Source of the DNA: Myxosarcina sp. GI1
GTDB taxonomy: Bacteria > Cyanobacteriota > Cyanobacteriia > Cyanobacteriales > Xenococcaceae
DNA length: 64,000 bases
Direction of reading: 5' to 3'
NCBI RefSeq assembly: GCF_000756305.1
Contig: NZ_JRFE01000022.1
Coordinates: 202,414-266,413, forward strand
Below the pieces are notes generated by a model, which was not told the DNA's origin, did not search any database, and saw only the letters and a list, made by a program, of their open reading frames with translations. This document shows, piece after piece, positions 1 to 64,000 of this stretch (position 1 is its first letter; every line of letters begins with the position of its first letter). Both the position numbers and the translations under genes were made by a program.

Positions 1-48
1 CGAACGATATTTTTAAATGCGTCCATATATTTATTAGTTATTTATTAG

Positions 49-1068
49 TTAGGTAGAGCGAAAATTAAAACCAGACAGCTTAGAGCGCAAACCTTGTAGC
101 CAGTAAAGCCAAACGCTGTTTTGGATAAAGTCTTGAAGATAGTAGGGAGGATCGTAGTTGGGTTTGCGTTGAATGGTTTGTCTAATTTTCCAAAGAGAAA
201 ACCCCAATATCCAAAGTAAATCGGCGATCGCGGCATACCAGAAGCCATAGTTTTTAGTAAAATATCGCCTGCGCGAATCAAAGCAATATTTTGGTAGGCG
301 TTTGGGTGGTGAATCTGGTACATCTACTCCAGTACTTTGACCGCCAATGTGCATCACCAGACTTTGAGGCACGCACCAGCAAGTCCAGCCAGCCCGTTTG
401 ACTTGCAGACAGTAATCGGTTTCTTCGTAATAGAGAAAATATTCTTCGTCCATTAAGCCTACAGATTCGACCACCTGACGGCGAATCAGCATACTCGCTC
501 CTGGTAGCCAGTCGGTTTCGCAAATTTCATTATTGCTCGGTCGAGCTACAACCCATTTGCTTAAAAGTTTGGATACTATACCCAGGCGCAAACCAGAATC
601 TAACTCGCTTAACAAGCTGGGAAAACGTAGGATCGTTTGCCAAGGAGTGCCGTCGGCTAATTCAAAACCACTACCAGCAATACCAGCTTGAGGGTGACAT
701 TCCATAAAATCAACCAGAATTTTAATTGCCCCAAGACGAATTTCGGTATCGGGATTGAGTAGTAAAAAATACGTAGGTGGATTAGCAGACTGCATCGCTG
801 GACGCATAGCTAAATTATTACCATAAGCAAAGCCACCATTATGGGAAGATGGTAATAAATTTGCCCAGTCTTCCCAGCCTTCAGCAGCGATCGCCTGTTG
901 GATTTTAGCAACCGAACCGTCTTCGGAGTTGTTATCGACTACCGTAACAGTAATTCCTGGTACGGCACGAACTTCTGGTACTAAAGAGCGCAAACAGTTG
1001 ATTGTCAGGTCTGGTGTTCGGTAGTTAACGATGACTACCAGTACATCGGATTGAATGGTGTTGGACAT
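49..1068 (-). CDS. Glycosyltransferase family 2, WbbL/rhamnosyltransferase-like
   Basis: A 339-residue GT-A transferase, probably adding a sugar to a lipid-linked glycan on the cytoplasmic face of the membrane. Seen: an N-terminal VVIVNYRT strand (about residues 11-18), VDNNSEDG near 45, NPDTEI (the DxD-type nucleotide-sugar/metal site) near 105, and FLYYEETDYC near 212, a motif typical of WbbL-like rhamnosyltransferases. A hydrophobic stretch near 280-300 may associate with the membrane. It is the last gene of the leftward polysaccharide set, 124 bases after the peptide synthetase, and that gap is filled with heptamer repeats. Starts at an ATG. The sugar specificity is inferred from family resemblance only. 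Confidence 0.88.
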   Translation of the reverse strand: MSNTIQSDVLVVIVNYRTPDLTINCLRSLVPEVRAVPGITVTVVDNNSEDGSVAKIQQAIAAEGWEDWANLLPSSHNGGFAYGNNLAMRPAMQSANPPTYFLLLNPDTEIRLGAIKILVDFMECHPQAGIAGSGFELADGTPWQTILRFPSLLSELDSGLRLGIVSKLLSKWVVARPSNNEICETDWLPGASMLIRRQVVESVGLMDEEYFLYYEETDYCLQVKRAGWTCWCVPQSLVMHIGGQSTGVDVPDSPPKRLPKYCFDSRRRYFTKNYGFWYAAIADLLWILGFSLWKIRQTIQRKPNYDPPYYLQDFIQNSVWLYWLQGLRSKLSGFNFRST

Positions 1069-1073
1069 GATAA

Positions 1074-1115
1074 AAAGTTAAAAGTTAAAAGTTAAAAGTC
1101 AAAAATAAGAAGTAG
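1074..1115. repeat. Heptameric short tandem repeat (AAAAGTT type)
   Basis: About four period-7 units of AAAAGTT with drift, lying just upstream of the GT2 gene and downstream of the peptide synthetase. A related sequence (ACTACTTGCTACT) continues near 1180. It is one of several such heptamer tracts between genes in this window, and STRR repeats of this kind are known from cyanobacteria. Confidence 0.75.
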
Positions 1116-1192
1116 GAAATAGGAAGCAACAGGTGTATTATTTCAACTAAGCACTAATCACTGACTCCTAACTATCTCCTACTAACTACTTG

Positions 1193-4100
1193 CTACTCGT
1201 TGAGTATCGCATCGAGGTATGGTTGCAGTTTTTCTGCCATAACGCGCACGTGGGGTTCTTGGAGCATACTGGAGTGACCGCCAGGGATGTCATGGGCTGC
1301 GACTCCATTGGTAGCTTGTTTACCCCAACCGAGTAAGGGATCTTTGACTTCTAAGATTGCTGGCGTATCGTCTATGGCTGGATTGTCTAGCTCTAACTTT
1401 TCAGTAGCTCGCCATAAGGTTAATTGACCTTGATAAACTGAGGGCTGATAGTCAGATTCGGCATAGGCATAGATGCTTCTGAGGGGAATATTTTGACAGA
1501 AGCGAGGTATAGTAAGTTGGCGATCGAGACAGTATCTTAAAAGCTTAATCCGCAGATTATCGGTAAACTGTTCGCTCTTGCTACTAATTTCGTAAGTAAC
1601 TAGATTGAATACCTTTCTCGGTAAAACTTTCAAAATATTGGTAACAAATTTGAGTTTGTTAGTTTCTTGTTTGGAATCTATGAGTTTGAGGAAGTTTTGT
1701 TTGCGGACTTGGTTAACCGAACTAAAGTTATCTTGCTCTATTCCTTGCAGATTAATCGCATCGATAATTGCTACCAAAGGAACTTGCTCTCCTTCTGCCT
1801 GAAGTTGGCAGGCAATTTCAAAGGCTAAGACACCACCCGCACACAAGCCACCAATGGCATAAGGTCCTTGAGGCTGCACTTTGCGTATTTCTCTAACGTA
1901 ATGGGCGACGATCTCGGACAAACGAGTATGGAGAAATGGCGAACCAGCTTGGCTATAGGGTCTTAAACCGTAAACAGTTTGTTCTGGTTTGAGATGCTGT
2001 GCCAAATTTAAATAGAGAATTGTTTCTCCATCGGCATCATGAACTAAAAATAGCGGTGGAGTAGTACCTTCTTTGAGTTTGACTACAGAATCAAAAGAAG
2101 TAGTCTTTTGAGGGGTTTGCAGCATTAGTGCTAGCTGCTCGATGGTAGGAGCTTCAAATAGACTAGCTAGAGGTAATTTGCGATCGAACTGCCGCTCGAT
2201 TTCACCAAACAGCTTGACTGCTAATAGGGAATGTCCCCCTAATTCAAAGAAATTGTCTTGAATACCGATAGGATGGATACCCAAAGTATTAGACCAAATC
2301 TCTACTAGCTTTTGTTCGACATCATTGGTAGGTTTGGCTATTTCTGTATCGTCTCTAGAGATATCTGGAGCGGGTAAAGCACGGCGATCGAGTTTATTGT
2401 TGGGTGTCAGGGGCATAGACTTTAAAAACATAAAGCCACTAGGCACCATGTATTTGGGCAATCGCTCTTGCAGAAAAGCACGTACTTCTTTGGTTTGCAG
2501 TTTTTCCGAGCGACTCACTAAATAAGCAATTAGACGTTTGCCATAAGTTGAATCCTCGCTAACTATAATTGCTGCTTCACTAATATTAGGATGCTGTGTG
2601 AGTATGGCTTCTATTTCACCCAATTCGATACGAAAACCACGAATTTTGACTTGGTTATCGATGCGACCTAAATATTCAATTTCTCCATTAGGTAGATAGC
2701 GTGCTAAATCGCCAGTTTTATACATACGGGCGTTAGCTTCTTCACTAAAAGGATTGGGAATAAATTTGGCTGCGGTCAAGTCCGAACGGTTGAGATATCC
2801 TCTTGCCAAACTATCGCCACCAACATGTAGCTCTCCTGGTACTCCGATGGGAACTAGTTGTAAATGGCGATCGAGAATATATGTTTGCAGATGTCCCCAG
2901 GGACGACCGATAGGAACTTCACCTTTAAGAGAATTATCTGCTGGAATTGTATAGGACGTGGTAACAACGGTAGCTTCAGTAGGACCATAAGAGTTAACTA
3001 ACTCTAGGCGATTGCGCTTGCCAGATTCAATTACTTTTTTCTGCCAGCGTTTTACGGGTTCGGGCATTACTGCTTCGCCACCAATAATTACTAATCTTAG
3101 AGATTCTGGAAAAGAAATATCTTTAGCAGTTAATTCTGCCGCTAGCTGATGCCAGTAAGAGGTTGTGAAACCCAATACAGTTAAAGCTAAATTTTCACAG
3201 ATTGAGAAAAAGGTCTTCAAGTCTGTCAGCATCGCATCGGTGCGTAATACTATAGTTGCTCCCACACACAAACCAGGAAAGATTTGTTCTACCGCAGCAT
3301 CAAAATTAATTGAGGCAAACTGAAGTATGCGATCGCTAGAGGTGAAGCGATATCTTCTAATTGCCGATTGACTAAAGCAGCTTAGACCTTGATGGGTAAT
3401 CATTACACCTTTTGGTTTACCTGTCGAACCAGAGGTATAGATTACGTATGCCAGATTATCGGTCGTGATGTTGATAACCGTATTTTCGGTACTGTAGTTA
3501 CTAATCTGTTCCCAATCGGAGTCTAAATTGACGATTTGTGCTTGAGTTTCTGGTAGGTGAGCTTGCCATTTGGCTTGAGTTAACAATACGGCAATTTGGG
3601 AATCGGCAACCATGTAAGCCAAACGATCTTGCGGATAATTGGGATCGAGAGGTACATAAGCACCACCAGCTTTAAAAATACCTAACAAACCGATAATCAT
3701 TTCTAAAGATCTTTCCACACAGATCCCCACCAGTACTTCTGCGCCAACTCCTAAAGTTTGTAAATAATGCGCTAACTGATTAACTTTTTGGTTTAGTTGC
3801 CGATAGGTAAGCTGGCGACCGTCAAACTCAACCGCGATCGCATCGGGGGTACGTTCTACCTGTGCCTCAAATAACTGTCGAACATCTTTACTTTTGTCGG
3901 TTTTGTTAACCCAAAGTTGATTCCAATCGATTAGAGTTTGTTGTTCTGCTGGAGTTAGTAATGGTAAATAGGCAATTTGCGCTTTGGGATTAGTAACGAT
4001 GCCTTCTAACAAAGTCTGCCAATGGGCATTCATTCTGGCAATAGTGTCGCGATCGAACAAGTTGCTATTGTATTCAAAATACCCTGCAATTCCTGTAGGA

Positions 4101-7100
4101 GTTTCGATCGCATCTAAGGTTAGGTCGAACATCGAACTACCAGTGCCTTTTTCCTCAACTTCCCAGGTTAAACCCGACAGCGATTGCGCTGTCGGCAACT
4201 GTTTTTGTAAGGCAAACATGACTTGGAATATAGGGTTGTAGCTTAAATTCCGCTCTGGCTGTAGTTCCTCAACTAATTTTTCAAAGGGTAAATTGGCATG
4301 AGCATAAGCCCCCGATGTTGTCTCCAGAATACGACTCAATAATTCTCGGAAGCTTAAATCGTCTCCTAAATTAGTCCGTAACACTAAAGTATTGACAAAA
4401 AAGCCGATTAACTGCTCTGTATTAGCCGTATTGCGGTTGGCAAAGGGAGAACCAACGATAACATCGGACTGTCCTGTATAGCGATAGAGTAAGACTTTAA
4501 AGGCAGCCAAAAGAGTCATAAACAAAGTAACTCCTTCTTGACGACTTAAAGCATTAAGTGCCTGGGTGAGTTCTGGAGTTAGCTGAAAATAATGGCGATC
4601 GCCCAAATAAGTTTGTACCGCAGGTCTAGATCTATCTGTAGGCAATTCCATCAATGGCGCACTACCTTCAAGCTGCTTGCGCCAATAGTCAAGCTGTTTG
4701 GTATATTCTTCGCTTTGCAACCATTGCTGCTGCCAATGAGCATAATCGACATACTGAACGGTCAAGTCTTCAAGATTAACAGCCGAATTATTAATCAGCG
4801 CATCATAATAACCTGCTAACTCGTCGAATAAAATTTTAATCGACCAGCCGTCAAAGACAATGTGGTGACAGGTAACTACCAGCCAGTATTCATCCGATTC
4901 TAAAGATAATAATATAGCTCTTAGCAATGGTTCCTTAGCCAGATCGAATGGCTGTTTGGCTTCTCTGGTTGCCCACGCTTCTGCCTCGGAAGTGTCAGAA
5001 AGCTCGAAAACTGCTAATTTTATTGCTAGCTCTGTGGCAATTACCTTTTGTGGTTGTCCGTTTACCTCTGGATAAGCAGTGCGGAAAATTTCGTGTCTTT
5101 GCACGATGCGATTGAGACTTTGTTCTAAAACCTCTATATTTACTGCACCTTTGAGTTTGAAAACCAGAGGAATGTTATAAACAGCAGTTTGCGGATTTAA
5201 CTTCTCAAAAAACCAGAGACTGCGTTCGGAAGAGGAAAGGGATAATTCTTTGTTGCGCTCTATAGGTTGGATTGTTACTTTTTGTTCCGATGTAGCTTGA
5301 AGCTCGATAGTTTGAGCCAACTTAGCAATGGTAGGAGCATTAAAAATAGCATCGAGAGCTAAATCGATACCCAACTGCGATCGCATCTGTGCAATAACCT
5401 GCATTGCCAAAATAGAATTACCGCCAAGCTCGAAGAAATTATCTTCAACGCCGACTTTTTCTAGATTCAAAACGCTCTTCCAAATGTCTGCAAGGGACTG
5501 TTCGCGAACTGTACTAGGAGCTTGATAGGATTTTTCCATCGCCTGTCTGATGTCTGGCGCGGGTAAAGCGCGGCGATCTACTTTTCCGTTGGGGGTAAGG
5601 GGTATGGCATCTAGAGTAATAAAGATTGAAGGTACCATGTATTCTGGTAGCTTGGCCAAAAGATGTTCTCGCAGGCGATCGCTACTCAAGGTTTCGCTAC
5701 TAGCTAAATATGCCACCAGGCGTTTGTTACCAGTCAAGTCATCACTTGCCAATACTACCGACTGTTGAACTTGCGGATGTGCGTCTAAGACTGCTTCGAT
5801 TTCTCCCAGTTCGATCCGAAAGCCTCTCAGCTTAACCTGATGGTCTATACGTCCTAAAAATTCAATATTACCATCGCTGCGGTAGCGTGCCAAGTCACCC
5901 GTTTTATAAAGGCGTGGCGATGGTGTATTAGCTAAGGGGTTAATAATAAATTTTTCTTGAGTCAGTTCGGGACGGTTGAGATAGCCACGCGCTAGATTGT
6001 CTCCACCGAGATATAATTCGCCTAAAACGCCGATAGGAACTGGCTCAAAGTGTTCGTCTAAAATATAAGTCTGAGTATTGGCAATGGGACGACCGATAGG
6101 CACGATATTAGAATCGTTTTGTGGTTGACACTGCCAGTAGGTAACGTCGATCGCCGCTTCTGTAGGACCATAAAGATTGTGCAGTTCGCAGTTAAGTTGC
6201 GAGAAAAAGCGTTGAGTAAGTTCGTAGGGTAAAGCTTCGCCACTACAAAAAACGCGCTTTAGAGAACTACAGCGTTCTAAGTTTGGTTCTTGTAAGAAAA
6301 CTTGCAGCATTGAAGGGACAAAGTGCATAGTAGTAATCTGCTGCTGTGCGATTAAATTCGCTAGATAATTACTGTCTTTGTGTCCTTCAGGTCTGGCAAC
6401 TACAATAGTCGCTCCTGTCATTAGCGTCCAGAAAAATTCCCATACCGAGACATCAAAACTAAAGGGAGTTTTCTGCACTACGCGATCGCTACTATTTAAT
6501 TGATACTCTGCCTGCATCCAGCGCAAACGGTTGTGGATACCAAAATGAGTATTCATCACTCCTTTGGGTTTGCCAGTCGAACCCGAGGTGTAAATGACGT
6601 AGGCGAGATTGTTGGCATCTATATCTATATCGAGATTTTCTGGGCTATATGCCTCGATTTCAGCGCGATCGCTATCTAAGCAAATTACCTTGGCATTGTG
6701 GCTGGGTAAAGCTGCTACTAGAGATTTTTGGCTTAACAATACCTCAACCCCAGAGTCATTTAGCATATAGCTCAAGCGTTCTTCGGGTAAGTTAGGATCG
6801 CAAGGTACATAAGCACCACCAGCTTTGATAATGCCTAACAAACCTACTACCATTTCTACCGAACGTTCGATACAAATGCCTACTAGCACTTCTGGTTTTA
6901 CTCCCAGACTTTGTAGATAGTGTGCTAGCTGGTTGGCTCTGCGGTTTAATTCTCCGTAGCTTACTTCTTGTTCTTCAAATACGACTGCTACTGCTGAGGG
7001 GTTTTCTTTTACTCGTTCTTCAAATAGTTGATGGATTAATTTATCGCTGGGATATGCGACTTGAGTTTGATTCCAGTTTTGTAGTAACTGCTCTTGTTCT

Positions 7101-7801
7101 GCTGGCAATAATAAAGGCAACCGAGAAATTGCTCGATCTGGAGTAGCTAAAATTTGCTCGACTAAAGTTTGCCAATGTCTAGCCATGCGTTCGATAGTAG
7201 AGCGATCGAATAAATCGCTATTGTATTTAAAATTGACCGATAAAATTTTGCTGTGGGCTATTTCTAGACATAGATCGAATTCGTTACTTTTTAACTCGAT
7301 CGCACTTTCTTCTCGAACATCAAACCATACTCTAAAATAACTCCAGTCTTGTACCGACAACAATTTATCTTTTAGTAGTTCAAAGTCATATTCTCTATGA
7401 GTGAAAGCTTCTAATACTGTTTGGCGTACTGTAGCTAAATAGTCAGTAAAACTCAAATCTTTTGCCAAACTAGAGCGTAAAATAACTGGAGTCGCGTTAT
7501 TCTCAGTTTTAGCTAGATTAGGAGCAAACACCACCATGTCTTCCTGGTTGGTGTAGCGATAGAGAAAGATTTTAAAAGCCGCTAACAAAACTGTTTCTAA
7601 CGGTGTTTCTTGTCGAACTGATAACTGCTCTAGCTGCTCTACTAGTTCGGTTTTGAGTTTAAATGAATAGGAAGCATAACTGCTGTTAACTGTAGGTGTG
7701 CGTAGGCGATCGCTTGGCAATTCGATCGCAGGTAGAGTACCAGATAGTTTTTGTTGCCAATATTGCCAATTTTTTTGAGTTGTACTAGAAATACTTTGCA
7801 T
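1193..7801 (-). CDS. Two-module nonribosomal peptide synthetase (half-C)-A-PCP-C-A-PCP-TE
   Basis: A 2202-residue synthetase. Residues 1 to about 240 are only the C-terminal lobe of a condensation domain, with no HHxxxDG. The first adenylation domain (about 255-750) has YTSGSTGKPKG near 404 and FDVSVWEF around D450; its pocket reads approximately D-V-W-H-F-S-L-I-D-K, close to the classical serine code. The carrier serine is S796 (ELGGNSIL). A complete condensation domain follows, with HH at 979-980 and D984. The second adenylation domain (about 1310-1800) has D1501 and a pocket read as D-A-E-G-I-G-S-V-V-K, which I cannot assign confidently. The second carrier serine is S1858. A thioesterase follows whose nucleophile elbow is GLCAGG with Cys1987. 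The gene lies inside a polysaccharide gene set, 218 bases after the polymerase. No MbtH or phosphopantetheinyl transferase gene is in the window. The product is unknown; a Ser-X dipeptide or an amino-acid decoration is inference. Confidence 0.93.
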   Translation of the reverse strand: MQSISSTTQKNWQYWQQKLSGTLPAIELPSDRLRTPTVNSSYASYSFKLKTELVEQLEQLSVRQETPLETVLLAAFKIFLYRYTNQEDMVVFAPNLAKTENNATPVILRSSLAKDLSFTDYLATVRQTVLEAFTHREYDFELLKDKLLSVQDWSYFRVWFDVREESAIELKSNEFDLCLEIAHSKILSVNFKYNSDLFDRSTIERMARHWQTLVEQILATPDRAISRLPLLLPAEQEQLLQNWNQTQVAYPSDKLIHQLFEERVKENPSAVAVVFEEQEVSYGELNRRANQLAHYLQSLGVKPEVLVGICIERSVEMVVGLLGIIKAGGAYVPCDPNLPEERLSYMLNDSGVEVLLSQKSLVAALPSHNAKVICLDSDRAEIEAYSPENLDIDIDANNLAYVIYTSGSTGKPKGVMNTHFGIHNRLRWMQAEYQLNSSDRVVQKTPFSFDVSVWEFFWTLMTGATIVVARPEGHKDSNYLANLIAQQQITTMHFVPSMLQVFLQEPNLERCSSLKRVFCSGEALPYELTQRFFSQLNCELHNLYGPTEAAIDVTYWQCQPQNDSNIVPIGRPIANTQTYILDEHFEPVPIGVLGELYLGGDNLARGYLNRPELTQEKFIINPLANTPSPRLYKTGDLARYRSDGNIEFLGRIDHQVKLRGFRIELGEIEAVLDAHPQVQQSVVLASDDLTGNKRLVAYLASSETLSSDRLREHLLAKLPEYMVPSIFITLDAIPLTPNGKVDRRALPAPDIRQAMEKSYQAPSTVREQSLADIWKSVLNLEKVGVEDNFFELGGNSILAMQVIAQMRSQLGIDLALDAIFNAPTIAKLAQTIELQATSEQKVTIQPIERNKELSLSSSERSLWFFEKLNPQTAVYNIPLVFKLKGAVNIEVLEQSLNRIVQRHEIFRTAYPEVNGQPQKVIATELAIKLAVFELSDTSEAEAWATREAKQPFDLAKEPLLRAILLSLESDEYWLVVTCHHIVFDGWSIKILFDELAGYYDALINNSAVNLEDLTVQYVDYAHWQQQWLQSEEYTKQLDYWRKQLEGSAPLMELPTDRSRPAVQTYLGDRHYFQLTPELTQALNALSRQEGVTLFMTLLAAFKVLLYRYTGQSDVIVGSPFANRNTANTEQLIGFFVNTLVLRTNLGDDLSFRELLSRILETTSGAYAHANLPFEKLVEELQPERNLSYNPIFQVMFALQKQLPTAQSLSGLTWEVEEKGTGSSMFDLTLDAIETPTGIAGYFEYNSNLFDRDTIARMNAHWQTLLEGIVTNPKAQIAYLPLLTPAEQQTLIDWNQLWVNKTDKSKDVRQLFEAQVERTPDAIAVEFDGRQLTYRQLNQKVNQLAHYLQTLGVGAEVLVGICVERSLEMIIGLLGIFKAGGAYVPLDPNYPQDRLAYMVADSQIAVLLTQAKWQAHLPETQAQIVNLDSDWEQISNYSTENTVINITTDNLAYVIYTSGSTGKPKGVMITHQGLSCFSQSAIRRYRFTSSDRILQFASINFDAAVEQIFPGLCVGATIVLRTDAMLTDLKTFFSICENLALTVLGFTTSYWHQLAAELTAKDISFPESLRLVIIGGEAVMPEPVKRWQKKVIESGKRNRLELVNSYGPTEATVVTTSYTIPADNSLKGEVPIGRPWGHLQTYILDRHLQLVPIGVPGELHVGGDSLARGYLNRSDLTAAKFIPNPFSEEANARMYKTGDLARYLPNGEIEYLGRIDNQVKIRGFRIELGEIEAILTQHPNISEAAIIVSEDSTYGKRLIAYLVSRSEKLQTKEVRAFLQERLPKYMVPSGFMFLKSMPLTPNNKLDRRALPAPDISRDDTEIAKPTNDVEQKLVEIWSNTLGIHPIGIQDNFFELGGHSLLAVKLFGEIERQFDRKLPLASLFEAPTIEQLALMLQTPQKTTSFDSVVKLKEGTTPPLFLVHDADGETILYLNLAQHLKPEQTVYGLRPYSQAGSPFLHTRLSEIVAHYVREIRKVQPQGPYAIGGLCAGGVLAFEIACQLQAEGEQVPLVAIIDAINLQGIEQDNFSSVNQVRKQNFLKLIDSKQETNKLKFVTNILKVLPRKVFNLVTYEISSKSEQFTDNLRIKLLRYCLDRQLTIPRFCQNIPLRSIYAYAESDYQPSVYQGQLTLWRATEKLELDNPAIDDTPAILEVKDPLLGWGKQATNGVAAHDIPGGHSSMLQEPHVRVMAEKLQPYLDAILNE

Positions 7802-7814
7802 CTGCTCGCTGATT

Positions 7815-7848
7815 ATATTTTTGTAATTAAAATATTTTTGTAATTAAA
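7815..7848. repeat. Two-copy direct repeat upstream of the NRPS
   Basis: Two tandem copies of ATATTTTTGTAATTAAA sit 14 bases upstream of the synthetase start. The whole 7802-8019 gap is very AT-rich and holds no gene. A regulatory role is possible but unproven. Confidence 0.6.
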
Positions 7849-8019
7849 AACTAATAAAAAAAAATGCTTATTTACTTGCAAGTTAATAGAGTTTGCTGTT
7901 AATATTTTTAAGTCCTAATATCAATAAAAATAGTTTGCTGATTTTTTATCTGAATAGAGTTTTTTGTTATTTCAATTTTGTCATTCTTTTTTTTAAACTA
8001 AGTAGTTTCACCCAAATAT

Positions 8020-9417
8020 TTACTGAATCTTCAATTTTTGCTGATGTACGAGCTGTTCGGATTTAGAATAGTTTAAAGCTCGTTTTACTTGAGATTTATA
8101 GCTTTGACTAATAGCCGCACCTGCTACACCACCACAGGCGAAGATAAAGATAGGATTAAGCATGGCGTTGAACAAACTATCTACCATATACAAAATCGTG
8201 ATTGTCAATATGGCAGCAGCAGGAGCAACTTTAGGATTAAACCAATGAACCGCAGGGTAGCGTCTGATAAAGGCGATCGCAGGTAAGAAAAAACTCAAAA
8301 ATACACTTACTACACCTACTAATCCATTTCGTCCAAAGGCAATAATCCACAAACTATCAGTAATAGAAATATCAACTTTTTTGTTTTCCCAGTTATATTC
8401 ATATATTCGACTTCTACCCCAACCGCCCCAGCCAAAAACTAGTTTTTCCCTAGCTTTATCTGTCAGCATTTCTTCATTATTAAATCTAAATTCTATAGAT
8501 TCGATACGCTCTTCGGGAACTATTCCTGACAATGAATGAACTATTTGATCGGAAACATAAGTTTCAGTCAAACTATTTTGGGCTAAGTAAATAGTAATAA
8601 AGGCAATAAAAAATAAGATCGTAACCGAAGTACGAAATTGCCAGGCAACTAACATTACCAAGATGCCTGAAAATAGTAAAAAATATGCTCCAGTGGATTT
8701 AACTAAAATAAAAGTAATTAACAGTGCGGATACCAACCAGGAAATAGGAAATCTCCCAACTTGTCGAACAACATTACACTTCCAGAACCAGATACCGATA
8801 AAAGTAGCTGCCATCATCCACATGCCCACTTCCAGTCCGTGCTGCATAAATACCGATGGACGATACCCATCGTAACGAATTGTTTGAGCGAAAGAAAAAG
8901 GACTAAAACCATAAACTAGACGATGCAGTTGGGGACTCATCCTGATTTCATACAAACACAAAGGAACATAAACTAATCCACCTAAAAAAATGCCTGTTGC
9001 TAACTGCCTAAGTCCAGCCAAACTATTAATATATATGCGACCTAGAAAATAGGGAACGCCCCAGGTTACAGTTTGCATCAAAACCTCTGAAAAGCCATCG
9101 TAAAGTCCCAAGCCGTTAGTTACAGATGACGCAAGAGGACAGCAGCACCATACCAACATGGGCAAGTCAACCCAGCTAAATTTAAAGCTACGCAAACGAT
9201 TGACATCATAAATAACTGTAGCGATTAAAATGCCATAGCAAGTGGCAGACATTTTGGTATAGTCGGGCAGTCCTGGTAGGGGAAATTCTTTTTGAGGCAA
9301 AAATAACCATGCCAGGATAAAGCCGATAATAACCGCTTGACGGGCTGGAAAACGGGTAAAGAAATAACAAATAAGCGGTATCCAGCCGAACATTACCAGG
9401 TAAACGAGAAAAGACAT
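8020..9417 (-). CDS. O-antigen polymerase/ligase-like membrane protein (Wzy candidate)
   Basis: A polytopic protein of 465 residues with about ten or more hydrophobic segments and a loop between later segments carrying FGWGGWGRSRIY, the kind of arrangement found in Wzy polymerases and O-antigen ligases. The open frame runs upstream to 9516, but those 33 extra codons are translated heptamer repeat (a Leu/Tyr/Phe-rich string), so I start at the ATG at 9417 (MSFLVYLVM). It sits between a GT4 gene and the peptide synthetase on the same strand, which supports polymerisation of the repeat unit at the periplasmic face. Sequence families of this kind are weakly conserved, so polymerase versus ligase is unresolved. 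Confidence 0.78.
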   Translation of the reverse strand: MSFLVYLVMFGWIPLICYFFTRFPARQAVIIGFILAWLFLPQKEFPLPGLPDYTKMSATCYGILIATVIYDVNRLRSFKFSWVDLPMLVWCCCPLASSVTNGLGLYDGFSEVLMQTVTWGVPYFLGRIYINSLAGLRQLATGIFLGGLVYVPLCLYEIRMSPQLHRLVYGFSPFSFAQTIRYDGYRPSVFMQHGLEVGMWMMAATFIGIWFWKCNVVRQVGRFPISWLVSALLITFILVKSTGAYFLLFSGILVMLVAWQFRTSVTILFFIAFITIYLAQNSLTETYVSDQIVHSLSGIVPEERIESIEFRFNNEEMLTDKAREKLVFGWGGWGRSRIYEYNWENKKVDISITDSLWIIAFGRNGLVGVVSVFLSFFLPAIAFIRRYPAVHWFNPKVAPAAAILTITILYMVDSLFNAMLNPIFIFACGGVAGAAISQSYKSQVKRALNYSKSEQLVHQQKLKIQ

Positions 9418-9427
9418 AAGACTTATA

Positions 9428-9562
<135 letters not shown>

Positions 9563-9570
<8 letters not shown>

Positions 9571-10675
9571 ATGCTATGGCACTAGCAGTAGACAGGCTAG
9601 AAGGCTGCTGCTTCTCGATCGCTCTTTGTAATGCAACTTCAAAAAGTGAAGTCGCATCCTGCCAACTATAGCTGCCAGCTTTGCTGTATGCCCGCTCGGA
9701 CATAGATTGCCACTCACTATTAGATAACTGGCAGACGTGTTTAATTGCTTTTGCCATATCTAAAGGGTTGTCTGGCTCGACTAAAATTCCATTACCATCT
9801 GCTAATAGTTCGGGAGCGGCACCGCCAGGAACAGCAATAACTGGAGTACGACAAGCCATTGCCTCTAAAATAGGCAAACCAAAGCCTTCCTCACGACTAC
9901 CAAACAACCAGGCATCACATTGTGCATAAATATTTTTAATCGTATCTTGGGATGGCTGTCGCACATATTTGCTATTAGGCGGTAAGGGCAATTCCGAACT
10001 TGGCTTAGAAACACCAAAGGCAACTAAACGTAGTTTGGGAATTTCTTTTTGTACTAGAGCAATAGCTCGAAGATTTATGTCGCAACCCCTCTCTATTTCT
10101 GTGGAATAAAGCATTCCCACTGTGGGAACTTTTTGTTTGCTACGAATAGGTGCATTAAACTGTTGGAGATCGACGCTATTGGGGACAAAGGAAAGATTGG
10201 GATCGCCGTATTTATCTCGCATCAGTTTGAGCAAAAATTGAGAAATAACGATTTTGTGCAGGGGTAGCTGATAAGTTGCCGCGCCAGCACCACCAAAAAC
10301 TTCATGTCCTTGAACGAAATAGGCTTTGGCTCCTTTTTGTGGCGAAAGTTTGGCTACCCATTCGGCGGTATACCAAAACGTGGCGACTACTACATCGGCA
10401 TCTGGTACGTCCTCATCTGCAAGCTGATGTCCTTGAGGAATAATTTTGTGGGGTACATCCAAATTGTCGAAGTGAGAGGGCAGATGTTTGGGTATATCGA
10501 TCCATCCTTGTCCTTTTAGTAGAGAGCGAAACTGCTCTGTTAAGCTAGGCTGCTCGTGTGCTACCGAAACCACAAAAACTTTGTGTCCTCGCTGTTGTAA
10601 GAGTCGAGCGTAAATCGCTACAACCCGAATTCCGCCGCTAAGATTAACAGTAGGCAGTACAAATGTAATTTTCAT
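9563..10675 (-). CDS. Glycosyltransferase family 4
   Basis: A 370-residue GT-B enzyme of the GT4 family. The N-terminal Rossmann half opens with MKITFVLPTVNLSGGIRVV, and the C-terminal half has the donor-binding E-x7-E element in GSREEGFGLPILEAMACRTP (about residues 262-281). GT4 enzymes transfer a sugar with retention, here presumably onto a growing lipid-linked oligosaccharide in the cytoplasm. It begins 21 bases after the flippase gene stop on the same strand, so co-transcription is likely. The C-terminal end lies at the edge of a heptamer repeat tract. The sugar donor cannot be told from sequence. Confidence 0.9.
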
Positions 10676-10696
10676 TTTTTAAAATATCCCTATTTA

Positions 10697-12043
10697 CTAT
10701 AAAATTCTGTCTATGGGAAGTCCGAATCCCCAAATGTATCTGGCTGTCAAAACTACGCCTAGCAAGGCGAAAAGTACCAAAGTCGCCAGTATATCTTGCT
10801 TGAACGTAGATAATTTTTGGCGATATAAACCATAAGCGGTCAAGCCATAAAAGGGCAAATCGTTAAAGGCAATTACAATTACCGCGCCCAAAACACCTTG
10901 AAACTGAAATGCTAAAGGTAAGGCGATCGCCATATAAATAAACTTCAGTAAATTACCCCAGGCGACAAAATTTGGTTTACCAATGGCAAATAAGGCTTTA
11001 TCGCTAGTAATCGACAGCATCAAGGGCCATAGACCTAGTGCCAAAATGGGCAAAATCCAGGCAGCTGGCTCGTATCTGTCGTCGTATAAAAAGGTAATTA
11101 GAAAATCGCCAAATCCAACCATCATGGTTAGTGCGATTGCCTGACCGAGTAAAATTAACCATCGTTGTTCGATAATTTTACGGCGCAATTGCTTACGGGG
11201 TAGACTGGCATATTTGACGATCGTAGGATATAAAACTCGAAAGCTGACTTTACTTACTATTTGTTCGGGAATATCGGCAAAGGTAAAGGCAATGATATAA
11301 AAACTTAGCATTTCTAGAGTAAAAAGTTTGCCTAACATCAGCCTGTCTATTTCTGAAGCCAAAAAGGTCATGGCAGTAGATATAAAGATCCATCTACCAA
11401 AGGAAGAAAGTTCTTTGACTGCTTCTTTATCCCAAGCAAAACGATTGGAAAATTTAGTGCTTAGTCGATGACTCCAGATTAACTCTGCGATCGCTGAAGT
11501 AAGAGTTCCCGCTACTAAAGCCCAAATGCTGGGGCTAAACCAAGCCCAGATAACTATAACCGTTAGCGTAATAATTTGTACTCCCAACTCAAACCTGATT
11601 ACTTTACCCACTTCCATCTCACGCTGGAGAGTAGCAACATTGGTAGAGTTAAAGCCAGCTATAATTGAATTTAAACCAACTATTGGCAACAACCATTGCA
11701 GTCTGGGTTCTTCGTAAAACTGAGCTACTGGATAGGAGATTGCCAGACAACCAAGCCAGAGTATAAACCCCCGGATTATCTGAATTGTCCAGGCAGTATT
11801 GAGAAAAGCGGGATCTTCTCCTCGTTTATTCTGCATGATGCTGGGAACAATCCCAATATCGGAAAAGAGATTTAACCCCATGATAAAAACGTTGACCAAA
11901 GCCATTAAGCCAAATAGCTCTGGAACGAGTAACCGAGTTAAAATTAGATTGCTTCCCAATCGCAGGGTTTGACCAGTTCCGTAACCAAAAACAGTCCAAA
12001 CGGTTCCTGCGATCGCTCGTTTTTTGAAAGTAGCTGATGACAT
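10697..12043 (-). CDS. Oligosaccharide flippase of the MOP family (Wzx-like)
   Basis: A 448-residue polytopic protein. The N-terminus (FKKRAIAGTVWTVFGYGTGQ) and the early RLLVPELFGLMALVNVF stretch are typical of the polysaccharide-synthesis and MOP exporter family, which flips undecaprenyl-linked repeat units across the plasma membrane. Hydrophobic segments run along the whole length, with a charged cytoplasmic loop (ASLPRKQLRRKIIEQRW) in the middle, as in WzxC-like members. The neighbours are a GT4 gene 41 bases upstream and another 21 bases downstream, all leftward, which supports one Wzx/Wzy-type operon. Confidence 0.9.
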   Translation of the reverse strand: MSSATFKKRAIAGTVWTVFGYGTGQTLRLGSNLILTRLLVPELFGLMALVNVFIMGLNLFSDIGIVPSIMQNKRGEDPAFLNTAWTIQIIRGFILWLGCLAISYPVAQFYEEPRLQWLLPIVGLNSIIAGFNSTNVATLQREMEVGKVIRFELGVQIITLTVIVIWAWFSPSIWALVAGTLTSAIAELIWSHRLSTKFSNRFAWDKEAVKELSSFGRWIFISTAMTFLASEIDRLMLGKLFTLEMLSFYIIAFTFADIPEQIVSKVSFRVLYPTIVKYASLPRKQLRRKIIEQRWLILLGQAIALTMMVGFGDFLITFLYDDRYEPAAWILPILALGLWPLMLSITSDKALFAIGKPNFVAWGNLLKFIYMAIALPLAFQFQGVLGAVIVIAFNDLPFYGLTAYGLYRQKLSTFKQDILATLVLFALLGVVLTARYIWGFGLPIDRIL

Positions 12044-12084
12044 GGGTAGTTGTGGGGTGTATGAGTAAAAAAAAGAATTATTGA

Positions 12085-13350
12085 TTAAATAGAACTACTT
12101 ACTGGTACTCGCTCGATCGCTATTTCTGTAGTTAACTGTTTGATTTGAAATTCCTGTTGTCTAAATAGTGCGGCTAATTTCTTAGCTTCGATCGCTACAT
12201 CATGCTGACGAGCTACTTTTGCCGCTCCGCTGCGACCCATTTGACTCAGTTGCTCTGTAGGTAATTGCAGCACCTGACGCATCGCCTTAGTTAAAGCTGC
12301 TGCCGAACCAGAAGGAACTAACCAACCTGAAACTTCGGGTTCTACCAGTTCGGGTATTCCTGCGATATAGGTACTGACTACGGGACGACCCAAAGCTAAA
12401 GCTTCCATAATCACTACGGGCAAACCTTCGGCAAAACTAGCCAGAATTGTAGCTCGCGAATTAAGCATCTGTTGGCAGACTTCATCATTGTTTGCCCAGC
12501 CAGTAATGGTAATGCAATCGTGTAACTTATATCGAGCGATCGCGCTTTCAATTTGCGCTCTTAGTTCGCCATCTCCTACTAAAACCAGCTTAAATTTAAT
12601 TCCTTCTAAAGCTAGCTGATGGGCTGCTTCTAACAATAATAAATGCCCTTTTTGTTCGTTTAGTCTGCCGACGCAAACTAACTGTGAAGTTTCTGGTACG
12701 GGGGTTATCTCTCGCTCGAAAAAGGAGCGGTCTAAACCACAGCGAACGATGTGTATCTTCGACCAGTATTGTCGATCGCACCAACGATAAAGCTGGCTCT
12801 GACAATAAGAACTAATGGCTACGACAAAACTCGCTCGTTTAATTTTTTCTTCTAAAGACAATATCACTGCGCGATCGATGCTTTCTGGTCCATGAACGGT
12901 AAAGCTGTATGGCGGTCCTCCTAAGACGCGACACAACATGGCTACAGCGGTAGGATTGAAGGCAAAATGGGCATGAAGGCGATCTATACCTGCATCTGTC
13001 ACCCAACCTAGCAGTACACAAGCTTCTGCTAGATAAGCTAAATGAACTAAAACTCCCCGATCTTTATGCCAACCACAGGCGATCGCTAACTTGGTTGCCA
13101 TTAAAAATCGTCTGGGTCTAGTTATGGCTACCCGCAATAAACCTACAAGCAAACCAACTATGCCTACTTCTAAGACAAATCTAGTCTTGGCTAACTCTAA
13201 CTTGTCAGCGCGATCGACTATTTCAGAAGGAGAGCGGCGAATCGAAAATCGAAAAACTTCAAATCCCTCTGCTTCTAGGGCTTGAATTTCTCGTCGTATA
13301 AAACTATGGCTAACCGCAGGATATTGATTTATTAAATAAGCAATTTTCAT
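12085..13350 (-). CDS. Glycosyltransferase family 4, colanic-acid (WcaL)-like
   Basis: A 421-residue GT4 enzyme and probably the first gene of the leftward polysaccharide set. Seen: an N-terminus KIAYLINQYPAVSHSFIRRE, characteristic of WcaL/AmsK-like transferases, a VCVGRLNEQKGH strand opening the C-terminal domain (about 225), and the donor site FAEGLPVVIMEALALGRPVV (about 310). The open frame starts with GTG directly followed by ATG; I use the ATG at 13350. The 750 bases upstream are non-coding and divergent to another transferase gene, so promoters for both directions should lie there. Confidence 0.9.
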   Translation of the reverse strand: MKIAYLINQYPAVSHSFIRREIQALEAEGFEVFRFSIRRSPSEIVDRADKLELAKTRFVLEVGIVGLLVGLLRVAITRPRRFLMATKLAIACGWHKDRGVLVHLAYLAEACVLLGWVTDAGIDRLHAHFAFNPTAVAMLCRVLGGPPYSFTVHGPESIDRAVILSLEEKIKRASFVVAISSYCQSQLYRWCDRQYWSKIHIVRCGLDRSFFEREITPVPETSQLVCVGRLNEQKGHLLLLEAAHQLALEGIKFKLVLVGDGELRAQIESAIARYKLHDCITITGWANNDEVCQQMLNSRATILASFAEGLPVVIMEALALGRPVVSTYIAGIPELVEPEVSGWLVPSGSAAALTKAMRQVLQLPTEQLSQMGRSGAAKVARQHDVAIEAKKLAALFRQQEFQIKQLTTEIAIERVPVSSSI

Positions 13351-13353
13351 CAC

Positions 13354-14103
13354 GAAATATTAGTAATAGTTATTATTTTTAACTACGTGCTTAATAGTTA
13401 TTAAATTAAAAGATTGATACCAAACATCGTAACCGATGATTTTGTATATTTTAGTTGTATAAAAATTATATAAAGTTTTAATTTTACAAGTCGAAACTGC
13501 AAAGCTACTGATTAATTGACTTTTGCATAATTCAGGTAAAAATACGAATAAAGCAAATTAAAAAAATTTATCTAGCTTTTAAAAACCTATTATTTGGCGG
13601 AATTCATATCGATTTTGTAAAGCTTTAAGTATATGCCGCAAACCCATCATTTATCTTGAATTTAATATATTTCGAGCATTAATTGCCGACATATTTTACA
13701 AACACTTTTTATCGAATCTTCATTTGAATGTTCAAAAAAATATGTCTTAATAGAAATACAAACCAACCCTATCTATCGAATACGAGCAGCTATACAGTTA
13801 TTTTTTGGCTAGGTAGATAAACTTTGTCACCTATAAAGTGTTTAACAAAAAACAAAAATTAAAACGCCATACGTATATTACTTAAGCAAAAACTTTGGTG
13901 AGAGCTTTTAAAGCCAAATTAAGACAAGAGAATGAAAAATATATTTTTTTGCCGATCTCATGTCTATATATTGTTTGTTTGACAAATTTGTTTGGCAAAA
14001 TCTAAAAACCAAAAGTTAATTTTAAATTAACTAAAAAGCAAGCGTTTTGGTTTACTTCAAACGCAAAAACATTATTGTAATTACTATCTATATTTATAAG
14101 TAA
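13354..14103. other. Long AT-rich divergent intergenic region
   Basis: 750 bases without a convincing gene between the leftward and rightward halves of the polysaccharide locus. It is strongly AT-rich, with many A/T runs. An imperfect palindrome, AGTTAAT/ATTAACT, lies near 14012-14031. No RNA gene was recognised. It probably holds the promoters and long leaders of both operons. Confidence 0.6.
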
Positions 14104-15357
14104 ATGAATTTAAGTTACACACAATTAGTATCGGTAGAGCATATTTATATTTTGCTTGCCTTAGCATTATTAATACCGATCGCGGTTTTATTTATTGAAT
14201 GTCTGGCTGCTTTGTTACCCAACCAAAAACAAGTTGACCTAAAGGCAGCTAGTTTGAAATCACGACCAAAAGTTGCTGTATTGATTCCAGCATATAACGA
14301 GGAAGCCTTAATTGGAAAAACTCTTGCTTCGGTGCTGCCTCAGCTAACCAAGCAAGACGAACTAATAGTCATTGCCGACAATTGCAGCGATCGCACGGTA
14401 GAAATAGCAAGAGAATATACTGCTACAGTAATCGAACGAAAAAATACCTCTCATAGAGGAAAAGGATATGCGTTAGACTGCGGCATTGAGTTTGTTAGCA
14501 AGCTTCCCCCAGAAGTTGTGATAATTCTCGATGGAGATTGTATTATCGCGCCAAACACTATCGAACACCTTACAAGACAAGCGATCGCTACGGGTAGACC
14601 AGTTCAAGCTACTTACTTAATGGAACAGCCAGATGAAACCAGTCTCAAAGACCGTATTTCTATGTTTGCTCTGACGGTCAAAAACTTCGTACGTCTGCTT
14701 GGTTTAAATCGTCTGGGATATCATTGCCTACTTACGGGTTCGGGTATGGCTTTTCCCTGGTCAATTATTAGTCAAGTTCCACTAGCTGACGATAATTTAG
14801 TTGAGGACATGCAGCTTGGTATAGACTTAGCTATTGCGGGGTATTCACCGCTATTTTGTTCGACAGCAAAAGTAATAGGTGCTTTGCCTCGCAGAAGCCA
14901 GGCTGCTACCATTCAAAAAACTCGCTGGGAACACGGTCATTTATCTACTTTACGCACTCAAGTTCCTCGTCTACTTAAAGAAGCATGGATGCAACGACGT
15001 TTAGATTTAGTTTTTATGGCATTGGATCTATCCGTTCCTCCTCTATCTCTTTTGGTTACTATTTGGTTCGTGGTGACAGTAATGGGAATAACCGCAGGAA
15101 TTTTACAAGGACAGTGGAACCTTGGTATTTATCTGACAATCTTTGAAGGAATACTCTTAGTCGTGGCTATTTTGGCAGCCTGGGCTAAATTTGGTCGTCA
15201 AATACTTTCTTTAAAAGCTTTGTTAAGCATACCTGTCTATGTCTTTTGGAAGCTTCCTATATATTTTGCTTTTTTCAATCAACCTCAGCAGCAATGGATT
15301 CGGACAGAACGAGAGGTTCCAAACAGTCAGCTTTCAAAAAGTACCGCCAGAACTTAA
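14104..15357 (+). CDS. Membrane-bound glycosyltransferase family 2
   Basis: A 417-residue processive-type GT2 with an N-terminal membrane segment (about 13-36, rich in Leu/Ala/Ile), a catalytic domain, and C-terminal membrane segments (about 300-360). Catalytic features: VLIPAYNEEALIGKTL near 57, ILDGDCII (DxD-type) near 144, a GSGMAF region near 215, EDMQLGIDLA near 236 and KTRWEHGH near 275 (the Q/RxxRW-like acceptor element). Enzymes of this layout make beta-linked polymers or prime exopolysaccharides. It opens the rightward set, followed by a pentapeptide protein and a Wzc-like protein. The polymer is unknown. Confidence 0.85.
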   Translation: MNLSYTQLVSVEHIYILLALALLIPIAVLFIECLAALLPNQKQVDLKAASLKSRPKVAVLIPAYNEEALIGKTLASVLPQLTKQDELIVIADNCSDRTVEIAREYTATVIERKNTSHRGKGYALDCGIEFVSKLPPEVVIILDGDCIIAPNTIEHLTRQAIATGRPVQATYLMEQPDETSLKDRISMFALTVKNFVRLLGLNRLGYHCLLTGSGMAFPWSIISQVPLADDNLVEDMQLGIDLAIAGYSPLFCSTAKVIGALPRRSQAATIQKTRWEHGHLSTLRTQVPRLLKEAWMQRRLDLVFMALDLSVPPLSLLVTIWFVVTVMGITAGILQGQWNLGIYLTIFEGILLVVAILAAWAKFGRQILSLKALLSIPVYVFWKLPIYFAFFNQPQQQWIRTEREVPNSQLSKSTART

Positions 15358-15469
15358 TTGGTTTTTATCGATCGAGACTATTAACAACACTTCCGACATC
15401 GTATATCTCTTTTCGTCTTTTCAATAGTCAAAAATTTAAACTACTATTTTAAAACATAATAAATTATCG

Positions 15470-16027
15470 ATGAAGCAACATATAGAGCAGTTATTTAAAA
15501 AATATATAGTCAATAATAAAAATACTGACGAAAATTTGTTTTATGTTAACGATTTAAGTAAAACTAGTTTGATAGAAGCAGATTTAGAATCAGCCAACTT
15601 CAACAGATTTAACTTGAGAGAGGCAAATTTATCTAAAGCTTTTTTATATAAAGCAGATTTTGGTTATGCCAACTTAAAAAAAGCAACTTTTAAAGAAGCC
15701 CAAATGTGGTTTGTAGATTTAGGACAAGCTAATTTAGAGGAAGCTAATTTAGAAGAGGCAAACCTCAAAAATGCTTATTTATGGAAAGCTAATCTATCTT
15801 TAGCTAACTTACAAAAAGCTTATTTAAAAAATGCCAATTTAGTACAGGCAAATCTTTGGCGGGCCGATTTAAGATATGCAGACCTTAGAGGAACCAATCT
15901 TCAAGGAACCATTTTAAAAGCAGTACGTATAGACAGAGCAAAATATAACCATCAAACTATTTTTCCCAAAGATTTCGATCCAATTAACTCGGGAATGATG
16001 TTACAAAAAAATGAAGTTACAATTTAA
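15470..16027 (+). CDS. Pentapeptide-repeat protein
   Basis: A 185-residue protein made largely of A(D/N)LxxA-type pentapeptide repeats from about residue 35 to 160 (for example ANLEEANLEEANLKNAYLWK), which fold as a right-handed quadrilateral beta-helix. The first 30 residues and the last 25 are not repeats. There is no signal peptide, so it is probably cytosolic. It lies between a GT2 gene and the Wzc-like gene (64 bases), suggesting a structural or scaffolding role in that assembly; this is inference from position only. Pentapeptide proteins have no common function. Confidence 0.85.
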   Translation: MKQHIEQLFKKYIVNNKNTDENLFYVNDLSKTSLIEADLESANFNRFNLREANLSKAFLYKADFGYANLKKATFKEAQMWFVDLGQANLEEANLEEANLKNAYLWKANLSLANLQKAYLKNANLVQANLWRADLRYADLRGTNLQGTILKAVRIDRAKYNHQTIFPKDFDPINSGMMLQKNEVTI

Positions 16028-16091
16028 CTACATATTTATTTTCTACAAAAGTTACGCCTTACTTGAAAAAATCTAAGTTATATATAAAAAA

Positions 16092-18251
16092 ATGCAAAAC
16101 TTACTTAATGATTTTGAAAACGAACCAATTGCTCCAGTTCAGCAGGGATTTAATTTTTCTGGTTTATTAAAAACTGTCAAAAGAAATGCTTTACCTATTG
16201 CAGGAATTTCTGGCGTTATAACTTTGGTTACTTGGCTCGCCAGTTCTACTCTACCTACCTATAGTGGCGATTTTCAACTCTTGGTAGAGCCAGTGACATC
16301 AGAAGCGAAATATTCTGAGCCTAGCACTCTTACTAGTTCTAGTAAAGCAGGAAATGTAGGTTCTTTAGAAATGGATTACTCTACGGTAATCACAATTTTA
16401 AAAAGTCCTGCAATGCTGGCTTCTATTGGCGATCGCGTGCGGCTTCAGTATCCATCTTTTACTCAAAAAGAACTTCGAGATAATTTAAAAATAAAAAGAC
16501 TTAACATAGAAGACGAAGATATGTTAGATAGAACCAAAATTATCGAAGTAAGCTATGAAGATTCAAATCCCGAATTGGTGAGTTTGGTTTTAGATGAAGC
16601 TGCCCAAAAGTATTTAAGTTACTCTCTTGAAGATCGCAAAAACGAAATTAGTCAGGGTGTTGAATTTATCGAACAACAACTGCCAGAACTAAATCAGCGT
16701 GTAAGTAATCTACAAATAAAATTACAGCAATTAAGAGAACAAAATAAATTTATCGATCCCGAAGCTAAAGGCGAAGATTTACTTAAAGAAATCAATAATG
16801 CAAATTTGCAGTTTTTACAAACTCAAAGTGAATTAGAACAGCAAAAAGCACTAAAAAGAAATCTAGAGCAACAATTAAATATGAGTCCTCAAGAAGCGAC
16901 TCAAGCACTCACCCTTAGCGAAAGTCCTAACTACCAAAAACTTTTGGACAGTTTAAAGACATTAGAAATTGATATTTCTGCCAAAACAGCGTTATTTCAA
17001 AACGATAGTCCTCAATTACAAACGCTGTACGACGAACGCCAAAAGCTGCTTACTTTATTAGATAGAGAAACCCAGCGCATTTTAGGACAGAGCTATAATA
17101 GCAAACTCCAAAATTCTCCTTTGCTGAAATTTCAAAGTTCAGTTAATTCAAATATGATTCAGCAGCTAGTGGCAGCTACAAATCAAGCAAAACTATTAGA
17201 AATTCAGCTTAGTTCTTTAGCAAGCCTTAAAAGTAAGCTAGAACAACAGTCACAGCAATTACCCAAAGTATCTCGCCAATACACTGAAGTTAAAAAAGAA
17301 TTAGCTATTGCCAGCCAAACTTTAGAGCAACTTTTGACTCAAAGAGATGCTTTAAGAGTTGAATTAGCACAAAGTCAAGTTCCCTGGGAAATCGTATCTT
17401 CTCCTCAATTATTAAGTGATGCTACAGGTAATCCCGCTCCGCTTCCTGGAGACTCGGAAAAGAAACTAATGATGCTGTTTATGGGCAGCTTGTTTTTGGG
17501 AGTTGGAACTAGCGTTGTTTTTGAAAAATCTCGCGATATTTTTTATAGTGCCGAAGATATTGTAGAGCAGGTAGATTCACCTCTTTTAGGTGTGATTCCT
17601 TTTAATAGCGAAGACGAGCGTGAAGAGGTTAATTCTAACTATTCAGTTCTAGATGCTTTTGACTCACTCTATGCAAACATTAAGTTGCGTTTCAACGACC
17701 GACAAATACATTCGTTGATAATATCTTCTGTATCGGAAAAAGATGAAAAATCTGCTATTGCACTACTTCTAGCCGAAACAGCAGCAGCAATGGGTCAAAA
17801 AGTCTTACTCGTCGATGCCAACTTCCGCACTCCTAGTATTCATTACAAATTAAATCTTGCTAATAATACAGGATTGAGCGACTTGCTTTGCGAGCAAACA
17901 GATTTAGATTTTAATGATTTTATTCAGCGAGATCCCCAAAGAGCAAATCTATTTGTGTTAACTTCAGGAGAAGTATTGCCAAATTCAACCAGAATGCTGG
18001 CTTCCGATCGCATGCAAAATTTAAACCAAAAGTTTCAGGAAACGTTCGATCTGGTAATTTACGATACGTCAGCTTTTCTTACTTATATGGACACTAGCTT
18101 TTTAGCCGCTCATGCAGATGGAATTATTATGGTTGTCAAAGTTGGACAAACTCAAAAGTCTTCAGTAATAAAAGCCGTAGACCAAATTGAGAAATTTCAG
18201 TTGAAAAATCTTGGAGTAATTGCCTTAGACAGTGAAAAGCAAGATTTATAG
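16092..18251 (+). CDS. Wzc-like polysaccharide co-polymerase with degenerate BY-kinase domain
   Basis: A 719-residue protein of the Wzz/Wzc class that controls polymer length and export at the inner membrane. Layout: N-terminal Wzz domain with a membrane segment at about 35-54, a long periplasmic coiled-coil part (about 180-430), a second membrane segment at about 460-478, then a cytoplasmic ATPase-like domain (about 515-719). The kinase domain keeps a Walker A'-like VLLVDANFRTP and a VIYDTSAF strand, but the P-loop position reads SSVSEKDEKSA (about 545-555), without the GxGKS/T of active enzymes. The C-terminus (ALDSEKQDL) lacks the usual tyrosine cluster. It may act without kinase activity. 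It ends the rightward polysaccharide set. Confidence 0.85.
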   Translation: MQNLLNDFENEPIAPVQQGFNFSGLLKTVKRNALPIAGISGVITLVTWLASSTLPTYSGDFQLLVEPVTSEAKYSEPSTLTSSSKAGNVGSLEMDYSTVITILKSPAMLASIGDRVRLQYPSFTQKELRDNLKIKRLNIEDEDMLDRTKIIEVSYEDSNPELVSLVLDEAAQKYLSYSLEDRKNEISQGVEFIEQQLPELNQRVSNLQIKLQQLREQNKFIDPEAKGEDLLKEINNANLQFLQTQSELEQQKALKRNLEQQLNMSPQEATQALTLSESPNYQKLLDSLKTLEIDISAKTALFQNDSPQLQTLYDERQKLLTLLDRETQRILGQSYNSKLQNSPLLKFQSSVNSNMIQQLVAATNQAKLLEIQLSSLASLKSKLEQQSQQLPKVSRQYTEVKKELAIASQTLEQLLTQRDALRVELAQSQVPWEIVSSPQLLSDATGNPAPLPGDSEKKLMMLFMGSLFLGVGTSVVFEKSRDIFYSAEDIVEQVDSPLLGVIPFNSEDEREEVNSNYSVLDAFDSLYANIKLRFNDRQIHSLIISSVSEKDEKSAIALLLAETAAAMGQKVLLVDANFRTPSIHYKLNLANNTGLSDLLCEQTDLDFNDFIQRDPQRANLFVLTSGEVLPNSTRMLASDRMQNLNQKFQETFDLVIYDTSAFLTYMDTSFLAAHADGIIMVVKVGQTQKSSVIKAVDQIEKFQLKNLGVIALDSEKQDL

Positions 18252-18335
18252 GCTCTAGGCGAAAGACAAGGGACTGGAGGACTGGGGGAAGTCTCTAGCA
18301 TAGTGAAACTCTTAGTCTCTCAGTCTCCCATAAAG

Positions 18336-19286
18336 CTACTTTTTCTTCGAGCCAAATAAACCACCAAAAAATCCATTACTATTAGATGAATCAGATTTAT
18401 TTTTCAGATTTGGATTGGTAGATTTAGATTTATCTGTATTTTTGGTTAGCTTTTCTAATTCTTTTTTACTTTCTAGAGCTACAGGATCTTTGGGGTTTGC
18501 CTGACAAGCTTTATTGATATGTACTTTTGCCATTGTTAGTTGTCTTTGCTGAAGATATGCCTTACCCAACAAAGCGTGAATCGAACTGTTCTGAGGTTCT
18601 ATTTTAAGTGCGTCTCGAAGTTCCGCAATTGCTTCTAAAATACTATTTTTTTCCAAATATTGTTTGGCGCGACGTAAATAAGAATCGACAATCGATTCAG
18701 CTGTTGTTTCCTCAGTTGGAGATTGAGTAGGGTTTTTTTGAATCTTTGTCGGTGCTGGTTGTGAAGCACTGGGTTTTGGTTGTTGTCGCTTTACTTTCTC
18801 TTCTCGGCTAACATCGCGCTCGCACTTAAGCATCAAATAAACTAGATTGAGTTCGCTCAATAGCGCAATATTTTCCGATACTTGCTCTAACGATTCATAT
18901 TGTTTTGCAGCAAGACTTTTTAAATGGCGATCGTATATAGTCTCTAATTTATCATTTGCTTGAGCTAGCTCTTTAGCAAACTCGTTAGATATGGCGATTT
19001 GGTCTTTTTTTTCTGCCAAACGTTTACCTAACTGAGTTAAAACTATTTGATGTTCGGCAAAAGTATTTTGACGAGATAATTTTTCGTAAGCTGGATTGAC
19101 TAGCTTGGATAAAATTTCACTAGCTAGCTGTTTATTGCTTTTACAAGTATCGGGATGTAATTTTTGGGCGATTTTTAAATACCTCAAACGTATTTGTTTG
19201 GCATCTGCATCCAATGACACCGCTAAAATTGCATGATAGTCGGTTATTTTGAGTTTGAATAGCCCGTTTTCGATCGCAAAGGACAT
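18336..19286 (-). CDS. J-domain protein with C-terminal TPR
   Basis: A 316-residue DnaJ-like co-chaperone. The J domain occupies about residues 14-72 (DYHAILAVSLDADAKQIR, then the essential HPD in KLHPDTC). A charged helical middle follows, then a Pro/Gln/Thr-rich linker near 170-190 and TPR units from about 200 to 275 (AIAELRDALKIEPQNSSIHA). The tail is Ser/Asn/Lys-rich and ends GFFGGLFGSKKK. J-domains stimulate DnaK ATPase; the TPRs presumably hold a client or partner. There is no zinc-finger region, so it is not a canonical DnaJ. It is convergent with the Wzc-like gene. Confidence 0.85.
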   Translation of the reverse strand: MSFAIENGLFKLKITDYHAILAVSLDADAKQIRLRYLKIAQKLHPDTCKSNKQLASEILSKLVNPAYEKLSRQNTFAEHQIVLTQLGKRLAEKKDQIAISNEFAKELAQANDKLETIYDRHLKSLAAKQYESLEQVSENIALLSELNLVYLMLKCERDVSREEKVKRQQPKPSASQPAPTKIQKNPTQSPTEETTAESIVDSYLRRAKQYLEKNSILEAIAELRDALKIEPQNSSIHALLGKAYLQQRQLTMAKVHINKACQANPKDPVALESKKELEKLTKNTDKSKSTNPNLKNKSDSSNSNGFFGGLFGSKKK

Positions 19287-19610
19287 AGAATTTAGTAAAA
19301 ATTAATTTAGATCGGTCAATAAACTTAATCGTGATATTCTTATTGTTCCCTTTATTACAATGGATCGAACAATTGGGTAAAAATTAAGCTTGGCGATCGC
19401 TATATCAATGAGCAATGAGTAATGAACAATGAGCAATTAAAGAAATTAACAGATAACAAGTAGCGCGGCGATCCTCGCCGCCGTTCGGAGAACGTCGGGA
19501 CGCTCCAGCGTCCGTTTCTACTTAAGTTTTTGCTTCATAGACAAAGTGAATACAAGCAAATTGCTACTTGCTACTTTTAATTGTTCATTGACAATTGTTG
19601 AAAAGATAAT
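19287..19610. other. Intergenic stretch with heptamer repeats and a GC-rich hairpin element
   Basis: 324 bases with no gene. They hold AATGAGC-type heptamers near 19408-19435, the GC-rich structured element listed separately, and a CTTGCTACTT motif near 19563. Confidence 0.6.
19458..19523. repeat. GC-rich multi-hairpin (REP-like) element
   Basis: An outer inverted pair, AAGTAG/CTACTT, encloses two strong hairpins: GCGGCGA-TCC-TCGCCGC at 19465-19481 and a GGACGCT/AGCGTCC pair near 19498-19514. The sharp rise in GC against AT-rich surroundings suggests a mobile or selfish palindromic element rather than a simple terminator, since no T-run follows. Confidence 0.65.
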
Positions 19611-21419
19611 TCAATCTAATTTGTAGCTTTCTGCCTGTAGTTGAAACATCTGCGAATATAAACCAGAACGAGCCATTAGTTCGCGATGGGAACCTACTTC
19701 GACGATGCGACTTTGTTCTAAAACTACAATGCGATCTGCTAACTGTACCGTAGAAAAACGATGGCTGACAAAAAAGGTCATTTTACCTGCGGTAAGAGCG
19801 CGAAATTTGGCAAATAGCTCGTATTCGGCGATCGCATCGAGGGCGGCAGTGGGTTCGTCTAAAATTAGAATTGGAGCATCGGTCATAAACGCTCTTGCCA
19901 TACCGATTTTTTGCCATTGTCCCCCTGAAAGATCGATTCCGCCTTTAAACATTTTGCCCAAAATAGTTTGATAACCCCGTTCCAAAGAAGCAACTACTCG
20001 ATCTGCACCTGCGGCTACTGCCGCTCGTTCGATAGAGGCGAGATCGTCTCGCCGCGATAGATTGCCAAAACTGATATTATCTTTGGCACTAAGTTGATAG
20101 CGGGCAAAATCTTGATTTAGTACCCCAATATTATCGCGTAACTCGCTTAGGCTTATTTGCTGTAAGGGAATACCGTCAAGGATTATAACTCCCGAACTGA
20201 CATCATAAAGACGAGTAATTAATTTTAAGAGAGTAGTTTTACCCGCACCATTCAATCCTACCAAAGCAATACTTTCCCCAGGTTTTACCTCTAAATTTAA
20301 GTTACGTAATGTAGGTTGAGTTGCTCCAGGATAGGTAAAGGAAACATCTTTTAAAACCAAACCCTGGCGTATGGGTTGGGGGAAAGATAGGGGACGAACG
20401 GTATCGATTACTCGTGGCTTTAGGCTCAAAAACTCAAAGTATTGCGAGACATAAAGATTAAATTCGTACACCCGAGCCAAACTTTCTAAAATACTGGGAA
20501 AAACCTGTTGTGCTTGACTAAAAGCACCAGTGTACATAGTGAAGTCGCCTATAGTAATCTCTCCTCTAATGGTTTGAACCAAAGTCCAACCATAGGCGAA
20601 ATAAAACCCCAGATTAACTAAAATTCCCGAAATACCACGCATTTTGGTGTATTCAGCCGCGATCGCCGCAGATTTGCGATTAAAATCGGTGCGAATGTTC
20701 TGCCACTGTTCTAGTAGATGTCTGGCTAAGTTAAATAAACGAACTTCTTTGGCAAAAGCGCGATCGGTTAAAACATGCTGTAAGTAATCTGATAATCTAC
20801 CGCTTTCGGTTTCGCGGCGCATCATCCAAAAGCGTCTACCCGAATAGACAATACTCGTCCAGAAAGCAGGTAAAGAAGTCAGCACCAAAAGCGGCACGAT
20901 TGCCCAGTTAAACTGTAGCAGTAAACCTAAAAGACTTATTAGAGTTATTCCCTGTCCGAACAGAGAATTTAAGACTTCAACTACTCTTTTAGGATAGACG
21001 CTACCGCTGTTTTGAGCGCGATTGAGAGTGTCGTAAAATTCTGAAGATTCAAAATGAGTTAAATCCAAACTTGCCGCTCTTTCTAGCAATACTTTATTCG
21101 CATGAAAGACAAAGCGATCGTTAAAAATTTGCGCGATATAGAGATTGGCTTGTGTCAAAATACTTTGCAATAAGCTCAGCCCCAAGCGCATTAATACTAG
21201 CTTGACTAAGGGTTGCCAAACAAAATTGCTATTGCCCCAATTAGCAACTACTAAATCGACGATCGCTTTATTGACTAGCAACATGAGGGCAGGTAGTAAA
21301 GAGCTACAGGCAGTTACTCCTAAAGAAAGTAACAAGTATCTGGGTGTAGCTTGCCAAACTAGGCGTAATAGTTGAGGGGCATTAACTAAAATGTCTCGCA
21401 GTCGTCTTTTAGCAGTCAA
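19611..21419 (-). CDS. ABC exporter, fused membrane and ATPase domains
   Basis: A 602-residue half-transporter. Six membrane helices occupy about residues 25-310, followed by a nucleotide-binding domain from about 350. Seen: Walker A GLNGAGKTT near 384, signature LSGGQWQKIGMARAF near 495, Walker B ILILDEPTAALD near 517 and an H-loop in FFVSHRFSTVQ near 550. Such proteins work as dimers to export lipids, peptides or glycans. It starts at TTG (no ATG is near, and an in-frame stop lies three codons upstream). The neighbours do not tell the substrate; it lies near, but not in, the polysaccharide locus. Confidence 0.9.
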   Translation of the reverse strand: MTAKRRLRDILVNAPQLLRLVWQATPRYLLLSLGVTACSSLLPALMLLVNKAIVDLVVANWGNSNFVWQPLVKLVLMRLGLSLLQSILTQANLYIAQIFNDRFVFHANKVLLERAASLDLTHFESSEFYDTLNRAQNSGSVYPKRVVEVLNSLFGQGITLISLLGLLLQFNWAIVPLLVLTSLPAFWTSIVYSGRRFWMMRRETESGRLSDYLQHVLTDRAFAKEVRLFNLARHLLEQWQNIRTDFNRKSAAIAAEYTKMRGISGILVNLGFYFAYGWTLVQTIRGEITIGDFTMYTGAFSQAQQVFPSILESLARVYEFNLYVSQYFEFLSLKPRVIDTVRPLSFPQPIRQGLVLKDVSFTYPGATQPTLRNLNLEVKPGESIALVGLNGAGKTTLLKLITRLYDVSSGVIILDGIPLQQISLSELRDNIGVLNQDFARYQLSAKDNISFGNLSRRDDLASIERAAVAAGADRVVASLERGYQTILGKMFKGGIDLSGGQWQKIGMARAFMTDAPILILDEPTAALDAIAEYELFAKFRALTAGKMTFFVSHRFSTVQLADRIVVLEQSRIVEVGSHRELMARSGLYSQMFQLQAESYKLD

Positions 21420-21534
21420 AATCTTTTATAGTGCGATCGAACCAAATTAAATGTAGCGTATTTGGTAGAGGCAAAGCAGCGCCTTGTCCGTACGGGAAAA
21501 TTTTTAAAAGCTATTGAATCTAATGCCAATCGAA

Positions 21535-23373
21535 TTATCTTTGCCGATACTCTGCTAATAACTCTGGTACGTAGTCATAACCATCTACGCCGATTAAAGC
21601 TATAATTTGCGATCGCTGTTGCTGTAATAAACTATTAAACTCTGCCTCTCCGATTTGTCCTTGTAAAATTGTCAATAAACCAGCAGCCTGTCGCCACTCT
21701 GTAGAGTTAATCTGTTTGAGAAGATACATTCCTACGCTGCCAAAACCCACTGCATTGGCACGATTTTCAATCGTATAGCAAGCCTCAGCCATATAGGAAA
21801 AACTCAGTCCCTGTAGATAGACATCCTTTGAATATTGCGCTAACTCTGCACCTTTAGTCAGAGCGGCGCTCGCTTCGGTGGGACGAGTTAAAATTACGTA
21901 TGCTATACCCAAACTGCTATAACCAAAAGCCTGACTTTGAAAATCCCCCTGCCAATCGGCGAGTTCTACGCCTCGTTCTAGATACTGAATGGCTTCACTG
22001 TAAACTTCAGAGTTTATGCTATCTAGCTGACGCGCTGACAAAACCTGACTGTAACCTAAATTTACTAGCGCATTAGCTTCACCTAATTTATCTCCTACCT
22101 GTCTCGCTAAAATTAAAGCTCTTTGACTAGAATTAATCGCTTCGCTATAGTCTTTCTGATTGGCATAAGTACGGCTAAGATGATTGAGATTGGCTATTTC
22201 ACAGTCAAGATCTTTAGCCTGTCTAGCGATCGCCAAAGCTTCTTCGTGAAAGATTGCTGCTTTGGCATACTGTCCTACAGTTCTTTGGGAATAACCAAGT
22301 AAAGTTAAAATACGAGCTTTTTCAGTAGTTTCTGCCGCTTGTTTGAGGGGTTCGTCAAAATATTCTAAAGTGTTTTGTAAATATTCTCCTGAAAACGAGA
22401 CAAATACACCGCTATAAAGAGGAAAATCATCCCGTCGGGCAAAAGTTCGTAAAATTTGCAGCATCATTAAAAAACAACCCCGTGCTAATTTCCCTCTACT
22501 GTTAATAAGCATCTGCCATAGCTCGCACCAAACAACCGCAAAAGTCAAAAACGTACTGTAAGAAAGCTGTTTGCCAAACTTAGAGTTATAAGGCTGTTTG
22601 TCAAACCAAGTAACTAAGCCTCGCTGCAAATATTGCAGCAAAACTGCTAGTTCCACCCAGGCTTTTAATTCTAAATTGTTCGCTACTTGTCCGATATTAG
22701 TTAGAGGTTGACTTTGAGCCAAACACTGAAATAGCTGTTTTGGTAGCAGACTATCTACTTTTTGCGACCAAGTGCGCCAAGGGTTGGGTTTTTCGGCACC
22801 AAAGCCACTAAAGCGACTTCCCGAATCATAAATCCAGCTTATTAAATCTGGTTCTATAGCTGTAAAAGATTGCACACCCCGCTCGATACCAGCAGCTAAC
22901 TGCTGTAAATCTGAGGCTAACTGACTATCGGTTTCTCGCTTTGCTGCTGAACTTAGCTCTTGCCCTAGTTTTGCTAATTTATCTTGATTTAGAGGTCGCT
23001 CTCGGTTGGGATCGAGCGCTTCAACCATCGCCTGAAAGTATTGCTCTCTTTCTGCTGCTAAAATTTGTTCTACAGCGGTAGTTACCTCTACAGTGGCTTG
23101 ATTTTCCTGTTGCCACCTCTGCCACTGTTTTTCGATTGTTTCTAAAGCTTTCAAAATTCGCGTTGCCTTGAGCTTAGAAGCTAACTGAGTTTGAGTTGTG
23201 CTAATTCTCTGCGCCAGACAGCGTTCAAATATTTCTCCCGTACCTACCTCTACTGACTGTAATAACATTCTATAGACTCGCTCTGTAGAGGCAATTTTGC
23301 CTTTAAGAGTATTGTCTACAATGCGATCGATTAATTGAAAATAGCGATCGGATAATGATGTTGGTTCGGACAC
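21535..23373 (-). CDS. Large TPR-repeat protein
   Basis: A 612-residue helical protein starting at GTG. The N-terminal 300 residues are helical and Gln/Leu-rich without recognised motifs. From about 355 to 540 there are tandem TPR-like units (AKAAIFHEEALAIARQAKDL, then AINSSQRALILARQVGD and similar). The repeats resemble the 40-residue TPRs of signalling and scaffold proteins. There is no signal peptide or membrane segment. It is on the same strand as the ABC exporter, with a 115-base gap holding a short GC-rich stretch. Function not recognised beyond protein binding. Confidence 0.75.
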   Translation of the reverse strand: MSEPTSLSDRYFQLIDRIVDNTLKGKIASTERVYRMLLQSVEVGTGEIFERCLAQRISTTQTQLASKLKATRILKALETIEKQWQRWQQENQATVEVTTAVEQILAAEREQYFQAMVEALDPNRERPLNQDKLAKLGQELSSAAKRETDSQLASDLQQLAAGIERGVQSFTAIEPDLISWIYDSGSRFSGFGAEKPNPWRTWSQKVDSLLPKQLFQCLAQSQPLTNIGQVANNLELKAWVELAVLLQYLQRGLVTWFDKQPYNSKFGKQLSYSTFLTFAVVWCELWQMLINSRGKLARGCFLMMLQILRTFARRDDFPLYSGVFVSFSGEYLQNTLEYFDEPLKQAAETTEKARILTLLGYSQRTVGQYAKAAIFHEEALAIARQAKDLDCEIANLNHLSRTYANQKDYSEAINSSQRALILARQVGDKLGEANALVNLGYSQVLSARQLDSINSEVYSEAIQYLERGVELADWQGDFQSQAFGYSSLGIAYVILTRPTEASAALTKGAELAQYSKDVYLQGLSFSYMAEACYTIENRANAVGFGSVGMYLLKQINSTEWRQAAGLLTILQGQIGEAEFNSLLQQQRSQIIALIGVDGYDYVPELLAEYRQR

Positions 23374-23743
23374 GATATTAAATAAATTAAAATTTTCCCG
23401 ACTCGAACTGCTGGCTTTTAGTTAGTTTAACTATACATTAGTGCCAAATTAAAAACTTATTGTAGCGTAGCTTCAGTAACTATTGACTATTGACTATGGT
23501 GATTATAGTCAAATTAAATATCATATTTACTGAGAGCGAGTGAAGCGAGCGCTCAAAGCTTAACTGATATCGTTTCTTATTCAATAGTTAAAGAAGAAAA
23601 AAGTTTAGCAATTACTTCAATCCAAAAATTTAATTGATATTAATGATTTTACTATTTCAACTTCTACCCAACTTTAAAGACTAGCCATTTTAGCTATCTG
23701 CTCGTTTAATAATAGGTGTAGATAGAATATATGGTTAACCACG
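23374..23743. other. Divergent intergenic region
   Basis: 370 bases between two divergent genes. They hold a short period-7 tract (TTGACTA units near 23484-23500) and an inverted repeat, GAGAGCG/GAGCGCTC, near 23531-23553. No gene or known RNA seen. Confidence 0.55.
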
Positions 23744-24262
23744 ATGAAAATTATCGAACGCACTATTCGTACCTCTACTTTAGTTTCTCTACCCGCAATT
23801 TTATTTTTAACTTTCTCTCCTAGCGAAGCTACAGCCAGAGATTATCGAGCTTCCAGAGGTGACTTTAGTAGTTGTGCTTCCAGTTTGGTGGCTGATGGTG
23901 TTGCTGGAGAAGCAGCAGCGGTCGCCTGTGCGGACGCTTTAGAACCACAACAATTATCGGCTTGTGTCTCTGATATTCAGAGTAATACAGAGATTGCTGT
24001 TGAAGATGCTCTTGCAGGATGTTATCGAGTTCGCAGACCAGAAGAGTTATCCAGTTGCGTCATCGATATCAGCGGTAATTTAGAAGATGCCAAACCAACT
24101 GCCGCACTCGATAATTGCCGTCGCTCTTTGTTACCAACTCGCTATGCTGACTGCACTTTGGGCTTACAGAGCAATATTCCCGATTTATCTGTAACTGAGG
24201 CAATGGAAACCTGCATTAGTGCCGAATATTTTCCTAGCGAATTCTATCCACAAGTGGAGTAA
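23744..24262 (+). CDS. Secreted cysteine-repeat protein
   Basis: A 172-residue protein with a signal peptide (MKIIERTIRTSTLVSLPAIL then LFLTFSPSEATA, cleavage near residue 31). The mature part carries eight cysteines in a regular repeat: a block of about 35 residues with LSxCVxDIxxN followed by DAxxxCxR recurs three times (around SACVSDIQ, SSCVIDIS and ADCTLGLQ). Paired cysteines imply disulfide-stabilised helical hairpins outside the cytoplasm. I do not recognise the family name. The heptamer tract downstream (24350-24412) separates it from another secreted protein. Confidence 0.75.
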   Translation: MKIIERTIRTSTLVSLPAILFLTFSPSEATARDYRASRGDFSSCASSLVADGVAGEAAAVACADALEPQQLSACVSDIQSNTEIAVEDALAGCYRVRRPEELSSCVIDISGNLEDAKPTAALDNCRRSLLPTRYADCTLGLQSNIPDLSVTEAMETCISAEYFPSEFYPQVE

Positions 24263-24349
24263 ACTTAATTTCATTTATCATTTAACATTTATCAATGAGC
24301 AATGAGCAATAAATTTTGATTGCTGAATTTGAGGTCGGTAAATGAAAGA

Positions 24350-24412
24350 TTGTTCATTGTTCACTGTTCATTGTTCATTGTTCATTGTTCACTGTTCATT
24401 GTTCATTGATTG
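24350..24412. repeat. Heptameric short tandem repeat (TTGTTCA/CTGTTCA)
   Basis: About nine consecutive period-7 units alternating TTGTTCA, CTGTTCA and TTGTTCA. It is the cleanest heptamer tract in the window and is preceded by AATGAGC units of the opposite sense near 24295-24308. Confidence 0.88.
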
Positions 24413-24487
24413 GTCACAGATTACTGGTCACTCTTAATTTGAGAGGTTATGATAGCGGGGTCTTCGCGCTCTGATGAAGTAAACCTT

Positions 24488-25267
24488 ATGAAATTGACAA
24501 TTGTAACTGCGATCGCAGCATTATCAGCTACAGTATCCTTTCCTACTCAAGCAGAAAACCTCAGCGATCTCAATCAACTACTCAGTACTAAAGAGTGTTC
24601 TGAGTGCGAGCTGAGTAGCTCTGGTTTGGTGATGGCAAACTTAGCAGGAGCGCAGTTACAACAAGCAAATTTAGTCAGTGCCAATCTTAGTCAGGCTAAT
24701 TTGATGGGTGCGGATTTAAGCGGTGCTAATCTAACTGGTGCTTCTTTAAATGGTGCCAATTTGACGGGGGCAAATTTAACTGGAGCAATTCTCAACGGTA
24801 CGGATTTGCGAGATGCCTACATGGGCAATACTACTCTTACCAATGTCGATCTCGATGCTGCTTATGTAGATGGAGTTAAAAATTTAGCAGATACTGCCGC
24901 CACTCCAGAACAGTTTCATCGTTGGGGTGTCAGAGAAGCAGAACTAGGCAATTACGATGCGGCGATCGCTCATTATCGAACGGCAATTCGTCTCGATCCC
25001 GAATTTGCCCCCGCTTATTTGGGTTTGGGAATAATTCAATATCAATTCGATAACGAAACTGCGGCGAGAAAAAATGCCCAAATTGCCTCCAAGTTGTTTA
25101 AAACTCAAGAACACAAATTAGGCTATCAAACAGTACAGAATTTTCAGCAAAAAATGGACTTTATTCGTGAGGCAGAAGCCAACGCTAGAGAACGAGAACA
25201 GGGTGCTTCCAACGTTGGTAAATTTATGGGTGGAGTCGGTTCGCTACTGTTAAAATTGTTACTTTAA
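24488..25267 (+). CDS. Secreted pentapeptide-repeat/TPR protein
   Basis: A 259-residue protein. The open frame begins at 24449, but the ATG at 24488 gives a proper signal peptide (MKLTIVTAIAALSATVSFPT, cleavage after QA), so I use it. Next come a short ELSS/CSEC segment with two cysteines, a pentapeptide block of about 70 residues (ANLSQANLMGADLSGANLTG), then TPR-like repeats (ELGNYDAAIAHYRTAIRLDP). The C-terminal GKFMGGVGSLLLKLLL may be amphipathic. The combination of an exported beta-helix and TPRs suggests a periplasmic binding scaffold. No partner can be named. Confidence 0.8.
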   Translation: MKLTIVTAIAALSATVSFPTQAENLSDLNQLLSTKECSECELSSSGLVMANLAGAQLQQANLVSANLSQANLMGADLSGANLTGASLNGANLTGANLTGAILNGTDLRDAYMGNTTLTNVDLDAAYVDGVKNLADTAATPEQFHRWGVREAELGNYDAAIAHYRTAIRLDPEFAPAYLGLGIIQYQFDNETAARKNAQIASKLFKTQEHKLGYQTVQNFQQKMDFIREAEANAREREQGASNVGKFMGGVGSLLLKLLL

Positions 25268-25276
25268 AAACGACAA

Positions 25277-25855
25277 TTAATAATTGGCTCTAATATTTTG
25301 CGCGGCTTTTTCGACTGTTTCTAAAATACGCTTGGCACGAGTTTCTGGTTTTTTGGCATTTTTAATCCATTCCAAAATACCTCGTTTAGTTGAGGGTGGA
25401 AAAGCATTAAAATTCATGTTTGCTGCTCGATCTGTTGAAAGAGCTATTTTTAAATCTTCTGGCAAGATAAGTGCTTCAACATCATCGAGAAATGACCAAG
25501 AACCATCTTTCTTAGCGCGATCGACTTTGGTTAATCCCGCAGGCTGCATCAAACCATTTTTAATTAAGCGATCGACTCTTTCCTTATTTGCCTTCGACCA
25601 GTTGCTACCTTGTCTACGAGGAGCTAGATAAAGCATCGTTCGTTTTTCGTCGAGCTTGCGCGGCAAACTATCTACCCAACCAAAACAAAGACATTCCTCT
25701 ACTATGTCATTGTAAGGTAGGTAATATTGATGATTTTTTTTATAAGTCACCAACCAAATACCTTCAGTTTGCAGATGTTTTTGTTGCAGCCAGTTTCTCA
25801 AATCTTGTCTAGTTTTGACTATAATTTGTTTGGCATTTTCAACAGGCTTCACCAT
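25277..25855 (-). CDS. YdeI/OmpD-associated family protein
   Basis: A 192-residue cytosolic protein matching the YdeI/OmpD-associated family in length and in motifs such as EECLCFGWVDSLPRKLDEKR (about 53-72) and RRQGSNWSKANKERV (about 80-94). The C-terminal half has STKRGILEWIKNAKKPETRA, also typical. The biochemical role of the family is not established; some members were linked to peptide or bacteriocin resistance. It ends ten bases from the end of the convergent pentapeptide gene. Confidence 0.8.
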   Translation of the reverse strand: MVKPVENAKQIIVKTRQDLRNWLQQKHLQTEGIWLVTYKKNHQYYLPYNDIVEECLCFGWVDSLPRKLDEKRTMLYLAPRRQGSNWSKANKERVDRLIKNGLMQPAGLTKVDRAKKDGSWSFLDDVEALILPEDLKIALSTDRAANMNFNAFPPSTKRGILEWIKNAKKPETRAKRILETVEKAAQNIRANY

Positions 25856-25908
25856 TTCTTAGTATTTAGTTAAAAAATCGAGAATCTTTTTTATTCTTCT
25901 CTTTAAAA

Positions 25909-26733
25909 CTACTTCCAACTAGACAAAGCAGGTGTTTCTAGTAGAGCTTGACTCAAATTATCGTGCAGCGCACCGTTAGTTGCTAAAATACGCCCAGAAT
26001 TAAGCTCGAACGGACTGCCATCGTAAGCTGTAATTGTACCACCTGCTGCCTCGACAATAACCACTCCTGCGGCAATATCCCAGGGGCTGAGTCCTCGTTC
26101 CCAATAACCGTCGTATCTGCCACAAGCTAGCCAAGCCAAATCGAGTGCAGCACTACCCAGACGGCGTACGCCTTGGGTAAGGTGAGTTAAATGACAAAAC
26201 TCAGCATAGTTGTTATCTGAGGTTTCGCGGCGATCGTAAGCAAACCCCGTAACTAGGAGGCTATTGGCTAATTCTGAGGTTTGAGAAACTTTTATCGGAC
26301 GGCGATCGCAGGTTGCAGGCAGTCCTTTAGCAGCCCGAAATAGCTCGCCACTCAAAGGATTGTAAATGACCCCAACGCTAGGAACGCCATCAATTAACAA
26401 ACCCACTGACGTTGAAGCGATGGGCAAACTGTGAGCGTAATTTGTCGTACCGTCGAGGGGATCGATCGCCCAAAGATATTCACTGTCGCTATTGCCTAAC
26501 GCTCCCGACTCTTCAGCTAAAATTTGATGTTCGGGTAGATGACGGTGCAATACTTTTAAAATTTCGGCTTCTGACTGTTTGTCGGCTTCGGTAACTAAAT
26601 CGCCAGATCTTCCTTTTTCTTGAATATCTTCTAATTTACCCCGCAGAGATTTTAAAACCGTTCCTCCTGCTAGAGCAGCTTCGGTAGCGATGTCTAAAAA
26701 AACTTGCAGTCGATCGAGATTGGGTTGGTTCAT
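25909..26733 (-). CDS. Inositol monophosphatase family protein
   Basis: A 274-residue Mg-dependent phosphatase. Seen: ILAEESG near 68, WAIDPLDGTTNYAHSLP near 82 (metal site) and GLSPWDIAAGVVIVEAAGG near 210 (second signature). The open frame extends upstream, but the ATG at 26733 (MNQPNLDRLQ) fits the family N-terminus and overlaps the stop of the upstream nuclease gene as TGATG, implying translational coupling. Substrate could be inositol phosphate or another sugar phosphate such as fructose bisphosphate or histidinol phosphate. The family is certain, the substrate is not. Confidence 0.9.
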   Translation of the reverse strand: MNQPNLDRLQVFLDIATEAALAGGTVLKSLRGKLEDIQEKGRSGDLVTEADKQSEAEILKVLHRHLPEHQILAEESGALGNSDSEYLWAIDPLDGTTNYAHSLPIASTSVGLLIDGVPSVGVIYNPLSGELFRAAKGLPATCDRRPIKVSQTSELANSLLVTGFAYDRRETSDNNYAEFCHLTHLTQGVRRLGSAALDLAWLACGRYDGYWERGLSPWDIAAGVVIVEAAGGTITAYDGSPFELNSGRILATNGALHDNLSQALLETPALSSWK

Positions 26734-27251
26734 GATGGGGAATATTGAGAGCGAAATTGGCTTGGTGTTTGTCGCAGTGGCTGTTGGGGGTTCCAAATAC
26801 CATACCCCAGCAAACGAGCATATTCTCTGGCGTTTAAAAAACGCTGGCTATATTTGTGGGAATAGCTGGTATTGGCTAAAACATAACCTTCTTTAACTAA
26901 CTGTTCGCCAACCGATATATTATTATGCCAGACATGAGCCAGCAGGCGATCGAAACTATCTGTATTTCGCTCCTCTAATTCCAGTTGGACTGTCTCATCT
27001 GCTATTAGTTCGGTCAATCTTTGTTTGGCGGCTGCTCCCCAGGGAGATTGTCTTAAGTCTGGTGCGTCGATCCCGATAATTCTGACTTTAGTTGTCTGAG
27101 AACTATTCTCTGGTGCGATCGCTACAACTTCTAAAGTCTGTCCGCTAACGATTCTTTCAACTTTAGCGGAGATTAAATTAGAGTTGGTTGGCTTTAAACT
27201 ACAGCTAAGTAGCAAAGTTGAAAAAATAATTATGAGAAAGACACGTTTCAA
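26730..27251 (-). CDS. Thermonuclease (SNase)-family lipoprotein
   Basis: A 173-residue protein with a staphylococcal-nuclease fold. Seen: VRIIGIDAPD (first catalytic Arg/Asp region), VQLELEERNTDSFDRLLAHV (Glu/Arg region) and ISVGEQLVKEGYV. The TTG at 27251 gives KRVFLIIIFSTLLLSC, an ideal lipoprotein signal with the acylated cysteine at the end. An ATG at 27302 would add 17 residues that lie within a GC-rich repeat, so I prefer the TTG. It probably acts as an exported, membrane-anchored DNA/RNA nuclease. Translationally coupled to the following phosphatase. Confidence 0.82.
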   Translation of the reverse strand: MKRVFLIIIFSTLLLSCSLKPTNSNLISAKVERIVSGQTLEVVAIAPENSSQTTKVRIIGIDAPDLRQSPWGAAAKQRLTELIADETVQLELEERNTDSFDRLLAHVWHNNISVGEQLVKEGYVLANTSYSHKYSQRFLNAREYARLLGYGIWNPQQPLRQTPSQFRSQYSPS

Positions 27252-27284
27252 AATGTCAACAGGATTCAAAATAAAATATACTTT

Positions 27285-27395
27285 CTTGGCGAGCGTTCCC
27301 ATGCGGAGGAAACCTCAGGCTCCGACAGGAGCGAGCCGTTTAATAGTAACAGACAAAACGGCTCGGCGCGGGTGCGCCCTGGGTCTCGCCGCTTT
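27285..27395. repeat. GC-rich structured element between ferredoxin and nuclease genes
   Basis: A GC-rich island in AT-rich DNA. It has a perfect 10-base inverted pair, CGAGCCGTTT (27332-27341) with AAACGGCTCG (27356-27365), a GGCGC/GCGCC hairpin at 27365-27378, and outer GGCGAG/CTCGCC ends near 27288 and 27385. It resembles the 19458-19523 element in style, not in sequence. It lies upstream of the nuclease gene. Confidence 0.65.
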
Positions 27396-27404
27396 CTACT
27401 TATT

Positions 27405-27773
27405 TCAGTCTTCATCCAAAGGTAACCCAAATCTAACTTTTCCCCTGGCAAAATAGCGACCGAATTGAAGTTCGTAAACTTCGTCTTCGTCTTGGGTTTC
27501 TACTTCCAAATCCGAACGAGGATAACTAACGCATAACAAAGCATAACCGCGTTCCTTCAACTTTGGCGATAGTCCCATTGCTTCTGGTTGATATATTTCC
27601 CCCGATAAAATTCGTACCGCACAGCTAGTACAAGCACCATTACGACAAGCAAAAGGTAATTCTTTCCCTTGTTTTTCTGCCGTTTGTAAAATGTAGCGAT
27701 CTTCTGGTACTTCTACTGTATATTCTTTGTCTTTAGCGCGATCGCGAATTTTAACCTTGTGATAGTTACTCAT
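27405..27773 (-). CDS. 2Fe-2S plant-type ferredoxin with C-terminal extension
   Basis: A 122-residue electron carrier. The cluster ligands are seen in ACRNGACTSCAVRI (CxxxxCxxC, about residues 43-51) and the fourth Cys in ALLCVSYP (about 81). The fold core spans 5-95; about 25 extra residues (ELQFGRYFARGKVRFGLPLD) follow, longer than the roughly 98-residue PetF, as in the accessory ferredoxins of cyanobacteria and plant FdC proteins. It probably serves a specialised redox partner rather than bulk photosynthetic transport. Monocistronic by context, with tRNA-Ser divergent upstream. Confidence 0.88.
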   Translation of the reverse strand: MSNYHKVKIRDRAKDKEYTVEVPEDRYILQTAEKQGKELPFACRNGACTSCAVRILSGEIYQPEAMGLSPKLKERGYALLCVSYPRSDLEVETQDEDEVYELQFGRYFARGKVRFGLPLDED

Positions 27774-27869
27774 TAAATTTTTATCTTGTTCTTAATGCAG
27801 TCTAAAAAATTACTTAGCATTTTGACAAGCAAATTTAAACATGTATAATTATAAACTGCGGCTCAATCT

Positions 27870-27956
27870 GGAGAGGTGGCCGAGTGGTCGAAGGCGCAGC
27901 ACTGGAAATGCTGTAACGGGGTGACTTGTTCGAGGGTTCGAATCCCTCCCTCTCCG
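27870..27956 (+). tRNA. tRNA-Ser (GGA)
   Basis: An 87-base class II tRNA. The 7-bp acceptor stem GGAGAGG pairs with CCTCTCC, the anticodon GGA is at 27904-27906, there is a long variable arm, and the T arm is GAGGG-TTCGAAT-CCCTC. Discriminator G; CCA is not encoded. A 76-codon open frame antisense to it is not a gene. Confidence 0.97.
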
Positions 27957-28097
27957 TCAGGCAAAAAAGCTCTAAAGCACTGCTTTCTTCTTAGATAGAT
28001 TGGGGGCATCGCTTTGCTAGGGAGCAGGGGGCAAGGGAGATTGGTGGAATATAATTTATCCACTATCCTTTGTTTAATGCTTATAAACAACAATGTG

Positions 28098-29219
28098 TCA
28101 CTTATGAGGAGAACGGTAAAAGGGTTTCTTTACCACCATAGCAGGATAGGTTTTACCGCGAATTTCTATCTGTAGTTTTTGTCCGACTTTACTAAAAGGA
28201 CGCGATACATAAGCCAGCGCAATCGCTTTACCCAAAGTCGGTGACAGCGTACCGCTAGTAACTTCTCCTACAGTTTGATTCTCAAAGATAACAGGGTAGC
28301 CATGACGGGCAATATAACGTCCCGCCATCTCCAATCCTACCAGACGGCGTTCGACTCCCTCGGCTTTTTGTCGTTCTAACACCCCTCGCCCGATAAAGTC
28401 ATTTTTGAAATCTAAATTTACCAACCAACCCAGGCTAGCTTCTAAAGGTGTAGTAGTTTCATCTATATCCTGTCCGTATAGGCTCATTGCCGCTTCCAGG
28501 CGCAGGGTATCTCTAGCACCCAAACCACAGGGAATTACGCCAGCCTCAAACAAAAGTTGCCATAATTTCTGAGCGGCTTCAGACTCTAACATGATTTCAA
28601 AGCCATCTTCGCCAGTGTAACCAGTTCTAGCAATAAAAGCAGACGCACCCGCAATTTTTATCTGTCGGTGACTAAAGACTGGCATGGCAGTTAAATCTTC
28701 TGCTACCAAGGACTGCAATATTTCTGCAGCATGAGGTCCTTGAAGCGCGATTAAAGCACTATCGGAGACATCTTCTAAAGTTACCTCGCTAGCTTTTAAA
28801 TGACTTAATAACCAAGCTTTATCTTTAGCAGTAGTTGCTGCATTGACAATTAATATTCCTTGCTGTTGTCCCGTTTCTGTTAAGCCTTGATGATAAAAAA
28901 TAACGTCGTCAATTATTCCCGCACGTTCGTTTAGTAAAACCGTATATTGTGCGTCACCAGGATTTAACCTGGATAAATCTGTAGGAACTAATTTTTGTAG
29001 TGTTTCAACTAATTTGTTGCCTACCAAATAAAATTTACCCATGTGGGAAATATCAAACATGCCCGCTTGCGATCGCACTGCTTGGTGTTCTAATTTCAAT
29101 CCCCCGTACTGTACGGGCATTTCCCAACCCGAAAAAGCCGTAAAGCGAGCTTTTTTTTCTTTAGCTAAGTGAAATAGAGGAGTACGTAATAAGTCTTGAT
29201 TTGAATTGCGATCGCTCAT
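28098..29219 (-). CDS. gcvT: Glycine cleavage system aminomethyltransferase (T protein)
   Basis: A 373-residue tetrahydrofolate-dependent enzyme that releases ammonia from the aminomethyl group on lipoylated H protein and makes methylene-THF. Full family length. Seen: FSGWEMPVQYGG near 30, FDISHMGKF near 55, an ARTGYTGEDGFEI signature near 195, a LGARDTLRLEAAMSLYG signature near 233 and ETTTPLEASLGW near 255. In cyanobacteria this supports photorespiratory glycine use. gcvH and gcvP are not in the window. No glycine-riboswitch-like leader is visible upstream. Confidence 0.95.
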   Translation of the reverse strand: MSDRNSNQDLLRTPLFHLAKEKKARFTAFSGWEMPVQYGGLKLEHQAVRSQAGMFDISHMGKFYLVGNKLVETLQKLVPTDLSRLNPGDAQYTVLLNERAGIIDDVIFYHQGLTETGQQQGILIVNAATTAKDKAWLLSHLKASEVTLEDVSDSALIALQGPHAAEILQSLVAEDLTAMPVFSHRQIKIAGASAFIARTGYTGEDGFEIMLESEAAQKLWQLLFEAGVIPCGLGARDTLRLEAAMSLYGQDIDETTTPLEASLGWLVNLDFKNDFIGRGVLERQKAEGVERRLVGLEMAGRYIARHGYPVIFENQTVGEVTSGTLSPTLGKAIALAYVSRPFSKVGQKLQIEIRGKTYPAMVVKKPFYRSPHK

Positions 29220-29421
29220 AAACTCTGGTGTTTTGTTAGTACTAACGATCCTTTATTTAAGGATAAAGTCGATTTATTGTACTGCTTTCGGGTATGATTT
29301 AATAATCATGTAATGTTTATTTTTAGCAACTGGTTTTGTAGCTGCCTGCAAAGGAGCAAACTATAAACTAAATCATTGCTGTGTTCGTCAGGATTATTTG
29401 ACATTTGTAGGAAAGATTAAA

Positions 29422-29538
29422 ATGCTTACTCTCAAAATTATCGTTTATATCACCGTCTTTTTCTTTATTGGACTCTTTGTTTTTGGTTTCCTTTCTAGCG
29501 ATCCCGCTCGTAACCCCGGTGGTAGAGATCTCGAATAG
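29422..29538 (+). CDS. psbI: Photosystem II reaction center protein I
   Basis: A 38-residue single-span protein ([20 protein letters not shown], then [18 protein letters not shown]) matching PsbI along its whole length. PsbI sits beside D1 and the chlorophyll of the PSII core and helps early assembly and stability. The membrane helix is residues 4-25 and the charged tail is stromal/cytoplasmic in family models. The start is supported by AGGA at 29409-29412, nine bases before the ATG. It stands alone with its own terminator. It is easily missed because of its size. Confidence 0.96.
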
Positions 29539-29570
29539 AAGATTTTCTCAAAGATTGTTTTTTAAAACTG

Positions 29571-29606
29571 GTGGGGTTGCACTCAACCCCGCTTTTCTAT
29601 TTTTAG
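29571..29606 (+). terminator. Rho-independent terminator of psbI
   Basis: A 9-bp stem, GTGGGGTTG (29571-29579) with CAACCCCGC (29584-29592), loop CACT, followed by TTTTCTATTTTT. It lies 33 bases after the psbI stop and before the next gene. Confidence 0.9.
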
Positions 29607-29622
29607 CTATAGTTTTTCGGTT

Positions 29623-29808
29623 ATGACAACCAACGATAATTCGCTCTTATGGTACATAGTCAAACAGCCAGACTCTAACTGCAAAATTATTGAAAGCAGA
29701 AATACTCCACCGACAACAGAGCCTCACTGGGGACCTTTTGAAAACCAAGAACAAGCGATCGCCAAAAGAATTGGTTTGATTAGGGCAGGTAAATGTAAAC
29801 CTCAATAG
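29623..29808 (+). CDS. Small conserved-looking hypothetical protein
   Basis: A 61-residue acidic-to-neutral soluble protein (LWYIVKQPDSNCKIIESRNT; later HWGPFENQEQAIAKRIGLIR). The WYIVKQ start and the FENQEQAIAKRIGLIRAGKCKP ending suggest a compact alpha/beta domain like other small cyanobacterial proteins that read as sequence plus 'pass-through' helix. ATG start, HIP1 site inside. It follows the psbI terminator, so it has its own promoter. No function recognised. Confidence 0.65.
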   Translation: MTTNDNSLLWYIVKQPDSNCKIIESRNTPPTTEPHWGPFENQEQAIAKRIGLIRAGKCKPQ

Positions 29809-29896
29809 AATAGGCTCTTTTGAGTAGCGAGTAGAGGCGCACCTCCCGAAGGGTGAGTAAAAAGTTTTTACTGTTGCCTTCTATACTTCCTACTTT

Positions 29897-31189
29897 CTAC
29901 TTTTTACTTGCCTGACTACCCGATCCCTGTTTGGCTTTAATCTCACCCGATAAAATATCTACGGCTTTGAGAAATTGAGGATCTTGTCTGGTTCCGACTA
30001 AATTGCGATCGCTCTGTAGTTTTTCTCTTTCTTCATCGCTGAGATCGATAATTACATCGGGGGGAATACCTTCTTTATTAATATCTCTGCCGTCGGGAGT
30101 CAGGTACTTAGCGATCGTCACTGCCAGGCCGGAACCATCTCCTAAAGAACGAACCGACTGTACCAGTCCCTTACCAAAAGTTTGCGTACCTACTAGAAGA
30201 GCGCGTTCGTTATCTTGCAAAGCACCAGAAAGAATTTCGCTAGCACTTGCCGAACCGCCATCAACAAGCACGACCAGTGGTTTATCAGTCAAAGCTTTAT
30301 GATTGGCAGACTTAGTATCGTTGATTCCCTTACGATCTACTGTCGAAACAATCTTTCCTTCTTGCAACCACATTCTGGCAATATCAATACTAGAGTAGAG
30401 CAAGCCTCCAGGATTAGAGCGCAAATCGAGAACATAACCTTCTACCTGTTGCGATTCAAAATCTTCAATTGCCTGACGCATTTCTGTTGCTGCCTGGGCG
30501 CTAAATTGAGTCAGTCGGATATAGCCGACTTTTCCAATTTCGGTGTCTTTTATACTGGCGCGTACGGGATGAATTTCAATGCGAGCTCTAACAATATCGT
30601 AACTGTTAGTCCTGCCACTGCGATCGATAGTCAAATTTACTTTACTACCAGGCTTACCGCGAATTAGCTTGACCGCATCGTTGACATCCATTCCTTTAGT
30701 ATCTACGCCGTCGATTTTAGTAATGATGTCTTTAGCTAAAATTCCCGCTTCAAAAGCTGGAGTATCTTCAATTGGAGCAATGACAATTAAGCGATCGCTT
30801 TCTTCGTCTTTAGCAATTTGAATTCCCACACCAGTTAATTCTCCAGAAGTATCGATCTGCATGTTCTTAAACTCTTCTGGATCCATAAACCGCGTATAGG
30901 GATCTCCAAGCTGCGCTAGCATGTCTCGAATTGCCTGATAAGCTTGCTCCTTATCTTGATAATTTTTTTCTAGATATTCTTGACGAACTTTTACCCAATC
31001 TTTATCGTTAAAGCTGGTATCGACATATTGATAATTAATAATTTGCCAAACTTCATCTACTAACTCTTTGGGGCTATCTTGAAAAAAAGCTTGACTATGA
31101 GATAAATGAATTCCTGCTCCTGTTACCGCTATAGTCGAAAGAGCTACAGCAGTCGTTCCTAAAACGAGTCCGCGTTTGGTATTTATCAT
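29897..31189 (-). CDS. Carboxyl-terminal processing protease, S41 family
   Basis: A 430-residue periplasmic or lumenal serine protease. An N-terminal hydrophobic export signal lies at about 7-28, a PDZ domain at about 105-190 (ELTGVGIQI, GILAKDIITKIDG), then the S41 catalytic core. The catalytic serine is S315 in SASASE and the general base lysine is K340 in FGKGLVQS, with the spacing found in Prc/CtpA. CtpA in cyanobacteria trims the D1 precursor of photosystem II; paralogues CtpB/CtpC do other work, and I cannot tell which this is. Divergent from ftsQ. Confidence 0.92.
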   Translation of the reverse strand: MINTKRGLVLGTTAVALSTIAVTGAGIHLSHSQAFFQDSPKELVDEVWQIINYQYVDTSFNDKDWVKVRQEYLEKNYQDKEQAYQAIRDMLAQLGDPYTRFMDPEEFKNMQIDTSGELTGVGIQIAKDEESDRLIVIAPIEDTPAFEAGILAKDIITKIDGVDTKGMDVNDAVKLIRGKPGSKVNLTIDRSGRTNSYDIVRARIEIHPVRASIKDTEIGKVGYIRLTQFSAQAATEMRQAIEDFESQQVEGYVLDLRSNPGGLLYSSIDIARMWLQEGKIVSTVDRKGINDTKSANHKALTDKPLVVLVDGGSASASEILSGALQDNERALLVGTQTFGKGLVQSVRSLGDGSGLAVTIAKYLTPDGRDINKEGIPPDVIIDLSDEEREKLQSDRNLVGTRQDPQFLKAVDILSGEIKAKQGSGSQASKK

Positions 31190-31342
31190 AAGTAAAAAAA
31201 AATATTTGTCGGTGGCAGACTAGACTAAATCATTCGGTAAACCTTAATTTATCATAGGTAATTTTTTAAAGCAGTGTTGTAAACTCACACTTTACTTACA
31301 CTTTACCCACACTTCATGCAATTCTTAGTTAATTTATAGTCT

Positions 31343-32107
31343 ATGGTAAAATCTTTATCTTCCAAACTAGAACATCTCAGGCGAAAACAGCAACGAGAGC
31401 GTAGGCGATCGCTTTGGCGAGCAATAGTTACGATTGGTGGCGCGATCGCTATAACTGGGGTCGGTACATCTTCCTATTGGCAAATAAAAGGAGATACTCA
31501 AGTTCAAATCGAAGGAGAAAATTTGGTTTCAGAAGCTGCTATTCATGCGCTCTTAGATTTAAAATATCCTCAGTTTTTAGGAGCTACGCCAAGTCAGAAA
31601 CTCGCCCAAAAATTAGAATCTATTCCTGCTATTGCTACCGTGAGAGTCAGCAAACAAACTATTCCCCCAAAGCTAACGATTTTTATTCGGGAAAGAGTTC
31701 CCGTAGCTTTAGCTTTATCGGCAGGAAAAGTCGGGTTTTTAGATGCTGAAGGAACTTGGATTCCTTCCTATTTATATAAAGATTTAAAGACAAATTTTTC
31801 ACTTCCCCAACTAAAAGTCATTAATTTTCCCTTGCAGAGTCGGGCTTCCTGGACGGAACTCTATCGTTTGATCTCAGCCTATTCTGCCGTTGAAATTACC
31901 GAAGTTCGTTGGGATGAATCCGAGGGTTTATTCTTAAAAACCGAGTTAGGAATGGTGTATTTAGGTTCGGACATGTCTCAACTTGAAGATCGCTTTAAGG
32001 TTATGGTGCGTCTAAAAAATTTGCCAGAACGCTTTGATTCTAGCAAAATTGCTTTTATCGATTTAAGCAATCCCCAACAAAATTTGATTCAAAAGTACCG
32101 TAATTAA
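31343..32107 (+). CDS. ftsQ: Cell division protein FtsQ/DivIB
   Basis: A 254-residue bitopic division protein. A basic cytoplasmic tail (HLRRKQQRERRRSLWR, about 11-26), one membrane helix (about 27-46), a POTRA domain (about 52-120, VQIEGENLVSEAAIHALLDL) and the FtsQ beta domain beyond. FtsQ links early and late divisome components; the cyanobacterial form is also known as Ftn6-independent FtsQ. It lies 222 bases before ftsZ, the classical cyanobacterial ftsQ-ftsZ order. Confidence 0.93.
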   Translation: MVKSLSSKLEHLRRKQQRERRRSLWRAIVTIGGAIAITGVGTSSYWQIKGDTQVQIEGENLVSEAAIHALLDLKYPQFLGATPSQKLAQKLESIPAIATVRVSKQTIPPKLTIFIRERVPVALALSAGKVGFLDAEGTWIPSYLYKDLKTNFSLPQLKVINFPLQSRASWTELYRLISAYSAVEITEVRWDESEGLFLKTELGMVYLGSDMSQLEDRFKVMVRLKNLPERFDSSKIAFIDLSNPQQNLIQKYRN

Positions 32108-32113
32108 CAAAAA

Positions 32114-32136
32114 TCGTAAAAAATCTGTATTTTTAC
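32114..32136 (+). promoter_or_regulatory. AT-rich hairpin between ftsQ and ftsZ
   Basis: A perfect 8-bp inverted pair, CGTAAAAA (32114-32121) and TTTTTACG (32129-32136), seven bases after the ftsQ stop. There is no clean T-run after it, so it may be a weak terminator, attenuator or mRNA stabiliser that sets ftsZ level apart from ftsQ. Confidence 0.55.
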
Positions 32137-32329
32137 GTATTGATATTTCAGTATTTACTCTTAAAATAAGCAAAAGTAGTAACTGAAGTTTAGAATTAAT
32201 TGCTTAATAGTTATAAAAACTTAAATATTTCCAGCTAATTAACTATATTAGATAATAATTAAGCTAAGAAAAAATCGAAAATCAATTTTGTATAGAAGAA
32301 AACATTAAGGAGAATCTCTTTATACGCCC

Positions 32330-33586
32330 ATGACAGCCAACCACAGAGTTTTTCAGCTTCACAATAATCAAGTTAACTACAGCTCCGAGTCAACTTCAGC
32401 TAAAGCAAGTAGCTATGCTAGCAATGGAATCGGAATTCCTTTTCACGCAGGTGGTAATTCTCAAATTCCCAAAGAAGAAATGAGAGGTAATAAAATTGTG
32501 CCGAGCAACGTCGCTAAAATCAAAGTGATTGGAGTTGGTGGTGGTGGTTGTAATGCCGTAAATCGCATGATCGAAGGTCAGATAGCGGGAATTGAATTTT
32601 GGGCGGTAAATACGGATGCCCAGGCACTCAACCACGCACAGGCACCGCAAAAACTACAGATAGGACAAAAAATTACTAGAGGGTTGGGTGCGGGTGGTAA
32701 TCCAGCAATTGGTCAAAAAGCAGCAGAGGAATCGCGAGATGAAATTGCTCATGCCTTAGAAAATACAGATTTAGTTTTTATTACCGCAGGTATGGGTGGC
32801 GGTACGGGAACAGGTGCGGCTCCCATTGCAGCAGAAGTTGCCAAAGAAATGGGCTGTTTGACTGTGGGTGTAGTAACTCGTCCTTTTACTTTTGAAGGTA
32901 GAAGGCGCAATAGCCAAGCAGTTAAAGGAATAGAGGCTTTGGCTAGTCGTGTAGATACTTTAATTACAATTCCCAATAACCAGTTGCTCTCGGTGATTTC
33001 TCCCGAAACTCCAGTACAACAGGCATTTGCTTATGCAGACGATATTTTACGCCAGGGCGTACAGGGGATTTCTGACATTATTACCATTCCAGGTCTGATC
33101 AACGTTGACTTTGCCGATGTTAGAGCAATTATGGCGGATGCGGGTTCGGCTTTGATGGGCATAGGAACTGGTTCGGGTAAATCTCGTGCAAGAGAGGCTG
33201 CTGTAGCTGCGGTTTCTTCACCCTTACTCGAAACTCCAATTGATGGTGCTAAAGGTGTCGTGCTAAATATTACTGGTGGTAAAGATCTAACTCTTCATGA
33301 GGTCAATGCCGCAGCAGAAAGCATCTATGAAGTAGTGGATGAAGAAGCTGAGATCATTTTTGGCGCGGTTATCGACGAAACTATGGATAGCGAGGTGCGG
33401 ATCACGGTCATTGCTACTGGTTTTGAAGGCGATAAAAGTGAGGAAGTTATGGAACCAGAACGGCAAGAACCCAGCATTTTTACTTCCATGCCTCAGTCAG
33501 AAAGAACCCGAACTCCCGAACCAGTTAGCGATCGCAGTAGAATTGAAATTCCCGACTTCTTACAAAGAAGACGCTTTACCAAATGA
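32330..33586 (+). CDS. ftsZ: Cell division protein FtsZ
   Basis: A 418-residue tubulin-like GTPase that forms the Z ring. Seen: [17 protein letters not shown] near 65, the GTP-binding signature [12 protein letters not shown] near 163, [11 protein letters not shown] near 190 and [11 protein letters not shown] near 260. A 60-residue N-terminal extension before the GTPase, rich in Ser/Asn, is normal for cyanobacteria. The C-terminal linker is short and ends [11 protein letters not shown], the conserved tail that binds FtsA/ZipN-type partners. AAGGAGA at 32306-32312 lies about 17 bases before the ATG, a little far. It overlaps thiD. Confidence 0.98.
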
Positions 33587-34395
33587 TAACTAATGTAGCT
33601 CTAACTATTGCTGGTTCTGACAGTGGTGGTGGTGCGGGAATTCAGGCGGATTTAAAAACTTTTGCCTTTCACTGCGTTCATGGAGCTAGTGTTTTGACTT
33701 GCGTAACTGCACAAAATACTACAGGAGTTGCAGCAGTCGAGGCGATCGCGCCATCAATGGTTAAAGCTCAAATTGAAGCAGTAACTCAAGATCTTAAAGT
33801 CGATGCGCTCAAGACAGGAATGCTCTTGAATCGAGAAATTATTGAGACGGTAGCAGAGCAATTACAAAAGCTAAATCTGAGTCAGTTAGTTGTCGATCCC
33901 GTAATGGTATCTCGTACGGGATCGCGTTTGCTTGACGAAGCTGCCGTCACTAGTATGCAACAGTACTTGTTACCACAAGCGGCAATCGTTACACCCAATC
34001 TTTATGAAGCTCAAATTTTGAGCGGTAGGGAAATTAATAATCTAGAAGATCTCAAACAAGCGGCGATCGCCATTTACGAGGAATTAGCAGGAGCAGTAAT
34101 TTTAGCTAAAGGGGGTAGTCTATCGGGAAAGTTTCGGGGCAGCGATGTTTGGTTTGATGGTAATAAGCTCGAAGTATTAAAAGTAACGCCAGTTAACACG
34201 AATAATACTCACGGTACGGGCTGTACTCTCTCAGCCGCAATCTGCGCCAATTTAGCCTTAGGTAAAGATTTATGGTCGAGCGCGATCGCAGCCAAACAAT
34301 ATGTAACCAAAGCTCTTGAATATGCTTTAGATATTGGTGCGGGTCACGGTCCAGTAGGACATTTTTTTCCGTTACTAAATAACCGATCATTTTGA
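33583..34395 (+). CDS. thiD: Hydroxymethylpyrimidine/phosphomethylpyrimidine kinase
   Basis: A 270-residue ribokinase-fold enzyme that phosphorylates HMP and HMP-P in thiamine synthesis. Seen: [20 protein letters not shown] (about 8-27), [11 protein letters not shown] near 104, and the anion-hole signature [11 protein letters not shown] near 208. Its ATG overlaps the ftsZ stop by four bases (ATGA), so it is probably co-translated with ftsZ. No TPP riboswitch can lie upstream because the space is ftsZ coding sequence. Confidence 0.95.
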
Positions 34396-34408
34396 GTAGG
34401 AGCGATCT

Positions 34409-34876
34409 TTGAAGCTAGCAAATAAAATAGAAGCAATTTTTTATATTAAGGGCAAGCCTCTTAACTTGGCGGAAATTGTTGGCTATCTAGATTGTGACTT
34501 TGAGGCAGCTGAAGATGCTTTAATTGAGTTGATGAACGATTATGCCCATCGCGACACGGCATTAGAAATTGTAGAAACTTCCGCAGGATATAGTTTACAG
34601 CTTAAGCCTGCTTATGCCAACCTGTTACAGGAGTTAGTCCCTGCCGAACTAGGCAAAGGAGCATTGCGAACCCTGGCGGCAGTAGCTTTAAAAAACCCCA
34701 TACTGCAAACCGAATTAATTGAGTTACGCGGTAGCAGTGCTTATCAGCAAGTAGCAGAATTAGTACAGTTGGGGTTTATTCGCAAACGAGAACAAGCCGA
34801 TGGACGCTCTTATTGGCTAGAGGTGACTGATAAATTTCATCAATACTTTGAAATCAACGATTTGACTGCCCTTTGA
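34409..34876 (+). CDS. scpB: Chromosome segregation and condensation protein ScpB
   Basis: A 155-residue winged-helix protein that, with ScpA and SMC, forms the bacterial condensin-like complex. Seen: KLANKIEAIFYIKGKPLNLA at the start, TLAAVALKNPILQTELIELRG near 92 and LVQLGFIRKREQADGRSYW near 124, all typical. It begins at TTG (34409), 13 bases after thiD, with GTAGGAG in front; the ScpB family N-terminus supports this start. It is slightly shorter than many ScpB proteins, as is usual in cyanobacteria. Confidence 0.93.
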   Translation: MKLANKIEAIFYIKGKPLNLAEIVGYLDCDFEAAEDALIELMNDYAHRDTALEIVETSAGYSLQLKPAYANLLQELVPAELGKGALRTLAAVALKNPILQTELIELRGSSAYQQVAELVQLGFIRKREQADGRSYWLEVTDKFHQYFEINDLTAL

Positions 34877-34961
34877 GAGGTTATCCGAAAATTTATTACT
34901 AGCGGATATGGACAAATTTATGTCAAAGTAGTAGAGAATTACATCCAACTTTGGGTAACGA

Positions 34962-35309
34962 ATGATATTTAATTTTGATTTTTCAGATTCCGAACAGCAA
35001 GAAAAAAACTACAATACTCTGATGCAGTATTTGCGCCAGCAGCAACCAGAAGTGTTAGCGCAAATTGCTCAGTCCGCTAGTCCTGAAGTCAAACAAATTA
35101 TTTCTCAAAATGTCCAAGGTCTGGTAGGAATGTTGCCTACGGGGGATTTCAATATTAAAATTACTACCGATCGCGAAAATTTAGCTCATCTTTTAGCTTC
35201 AGCGATGATGACTGGCTATTTTTTATGCCAGATGGAAAAGCGCATGGATTTAGAAGAAAGTATTGCCGAGTCTAATTCTCTTTCGGATAAATCATCGGAT
35301 ATTGAGTGA
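34962..35309 (+). CDS. DUF760 family protein
   Basis: A 115-residue soluble helical protein with the DUF760 pattern (LMQYLRQQQPEVLAQIAQSA, VKQIISQNVQGLVGMLP and LLASAMMTGYFLCQMEKRMD). DUF760 proteins are found in cyanobacteria and plastids; some plant members are stress-linked. Biochemical role unknown. It has an acidic Ser/Asp-rich tail. It starts at ATG about 85 bases after scpB and may be part of the same transcript. Confidence 0.85.
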   Translation: MIFNFDFSDSEQQEKNYNTLMQYLRQQQPEVLAQIAQSASPEVKQIISQNVQGLVGMLPTGDFNIKITTDRENLAHLLASAMMTGYFLCQMEKRMDLEESIAESNSLSDKSSDIE

Positions 35310-35928
35310 GAGAGATAAATCAATAACAATAAAACTTTGAGAAAATCTCAATTTAATTATTTGCAGCGAACACCTGTCAGCAACTAGCTCGTGCGTAGCT
35401 ACAAAAAAATAGCAAGACTAATTGTATAACTTGCTACTTGACTAGTATGTCTAAAAAATTTACCGAATTGGATTTTCCAGCTAAATATATAGCAGTGGAC
35501 AGAAGAATTAGGACATCTCAAGCTACTGAAAGCTTTATAAATTAAATATTTTAATTTTTGACTTTTGACTTTTACTATAACTGTCCGATTTCTTGAAATA
35601 ATCCAAACTAAAACTGCTCACGCCTTTGACATTACTTTACACTGCAAATTTAACCGCCTTTGGAAAAAGTTAGCATGATTAGAATTGACAATAGCATTCC
35701 AGGACTTAGTAATAGAACGAGAGTTAATAGTTCGCTAGAAGTCATTAAGTTAAAAAAATTTGTCGAGATTGATTTAGTATTTTTAGGCTAACTCTTTATG
35801 AGCAAGATGGTATCGAACTAAATATTTTGTTAATAAATCTACTATAGCAATTCTCAATTTCGGTGGATATGTCTCTAGGTACTAATTCGCTGAAGCACCG
35901 TTAATAAGCAAACGTAATTTGGTTCGAG
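35310..35928. other. Non-coding stretch with decayed repeat traces
   Basis: 619 bases without a convincing gene. I see TGACTTT-type heptamer traces near 35562 and ACTTGCTACTTGACT near 35428, but no RNA structure, no intact transposase and no frame above about 35 codons with coding character. It may be a graveyard of small elements. Confidence 0.5.
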
Positions 35929-36801
35929 CTATAAATATTTTTGTATTAATAGAGACAGTTTTTCTTTAGTCATAGCAGGGATTTTATCGGGCGGAGTTAG
36001 AATGGCGTATTTTAAAGCCAAATGTGCCTCAGATTCAGGGGGATTGGTACTAATCCTATTAACGGTTTCTCGAATGACTCGTTGAGCATTGACGGCGTTG
36101 CGTTGGAGGTTCTCGATTATCATTTCTACAGTTACGCTGCCGTGGTCGGGATGCCAGCAGTCATAGTCGGTAACTAAAGCCAAAGTGGCATAGGCAATTT
36201 CTGCTTCTCTAGCTAATTTAGCTTCAGTTAAGTTAGTCATACCCACTACCGTTGCTCCCCAACTGCGATATAAATTTGATTCGGCTTTAGTAGAAAATGC
36301 AGGTCCTTCCATACATACATAAGTACCACCGCGATGCAGGGTAACTTCAGATAAATCTAAAGAATCGATCGCCTCAGCAAGAACCTTAGCTAGATTGGGA
36401 CAGACAGGATCGCCAAAAGCAATATGAGCGATTAACCCTTCCCCAAAAAAGGTGGCGAGGCGATTTTTGGTGCGATCGATAAACTGATCGGGAACTACCA
36501 AATCTAAAGGTTTGACAGATTCTTTAAGTGAACCTACTGCCGAAGCGGAAATAATGTATTCTACTCCCAACTGTTTTAAAGCATGAATATTAGCGCGAAA
36601 CGGCAGTTCTGAAGGTAACAAATGATGATTGCGTCCGTGACGTGGCAAAAAGGCGACGGTAGTATTATCTAATTGACCGACGATTAAAGCATCAGAAGGT
36701 TCGCCAAAAGGCGTTTGTAGCTCGATCTCTTTGAGATTTTGCAGCGCGTCCATTTTGTACAAACCGCTACCGCCAATAATGCCAATTCTTGCTTCTACCA
36801 T
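35929..36801 (-). CDS. mtnP: S-methyl-5'-thioadenosine phosphorylase
   Basis: A 290-residue purine-nucleoside-phosphorylase-fold enzyme that splits methylthioadenosine with phosphate, giving adenine and methylthioribose-1-phosphate for methionine salvage. Seen: [15 protein letters not shown] at the start, [20 protein letters not shown] near 52, a [14 protein letters not shown] signature near 185 and a [16 protein letters not shown] region near 210 (substrate Met/Asp site). The open frame begins at a TTG at 36819; the ATG at 36801 matches family N-termini and is preferred. Monocistronic. Confidence 0.94.
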
Positions 36802-36974
36802 ATCTGTCTTATTTACCAATTATTTTAAGGATTTAAAGCCTATAACATGTTAAAGGGAAGATCGCTATAACTTTCTTTAACCTTTAACCTTTCCCTTACA
36901 TCCTTCGCTTGTTTGCCGTCCATTGATGACGATGAGGATTTAACCCTATGAGCCGCAATTATTCTAACGGAAAA

Positions 36975-37466
36975 TTAATCGGCTTCGGAAATTAAAATTA
37001 AAGGTACCAGTTCTTCGGCTGGTGAAATAGTTACGCTACTCAAAATGCGATCGCCAATAGCACGGGTAATTATTTGATTGAGGCGGCGAACTTCAGGACA
37101 GGAATTGTACCGATAATAAATTTCAAAAATTCGCTGCTGCTTGATTAATCTCGGATTTTTCTTGTCGGGTACCTCCTTACGTTTTTTGCGAAGATAAATA
37201 TCGGGTTTTTCGCTTCTGTCTTTGATATCTGGTAGGGTGTCTTCTCGCTCGTGCCACCAATAGCCTTTATAAACTATGCTTTTAGAACTTTGATAGAGTT
37301 TTAGACTCGCTAATGAAGGAATATATAAAGAATAAAAATCTCCCTCTTTAACTACTTGAAAACATCCCCAATCTTTTTCTTGTCGATTGAGTAATTTGGC
37401 GATCGCATCTTCTAGTAAAACTAATTTGCTTATTGTCCGCTCGGTTGTTAGTGCTTCAATCGTCAT
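36975..37466 (-). CDS. Hypothetical protein
   Basis: A 163-residue soluble protein, not recognised. The N-terminal part is helical (LVLLEDAIAKLLNRQEKDWG), the middle carries aromatic strands (YSLYIPSLASLKLY, GYWWHERED) and a strongly basic stretch (YLRKKRKEVPDKKNPRLIKQ, about 97-116), then a helix and a hydrophobic end. The basic patch could bind nucleic acid. ATG start, HIP1 inside. Divergent from the bilin lyase gene 131 bases away. Confidence 0.7.
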   Translation of the reverse strand: MTIEALTTERTISKLVLLEDAIAKLLNRQEKDWGCFQVVKEGDFYSLYIPSLASLKLYQSSKSIVYKGYWWHEREDTLPDIKDRSEKPDIYLRKKRKEVPDKKNPRLIKQQRIFEIYYRYNSCPEVRRLNQIITRAIGDRILSSVTISPAEELVPLILISEAD

Positions 37467-37597
37467 TATTTAAATCGCTAAAATTATTGCTATAGCTTGC
37501 CAAAAATTACTAACTATGCAGTGCAAAATAGGGCAGATATTATGAAAAAATCTCTATAATTCTATAAAATTTTTAGTAGAGAAACAGTTTATTTTTG

Positions 37598-38113
37598 ATG
37601 GATATAAAAGAATTTTTAGATTTGAACGCTGGTAAATGGTTTAGTCAGCGCACCAATTATTTGACTGGCGATAAAGCTCAAAGCGGTAAAGCCGATTTGA
37701 CAGTGGAGCTTTTAGCCTCAGATAATTCTACAATAGTTAACCTTTGTCAAAACGAACGAATCGATCCCCAACATAGCTTGGGTGGTCTATCTACTAGCTG
37801 GGATAGCTCGGTAGATTGGGGAAAACCCAAACAGATTGGTTCGGTAGTCATGGTATTTATTGCCGATGACAGTAGCGATCGCACTGGTAAAGTATTGCGT
37901 CAGGAAAACGGTAAGGCTCAGGGCAGCTATACTCTAGGAGACGATGGAGCTTTGACTGTAGTTGTGGAAACCGACAGCATTATTGCTGAAGAACGTCAGT
38001 GGTTTGCTAGCGATAATTTAAGACTGAGAACTACAGTAGTAACAGATAAAGTAACTAAAGCGATCGTTCAGACTTCTTTTTATTCAGAGATTCGTAAAGC
38101 ACCTGCTAAGTAA
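37598..38113 (+). CDS. CpcS/CpeS-family phycobiliprotein chromophore lyase
   Basis: A 171-residue lipocalin-like protein of the CpcS/CpeS family, which attaches bilins to the conserved Cys-82/84 of phycobiliproteins. Seen: DIKEFLDLNAGKWFSQRTNY at the N-terminus, a hallmark of the family, and EERQWFASDNLRLRTTVV near 130. The longest frame begins at a TTG one codon earlier; the ATG at 37598 is used. It supports phycobilisome assembly in this organism. Which subunit (CpcS, CpcU or CpeS type) it serves cannot be told here. No phycobilisome genes are nearby. Confidence 0.88.
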   Translation: MDIKEFLDLNAGKWFSQRTNYLTGDKAQSGKADLTVELLASDNSTIVNLCQNERIDPQHSLGGLSTSWDSSVDWGKPKQIGSVVMVFIADDSSDRTGKVLRQENGKAQGSYTLGDDGALTVVVETDSIIAEERQWFASDNLRLRTTVVTDKVTKAIVQTSFYSEIRKAPAK

Positions 38114-38212
38114 GTAGATTGCTAGAGAAGTAATTATGATGGCGAATACACCAGCAGTTCTAGAAATCTTGCCTTTGCAACTCAAGGCGTTGCAAAATAA
38201 ATAGACGATCGA

Positions 38213-38340
38213 TTAAAAAACAGGCAAAGTCCAGTGTTTAAGATAATAGGTGAGAAGTCGAATTGAGGCTTCAAGCATCTCAACTGATTTTGAGTAACAG
38301 AATGTTTTACGATGCAAACGAGCAATCGGCATTACGAGGT
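38213..38340 (-). pseudogene. IS1-family transposase C-terminal remnant
   Basis: The last 40 or so codons of an IS1-type transposase: PIARLHRKTFCYSKSVEML, followed by IRLLTYYLKHWTLPVF and a stop. This is the usual C-terminus of cyanobacterial IS1-like transposases. The upstream part of the frame runs into the 3' end of mnmA in another frame, so the catalytic DDE part is gone. It marks an old insertion and deletion between the lyase gene and mnmA. Confidence 0.7.
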
Positions 38341-38393
38341 ATTTTTCTTCATCATAATTACTATCATACTTTATCTGTGCAACGCCCGTTTTT

Positions 38394-39446
38394 TTATGGT
38401 CGCTTAATAATTCCGCCACCAAGTAAGACTTCGCCGTCATACCAAACTGCTGCTTGACCTGGGGTAATACCAAATTGGGGTTCGTCAAATACCAGGCGAA
38501 AATTATCGTCTTCTAGAGGAATTATGTTTACTGGTACTGGTTTGGCGCGATAGCGAATCTGTACTTCAGCGCGAATTGGTGTGCTAGGCTCAGCTATTGA
38601 AACCCAGTTAACTCGCGACACCGTGCATTCTATATTACCGCCAGAGGTGCGATCGCCGACAATCACGCGATTCATTACAGGGTCGAGTTTGACGACATAT
38701 AACGGTTCGGCAGCAGCAATACCCAAACCTTTTCTCTGTCCGATAGTGTAATGGTGAATGCCTTGATGTTTGCCTAGCACTTTACCTTCTAGATCGACTA
38801 TATCTCCTTCTTTTCGCTCGATGTAGCGGTCTAAAAATGTCCGCATTGAACCGTGAGCCTCAATTAAACACAAATCTTGGCTTTCAGGTTTATCGGCAGT
38901 TGTCAGAGCAAATTCACTAGCAGTTTTTCTAGTTTCTTCTTTGGTGCGATCGCCCAAGGGAAAGACCGAACCTGCTAGCAACTCCTGAGTTAAATCGTAG
39001 AGAAAGTAAGTTTGGTCTTTGTTACGGTCTACGGCTCTCAATAACTGGTATCTTTCTGTAGTTTTGTCGTAGTTAATTCGAGCGTAATGACCAGTCGCGA
39101 TCTTATTAGCACCAAGCTTTTCTCTAGCATACTCAAGCATCGGTGCAAACTTAACCGTTCGGTTGCATTGCGAACAAGGTAAAGGTGTAACTCCCGCTTC
39201 ATAACCAGCTACTAAATAATCGACAATATTAGCTTGGAATACCTCCCGACTATCAACAACGTGATGGGGAATATTTAATTCTTCGCAAATACGGGCTGCA
39301 TCTACCATGCCTTCAGAACAGCACTGCCCTTTACCCTTCATTAACCAGAGGGTAAGACCGATTACTTCGTAACCTTGATGGTGGAGGGTGGCAGCGGCAA
39401 CAGAACTATCAACGCCACCAGATAAGCCGACAACGACCTTGTTCAT
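38394..39446 (-). CDS. mnmA: tRNA-specific 2-thiouridylase MnmA
   Basis: A 350-residue enzyme that thiolates U34 of Lys, Glu and Gln tRNAs. Seen: the PP-loop [10 protein letters not shown] (about 8-17), the catalytic cysteine in LPCSQCNR near 95 and the second cysteine in [10 protein letters not shown] near 195, plus a C-terminal beta-barrel with [18 protein letters not shown]. Complete: its stop lies just before the IS1 scar, which did not truncate it. Divergent from the SPOR-like gene. Confidence 0.96.
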
Positions 39447-39518
39447 GGAACTTTACAATTTTGTTAACTTCAATAATTATTAAGGGTATTTTTAAAATAG
39501 TAGGCTCGTCTTTTTATT

Positions 39519-40016
39519 ATGACAAATAAGTTAAATTCTCAGGCTGCTAATTATCTATCGTTAGTAATTTCATCAACGATGATGCGAACGCTACTCGGCA
39601 TGGGATTATTAATTATAGCTACTGCTGTCCCTACAAAGGCACAGAGCGATAAGTTTATTACCGAACTTTTACCACCACCTCCTCCTGTAGCCTCTCCCAA
39701 TCGAGTTGCCGAACCTCAATACAAACCAATAGTACCAGTAGATCTCGATCCTCCTACCTACACTAGTAAAGAACCACCGCGAGAATATACTTTTAGTGCG
39801 CCACCACCAGAAGACGATCGAGATTACCGAGTAGAAGTATTTGGTAACGAACGAGAATTATTAGATCGAGTTAGAGCGATCGAACCCAAAGCTTTTCAAA
39901 AAGGCAATGTAATTCAGGTGGGAATTTTTAGTCGTCAGGATAACGCTGAAGATTTAGTTCGTAAGCTTGCTGTAGAGGGGTTTTGGGCGAGAATTATTAT
40001 TAGCGAAAGCTATTAA
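39519..40016 (+). CDS. Exported protein with C-terminal SPOR-like domain
   Basis: A 165-residue protein. An N-terminal hydrophobic segment (about 14-40, MRTLLGMGLLIIATAVPTKA) acts as a signal or anchor. A proline-rich linker follows (LLPPPPPVASPNRVAEP), then a short beta-alpha-beta domain (VIQVGIFSRQDNAEDLVRKL, about 131-150) that resembles SPOR folds, which bind denuded septal peptidoglycan. The SPOR match is weak and only partial. It could mark division sites or simply be a surface protein. Confidence 0.7.
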   Translation: MTNKLNSQAANYLSLVISSTMMRTLLGMGLLIIATAVPTKAQSDKFITELLPPPPPVASPNRVAEPQYKPIVPVDLDPPTYTSKEPPREYTFSAPPPEDDRDYRVEVFGNERELLDRVRAIEPKAFQKGNVIQVGIFSRQDNAEDLVRKLAVEGFWARIIISESY

Positions 40017-40323
40017 TTGAGTTTCGACCATGACTGACAATACGATTATTTGAAATAAATTGCTTAAGTTCCTTAATAGTTAACTTTTTAAAATCAGTCG
40101 TTATAAAACCTTCAACTTCCAATTGCTAGATAATTTAAATAAAGATTCGGTTATGTCTCAAGTTTTAAGTAGTCAAGATTGCTAAAGTCTTTTCAGCTTT
40201 TATATATCTGTATATCAAAAGTCGGAAAGCGGTTTTTGTTAAGAAACGTTAAGATAAGTTATAGTCGGGGGATAACATTTACTAAATTGCCCTCATCGTT
40301 GGCAATATTGACTTAAAAAATTT
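40017..40323. other. Intergenic region upstream of the MFS gene
   Basis: 307 bases with no gene. A repeated GTTAAGA (GTTAAGAAACGTTAAGATAAG, two spaced copies near 40239-40258) about 70 bases before the MFS start could be an operator. No RNA structure recognised. Confidence 0.45.
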
Positions 40324-41601
40324 GTGAGAGCCTGGAACGTTTTAGAAGCAAATACCAAACGCAACTTAGCCATTCTATTTTTTACTGGTCTGTTGTTTTG
40401 GATTAGCATTACTTTATTATTACCAACTTTACCCGCTTACGTACAGGATGTGGGAGGAACTACGCAACAAGTTGGTTTGGTAATGGGTAGTTTTGCCATT
40501 GGGTTATTGTGTTCTCGTACCTGGTTGGGTAGAGTTGCCGATCGCCGCAGTCGTAAAATAGTCATTTTAATTGGACTTACCGTTGCTGCGATCGCGCCAA
40601 TTTGTTACTCTATTGTGCAGTCAATTGGGGGGTTAGCAGCAATTCGCGCTTTTCATGGAATTAGCATCGCCTCATTCACCATTGGCTACAGTGCTTTAGT
40701 AGTAGATTTTGCACCTCGCCAACAACGAGGAGAGTTAATTGGCTACATGAACTTAGCAGTACCTACGGGAATGTCTATCGGTCCTGCGTTGGGAGGATTT
40801 TTACAGGCATACAGTGCCAGATGGCAGTGGGATTTTTTAGCTGAAGGCACTGGTTACGAGGTTATTTTTTGGACTTCTTCGCTGTGTGGAATTACAGGCT
40901 TTGTTTTAGCCAGTCGCCTACAAGAGGCAGCTGGAAATAAAGAAATATTAGAAAAAGAACCAATTAATTCTAGCGATCGCAACTTTTGGGAGCTTTCACA
41001 AAATCCCGCCTTAGTAATTCCCGCTACGATTTTACTTTTGGTCGGTTTGGTTTTTGGCACTATGGTGGCTTTTTTGCCTTTATTCGTGCGCGAGTTAGAT
41101 ATTGCTTTTAATGTTGGCTTATTTTACACGACGGTAGCAATTGCCTCGTTTTCGGTGCGTTTATTTGCTGGCAAGGCAAGCGATCGTTACGGACGGGGTT
41201 TATTTATTAGCGGTAGCCTTATCTGCTACATTATTTCTATGACTTTACTGGCTAATGCCGAAACTGCCCCCACTTTGTTGCTAGCAGCATTAGCAGAAGG
41301 AGCGGGAGCGGGTATTTTAATTCCTCTAACTTTGGCACTGATTTCCGACCGCTCTTATGCCAACGAACGAGGTAAAGTTTTTGCCCTTTGCATGAGTGGT
41401 TTCGATCTGGGAATTGCTTTAGCAGGTCCCGTATTAGGAGCTTTAGCTTTTAGTTTGGGCTATCGCGGTTTATTCTCCCTGGCGGCTTGTTTGGCACTAA
41501 CCGCACTGGTTATTTTTGTTACCCAGTCTAGTAAAAATATCCGTCAGTCTTTTAATTTTGCCTTGGGTAAGGTGCGCGATGCTTACGCGATCGATTGTTA
41601 A
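40324..41601 (+). CDS. Major facilitator superfamily transporter
   Basis: A 425-residue MFS protein with twelve predicted membrane segments. Seen: [13 protein letters not shown] in segment 1, the family A-motif [10 protein letters not shown] in loop 2-3 (about 77-86) and its repeat [10 protein letters not shown] in loop 8-9 (about 285), [14 protein letters not shown] near 150 (antiporter motif C-like). This layout is typical of drug or metabolite efflux carriers. It starts at GTG. The C-terminus runs to the 3' end of the convergent tRNA-Arg gene. Substrate unknown. Confidence 0.9.
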
Positions 41602-41603
41602 TA

Positions 41604-41677
41604 CGGGCGAGAAGGGATTTGAACCCCTGACTCCATGGTTCGTAGCCATGTGCTCTAATCCACTGAGCTACACGCCC
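41604..41677 (-). tRNA. tRNA-Arg (ACG)
   Basis: A 74-base tRNA read on the minus strand. Acceptor GGGCGTG pairs with the 3' CTCGCCC region with one weak position, D arm AGCTCAGTGGATTAGAGC, anticodon loop CTACGAA with anticodon ACG, and T arm AGGGG-TTCAAAT-CCCTT. No encoded CCA. It lies two bases from the MFS stop and 70 bases before moaC, whose longest open frame runs into it artificially. Confidence 0.95.
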
Positions 41678-41746
41678 CTAGTTAAGTTAATTGGTTTCAT
41701 CCAATTTACTCAACGATTTATGATGTTAGCACGACAACATTGTTTT

Positions 41747-42262
41747 ATGCAAGATAATGATAATTTTAATTCTCTATCTCATCTCAATGAGACAGGAGAA
41801 GCACAAATGGTAGATGTTTCTGCCAAACAGCCGACACGTCGTCAAGCAATAGCCGCAGGCAGAATTAGGATGTCTGAGTCTACTTTAGAAGCGATCGAAG
41901 CAGGAAACGCGCCAAAAGGCGATGTCATTGGTACGGCAAAGCTAGCAGGAATTATGGCAGCCAAACAAACGGCAAATCTGATTCCCCTATGCCATCCTTT
42001 GCCCTTAAGCAAAATCGAAGTAAAAATAACTTGCGATCGCAATTTACCAGGCTATCAAATTCGCGCTTCGGTAATAACTAAAGCCGAAACGGGAGTAGAG
42101 ATGGAAGCTTTAACTGCCGTATCTGTTGCCGCTTTAACTCTATACGACATGGCAAAAGCTTTAGAAAAATCGATGCAGATTGAAAATATATGTTTGCTCG
42201 GTAAAACTGGCGGTAAATCTGGAGATTATTTTGTTGAAGGGATGACTACATCAGATCTGTAG
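41747..42262 (+). CDS. moaC: Cyclic pyranopterin monophosphate synthase accessory protein
   Basis: A 171-residue enzyme that with MoaA converts GTP to cyclic pyranopterin monophosphate, the first step of molybdenum cofactor synthesis. Seen: [20 protein letters not shown] near the start, [16 protein letters not shown] near 84, [20 protein letters not shown] near 115, and a GGKSG loop near the end. The open frame extends upstream through tRNA-Arg, which is not coding; I choose the ATG at 41747 ([10 protein letters not shown]), while an ATG at 41720 is possible. Neither has a clear ribosome site. Confidence 0.93.
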
Positions 42263-42455
42263 GCAATTCTTTATAACTGGGAATTTTCTTGGAAGTAAAT
42301 AACTGTCCGTGAATTGGTTTGTAATGGAGATCGCCTCGTCCAGTAGTGTCTGTATCGATCGCTAAACTCGGCATACTGTCGGGATAAGTAAACGAAATTG
42401 CATTCCGATTGAAAGTTCGTATGGCTATAACTGCGAGGGTTCTATTCGAGTTTTT
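42246..42455 (-). pseudogene. Start-less coding-like fragment
   Basis: A stop-bounded frame of about 69 codons without an initial ATG, ending at the stop 42246-42248. Its translation has ordinary protein character (for example ISFTYPDSMPSLAIDTDTTG and [20 protein letters not shown]). It overlaps the moaC end by 17 bases and the end of the DUF1810 gene in another frame. It may be the tail of a decayed gene or chance. I do not recognise it. Confidence 0.3.
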
Positions 42456-42912
42456 CTAATAATTGAAGTGTTTTATCATCTCGATTGCCTTGAAAATATT
42501 TATCTAAAACGCGATCGAATACCGAATCTGATGCGACAGAAGAAAACAATGTCATAGACGATTTGAGTTTGAGATTGTCTGGGTAGCCAAAAATTTCTGA
42601 AACCGATCGCCCTTGAACGGCAATCACTACTTTGGCACATTCTCTCAATCTCGAACCAAGAACGGGATGATTTATATATGCCAACGCCTCTTCTCGGCTT
42701 TTGATGGCGTAATATTTAGAAGTTTGACTCTGTCCTAATCCTGCAAACTGCGGAAATATATACCATATCCAATGGGATTTTTTATTGCCATTGTTTAACT
42801 CTGCTAGAGCGCGATGATAAACTTCTTCTTGTGCGCTAATAAAGCGATTTAAATTAAAAGGATCGTCAGGATTGGTGTTATTGGTTACTTTTATCATATT
42901 TGTTTGCTCCAT
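42442..42912 (-). CDS. DUF1810 family protein
   Basis: A 156-residue protein of the DUF1810 (YP_709422-like) family. Seen: FNLNRFISAQEEVYHRALAE, then SHWIWYIFPQFAGLGQSQTS, a hallmark, and SREEALAYINHPVLGSRLRE. The family folds as a helical bundle and is sometimes annotated as calpastatin-like without evidence. Some members are near NADAR/ADP-ribose genes, but nothing here supports that. ATG start. Monocistronic. Confidence 0.88.
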   Translation of the reverse strand: MEQTNMIKVTNNTNPDDPFNLNRFISAQEEVYHRALAELNNGNKKSHWIWYIFPQFAGLGQSQTSKYYAIKSREEALAYINHPVLGSRLRECAKVVIAVQGRSVSEIFGYPDNLKLKSSMTLFSSVASDSVFDRVLDKYFQGNRDDKTLQLLEKLE

Positions 42913-43075
42913 CTATACCAGCGATGGTAATAGTCGATTGCTACTCGATTTTTGTGACTTTTAAATGTTGACTACAGATCGATAAATTTTCCTCGGTTCC
43001 CTGCTCCTTTGCAGTTTATCTGTATCTTTATTTTATGGAATTGTATAACCTGCTTGCGTTTCAACACTATTGAAA

Positions 43076-43372
43076 CTAGTAAAAAGGAATTATAGTTTTA
43101 AAAAATTTTCTAATTTGCAATAAAAAAATTAGTTCTTCAATATCGGAATTCAACTCTTGAGGATATGCTCTTTCAGCCAGTTTAGCTTCTAGTTCTGCGT
43201 ATTCTGCCGCACTTAATGGTTTGCTGTCTATAGGCGATCGCGCTTCTAAAATTATCTCAGTGCGGAGGATTTCTTCGGGAATATCGTCTGGCGGTGGTAA
43301 TGCCCAAGCCGATTTTGCGGCGAAGTTCGCTACTATACTTATAGTCAAAGCCAACACTGAAAGTTGTTTCAT
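43076..43372 (-). CDS. Small secreted hypothetical protein
   Basis: A 98-residue protein with a clear signal peptide (MKQLSVLALTISIVANFAAK, cleavage after SAWA near residue 24). The mature part, LPPPDDIPEEILRTEIILEA followed by SKPLSAAEYAELEAKLAER, resembles a small family common in cyanobacterial genomes. A hydrophobic/aromatic C-terminus (LLQIRKFFKTIIPFY) may contact membrane. Function unknown. Divergent from the next small gene with only 26 bases between starts. Confidence 0.72.
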   Translation of the reverse strand: MKQLSVLALTISIVANFAAKSAWALPPPDDIPEEILRTEIILEARSPIDSKPLSAAEYAELEAKLAERAYPQELNSDIEELIFLLQIRKFFKTIIPFY

Positions 43373-43398
43373 TTTGCTAGGGGAGGTGCGATCTTACT

Positions 43399-43608
43399 TT
43401 GTCAATCGAAAAACGCCTGGAAGTATTCAGCAAGTTACCTCTAAGAGCGCAGTTAGCTACTATCGCTTCATCTAAAGCTAATGTCGTGCTATCTAAGAAT
43501 TCAGAATACATTGCTGCTCTAGAACGCATTCACCAGAAATCTCTAGCAACAGCTACACCTGAAGCTCTAGAAGCATATCACAAAGCCAAAGAAATTCTTA
43601 ACAGTTAA
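43399..43608 (+). CDS. Small hypothetical protein
   Basis: A 69-residue soluble helical protein starting at TTG, with GGGGAGGTG about 14 bases before it. The sequence (SIEKRLEVFSKLPLRAQLAT, then ALERIHQKSLATATPEALEA) reads like two helices joined by a short loop. No ATG in frame near the start. No family recognised. Confidence 0.6.
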   Translation: MSIEKRLEVFSKLPLRAQLATIASSKANVVLSKNSEYIAALERIHQKSLATATPEALEAYHKAKEILNS

Positions 43609-43687
43609 CAGTCAGTTAGAACAGCTTCGATTGTATATAGACTGCTGCAATCGCTATGCAACTTCAAACTATTAACCACTAACTATC

Positions 43688-45730
43688 ATGCCCAATCAGC
43701 TAGCAAATACTCAAAGTCTGTATTTACGCAAACACGCCGACAATCCGATCGATTGGTGGTATTGGTGTGACGAAGCTTTAGAATTAGCCAAACAAAACAA
43801 TAAGCCAATTTTTTTGTCTATAGGCTACTCAAGCTGTCACTGGTGTACGGTAATGGAAGGCGAGGCATTTTCCGATGAGGCGATCGCCAGCTATCTCAAC
43901 ACCAACTTTCTGCCGATCAAAGTAGACCGTGAAGAAAGACCAGACATCGACAGCATTTATATGCAGGCGCTACAGATGATGATCGGACAAGGAGGATGGC
44001 CTCTCAATATTTTTCTCACGCCAGATAAACTAATTCCTTTTTACGGCGGAACTTACTTTCCCGTCGAACCTAAATACGGTCGCCCTGGTTTTTTAGAAAT
44101 TCTTCAGGCAGTTCGCCGTTTTTACGACAAAGAAACAGAAAAGCTGGAAAATTTGACCGAAGAAATTTTTAAAAATCTTCAGCAGTCAACCAACTTGCCT
44201 ACAGGTAAAGCTAATATTCTTAGCGAAGAATTGTTAAATCGCGGCATGGAAACTAATACGGCCGTACTTAGTCCCAACGATTTTGGTCGTCCTAGCTTTC
44301 CAATGATTCCCTATGCAGCTTTGGCTTTACAAAATAGCCAGCAAGAAAGCTCTGAATATAATGCCACCGAACTAGCGCGACAAAGAGGACTAGATTTGGT
44401 GCTGGGAGGAATTTTCGACCATGTAGGAGGGGGGTTTCATCGCTACACTGTTGATTCTACCTGGACTGTGCCTCACTTTGAAAAAATGCTTTATGATAAT
44501 GGGCAGATTTTAGAATATCTGGCTAACTTATGGAGTAGTGGGTTTCAAAAACCTGCAATCGAACGAGCGATCGCGCTAACGGTAGAATGGTTAAAACGCG
44601 AGATGACTTCGGCTCAAGGGGGACTATATGCCGCTCAAGATGCCGATAATTTTACTACTCCCCAAGCCGCAGAACCAGAAGAAGGCGAGTTTTACGTCTG
44701 GAGTTACCAAGAGTTAACCGACTTGCTGTCTTCAGAAGAACTAAGCCAGCTACAGGCAGAATTTACCGTTACTCCCGAAGGAAATTTTGAGGGTAAAAAT
44801 GTACTTCAGCGTTTGGGAATAGAACAATTATCCGAGACTTTGAATAGTGCCTTAGCAAAACTATTTGCAGTTCGTTATGGTAAGGCAGCCTCTGAGATCG
44901 ATAGTTTTCCTCCTGCAAAAAACAATCGGGAAGCTAAAAGCAAAGACTGGTTAGGACGCATTCCACCAGTTACCGATACTAAAACCATCGTTGCCTGGAA
45001 TAGCTTGGTCATTTCAGGATTAGCCAGAGCTTATAGTGTATTTAAAGAACAATCTTATTTAGATTTGGCGATCGCAGTAGTTGAGTTTATTTTAGATAAT
45101 CAGTGGCAAAGTGGACGCTTACACCGTCTTAACTACGATGACAGAGTGAGTGTGTTAGCACAATCAGAAGATTACGCTTTATTAATCAAAGCTCTACTAG
45201 ATTTACAGATGGCTTGTCCGCAAGATGCTCGATGGTTAGAAAAAGCGATCGCGCTTCAGCAAGAGTTCGATCGCTTTTTCTGGAGCGAAGAGGGTGGCTA
45301 CTATAACAATGCTGCCGATGGTGGTAAAGAATTACTAATACGCGAGCGCAGCTATATGGACAATGCTACTCCTGCTGCTAACGGTACGGCAGTTGCTAAT
45401 CTGGTGCGTTTGGGTTTATTAACCGAAGATACTGACTATCTAGAACGTGCCGAAACCGCCTTGAAAGCTTTCAGCACTATTATGGAGCGATCGCCCCAAG
45501 CCTGTCCTAGTTTGTTTGTTGCCTTAGATTGGTTGCTTAACGGCACTTTGGTTAAAACTACTGCCGAACAATTAGCTAAGTTAATTCCTAACTATTTTCC
45601 CACTACCGCTTTTCGTTTGGAACCTAATTTACCTCAAGGTGCAGTAGGTTTAGTCTGCCGCGGTTTATCCTGTCTGGAGCCAGCAACAAGCGAACGACAA
45701 TTATTAAAGCAGTTAACAATGAACAGTTAA
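43688..45730 (+). CDS. Thioredoxin-domain protein of the DUF255/YyaL (SSP411) family
   Basis: A 680-residue protein. The N-terminal thioredoxin-like domain carries YSSCHWCTVM near 48-57 (CxxC, here CHWC), then EERPDIDSIYMQALQMM and GWPLNIFLTPD, hallmarks of DUF255. The rest is an (alpha/alpha)6 barrel related to N-acylglucosamine 2-epimerases (HVGGGFHRYTVD, VPHFEKMLYDN). The family is widespread, cytosolic and of unclear enzymology. The last residues QLTMNS are encoded by a heptamer-repeat tract (GTTAACAATGAACA twice), so the original C-terminus may differ. Confidence 0.9.
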   Translation: MPNQLANTQSLYLRKHADNPIDWWYWCDEALELAKQNNKPIFLSIGYSSCHWCTVMEGEAFSDEAIASYLNTNFLPIKVDREERPDIDSIYMQALQMMIGQGGWPLNIFLTPDKLIPFYGGTYFPVEPKYGRPGFLEILQAVRRFYDKETEKLENLTEEIFKNLQQSTNLPTGKANILSEELLNRGMETNTAVLSPNDFGRPSFPMIPYAALALQNSQQESSEYNATELARQRGLDLVLGGIFDHVGGGFHRYTVDSTWTVPHFEKMLYDNGQILEYLANLWSSGFQKPAIERAIALTVEWLKREMTSAQGGLYAAQDADNFTTPQAAEPEEGEFYVWSYQELTDLLSSEELSQLQAEFTVTPEGNFEGKNVLQRLGIEQLSETLNSALAKLFAVRYGKAASEIDSFPPAKNNREAKSKDWLGRIPPVTDTKTIVAWNSLVISGLARAYSVFKEQSYLDLAIAVVEFILDNQWQSGRLHRLNYDDRVSVLAQSEDYALLIKALLDLQMACPQDARWLEKAIALQQEFDRFFWSEEGGYYNNAADGGKELLIRERSYMDNATPAANGTAVANLVRLGLLTEDTDYLERAETALKAFSTIMERSPQACPSLFVALDWLLNGTLVKTTAEQLAKLIPNYFPTTAFRLEPNLPQGAVGLVCRGLSCLEPATSERQLLKQLTMNS

Positions 45731-45776
45731 CAATGAACAGTGTTTACCGAGCCGTTGATAATTGCTCATTGCTCAT
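45719..45776. repeat. Heptamer repeat tract at the DUF255 gene end
   Basis: Two copies of the 14-base unit GTTAACAATGAACA (two heptamers) followed by ATTGCTC heptamers near 45756-45772. It encodes the last codons of the DUF255 gene and ends at the stop of the convergent Ppx gene. Confidence 0.7.
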
Positions 45777-47309
45777 TAAGCTTTTTTTGATTTCAACCTC
45801 TCGTTTCATCGCCTGTGCCAATACCTCAGAGCTTCGTTGTGCTGCCCAAATCTCTACCTCAAGATTGTCTGCGCCAGAAACTGCAATCTCTAGTTTTTCT
45901 TCCGACACCTGGCAATAAATTTGTTTGACACGTTGATTCTTGGTTTTGTTTAAAGCAACAGCAACTCTTAAAATTCCCGAAAGTTTTTTAATTAAATGAC
46001 GATGATGTTTGGAGAGTTTTTTAAACTTCTTATGTTTCTTGCTTGGTTTGGCTTTAGTGTGATAGCGAGTCAAATGCCTGATTAACAATATTTCTTCATC
46101 GGTAAACCCTCTCGGATTGGTTCGTCTAATAATATAGCGCGAGTTTTTATGATGTTTGCGGAAAGAAATAAACTGTCCGATGTCATGGAGTAAAGCAGCA
46201 AACTCCAAAATTTCTCGTTCGTAATCTCCGTATTGGTGCAGTTTCTGAGTTTGGTCAAAAATTTGTAGTGCCAAATGAGCAATGTGAGAATTTTCTTCCC
46301 AATCAGACTCGTATTTGTGAACTAGATGCGCTGCTTTACGATGTCGCAAATTTTTGAGTTCAAAAGAAGCCGCAACCTCTTGGGAATGCCGTTCTAAATA
46401 GTCTAAAACCATCCCTTCTCGCAGGGAGGCATCACAAAGAGTAATTTCTTTTACTCCCACCATATTTAATAGCTGTACTAATAACACTCCGCCTAAATGA
46501 ATTGCGTCGGCACGTTTGTTGCTTACTTCATCAACTTCGGCACGTTCTTCTAAATCCATTTCCAGCAGTTTCTGAGTTAATTCGCCAAGATCTTCTAACC
46601 CTACGACTTCAGCGTTAACCGACTGTAAGGATTCGCCACCAGCAGCGATATGCGCCGCCTCACCCATAGTACGGATAGTTCCCGAGGTACCAATTACTCG
46701 CTCAAAACCAATATGGTGTATCTTATCTAAAATTTCTTTGGCAACGAAGCGAATATGTGCCTCTAGAACTCCTCGTCCCTCCACTCCAACAGGTCCCTTA
46801 TCTTCAAACATATCTAGTAGGCGCTGAACTCCCAAAGGCATACTGTCGCTATAAAAAATTTCGTAGCGATCGCCCACAGCAGCCTCCGTACTGCCACCAC
46901 CAATATCTAGAATTAAAGCTTTGTCATCTTCCAGAGCGATTGAGTTGCGGACAGCAAGAAAAATTAATCTCGCCTCTTCTTTTCCCGAAATAATTCTCGG
47001 ACACAGACCAGTTTGAGCTACTACTTCGTTTAAAAAATCTTCGCCGTTTTGCGCCTCGCGAATCGCACTAGTTGCAGCAGTAATAATCTCATCTACTCCC
47101 ATACGCTCGGCTAGTCGAACATAGCGACTAATAGTTTCCAGACCGAGTTCAAAAGCGCGATCGCTCAAGCGATTAGAAGCAAATACCCCCGCTCCCAATT
47201 TTGCCATTTCTTTCTCGCGATCGAGAATATTAAAGCTATACTTGCTGGTTGCTTCGGCAATAATCATGTGAATGGAGTTGGTACCTATATCGATCGCAGC
47301 TAACTTCAT
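45744..47309 (-). CDS. Ppx/GppA exopolyphosphatase/pppGpp phosphatase
   Basis: A 521-residue member of the ASKHA fold family. Seen: AAIDIGTNSIHMIIAEA at the N-terminus (phosphate loop 1), LILDIGGGSTEAAVGD near 142 (phosphate loop 2), GTSGTIRTMGEAAHIAAGG near 217 and a C-terminal HD-like domain with LLHDIGQFISF near 386. It degrades polyphosphate and/or pppGpp. The very basic region KPSKKHKKFKKLSKHHRHLI near 430-450 is notable and fits polyphosphate binding. Which activity dominates is not evident. Confidence 0.93.
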   Translation of the reverse strand: MKLAAIDIGTNSIHMIIAEATSKYSFNILDREKEMAKLGAGVFASNRLSDRAFELGLETISRYVRLAERMGVDEIITAATSAIREAQNGEDFLNEVVAQTGLCPRIISGKEEARLIFLAVRNSIALEDDKALILDIGGGSTEAAVGDRYEIFYSDSMPLGVQRLLDMFEDKGPVGVEGRGVLEAHIRFVAKEILDKIHHIGFERVIGTSGTIRTMGEAAHIAAGGESLQSVNAEVVGLEDLGELTQKLLEMDLEERAEVDEVSNKRADAIHLGGVLLVQLLNMVGVKEITLCDASLREGMVLDYLERHSQEVAASFELKNLRHRKAAHLVHKYESDWEENSHIAHLALQIFDQTQKLHQYGDYEREILEFAALLHDIGQFISFRKHHKNSRYIIRRTNPRGFTDEEILLIRHLTRYHTKAKPSKKHKKFKKLSKHHRHLIKKLSGILRVAVALNKTKNQRVKQIYCQVSEEKLEIAVSGADNLEVEIWAAQRSSEVLAQAMKREVEIKKSLMSNEQLSTAR

Positions 47310-47628
47310 TTATCTAAATATTAAAAAATTAATTTAACTATGTTTATTAGTGAACTTTCGGCAATCGACCTTAGTTATTTCGTGGTACAATACTATTTAT
47401 TATTATTAATTATTACGACCGTACTAAAAGTATCACTACGTACATTATTTCTTATTTTGTAACAACAAAGAAATCGATTGACGTTTTAATATTTCGATAC
47501 AATTTAAACTTTACTCGATAGGTCAACAAATACCGTTTAATATGCTGCATGAGCAATTAGTAGTTAGCAAATAACACTTTTGTAGCTAAACTGTTGTTGT
47601 TAACTGTTTATTGTTCATTGTTCACTGC
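47310..47628. other. AT-rich gap upstream of the Ppx gene
   Basis: 319 bases without a gene. A TGGTACAATACT motif near 47383 looks like a -10 region, but on the plus strand. TTGTTCA-type heptamers lie near 47607-47623. Nothing else seen. Confidence 0.45.
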
Positions 47629-48843
47629 TTAAAACCGCTCCAATAATTTTTCCTGTAAGCATAAAGCAATTCTTTTAGACGCGCCAGCACTTCCCATTCG
47701 TCGCTTACCGTTTGTGGAGATCGCTTCTAACTGTTGAGGATTATTAAGAACTGCAAACATAGTATTAGCTACCTGTCGCTCGTTCGCTACTAAAATAACC
47801 GAACAGCCTAGCAAGCGAGTTTGCGCTTCGGCAAAAGCATAGGTAAATTGCGGACCTTTTCCTGGCATGGTAACTACAGGTTTGCCCAAACCGACAAACT
47901 GTTCCGTAGCCGTACCTGCCATCGCGATCGCTATATCTGCCTGTTGCAAGCAGCAAGCATAAGCATTTTGAGTAAGATATAATGTGGCGTTGGCACGAGT
48001 TAAAACGGAAGTTGCAGTAAGATACCAACCTTGAGTAATTACATATTCTACAAACGGATTGAGATTTACATTAGGCGCGATCGCCGCTAAAAATTCTAGT
48101 TTGACGTGGCTGAAGCGATCGATTACTCCCGATACTGCGGAAATTATTTGTTGCCAATTATGTAAAGATTCTGGCATTCTCGAACCAGGTAACAGCAACA
48201 CAGTTACTCGCTCTCGTCTTTTCTCAATCTTAATAGGTTTTTCACACTCCAAATCGTCCATCATGGGATTTCCCAAATCGTAGGTAGAAATTGACGACCA
48301 TCGCTGTAGAATTTTTGCTGTCAGGGTGTCTCTAGGAAAAACAGCTTTACAGCGCGAATTAGCCATCAACCAGCGTTCCCAAGGCAAATACACCGAACCA
48401 AACCAGCGTTCTAAACTAGAAGTTTTGGGCAACCACCCTGTTTCGTCTCTCAAATAATATTCTGACTTAGCCGTTCCTACAAAAGCAAAGTTACTACTAC
48501 TCAACCAGGCATAGAGTAACGGAACTATGTCTCCTACTGCCAGAATCGACCATTCTTTACTTAATTTTCTAACAAGTCTTATTTGTTCTATGGTTAGCCC
48601 AATCAAACCGCCGCGAACGTCTTGCCACAAATTATTACTTTCCATATAGATAAAGCCACCAGAAGGCATTTGTCGCACTTTACCAACAATGGGAATGTTA
48701 GATTGGGTATAGGCGTGTCCTTCTCCGACGATTGGCAAAGCCGCTAACTTTAATTTGTAAGACGTTAGCTGTTGTAATTGTTTTATAATACGAATAGCAA
48801 TTACATCTTCTCCATGACCGTTACTTAAAATTAGTAGCTTCAT
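47629..48843 (-). CDS. Lipid-A-disaccharide-synthase-related protein (TIGR03492-like)
   Basis: A 404-residue GT-B-fold protein related to LpxB but of the cyanobacterial/plant branch. Seen: LILSNGHGEDVIAIRIIKQL at the start, VLLLPGSRMPESLHNWQQII near 210 and IAMAGTATEQFVGLGKPVV near 305, all typical. True LpxB makes lipid A disaccharide; members of this branch have an unproved role and some genomes carrying it also have real LpxB. No lpx genes are in the window. The C-terminal end lies at the boundary of a heptamer tract. Confidence 0.85.
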   Translation of the reverse strand: MKLLILSNGHGEDVIAIRIIKQLQQLTSYKLKLAALPIVGEGHAYTQSNIPIVGKVRQMPSGGFIYMESNNLWQDVRGGLIGLTIEQIRLVRKLSKEWSILAVGDIVPLLYAWLSSSNFAFVGTAKSEYYLRDETGWLPKTSSLERWFGSVYLPWERWLMANSRCKAVFPRDTLTAKILQRWSSISTYDLGNPMMDDLECEKPIKIEKRRERVTVLLLPGSRMPESLHNWQQIISAVSGVIDRFSHVKLEFLAAIAPNVNLNPFVEYVITQGWYLTATSVLTRANATLYLTQNAYACCLQQADIAIAMAGTATEQFVGLGKPVVTMPGKGPQFTYAFAEAQTRLLGCSVILVANERQVANTMFAVLNNPQQLEAISTNGKRRMGSAGASKRIALCLQEKLLERF

Positions 48844-48920
48844 TAGTTTTCATGGCGATTGCCGTTCGTAGAGATTTTTACGAGAGAAAAAATTAGTTAG
48901 TCGCGATCTTTTTTTTAGAA

Positions 48921-49259
48921 TTGCTTTTAATTTACAATTTTTTAGTTCGACATCAAATAACAATCGTTTTAATCGTTTTGATTAATTTACTAATTACACT
49001 ACTTAATGTGTACTTGGCAATTAAAATTTTACAATTACGATCGATAGTCAAACGCATAACCGCAATTGTAATTAACTACGAAAACTATTTTAGTTATGTA
49101 CTAGCGCTCGCACCACAAATTATCTATCGCGGACACGGTAACATTCATCTTTTTAGACACCGCTATCAAATTTTACAGCTACAGGTGCAAAAAATACGTC
49201 AAATTTTGTTATTGCTTAGTTGGAGTTATCGGGTTTGGCGGAGATATGTCAAACAGTAG
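48921..49259 (+). CDS. Small membrane hypothetical protein
   Basis: A 112-residue protein starting at TTG. A long hydrophobic stretch (about residues 14-38, IVLIVLINLLITLLNVYLAI) forms one membrane helix. The rest is basic and helical (RHRYQILQLQVQKIRQILLL), with positive charge toward the C-terminus (WRRYVKQ). No family recognised. The start is uncertain because there is no in-frame ATG nearby. Confidence 0.5.
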   Translation: MLLIYNFLVRHQITIVLIVLINLLITLLNVYLAIKILQLRSIVKRITAIVINYENYFSYVLALAPQIIYRGHGNIHLFRHRYQILQLQVQKIRQILLLLSWSYRVWRRYVKQ

Positions 49260-49366
49260 TTTGTGAAGGGAACGGGGAATAAGGAACAGTGAACATCGAA
49301 CATTGATAAATGCTAAATGTTAAGCAATCGTACGTTCATTGGTAAAATCTTTTTACTTGCTACTTG

Positions 49367-50431
49367 CTACTTTCGTTCTGGATGTTCGGTAGCTTCACAA
49401 GGTTGACCAGATTGATTGATAATATTAATTAACTGATACAAACGTCCAAAGTTACGCTGGTTGAAGTAAAATACCAAACGAGGTAATTTGGCGGTTTCAT
49501 CATCTCGTTCTTCTGGCAGTGCCTTACTTTTAACAATTTTTCCTTTAGCCAAAATATCGCTAAAGTCTTGATTTAGTTGTTCGACTGTGGTGTCACTCAA
49601 CTCAGAATTAAGGCGAATTACAAACCGATCGCCAACGTAGCGACTGGAGTGATATTCGCGATAAAAATTTTGAATTGTCTGGCAAGCTGTTTCAACATTG
49701 TCGGTAATAGTGTATAGACTCGGATCGTCTGGACTAACCAAGCCGCGATCGCACAATTGTTGATGAATATAATCATTCCATAAGTGCCAATAGTCTCCAC
49801 CAGGCTTGTCGATTAAAACTAAAGGTACGGGACCATACTTACCTGTTTGACAGAGAGTTAGAGTTTCAAAAGCTTCATCTTGAGTTCCAAATCCGCCAGG
49901 AAACAGCGCGATCGCATCGCTTTCACGTAAAAAGAATAGTTTGCGGGTAAAAAAGTATTTAAAATCGATAAGTTTGTCATCGCCGTCAATTGCCTGGTTG
50001 GCATTTTGCTCGAATGGTAACTTAATATTAAGACCAAAGGAGTTAACTCTACCCGCTCCTTCGTTGCCAGCCTGCATAATACCCCCTCCAGCACCAGTAA
50101 TTACCATAAATCCTAACTGGGTAATGCATCGTGCAAAATCGACTGCCATTTGGTACTCAGCAGTGTTTTTTTCTATTCTGGCAGAACCGAAAATGGCTAT
50201 TTTCCTAACGTGGCGGTAAGGATAAAACTTTTTAAACCCTTGTTCTAAATCTTCTAATGATGCCGTAAGTATTTTCCAATCCAAACGTTCGGTATCTTCT
50301 TTAGCTATTCTAACTAGTACCGCTAACGCTCGTTCGATCCACTGTTTGTTTTTATGTTCGCCCAAGCTACCGAGTAATTCTCCGATCTCTTGGGTAAGCA
50401 ATAACTTCGATTGAGGGGAAGATAAAACCAT
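49367..50431 (-). CDS. LOG family protein (TIGR00730 Rossmann fold)
   Basis: A 354-residue protein of the LOG/lysine-decarboxylase-like family. Seen: IAIFGSARIEKNTAEYQMAV near 79, VITGAGGGIMQAGNEGAG near 113 and ALFPGGFGTQDEAFE near 175, the PGGxGTxxE nucleotide signature. LOG enzymes remove ribose phosphate from cytokinin nucleotides or from AMP-type substrates. At 354 residues it has an N-terminal helical extension (about 70 residues) and a C-terminal part beyond the core of about 190, as in the long bacterial group. Function in cyanobacteria unproved. Confidence 0.9.
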   Translation of the reverse strand: MVLSSPQSKLLLTQEIGELLGSLGEHKNKQWIERALAVLVRIAKEDTERLDWKILTASLEDLEQGFKKFYPYRHVRKIAIFGSARIEKNTAEYQMAVDFARCITQLGFMVITGAGGGIMQAGNEGAGRVNSFGLNIKLPFEQNANQAIDGDDKLIDFKYFFTRKLFFLRESDAIALFPGGFGTQDEAFETLTLCQTGKYGPVPLVLIDKPGGDYWHLWNDYIHQQLCDRGLVSPDDPSLYTITDNVETACQTIQNFYREYHSSRYVGDRFVIRLNSELSDTTVEQLNQDFSDILAKGKIVKSKALPEERDDETAKLPRLVFYFNQRNFGRLYQLINIINQSGQPCEATEHPERK

Positions 50432-50659
50432 ATAATAATTGACTACGGCTATATATATTGTAGCTATCTAATTGTCATTACCCAAGCTTTAGTAACCTCG
50501 GTTACATTTTGAGGAGTAGAAAGTCTTTTTACCTAAAGCCTAAAGTCCAGTTCCTTTGAAACAATAAAAATAGCTTTAGCTTACTTTCAGGGGAAAGCTT
50601 TGCCAAAGCCACAGTAATAATATTATGTTTAATTTTTTTATACTTAATACCGAGAAAAA

Positions 50660-50983
50660 CTAAAGATATTTTTCTAAAGTATTAGCCAATGTCGTTTTAG
50701 GTACTGCACCTACTACCATATCCACACGCTGTCCATCCTTAAAAATCATTAAGGTAGGAATGCTACGAATACCGTATTGGCTAGCAACTTGAGGATTTTC
50801 GTCAGTATTTAACTTGACTACTTTTACCTGTCCTTCATATTGCTCGGCTATTTCTTCGACTACTGGGGCAACCATGCGGCAAGGTCCGCACCAAGGTGCC
50901 CAAAAATCTACGAGTACGGGAACTTCGCTTTCTAAAACTTGTTCCGTAAAACTGGAATCTGTTACTGGGGCAGCTGCTGACAT
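50660..50983 (-). CDS. trxA: Thioredoxin
   Basis: A 107-residue m-type thioredoxin, disulfide reductase of the cytoplasm linked to light-dependent redox control. The active site WCGPC is near residues 32-36, with [20 protein letters not shown] and the cis-proline loop [11 protein letters not shown] near 75. The open frame starts at 51007, but the ATG at 50983 matches family N-termini ([12 protein letters not shown]) and has AAGGA about 12 bases upstream, so it is preferred. The Yfr1 small RNA lies 200 bases upstream on the same strand, the neighbourhood known from other cyanobacteria. Confidence 0.96.
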
Positions 50984-51176
50984 GCCTATTAAATCCTTAT
51001 TTAGCATAATTCTATTTAATATTACAAGATTTTATCACAATCGGAGACTACCCTATAGATAGATAGAAGATAGATAAACAGGTTGATTAGCGATCGAAAC
51101 TAACTACTCAAACATTTTTTACAATTTATGTCGAGTGCCGATCGAACCTTAGTCTGCTATTATTTTGGTTAAAAAT

Positions 51177-51243
51177 AGAAAACCGCCCGTTGTATTATCG
51201 GACGGAGTGTGGTGTGAGGAGTGAACGGAAACATTTGTCTCCG
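51177..51243 (-). ncRNA. yfr1: Yfr1 small regulatory RNA
   Basis: About 65 bases on the minus strand. Order 5' to 3': a hairpin GGAGAC-AAAT-GTTTCC (51242 down to 51227), an unpaired stretch holding the ultraconserved ACTCCTCACAC (51212-51222), then a terminator hairpin CCGTCCG/CGGGCGG (51204 down to 51183) followed by TTTTCTATTTTT. This is the exact layout of Yfr1, which pairs with porin and other mRNAs in cyanobacteria and is commonly linked to trxA. A TATAGA hexamer at 51248-51253 (minus strand) fits a -10 box five bases before the start. The start is estimated, not measured. Confidence 0.93.
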
Positions 51244-51860
51244 CACTTCTATATTCTAAAATAGAACTTCTGTTTTTCCAGAGTTTTAGACAATATTTTC
51301 GTAAAAAATTTAAACTTGGCATGACAGAATGAATTTTGTTGAAAATGTCATCGTCATAACTTTACTGTTCGTAACAAAAATAAATGATGCTCGTTGACAA
51401 AGGAAAAGGGAAGAAGTCTTCTCGCCGCGACGAAATAAAGTTACAGTAGCTTTGAGCTATTGCCGAAAGTCAAAATAAGTCGTCGCTGAAATTACGAGTG
51501 CGATCGTTCTATAATAAATATCAAATAACTTTAGTTAGCAAGTTGTAGTTGTTGTTGCTGAAGTTTCAGGCTTTACTTGCCAGATGCTAAAGCCAAAATT
51601 AATTTTAAGTATCAAGCAGCAAAGTAATAAAACTGCCGAATTGGCAAAATTAACAGTCCGATACGCAAAGCTATAGCTCGCTCGAACTAAAACCAGATCG
51701 ACAATTGCAAATACATAATTAATTAGCAATTGTTCGTAGATTTGCTTTGAAAGGTTTAATGTTTTGAAAAATCTAGACGAACTACAGCTACATTAGCATG
51801 GCAAAATACTTCAATAGTATCTGATAGAAAATTTTATAACGAATTGCTGGAGTAGACTAA
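51244..51860. other. Intergenic region between yfr1 and the coiled-coil gene
   Basis: About 617 bases without a convincing gene. A 64-codon hydrophobic frame on the minus strand (51535-51729) has no ribosome site and a low-complexity Thr tail. A short palindrome, GAAGAAGTCTTCTC, lies near 51411. GGAG nine bases before 51861 serves the next gene. Confidence 0.5.
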
Positions 51861-53969
51861 ATGGCGCGTAAAAAACCAAAAACCACTCGCAAAAATGTTG
51901 GTTTTCTAGAAAAATCCCAATTAGGAATTTCTCTAACCTCAGAAGCTTTAAAAAATTTAAATTCAATCGTTAAAGAAACGGGATTGAGTAAATCCAGGCT
52001 AATTGAAAGTTTGGTTTTGGGACAAATTGCCATTGCTAGTAGCTCCGCAGCACAGACAATAGCTATATCTAATATGTCAACTCAAGACATCGCTTCAAAC
52101 AAAATCAAAGTTTTAGATGGTGCAGTCTTTGCTAATGAGGCACAAAAACGCGAACCAACTGAAGTTGGCGAACAGAAATCATTAGTAGAAAAATTAGAGC
52201 GAGAACTCTCTGCACTTGCAGCCAGTTCCCAGAATTTACAACAGCAGCTACAAGAAAAAGAGCGAGTACTTGCTGAGATCCAAAAACAGTTAAAAGAACG
52301 CGATGCTGTAAATGCGGAGCAAAAACAACAGATAGAAACTCAAACCAGTCTGATTGAAGAATTAAGACAGCAATTAGTCGGACAACAGGAGCAAGTCAGC
52401 ACTTCAACGGAAGCATTAGAGCAGTTACAGCAACAACTCGCTAGCCAAGAAGAAAGCGATCGCCTTTCCCAACAGAAGCTAGCAGATAAGGATCGAGAGT
52501 TAGAGCAATTACAAAGCGAACTGTCGGCTTTGGCTTCCGACAGTCAAAGTTTGCAGCAGCAGCTAGAGCAGTCACAATCAGAAACAGCTAATGCTAAGAG
52601 CGAGCTAGAGCAACTTGAGTCGCAAATTCAGGAGCTATCGAGCCAGTTAGAAGCAGAACAGAACAACAGCCAAAATTTACAGCAGCAGCTAGAAAGAGAG
52701 CAAGTCGCGCTCAATCAGCAAACCGAAGCTAATTCTGATTTAGAACGGCAAATTGAGGCGATAAATGGCGAACTGTCGGAAGCTAAAGCTAGTAGTCAAA
52801 GTTTGCAACAGCAGCTAGAGCAGGTACAGTCGCAAGCAGCTAGTTATCAAAATGATAATAAACAGCTTGAGTCGCAAATTCAGGAGCTATCGAGCCAGTT
52901 AGAAGCAGAACAGAACAATAGCCAAAATCTACAGCAACAGCTAGAAAGAGAGCAAGTCGCGCTCAATCAGCAAACCGAAGCTAATTCTGACTTAGAACGG
53001 CAAATTGAGGCAATAAATAGCGAACTGTCGGAAGCTAAAGCCAATAGTCAAAGTTTGCAACAGCAGTTAGAGCAGGCACAGTCGCAAGTAGCTAGTTATC
53101 AAAATGATAATAAACAGCTTGAGTCGCAAATTCAGGAGTTATCGAGCCAGTTAGAAGCAGAACAGAACAATAGCCAAAATTTACAGCAGCAGCTAGAACG
53201 CTCCGAGTCGAATGTCAAGAGTTCTCAGAACGAGCGACAGCAACTTGAGTCACAAATTAGTAATTTATCCACCCAGTTAGAAAGTAAAAGAGCTTTATTA
53301 GAGCGACAAACTGAAGCAAATTCAAGTCTACAGCAGCAGGTGGATGAAACCGAACAAAAACTTGCCGAATTACAACAAGAACTTTCCCAACAACTCGATC
53401 GCTCTCAGGATGTACAAACACAATTAACTGAGGCGCGACAGCAATTAGAAAATTTGCAAACAGACATCGAGCAAAAAGAAACTGCAAGAGAGCAGTTATT
53501 AGCAGATAAACAAGCGATCGCGCAAAAGTTAGATCGAGCACAACAGCAAACCAGGCAACAGCAACAACAGCTAGAAGATAATTTAAAAACAGTTGGTGAT
53601 TTAGAAGCGCGAGTAGCTGAAGAAGAAAAAAGTGTTAAATCCGTACGTCAACAGCTAACAGAAAAGCAAACTCAACTAAAGCAAGTGACAGATAAAAATC
53701 AAACTTTGCAAAGTCAGTTAAGCGATCGCGATCGCCAAATAGACAAACTAAACCAGCAACTAGAGTCTGAAACCAGCAATTACAACTTACTGACTCAACA
53801 AGGTGTCAAGCAAACCGATTTAATTGATGAATTGCGATCGCAAATAGCAGAACAAGAGTCTTGGTTAGCTAAAAAAGCCGCTAGCGGCAAATATAAAACT
53901 TGGACGATTGTATTGCTGGTAGTTTTACTTACTATTGCTTCGGCAACTTCTCTGAGAACTTATTTGTAA
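51861..53969 (+). CDS. Ribbon-helix-helix-like, long coiled-coil, tail-anchored protein
   Basis: A 702-residue protein with three parts. Residues about 18-58 (LGISLTSEALKNLNSIVKET then GLSKSRLIESLVLG) read like a ribbon-helix-helix DNA-binding unit with a basic start (MARKKPKTTRKN). Residues about 115-675 are nearly all heptad coiled coil, rich in Gln, Leu, Glu and Ser. The C-terminal end (about 682-697, WTIVLLVVLLTIASA) is one membrane helix with six residues after it. The coil contains tandem repeats of 84 residues (12 heptads), listed separately. This suggests a rod linking DNA or a dimer to the membrane; that role is inference. It overlaps the next gene by 38 bases. Confidence 0.8.
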   Translation: MARKKPKTTRKNVGFLEKSQLGISLTSEALKNLNSIVKETGLSKSRLIESLVLGQIAIASSSAAQTIAISNMSTQDIASNKIKVLDGAVFANEAQKREPTEVGEQKSLVEKLERELSALAASSQNLQQQLQEKERVLAEIQKQLKERDAVNAEQKQQIETQTSLIEELRQQLVGQQEQVSTSTEALEQLQQQLASQEESDRLSQQKLADKDRELEQLQSELSALASDSQSLQQQLEQSQSETANAKSELEQLESQIQELSSQLEAEQNNSQNLQQQLEREQVALNQQTEANSDLERQIEAINGELSEAKASSQSLQQQLEQVQSQAASYQNDNKQLESQIQELSSQLEAEQNNSQNLQQQLEREQVALNQQTEANSDLERQIEAINSELSEAKANSQSLQQQLEQAQSQVASYQNDNKQLESQIQELSSQLEAEQNNSQNLQQQLERSESNVKSSQNERQQLESQISNLSTQLESKRALLERQTEANSSLQQQVDETEQKLAELQQELSQQLDRSQDVQTQLTEARQQLENLQTDIEQKETAREQLLADKQAIAQKLDRAQQQTRQQQQQLEDNLKTVGDLEARVAEEEKSVKSVRQQLTEKQTQLKQVTDKNQTLQSQLSDRDRQIDKLNQQLESETSNYNLLTQQGVKQTDLIDELRSQIAEQESWLAKKAASGKYKTWTIVLLVVLLTIASATSLRTYL
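52614..53244 (+). repeat. 252-base tandem repeats inside the coiled-coil gene
   Basis: The marker CTTGAGTC(G/A)CAAATT recurs at 52614, 52866, 53118 and 53244, spaced 252, 252 and 126 bases, that is 84, 84 and 42 codons or 12, 12 and 6 heptads. The first two full copies are nearly identical in DNA, so duplication is recent and kept the heptad register. Confidence 0.9.
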
Positions 53970-54720
53970 TTTGTTTCTTGAGGACTAAATGATAGTGATA
54001 TAGTGCTACAGGGCGATTTCCCGCTTTAAAATAATCGGGATCTTGGGGTGATAGATATATAGCTGTAATCTGTTCCCCCCTAATATTCTCTGGTGAGATA
54101 AATTGATAATCTGAAAGAATTTCTACTTGATTGAGATAGATTCTTTCTGGCGACTTAAATAGCTGTTCGATTATTTCTGTCGCCAGAAACTCATCGGCAG
54201 CTAATTGTTCGCTATATCGTTCGGTAACGGTGGAAACTAGTCTTTTGTCTCCTCTAAGTAAAGTTATTTGTCGATTGGGATTACTCGGATCTACTTTTAC
54301 TCGATAAACGCTGTCTGTTCCTAAATAAGCCTGAGTGATATTTTTACTGTTAAAAGCACGATCTGCTACTACGGCTGGCTGAGAAGTGTAAAGAGAAAAA
54401 AACTTGGTTCGAGGCGAATCATACTCTCTACCAAATCTAACTTGAAAGGCGATCGCTTTGTTGAAATAGCTTCTGTTGTCTTCAAAACCTGGAGTGACAA
54501 TATCTGGTGCCAGAGGCGCGAATTGCTCTACCAGGGTACTAGTTACCTCCCAAGTTCCCGCCATCCAGTCAGGAAACTCTAAATCGCCTCTGGCAGTCTG
54601 CACTGAGGGCTTGTTATTCCAGTCAGGGAAGCTGTCTAACCTTTCCGTCATGGTTGAGGCGATCGCATTTGGCGTAAAACTAAGCAAAATTAAAATCAGA
54701 ATACAAATACGATATACCAT
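53932..54720 (-). CDS. DUF6816-like exported protein
   Basis: A 262-residue protein. The longest frame starts at 54777, but the ATG at 54720 gives a good signal peptide (MVYRICILILILLSFTPNAI, cleavage after AS near residue 22) and leaves room for the divergent GT2, so it is preferred. The mature part starts with LDSFPDWNNKPSVQTARGDL and PDWMAGTWEVTSTLVEQFAP, a lipocalin-like opening shared with a cyanobacterial and plastid family (DUF6816 by memory). Possibly thylakoid-lumen or periplasm. Its stop lies inside the end of the coiled-coil gene. Confidence 0.8.
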   Translation of the reverse strand: MVYRICILILILLSFTPNAIASTMTERLDSFPDWNNKPSVQTARGDLEFPDWMAGTWEVTSTLVEQFAPLAPDIVTPGFEDNRSYFNKAIAFQVRFGREYDSPRTKFFSLYTSQPAVVADRAFNSKNITQAYLGTDSVYRVKVDPSNPNRQITLLRGDKRLVSTVTERYSEQLAADEFLATEIIEQLFKSPERIYLNQVEILSDYQFISPENIRGEQITAIYLSPQDPDYFKAGNRPVALYHYHLVLKKQITNKFSEKLPKQ

Positions 54721-54767
54721 GTCTAACTTGAAACCTGTAGTTATCTGGATGCCGTTTTTAGAAAACA

Positions 54768-55472
54768 ATGCAGCCAATCATTAGCATTATTATCCCCGTT
54801 CTCAACGAAGAGGCAATTATCGCCCAGACTTTAAAACGCCTTCAAGCTAGCGATGATGTAGAGCTAATTGTGGTTGATGGCGGCAGTCAGGATCGCACCG
54901 TTGAAATTGCCAGACAAATGAACATTAGAGCAATCGCCGCAGAACCCAACCGCGCCAGTCAAATGAATGCAGGTGCTGCTATAGCTAAAGGAAATTTTTT
55001 GTTGTTTCTTCATGCCGATAGTCAACTACCTTCCAACTACGCCAAGTTGGTACGACAATCCCTGGCTCAAACAAAGGTAATTGCGGGAGCGTTTGAACTA
55101 GCTATCGACGCTGAATCCAAAGCCTTACGCCTTGTAGAAACTATGGTTAAATTGCGATCGCGCTTTTTACAACTTCCCTATGGCGATCAGGCTATATTTA
55201 TTCGCAAACAGGCATTTATAGATATTGGTGGCTATGCCAATCTACCAATTATGGAAGACTTTGAATTTATTAGTAGATTGAAACACCGAGGCAAAATTGC
55301 GATCGCGCCTGCTGCTGTAGTAACTTCCGCTCGTCGTTGGCAAAAGCTAGGAGTATTTAAAACTACTTTAGTCAATCAATTAATTATTATTGGTTACTTT
55401 TTGAGAATTTCTCCTCATAAATTACGAAACTTTTATCACCGTATTGGTAATAGCAAAAAGCGATCGCTATAG
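54768..55472 (+). CDS. Glycosyltransferase family 2 (TIGR04283-like)
   Basis: A 234-residue GT-A transferase. Seen: SIIIPVLNEEAIIAQTLKRL at the N-terminus, LIVVDGGSQDRTVEIARQM near 35, NAGAAIAKGNFLLFLHADSQ near 66 (HADSQLP as the DxD-like site), YGDQAIFIRKQAF near 140 and IMEDFEFISRLKHRGK near 162. This matches the short GT2 group often found with selenium/rSAM genes, although no such genes are here. It is cytosolic with no membrane segment. Acceptor unknown. Confidence 0.9.
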   Translation: MQPIISIIIPVLNEEAIIAQTLKRLQASDDVELIVVDGGSQDRTVEIARQMNIRAIAAEPNRASQMNAGAAIAKGNFLLFLHADSQLPSNYAKLVRQSLAQTKVIAGAFELAIDAESKALRLVETMVKLRSRFLQLPYGDQAIFIRKQAFIDIGGYANLPIMEDFEFISRLKHRGKIAIAPAAVVTSARRWQKLGVFKTTLVNQLIIIGYFLRISPHKLRNFYHRIGNSKKRSL

Positions 55473-55481
55473 CAATTTTTA

Positions 55482-55781
55482 TTACATTTCTTGCTGATAG
55501 TTTTCTAGCAATTCTAAAAGATCTCTTTGGTTTGATGCAGGGATGAGATCTGATAGAGAAAGTTCTTTTTTACCTCCGCCTAATTTAACTGAAATATCTT
55601 TTAATAAATCGCTAACGGTACTTTCGCTCAAAGAATTTTCTTCTAATAAAGAATAAGCTCGTTCGGCTACAGTTGTATGTAAATGGGCATCGGCAAGATA
55701 CAAATGCCATTTAGCTACATCAATGTAGATATTTTCGCCAATTTGCGCTGCTAAAGTTTCAATTTCTTTTGTGCTAGCCAT
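55482..55781 (-). CDS. DUF3181 family protein
   Basis: A 99-residue soluble protein of the cyanobacterial DUF3181 family (EIETLAAQIGENIYIDVAKW, then HLYLADAHLHTTVAERAYSL and ISVKLGGGKKELSLSDLIP). All-helical by composition. Its start overlaps the end of the upstream 2TM gene by eight bases, so the two are co-transcribed. Function unknown. Confidence 0.85.
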   Translation of the reverse strand: MASTKEIETLAAQIGENIYIDVAKWHLYLADAHLHTTVAERAYSLLEENSLSESTVSDLLKDISVKLGGGKKELSLSDLIPASNQRDLLELLENYQQEM

Positions 55782-56031
55782 TAGATTTTACCGATGAATA
55801 ATCTGCGATCGCTTTAATATAAATAAAATGCAGTGCTAAAACTCCAAACCAAACACCGTTAACCCACAGTAGCCAAGTCCATTCGGTAGACTTAAGGTTA
55901 TGAACGAACCATAAGCCAGAGTTAACCGCAGCATAAATGCCTACGTGGATGGCAAAGTTCATAATATCGTCCAAACGTCTGTATTCAGGATCTGTTTTGC
56001 GGTCTGGTTTGCGGGGCCAACGAGGAGGCAT
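55774..56031 (-). CDS. 2TM-domain small membrane protein
   Basis: An 85-residue protein with a basic N-terminus (PPRWPRKPDRKTDPEYRRLD), then two hydrophobic hairpin helices (about 25-45, NFAIHVGIYAAVNSGLWFVH, and about 52-72, WLLWVNGVWFGVLALHFIYI). This matches the 2TM domain, also found fused to histidine kinases. It has a strong Shine-Dalgarno-like stretch upstream in the AT-rich leader. Coupled with the DUF3181 gene. Confidence 0.82.
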   Translation of the reverse strand: MPPRWPRKPDRKTDPEYRRLDDIMNFAIHVGIYAAVNSGLWFVHNLKSTEWTWLLWVNGVWFGVLALHFIYIKAIADYSSVKSNG

Positions 56032-56502
56032 ATGATATTAAAGCGTAAAATATATGAATTATTTATTTATTGTATCGGTTTGAGTAGCAGTTTGATTGTC
56101 TGCGTTGCTAATTAAAGTATTGAAATATATTTGATGCAGAAATAAAAATAGATATGAGTTAAGAGCCCCAACTACATAACGCAATACTACAGTAAAGAAA
56201 GTCAGATTTTAAAAAATATCTGTAGTCAAGCCGACGAGAGCATCCCAGTTTTCAATTAAGCAGAAATACTTGAATCAAAGATTGCATTATCTAGACAACA
56301 ATTAATTGTTCTTTTGGTGTCTTGCTTTATTCAAAAGAGTCTTGCTTGACATTATTCTACTTTAAGCATTTGTACTTACTGCAAAAGTGAGATGCTCTCA
56401 GGTTAAGAAACAAAACCCAACCCTGATGCAACTCTATTTTCTTATCCGCTATGCTTATGTTGAAGCAAATGCGAACTATAAAATTTACTTTTTACCCGAA
56501 GT
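56032..56502. other. Gene-free stretch holding the inverted-repeat element
   Basis: 471 bases with no gene. It contains the 165-base element at 56236-56400. The flanks are AT-rich without other structure. Confidence 0.55.
56236..56400. mobile_element. MITE-like element with about 40-base imperfect terminal inverted repeats
   Basis: The left end begins GAGAGCATCCCAGTTTTCAA and the right end, read inward on the other strand, begins GAGAGCATCTCACTTTTGCA. About 34 of the first 43 positions agree between the two ends. The 90-base centre has no gene. No target-site duplication is obvious. It could be the two ends of a deleted insertion sequence or a non-autonomous element. Confidence 0.65.
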
Positions 56503-57684
56503 TTATGCCGCATCTTTAAAGCTAATTTTTAAATAGTCTTCCTCGATCTTGGCACCAGAAGGTTGAAGTGCCGCTAATGCTTGGGGTAAAACCAAATTAC
56601 GGCGATGATTGCCAATTCTAATATTGAGTTCGTCTCCCGTTTTGTTTAACTGAATTTTTTCTTTGGGAATACCAGGTAAATAAAGGTGGAGGCTGTAATT
56701 ATCCTGTTCTTGGATTATTTTTATCGTATTTTCTTGATAATATACTTTGGTAGGATCTTCATCTTTATAGAGAGTTTCTTTGAGTTTTTCCAAAGCCTCT
56801 AAACCGCACATCTCTTCTGTAAATAGTGGTGCCTCCTTTACAGGCAAAGGATGAAAATTATCGTAAATTTCTTGTTTGTAGGTATTCTGATTGGCTTTCC
56901 AACGCTGGAAAAATGGATCGTTTACTTCGTCGGGAAGAATGCGATTGGCAATAACTAAATCTGTAGCGACATTGTATAAGCTAAGGTACGCATGAGCGCG
57001 AAGGGATTCTTTAATTACCATACGTTCGGGGTTCATTACCAAACGTACTGAGGTTTGATTGTTGTCGGTTAAAACTTTTTCTAAAGCTTCGATCTGTTCG
57101 TAAAACTCATAAGGTGCATCCATCACTTCATTATCAGGTAAAGAAAAACCCGTAATCGGCTTAAAAAACGGCTCGAACAATGGTCTTAACGCCGCCGACA
57201 TTCCCTGTAGGGGTTTATAAAAACGTCTCATGTACCAGCCTCCAACTTCGGGAAGACTGAGCAATCTTAAAGCCGTTCCTGTTGGTGCAGAATCGATAAT
57301 TAAAATCTCATAATCCCCTTCGTCGTAGTGGCGTTTCATTCTTACCAAGCCAAAAATTTCGTCCATCCCAGGTAAAATCGCCAACTCTTCGGCTTGAACT
57401 CCATCTAAACCTCTAGCCTGTAAAACCTGAGTAATATAACGCTTGACTGCACCCCAGTTACCTTCTAATTCTCTCAGTGCGTCTAGTTCGGCACCCCACA
57501 GGTTGGGTCTTACCTGTTGCGGATCGTGTCCCAACTCAACATCGAAACTGTCAGCTAGTGAGTGAGCGGGATCTGTACTTAAAACTAAGGTTTTATAGCC
57601 TAGTTCGGCACACCGCAAACCAGTTGCAGCCGCTACGGAGGTTTTACCAACTCCTCCTTTTCCAGTCATTAAAATTACACGCAT
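56503..57684 (-). CDS. ArsA/Get3-like ATPase with C-terminal HSP20-like domain
   Basis: A 393-residue single-copy ArsA-type ATPase. The deviant Walker [16 protein letters not shown] is at about 8-22, [13 protein letters not shown] (switch) near 38, [18 protein letters not shown] near 130 and a [13 protein letters not shown] region near 214. From about 315 to 393 a separate domain reads like a small heat-shock (alpha-crystallin) fold: [20 protein letters not shown] and [15 protein letters not shown]. Get3 proteins carry tail-anchored proteins; the arsenite role needs ArsB and pump cysteines, neither of which I see. The HSP20 tail is usual in cyanobacterial members. Confidence 0.9.
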
Positions 57685-57713
57685 TGAAATTTACTTTAGA
57701 TCGTATATTTACA

Positions 57714-58112
57714 TTACTTATCATTGTGTACCTTTTTTACGCCAAAATTCTGAAGCAAAACATCAAAAGGTGAAATGTGCCAGCGGTCTATATGAGAAAC
57801 AATTTTTTCTGATGAGTTTATTTTTAAGTCAGTCCAACCAGGAATTGCCAGTCTGGGTTTCCAGGGTAAAGGAGAAGTCAAGTTTAAAGTCCATTCCACT
57901 TTAACTATCTCGTCCTTACGGGTAATATGATGGACATCCATTTGCACATTGCCAAAAAAAGTACCGATAAAACCAATCATTTTTTTGTAGCGATCGCGAC
58001 CCCGAAATTCATTTAGGGGATCTTTAAAATAAACGTCATCGGCATAAATACTATAGGTTTGATTTTCGGGAAATCTTTGATAATCTTGCTTTAAAGTTTC
58101 CACAATATCCAT
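57714..58112 (-). CDS. DUF2358 family protein
   Basis: A 132-residue protein with an NTF2/SnoaL-like composition. Seen: IVETLKQDYQRFPENQTYSI at the start, VYFKDPLNEFRGRDRYKKMI near 28 and WHISPFDVLLQNFG near the end, as in DUF2358 of cyanobacteria and plants. Possibly a ligand-binding or enzyme-like fold. Function not known. It lies 29 bases before the ArsA-like gene on the same strand, so they may be co-transcribed. Confidence 0.88.
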   Translation of the reverse strand: MDIVETLKQDYQRFPENQTYSIYADDVYFKDPLNEFRGRDRYKKMIGFIGTFFGNVQMDVHHITRKDEIVKVEWTLNLTSPLPWKPRLAIPGWTDLKINSSEKIVSHIDRWHISPFDVLLQNFGVKKVHNDK

Positions 58113-58149
58113 AAAATAACGTCCTCGTTTAAAGCTAATAGCTTTCTGG

Positions 58150-58719
58150 TTAAACTTCTACTTCCGACCACAACCTTTCCAACTGATATTTCCAGGCGGC
58201 TAGAAACTGTTTTCTTTGCTGGGGATCTTGGTCTACACCGCCAAGCATTCCTTCTTGATAAAATCTATCCAGAGTTTGATAGGTAGCTTCTAAACTCTGT
58301 CCTTGCTGCTTGGCAGCTTTGATAATCTGACGGATGCGCTGTTCGATTACCTGACTGAAAGGTTCGGACAAACCTTTTTCGAGTAGAGATACTAAAATAG
58401 CGATCGCACTAACAAAATCTTCATCGGTCAAACTAGCCAGACGATGGTGAAATACTCCCCATAGTACCCCTTGAGCCAGGGCATAGCGAACCTGTTGGGT
58501 CGTATCGAAATTATCGCTCAAGAGTTGAGTTAGCAAAGACTGTGCTTCGGCAGCAGAAGCGATAGGAACTAACATTCGCAGCCAGGAACCATCTTCAGAT
58601 AAAACCACTAATAAATGCAAGCGATCTAGATCTACTTGCCAGGTATCTTTGCTTTCATGTTTGACTGTAGCCTCGGGAAACTGCTGGTTCAGAATCGGGG
58701 CTATTTCTTCTGATTTCAT
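58150..58719 (-). CDS. Cyanobacterial hypothetical protein
   Basis: A 189-residue soluble protein, family not recognised. The N-terminal 90 residues form a mixed fold (WQVDLDRLHLLVVLSEDGSW, LRMLVPIASAAEAQSLLTQL), somewhat like YbjN or secretion-chaperone folds. The C-terminal half is helical (VIEQRIRQIIKAAKQQGQSL; DQDPQQRKQFLAAWKYQLER). The N-terminal likeness is only impression. First of three leftward genes with DUF2358 and the ArsA-like gene, suggesting a shared operon. Confidence 0.75.
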   Translation of the reverse strand: MKSEEIAPILNQQFPEATVKHESKDTWQVDLDRLHLLVVLSEDGSWLRMLVPIASAAEAQSLLTQLLSDNFDTTQQVRYALAQGVLWGVFHHRLASLTDEDFVSAIAILVSLLEKGLSEPFSQVIEQRIRQIIKAAKQQGQSLEATYQTLDRFYQEGMLGGVDQDPQQRKQFLAAWKYQLERLWSEVEV

Positions 58720-58814
58720 GGTGCGATCGCCGTATAAACTTAACTATGTAGTTTGCGTTACACTCAGCTTAATAGTTTTTTGTGGCGATCGAGTCGGTAA
58801 TTCTATAGATTCTT

Positions 58815-59312
58815 ATGAATTCGAGGCAATCGCTCTCTTATTTAAACTACGATGCTTATCTGCTTCATCGTCAATGGATGAAACAAGCGATCGCTCTGGC
58901 AAATGAGGCAGGTAAAGCTGGAGAAATTCCTGTCGGGGCAATAATTGTAGATGAACGAGGAAACCTATTGACCGAGTCCGCCAATCGCAAACAACGCGAT
59001 GGCGATCCGACAGCACACGCAGAAATTTTAGCCATTCGTGAGGCTTGTAAAGTAAAACAAAACTACTATCTGAAAAATTGCACTCTTTATGTGACTCTAG
59101 AACCCTGTCCCATGTGTGCTGGAGCAATTATTCAAGCTAGACTGAGTTTACTAGTATATGGCGCGAGCGATCCCAAAACTGGCGCAATTCGCACCGTCAC
59201 AAATCTTCCCGATAGTGCCTGTTCTTTTCATCGTTTGTCGGTAATTGCTGGTATCAGAGAATCGGAATGCCGCCAACAATTACAAGCCTGGTTTGCTAAT
59301 AGAAGAAATTGA
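58815..59312 (+). CDS. tadA: tRNA-specific adenosine deaminase
   Basis: A 165-residue zinc deaminase that converts A34 to inosine in tRNA-Arg(ACG), whose gene lies at 41604-41677. Seen: AIALANEAGKAGEIPVGAII near 25, the catalytic HAE in DPTAHAEILAIREA near 70 and the zinc ligands PCPMCAGAI near 101. A divergent, overlapping 104-codon minus-strand frame is a shadow. The first 17 residues are a short extension before the deaminase fold. Confidence 0.95.
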   Translation: MNSRQSLSYLNYDAYLLHRQWMKQAIALANEAGKAGEIPVGAIIVDERGNLLTESANRKQRDGDPTAHAEILAIREACKVKQNYYLKNCTLYVTLEPCPMCAGAIIQARLSLLVYGASDPKTGAIRTVTNLPDSACSFHRLSVIAGIRESECRQQLQAWFANRRN

Positions 59313-59341
59313 TAATGTACGGGCAATGCAGTATCTTACCC

Positions 59342-60031
59342 CTATATTGGCAAACGCTGAATATTGCGATTACTCCCAATCACTACCATAATCGAGCCTT
59401 TCTTTAGCCTCTCTTGGGGGTTGGGATTGGTAACAAACTTATCTCCGTCTCCAATAGCCAAAATACTAATTCCGTAGCGTCGCCTTAATTCTAATTGAGC
59501 GATAGTTTTATCGTGAAAAGTTTCTGGAACTAAAATTTCCACAATACTATTTTCGGGATCTAATTCAAATCGTTCCAAGAGTGCGGGTTGGTTTAAAGTT
59601 CTGGCTAGAGAACAACCAGCTTCCCGTTCGGGGAAAACTACGCGGTCTGCCCCGACTCTTTGTAAGACTTTGCCGTGAATTTCTGAAGAAGCTTTGGCAA
59701 TAACGTGTTCTACACCTGCTTCTTTAACATTAAGAGTAGTAATAATACTTTCTTGTAAATAATTACCAATCGCCACAATTACCGTATCCATTTCAAAGAT
59801 ACCAGCCTCCTTTAAAGATTCTGGTTCGGTAGAGTCAAGCTGAATCGCATGAGAAGCAATTCTCTGGGTCAATACCTGAGTGACTAATTTTTCATCTATA
59901 TCAGTGCCTAAAACTTCACAACCCATTTCATGTAGAGTCTGGCATACTGCTCGACCAAAACGACCCAAGCCGATTACGGCAAATTGGCGATTTTGGCGCG
60001 AGGGATTGGTCAAAAAATTTAGAGATCTCAA
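59342..60031 (-). CDS. ktrA: Potassium uptake regulatory subunit KtrA/TrkA family
   Basis: A 229-residue RCK protein that binds nucleotide and gates the KtrB channel-like pore. Seen: FAVIGLGRFGRAVCQTLHEM at the N-terminus (Rossmann GxGxxG), GTDIDEKLVTQVLTQ near 42 (acidic end of strand 2, NAD-type), VEHVIAKASSEIHGKVLQRV near 105, and a C-terminal TrkA-C domain (IVEILVPETFHDKTIAQLEL). It starts at TTG because no better start is in frame. It follows the ktrB gene by 91 bases on the same strand. Confidence 0.92.
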   Translation of the reverse strand: MRSLNFLTNPSRQNRQFAVIGLGRFGRAVCQTLHEMGCEVLGTDIDEKLVTQVLTQRIASHAIQLDSTEPESLKEAGIFEMDTVIVAIGNYLQESIITTLNVKEAGVEHVIAKASSEIHGKVLQRVGADRVVFPEREAGCSLARTLNQPALLERFELDPENSIVEILVPETFHDKTIAQLELRRRYGISILAIGDGDKFVTNPNPQERLKKGSIMVVIGSNRNIQRLPI

Positions 60032-60122
60032 TCTAATTATTACCTAAAATAATTGTCGCTATTGGCATTTTAATCTAAGTGCGATCTCGATTAGCGAACT
60101 TTTCTGGTAAGTAAAAACTTAG

Positions 60123-61457
60123 CTATCCAACTAGCAGATTTTCTTCGGGATACTGAACGGTACTGGGACGAGAGTCGCCAATAATAGCAGCGATAAAAAT
60201 CAAAATGCTAACTCTTCCTGCATACATAACAAAAACTAAAATTAATTTGGAGAGAGTAGATATATCAGCGGTTATTCCTACAGATAGACCTACCGTAGCA
60301 AATGCCGAAATCACCTCAAACAAAATTTGAATAAAGTAAAAGCCGGCATCGAACCAGGAAATTAAAATAGTTGCTACGACTATTGTGGCAGCAGAACCAA
60401 AAACTACGGCGATCGCTTTTAAAATTAAGGTACTAGGAACTTCTCTTTGATATATAACTACCTGATTTTTTCCCCGCAGCACCGATCTGGTAGAGTCATA
60501 AAGAATACGAAAGGTAGTAGTTTTAATCCCACCTCCAGTACCGCTAGGACTGGCACCAATAAACATTAAACCCATAGTAATAAACAGACCTGCCGCAGTC
60601 ATTTCACCGAGATCGATGGTGTTAAACCCAGCCGTTCTAGTGGTCATAGATTGAAACCAGGCGGATAGAAATTTGGCTTTAAAAGGAAGGGTTTGCAGAG
60701 TATCGGGATTTTGTAGTTCGGTAAAGAAAAAGGCAATAGTTCCTACAATTAACAAAAGTATCGTCGTACTGGTGACTACTTTAAAATTCAGCGAAAAGCA
60801 AAATCTTTTGCGTTTTCTCTGGGCAAAGTTGAGAAACCACAAATACATTTCGACAATTACCTGATAGCCAATACCGCCAAAAATAACCAAACTCGAAATA
60901 ATTAAGTTTATTGCCCAAGAATCTTGATACCCAACCAAGCTATCGGAAAACAGGCTAAAACCAGCGTTATTCCAGGCACTAATGCTGTGAAAAATTGAGA
61001 GCCATAACCCATCAGACCAACCATACTCGACAACAAAAGTTCGTAGCAATAAAAAAATTCCCGTGATTTCAAAAATTGCTGTCGTGGCGATAATCGATCG
61101 CACCAAATTAGTGCTCCCTTGCAAAAAAGGGCGATCGAAGGATTCTTGAATGGCAAATTTTTGTCTGAGGTCAAACTTTCTACCTAATAGCAAGATTAAA
61201 AAAGTGGTAGTCATCATATAGCCCAAACCACCTACTTGGATGAGCAGCAAAATAAATAACTGTCCCCAGAAAGAAAAATATTCACCAGTATCGACTACTG
61301 CCAAACCAGTGACGCATACGGCAGAGGTAGAGGTAAATAATGCCACGATCGGATTATTCCAGGTGCCATCAGCAGTCGCAATAGGTAAGAACAACAGCAA
61401 AGAGCCAAGGGTGATTAGAGCCAGAAAACCCAAACAAATAGTACGAGCGACGGTCAT
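60123..61457 (-). CDS. ktrB: Potassium uptake membrane subunit KtrB/TrkH family
   Basis: A 444-residue polytopic channel-like transporter. The four selectivity-loop motifs are seen: STSAVCVTGLAV (near 45), SAWNNAGFSLFS (near 161), TTRTAGFNTIDL (near 270) and ISAFATVGLSVG (near 388). Each carries the central Gly of the filter. The longest frame starts at a TTG at 61472, but the ATG at 61457 is better. With KtrA it takes up K+ (often Na+-dependent) and supports osmotic adaptation. In Synechocystis a third subunit, KtrE, is needed and none is here. Confidence 0.93.
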   Translation of the reverse strand: MTVARTICLGFLALITLGSLLLFLPIATADGTWNNPIVALFTSTSAVCVTGLAVVDTGEYFSFWGQLFILLLIQVGGLGYMMTTTFLILLLGRKFDLRQKFAIQESFDRPFLQGSTNLVRSIIATTAIFEITGIFLLLRTFVVEYGWSDGLWLSIFHSISAWNNAGFSLFSDSLVGYQDSWAINLIISSLVIFGGIGYQVIVEMYLWFLNFAQRKRKRFCFSLNFKVVTSTTILLLIVGTIAFFFTELQNPDTLQTLPFKAKFLSAWFQSMTTRTAGFNTIDLGEMTAAGLFITMGLMFIGASPSGTGGGIKTTTFRILYDSTRSVLRGKNQVVIYQREVPSTLILKAIAVVFGSAATIVVATILISWFDAGFYFIQILFEVISAFATVGLSVGITADISTLSKLILVFVMYAGRVSILIFIAAIIGDSRPSTVQYPEENLLVG

Positions 61458-61504
61458 AATTGAAGACAGCAACTAATGTCTAATGTTTATTGTTGGAGCA
61501 TAAC

Positions 61505-62503
61505 TTAATTGGAACCACTTTTGTCAGTAATTTCCATCGTCCATTTAAGTAACTGTTGCCACTCAGCAGCAAGAGTTAGTGAATTAACGTCAAAATCGAG
61601 TTTTCGTTCGCGAGAATGTCGAGCAAAACTTTCTATCCAGTCAACTACAGTTTCTGTCGCTAAAGCAGAGCGATAACTCCAGGCTCTTTTTAAATATGCC
61701 ATTGTTTCGACTCGCTGCCCTCTGCAATCTAAATACCAGGCAAGCTCAACTAGAGTTCGATAGCTCACTGAGTTTTTTAGCGAACGAATTGTAAGAGGCA
61801 AATCTGGCTGAGTAAAAAAATCATCTAAAACTGCATTTACAGAATTAGCTTGCAGTAAACTGTTCTCTATAGCCGGGTACTTGTGCTGACAGCCAACCGT
61901 AACTTGTTTTAACCATTCCGCTTGGCAACCTTTAAGAGCTAGTTTGAGAACCAAATTCCAAGCTTCGGCACCAGGAAACTTTTCGTCAAAACCACCAACA
62001 TATTTTAGCCATTCATGACGAAACATCATCGTGCCAGGAACGAGCGCCGAACGAGCCAGCCAGGCTTCTAAATCTAACTTGGGTATGCTCTGCCAGGGGC
62101 AGACTGTAAGCTGCTCTCGTTCGTCAGCTTCTATTGTCTGCCAACCGCTGTCAACCATACCGATATTGTTTCTGCGAACGAAAATTGCCGCTTGAGAGAC
62201 TAACTTATTAGGTAAATAATATTCATCCGCAGCTAAAAAAGTAATTAGATCTCCTTGTGCCAGAGTAATTCCCAGATTGAGTGCTGCTGCTAACCCCTGC
62301 TGCTGCCGAAAGTAGCGCAGTCGCTCGCTGTAGGTGGCTAAAATTTCTGAAGTGCGATCGCTAGAGCCGCGATCGATGACTAAAATTTCATAGTTACAGT
62401 TTTTTTGTTGTAAAACGCTAGTCACAGCCCGTTCGATGTAGCGATCGCCACGCTCGACGGGAATAATTACACTAACGAGCGGTTTTACATTAGCAAATCC
62501 CAT
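61505..62503 (-). CDS. Glycosyltransferase family 2
   Basis: A 332-residue GT-A transferase. Seen: PLVSVIIPVERGDRYIERAV at the start, ILVIDRGSSDRTSEILATYS near 40 (VIDRGSSD), ALNLGITLAQGDLITFLAAD near 75, GTMMFRHEWLKYVGGFDEKF near 155. A helical C-terminal part (about 225-330) follows, longer than in minimal GT2 enzymes. It is cytosolic by composition. It lies 47 bases upstream of ktrB on the same strand and divergent from a TPR gene. Acceptor unknown; no relation to KtrE is visible. Confidence 0.85.
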   Translation of the reverse strand: MGFANVKPLVSVIIPVERGDRYIERAVTSVLQQKNCNYEILVIDRGSSDRTSEILATYSERLRYFRQQQGLAAALNLGITLAQGDLITFLAADEYYLPNKLVSQAAIFVRRNNIGMVDSGWQTIEADEREQLTVCPWQSIPKLDLEAWLARSALVPGTMMFRHEWLKYVGGFDEKFPGAEAWNLVLKLALKGCQAEWLKQVTVGCQHKYPAIENSLLQANSVNAVLDDFFTQPDLPLTIRSLKNSVSYRTLVELAWYLDCRGQRVETMAYLKRAWSYRSALATETVVDWIESFARHSRERKLDFDVNSLTLAAEWQQLLKWTMEITDKSGSN

Positions 62504-62686
62504 ATTAGCTCTATAAAGTTTGTTCTATTTTGCCTACCGTAAATTTCTTTTATATCCTAAAGATTTAGAATCTGGGCTTACTAACAAATCATGCTTAGTA
62601 AGGGATGATGCTTTACGTTCTAAAACCAAGTATTACAATATATTATAACCTGCTTTGGTAAAACTCATTCCCGATGGCGTTGACTT

Positions 62687-64000
62687 ATGAAGATGCAAGA
62701 CGAATCTTTTAGCGAAAAAATCAGGTCTTACTTTGCCAGGGAAGAATGGGGAGCGATCGCTACTGCTTGTGAATCAGCCGCCGAAAGACAAGAATTAGCA
62801 GCCGGCATCTATCCTTTTTTAGCTAAAGCTTATGTGCGTCTGGGAAAAGTAGATGCAGCAATTGCCACCTATCAAAAACTACTCAAAAATCTGTCGAATA
62901 AAGCTTCGGCAGACGTTTTGAGCAAGCTTAATAGCGAATTCGAGCAACCCGAAGTCTATGCCCAACTAGGTTTGTTATATGGCAAAAAAGATCGGCTGGA
63001 TGAGGCAGTGCGACACTATCAGCAAGCATTAAATCTCAAACCCGACTGGACACAAGTACAGTTTAATCTTGCCGTAATTTTCCAGCGGCAAGAAAGCTGG
63101 GATCTGGCGATCGCTGCCTATCAAAAAACTTTGGAAAGCGAGCCAAATGCAGCAGCATATTTTAATTTGGGAGCGATTTACGAGCGGCAACATAATTTAG
63201 AAGCAGCAGTAGCCAGCTATCAACAGGCGATCGCGCTTCAGCCAGAGCGAATAGATACCTATACTAAGCTGGGTAATATTTTCTCGAAACTACAAAAATA
63301 TAGCGATGCTATTGCCGCCTTACGAGGGGGATTGGAACTCGACCCCACTCAGGCTAGCTTACACTGCGCTCTCGGACGAGTTTACTGGCTAGACGGACAG
63401 CCAGAACTCTCTCTAGCCAGTTTTGAGTATGCAATTGCTATCGATCCTCAGATGGCTGTGGCTTATCAAGATCTGGGCAAGCTGTGGCAGCGGCGCGGAG
63501 ATTATACTGCCGCCATTGCTTGTTTTCGTAAGGTAATAGAACTAGAACCCCACAACCTTGTGGCATATAGCCGTTGTGCCGAGGTTTTACAGCGAGTCGG
63601 ACGACTTGCTGAAGCTATTGAGTGTTGGCAACGCATCATCTCTCTTCAGCCTAATTTTATCGCTGCTTATATACGCCAAGGTATAGCCATTCAACCTCAG
63701 ACCCTACTAGAAATGGCAAAATCTTCCTGCGCTCGCTTTCTCAACGTTTTAGAACAGAAATTAAATTATTCGGAAATCTATCACTATCTCTGGCAAACTT
63801 GTTGTTGTTGGGGAGAGATTTGGTTCGAGCGTGGAGAGTTCGAGCGAGCCAAGTTTTATTTTCAACAGGCTCTAGAAATAAAAACTGACGAACCAGAAGT
63901 ATATTTGCGCCTGGGAAACTGTTTGGCAAAACAGCGACGATTTGATGCTGCCATAGCAATTTATCGCCTGGGTTTGCTGGTCGATGGCGATTGCCGCCAG
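62687..64000 (+). CDS. TPR-repeat protein, cut by the window end
   Basis: An open frame of 438 codons with no stop before the window ends. The protein starts MKMQDESFSEKIRSYFAREE and carries at least nine TPR units spaced about 34 residues (for example DEAVRHYQQALNLKPDWTQV near 103 and DLAIAAYQKTLESEPNAAAY near 137). Long TPR proteins of this kind in cyanobacteria often continue into sugar-transferase or other domains. No signal peptide is visible. Its 3' part is unseen, so the full function cannot be judged. Confidence 0.88.
   Translation, partial: MKMQDESFSEKIRSYFAREEWGAIATACESAAERQELAAGIYPFLAKAYVRLGKVDAAIATYQKLLKNLSNKASADVLSKLNSEFEQPEVYAQLGLLYGKKDRLDEAVRHYQQALNLKPDWTQVQFNLAVIFQRQESWDLAIAAYQKTLESEPNAAAYFNLGAIYERQHNLEAAVASYQQAIALQPERIDTYTKLGNIFSKLQKYSDAIAALRGGLELDPTQASLHCALGRVYWLDGQPELSLASFEYAIAIDPQMAVAYQDLGKLWQRRGDYTAAIACFRKVIELEPHNLVAYSRCAEVLQRVGRLAEAIECWQRIISLQPNFIAAYIRQGIAIQPQTLLEMAKSSCARFLNVLEQKLNYSEIYHYLWQTCCCWGEIWFERGEFERAKFYFQQALEIKTDEPEVYLRLGNCLAKQRRFDAAIAIYRLGLLVDGDCRQ

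Follow-up and report, generated by a model that had tools for sequence, protein, structure and literature searches.

The window analysed here, a stretch of 64,000 nucleotides from Myxosarcina sp. GI1, contains a run of genes for glycan assembly on the minus strand, into which a nonribosomal peptide synthetase (NRPS) gene is inserted. Read along this strand, an EpsE-like GT4 glycosyltransferase (12085–13353; Pfam and NCBIfam, the latter with a score below the NCBI cut-off) is followed by a Wzx flippase (10697–12043; PF13440, 158.3 bits against a cut-off of 23), a second GT4 glycosyltransferase (9563–10675; Pfam), a Wzy-like polymerase or O-antigen-ligase-like membrane protein (8020–9516), the NRPS (1193–7801) and a family 2 glycosyltransferase (GT2a, 49–1068; Pfam). 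The ORF listing and Pfam thus confirm the same-strand order described in the earlier note, with gaps of 21 to 218 bp. The polymerase is a putative assignment: the Wzy_C score (PF04932, 25.2 bits, cut-off 31.7) is weak on its own, and relatives at E ≤ 1e-40 were found in 87 of 291 genomes. Its TTG start has probably been annotated too early, because alignments with most homologues begin only near residue 34. On the plus strand lie a divergently oriented EpsU-like GT2 gene (14104–15357; NCBIfam score below the NCBI cut-off), which is kept in Waterburya, and a gene for a Wzc-like chain-length protein with a tyrosine autokinase domain (16092–18251; TIGR01007, 127.7 bits against a cut-off of 108.05). 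Beyond the start of the window the run continues with four glycan genes (GT2, GT, hexapeptide transferase and GT2). An initiating polyprenyl-phosphate glycosyltransferase was not found among the 12 cluster proteins scanned; phosphopantetheinyl-transferase-family and Wza-family matches are present in the genome.

The genes upstream of the NRPS are closely spaced (Wzx–GT4 41 bp, GT4–Wzx 21 bp, polymerase–GT4 46 bp). The gap between polymerase and NRPS is AT-rich and measures 218 bp, and 124 bp separate the NRPS from GT2a. A scan of positions 1–14100 returned 19 promoter-like sites, compared to 31.0 in shuffled sequences, and 19 terminator-like sites, which is somewhat above chance (12.1 in shuffles, sd 3.4). 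A single promoter-like match (9/12) was located just ahead of GT2a (minus strand, 1095–1067). In the same scan, neither promoter-like nor terminator-like sites were detected in the 218-bp gap, and the 124-bp gap was likewise free of terminator-like sites.

According to Pfam, the NRPS (2202 amino acids, minus strand) contains AMP-binding, condensation and carrier domains, two of each, and a single thioesterase domain. Adenylation (A), carrier (T) and condensation (C) domains display their core motifs, and the two-module architecture proposed before was corroborated, with an additional half C domain at the N-terminus. This first domain (C1, 7067–7801, inner edge approximate) covers profile positions 174–456. 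It is followed by A1 (5564–7024, edges approximate), T1 (5306–5497; Pfam, LGGNSI), C2 (3932–5251; Pfam, HHIVFDG intact), A2 (2393–3871, edges approximate), T2 (2123–2311, edges approximate; LGGHSL) and the terminal thioesterase (TE, 1253–2056; Pfam, tree, model with a mean pLDDT of 85). The presumed nucleophile of the TE is Cys1987 (codon 1841–1843) in the motif GLCAGG, as indicated by motif and alignment. C1 has neither profile positions 1–173 nor an HHxxxDG motif, as would be expected if the gene were decaying and the assembly line were truncated and inactive. We regard such decay as very improbable: the 6.6-kb frame is open and free of stops, C2 and the carrier motifs are intact, Cys and His of the TE are kept, and partial C domains at the N-terminal start recur among related enzymes.

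The A1 code DVWHFSLIDK, which we take to be a serine code, was reproduced as first reported. The code of A2 (DAEGIGSVVK) presumably resembles a lysine code, and the best single-domain solved relative of A2 is ApnA A1 (4d4g), whose substrates we take to be arginine and tyrosine. Neither the kinship nor the lysine-like code is a test of the substrate.

The gene order of the window, which had been proposed for a search in other genomes, was found nearly unchanged in Waterburya agarophytonicola KI4, with a one-module NRPS in the same slot. As the sole search anchor the NRPS was uninformative, owing to the ubiquity of A, C and T domains: matches were obtained in 100 of 100 genomes, the window's own included. 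The TE and GT2a served as anchors instead. Judged by sequence, the conserved part of the system is the terminal TE, which belongs to a clade in which Cys replaces the Ser that is usual in TEs. Clade membership was defined by the Cys nucleophile motif GLCxGG and a TE HMM score of at least 300; the TE of the window, itself among the 12 rows used to build the HMM, scored 474 bits. Four sequences below 300 bits (L145, L190, L191 and L193) were placed in the clade by hand and all group with it in the tree; a truncated copy of G020 (L052) was dropped and the second ORF of L190 was left out of the clade. The tree, which took in 55 of the 115 other TEs, places the clade on one side of a branch with an SH-aLRT of 97, two members (L143 and L144) being separated from the remaining 31 by the midpoint root. 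L233, counted in a set of 48, falls outside the clade in this tree.

The nucleophile Cys is present in all 33 clade members. Within 5 kb, a glycan HMM match at 100 bits was found for 24 of the 33, compared to 7 of the 115 other TEs (24/33 against 12/115 at 30 bits; 22/29 when the four members added by hand are omitted), a comparison that favours the clade because the HMMs were trained on loci including clade loci. A BLAST-based count gave glycan matches at 12 of 14 clade places and in none of 35 neighbourhoods of other TEs. NRPS genes without glycan genes in related genomes, which the earlier note had named as evidence against its proposal, were encountered in part: for 9 of the 33 clade members a glycan gene was not detected within 5 kb. 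Cys alone is not a marker, because Cys TEs also occur outside the clade (18/115), none of the 18 with a glycan match. A C-A-T-TE gene following Wzy in G046 (L090) ends in a TE of the Ser type, which lies outside the clade and was counted among the others.

These neighbourhoods bear on an alternative according to which ordinary TE action sets the product free, as a dipeptide, cyclic dipeptide or lactone, and the position beside the glycan genes reflects chance or common regulation. In its favour, this genome is rich in NRPS genes (14 C-domain matches), all 100 genomes searched have NRPS matches, and the Acinetobacter NRPS AB3403 (4zxh), the best PDB sequence match of the TE, also ends in a Cys TE. 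However, the near-absence of glycan matches around other TEs, the gene order preserved in Waterburya and the existence of a single ORF, on one contig, encoding carrier, TE and GT2 make such a release improbable. A fold search with the TE of the window did not tell transferring TEs apart from those that hydrolyse or cyclise and was rejected for this purpose: EntF, AB3403 and Pks13 were tied, these and FAS TEs lying within about one Z unit (Pks13 TE, Z 22).

In the window, GT2a is the next gene downstream of the TE on the same strand, an arrangement that is usual in the clade but not universal. GT2a was found within 2.5 kb of 15 of the 33 clade TEs and of none of the 115 others. In a second sample, consisting of the 20 best-scoring of 30 places, the figure was 15 of 20 (12 of 14 on contigs new to the analysis). 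Where no TE immediately precedes GT2a (n = 37, including L033 and L091, whose nearby clade TE is not immediately upstream in the same orientation), the next gene encodes a hexapeptide transferase in 18 cases and a sulfotransferase in 7, these 7 GT2a genes forming a paralogous group; for GT2a genes with a TE (n = 23), a hexapeptide transferase never came next. Of the 17 TE-linked rows in the tree of GT2a, 12 group with one another and apart from most of the remaining rows, with five changes, so that these counts are not independent events. No PDB sequence match of GT2a was obtained at 0.01, and the NCBIfam rhamnosyltransferase model (43.1) scored far below its cut-off of 200.55.

Gene neighbourhoods indicate that what recurs is the pair of TE and GT2a, combined with exchangeable loading modules and found in cyanobacteria and, among the best 80 matches listed, in MAGs labelled planctomycete and proteobacterial. 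The architectures ahead of the TE include A-T-C-A-T, C-A-T, A-T, FkbH-T (FkbH 299–309 bits, cut-off 146.65) and acyl-ligase/KR-T, and one further front-end domain travels with an HPPD-like gene. FkbH is known to load glyceryl onto a carrier (PMC8949500). Several TE–GT2a pairs (among them L177, L178, L182, L263 and L273) have no Wzx/Wzy match within 5 kb, a further point on the unfavourable side of the proposal in the earlier note. They would fit a separate small molecule, in which a free glycolipid or glycopeptide, built with the help of GT2a, carries the acyl or peptidyl group in place of a polymer. We nevertheless consider this unlikely, as TE and GT2a lie together with Wzx and Wzy in the window, in Waterburya and in G045 (TE gene on the opposite strand in the latter), and as FkbH-T-TE would supply only glycerate, an unlikely scaffold and a plausible sugar substituent.

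We therefore favour, with moderate confidence, a role for the NRPS in decorating the polymer of a Wzx/Wzy-type exopolysaccharide locus, with the TE moving the peptide to the sugar handled by GT2a. Module 1 would activate serine and module 2 another amino acid, which may be basic; C2 would couple the two residues on T2. The Cys TE may then take over the dipeptide as a thioester and, instead of simple hydrolysis, transfer it to a sugar, at one of its hydroxyl or amino groups, while GT2a is adding this sugar or just after. This acceptor presumably sits on a lipid-linked repeat unit, which would be flipped by Wzx and then polymerised by Wzy. The 218-bp AT-rich gap and the promoter-like match ahead of GT2a count against this reading, as the genes may not be co-transcribed. 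Attachment of a peptide to an exported glycan, or its synthesis alongside, as suggested in the earlier note, gains from the synteny, the clade-wide TE–glycan linkage and the carrier-TE-GT2 fusion; gene and domain order, catalytic residues, synteny, the TE–GT2a pairing across genomes and the one fusion are seen in the sequences, from which we infer transfer in place of hydrolysis, the sugar as acceptor, the sequence of steps and the second residue. More tentatively, and falling somewhat short of a probable claim, a general glycan-decorating system is conceivable in cyanobacteria and other phyla, in which a Cys-TE and GT2 pair takes acyl groups from interchangeable front ends and fixes them on sugars, the cargo comprising a Ser-X dipeptide, tyrosine, Gly-terminated groups, glyceroyl (FkbH), the product of an acyl-ligase/KR module or a phenolic acid from an HPPD-like enzyme. 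If the favoured reading holds, assembly lines of antibiotics and small molecules also tailor structural polysaccharides, with the TE as a sugar acyltransferase. This would explain a group of NRPS-like genes without an assigned product and make the non-sugar substituents of exopolysaccharides in cyanobacteria accessible to genetics; FkbH, A-domain, acyl-ligase and phenolic front ends would become parts for writing new groups onto polysaccharides. Should the general system exist, front-end exchange would alter sugar-coat chemistry.

With its Wzx, Wzy-like, Wzc-like, GT4 and GT2 genes and the sub-threshold EpsE- and EpsU-like matches, the locus resembles Wzx/Wzy exopolysaccharide loci such as those of cyanobacteria and the eps locus of Methylobacillus. 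To our knowledge, an NRPS between polymerase and GT2a is part of no standard scheme, which agrees with the initial judgement; the layout is not singular, since TE plus GT2a with swappable loading modules recurs. No description of the TE–GT2a pairing was found in the open literature, as judged by titles and abstract openings; a "PKS-saccharide-NRPS hybrid cluster" is mentioned for Gloeocapsopsis (PMC6513891). AB3403 (C-A-T-TE) likewise has a Cys motif, in its case GGWCFGG; we know of no glycan substituent as its product. In the Dlt D-alanylation of teichoic acids, adenylation and carrier functions decorate a polymer with an amino acid using the membrane acyltransferase DltB, whereas a DltB-type Pfam match was absent among the 12 cluster proteins scanned. 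FkbH loading domains occur in relatives that share the window TE; the window enzyme itself has A domains instead. The TE of mycobacterial Pks13 is of the Ser type, and we know of no GT2 partner. As a polyketide synthase, Pks13 has KS and AT domains and another cargo; likenesses are the carrier-TE end and the TE fold match, and its NCBIfam model finds FkbH members at their carrier-TE end, with scores far short of the cut-off set for the whole protein. The Pks13 TE releases its product onto polyols, with trehalose preferred (PMC9210659), a precedent for the transfer proposed here. Since KS and AT domains are absent from the window NRPS according to Pfam, the enzyme is not a Pks13, but it may work in a similar way.

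Open reading frames and Pfam searches confirmed the genes that the earlier note had named as a Wzx/Wzy polysaccharide operon enclosing a two-module peptide synthetase. In the window (contig C22:202414–266413; genome size 7.07 Mb), the minus strand encodes, in transcription order, a GT4 (12085–13353), Wzx (10697–12043), a second GT4 (9563–10675), a Wzy-like polymerase (8020–9516), the NRPS (1193–7801), and the family 2 glycosyltransferase GT2a (49–1068). Beyond the window start (locus L028), the same run continues on the minus strand with genes for a GT2, a further GT, a hexapeptide transferase, and a GT2. Genes for an EpsU-like GT2, a pentapeptide-repeat protein (assigned by eye), and a Wzc-like kinase (14104–18251) are divergent from the NRPS run. 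The 218-bp gap upstream of the NRPS is AT-rich, and a motif scan found no promoter- or terminator-like matches in it. The same scan gave a single promoter-like match immediately upstream of GT2a; terminator-like matches were somewhat above chance across the scanned region, with none in the gap upstream of the NRPS or between NRPS and GT2a. Two phosphopantetheinyl-transferase-family and two Wza-family matches were detected in the same genome, and likely partners are thus present. Just past the glycan cluster, on the opposite strand, two ORFs of 124 aa whose starts resemble double-glycine leaders (..SAISGG; L028:9726–10100 and 10691–11065) adjoin an ABC exporter of the peptidase type and a protein resembling membrane-fusion proteins (L028:11970–15721), all assigned by eye. 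Elsewhere in the window, a 702-aa ORF (51861–53969) displays repeated coiled-coil-like segments when its translation is inspected by eye, and the AT skew is strong (0.32) at 52001–54000.

The NRPS has the architecture half C-A1-T-C2-A2-T-TE. C1 covers profile positions 174–456 only, the HHIVFDG motif is intact in C2, and both carriers retain their serine. The terminal thioesterase (TE) carries GLCAGG, the usual thioesterase motif being GxSxG. The specificity code of A1 is DVWHFSLIDK, which we read as a serine code. With this code and a second A domain (A2, DAEGIGSVVK), the product "Ser-X" proposed before stands. The nearest single solved domain to A2 is ApnA A1, and the second residue X may be basic.

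The same gene order was sought in other genomes and was found nearly unchanged in Waterburya agarophytonicola KI4 (loci L029 and L173), where one strand encodes Wzc, a pentapeptide-type protein, and EpsU-GT2, and the opposite strand encodes GT4, Wzx, Wzy, NRPS, GT2a, GTs, a hexapeptide transferase, and GT2c. This cluster has no second GT4 upstream of Wzy, and its NRPS, 66% identical to that of the window, consists of one module (half C-A-T-TE; code DAEGMGSVVK). A two-module NRPS lies immediately upstream of GT2a in genome G020 and in Pleurocapsa MO_192.B19. Wzy relatives at E ≤ 1e-40 and GT2a relatives at E ≤ 1e-60 each occur in 87 of the 291 genomes of the order; where both are present, the interval between them is often filled by other genes (40 loci examined), namely GT-like genes, sulfotransferases (where scanned), or a protein about 580 residues long that, in the one case scanned, had no Pfam match. 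In many clusters, an ORF of 576–594 aa directly follows Wzy (L059:9225–10973; also L060, L066, L074, L075, L078, L080, L082, and L087), kinship being judged from length and position only; the L059 member, the one scanned, had no Pfam or NCBIfam match at 0.001. In relatives, sulfotransferase genes, some of them in consecutive runs, lie downstream of Wzy or between NRPS and GT2a (L033:4831–6821, L046:1523–3473, L083:3168–6373, L058:7113–8069); within the L046 stretch, the gene scanned was 1523–2482, which is the same gene as L052:8023–8982. An A-T-TE/Wzx/GT cluster in genome G125 includes a 630-aa protein (L143:13476–15368) with a weak glutamine-amidotransferase match, asparagine-synthetase-like by eye.

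The constant part across the relatives is the TE together with GT2a. Used alone as the query, the TE yielded 11 places down to 1.5e-73, followed by a step to 1.4e-51. The best 80 loci of a scan of named genomes with the TE alignment were used, and the comparison set over all loci comprised 148 distinct TEs, 33 of the GLCxGG clade and 115 others. The cysteine was present in 33/33 clade TEs versus 18/115 others. In a tree of the 33 clade TEs and 55 of the 115 others, a single branch (SH-aLRT 97) separates the clade from the rest. Using glycan-gene HMMs partly trained on clade loci, matches of at least 100 bits within 5 kb were obtained for 24/33 clade members versus 7/115 others (Fisher p 2e-14, kinship ignored), and at 30 bits for 24/33 versus 12/115. 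For nine of the 33, some of them at contig ends, these HMMs detected no glycan gene within 5 kb. By BLAST, 12 of 14 clade places versus none of 35 other-TE neighborhoods had a glycan match. GT2a itself was located within 2.5 kb of the TE in 15/33 versus 0/115. A class-wide TE-profile search (291 genomes) was bimodal, with 32 places scoring at least 320 bits and the next one 234. In a second sample, restricted to clade-profile places and consisting of the 20 best-scoring of 30 outside genomes G000 and G132, GT2a was within 2.5 kb in 15; six of the 20 contigs, matched by length, were shared with the named-genome scan, and 12 of the 14 new ones had the pair. The joint list holds 48 distinct TEs, including that of L233, which falls outside the clade on the TE tree. 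GT2a follows downstream within 2.5 kb in 26 of these (24 on the same strand, 20 within 150 bp). Across the 26 pairs, distances between TEs correlate with those between GT2a proteins (Mantel r 0.75, a value reached in none of 5000 permutations), a correlation that could come from common descent alone. No description of the pairing was found in titles and abstract beginnings of the open-access literature.

The loading modules in front of the TE are variable. FkbH-T-TE proteins of about 1000 aa are encoded in Elainella (L177) and in MAGs of Isosphaeraceae (L176), Planctomycetales (L185), and Proteobacteria (L190), with FkbH scores of 299 to 309 bits (TIGR01686, cut-off 146.65); a protein of Leptolyngbya DLM2.Bin15 (L182) is 56% identical to them. 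Glyceryl loading onto carriers by FkbH is described in PMC8949500. Genome G045 encodes a 1715-aa protein with a non-peptide front end (L072:10561–15708), composed of an acyl-ligase-type domain, which we read as a FAAL, followed by KR, carrier, and TE. Proteins of 1714–1715 aa in G092, G109, and Symploca SIO1C2 (L091:5717–10864, L141:60–5204, L172:5774–10921), likened by length and TE, have closely related TEs with the same cysteine. All four of these proteins are encoded near GT2a, further GTs, or genes of dTDP-sugar type (by eye). Further clade enzymes have Tyr-like or Gly-like A-domain codes. The code SIFHSGICMK, found in 11 of 31 proteins analyzed, lacks the Asp responsible for binding the amino group of the amino acid. 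In the fetched stretches of ten of these 11, there is a 4-hydroxyphenylpyruvate dioxygenase-like gene (Pfam for two; PDB relatives), located at L063:752–1912, L046:6035–7171, L178:4416–5501, and in L257, L263, L265, L268, L272, L273, and L276; the other fetched loci had none at E 1e-15. Because code and gene travel together, a phenolic acid is suggested as the activated acid.

The gene beside a GT2a-type glycosyltransferase tends to encode a sugar-modifying enzyme. A hexapeptide transferase is next after GT2a in 18 of 37 cases without a TE directly upstream versus 0 of 23 with one; Pfam detected the repeats in three of the 18 and in one further gene of this kind that is not an immediate neighbor. 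A paralogous GT2a group accounts for seven of the 37, each with a sulfotransferase as the next gene (one identified by Pfam, the other six 67% to 75% identical to it). The TE assembly line thus occupies a like place beside GT2a. In the GT2a phylogeny, 12 of the 17 rows linked to a TE fall outside the main body of the remaining rows and five within it (five changes, with a long-branch warning), so these are few independent events. In L193, a contig of a MAG labeled Glaciihabitans, possibly wrongly, a 732-aa ORF unites carrier (2–55), TE (80–345), and GT2 (396–635) in one protein; it scores 352 with the GT2a HMM, and further glycosyltransferase matches adjoin it.

From these sequence comparisons, we read NRPS and TE as decorating the sugar handled by GT2a before export. 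The NRPS would supply an aminoacyl or dipeptidyl group, which the TE would place on that sugar prior to flipping by Wzx. Modeled with AlphaFold (mean pLDDT 85), the TE has a long helix (155–199) in the lid region. In a fold search, the model matched the TEs of EntF, AB3403, and Pks13 alike, so the fold does not tell transfer from hydrolysis. Release onto polyols, with trehalose preferred, is described for the Pks13 TE in PMC9210659 and provides a precedent for the proposed transfer to a sugar by the TE of the window.
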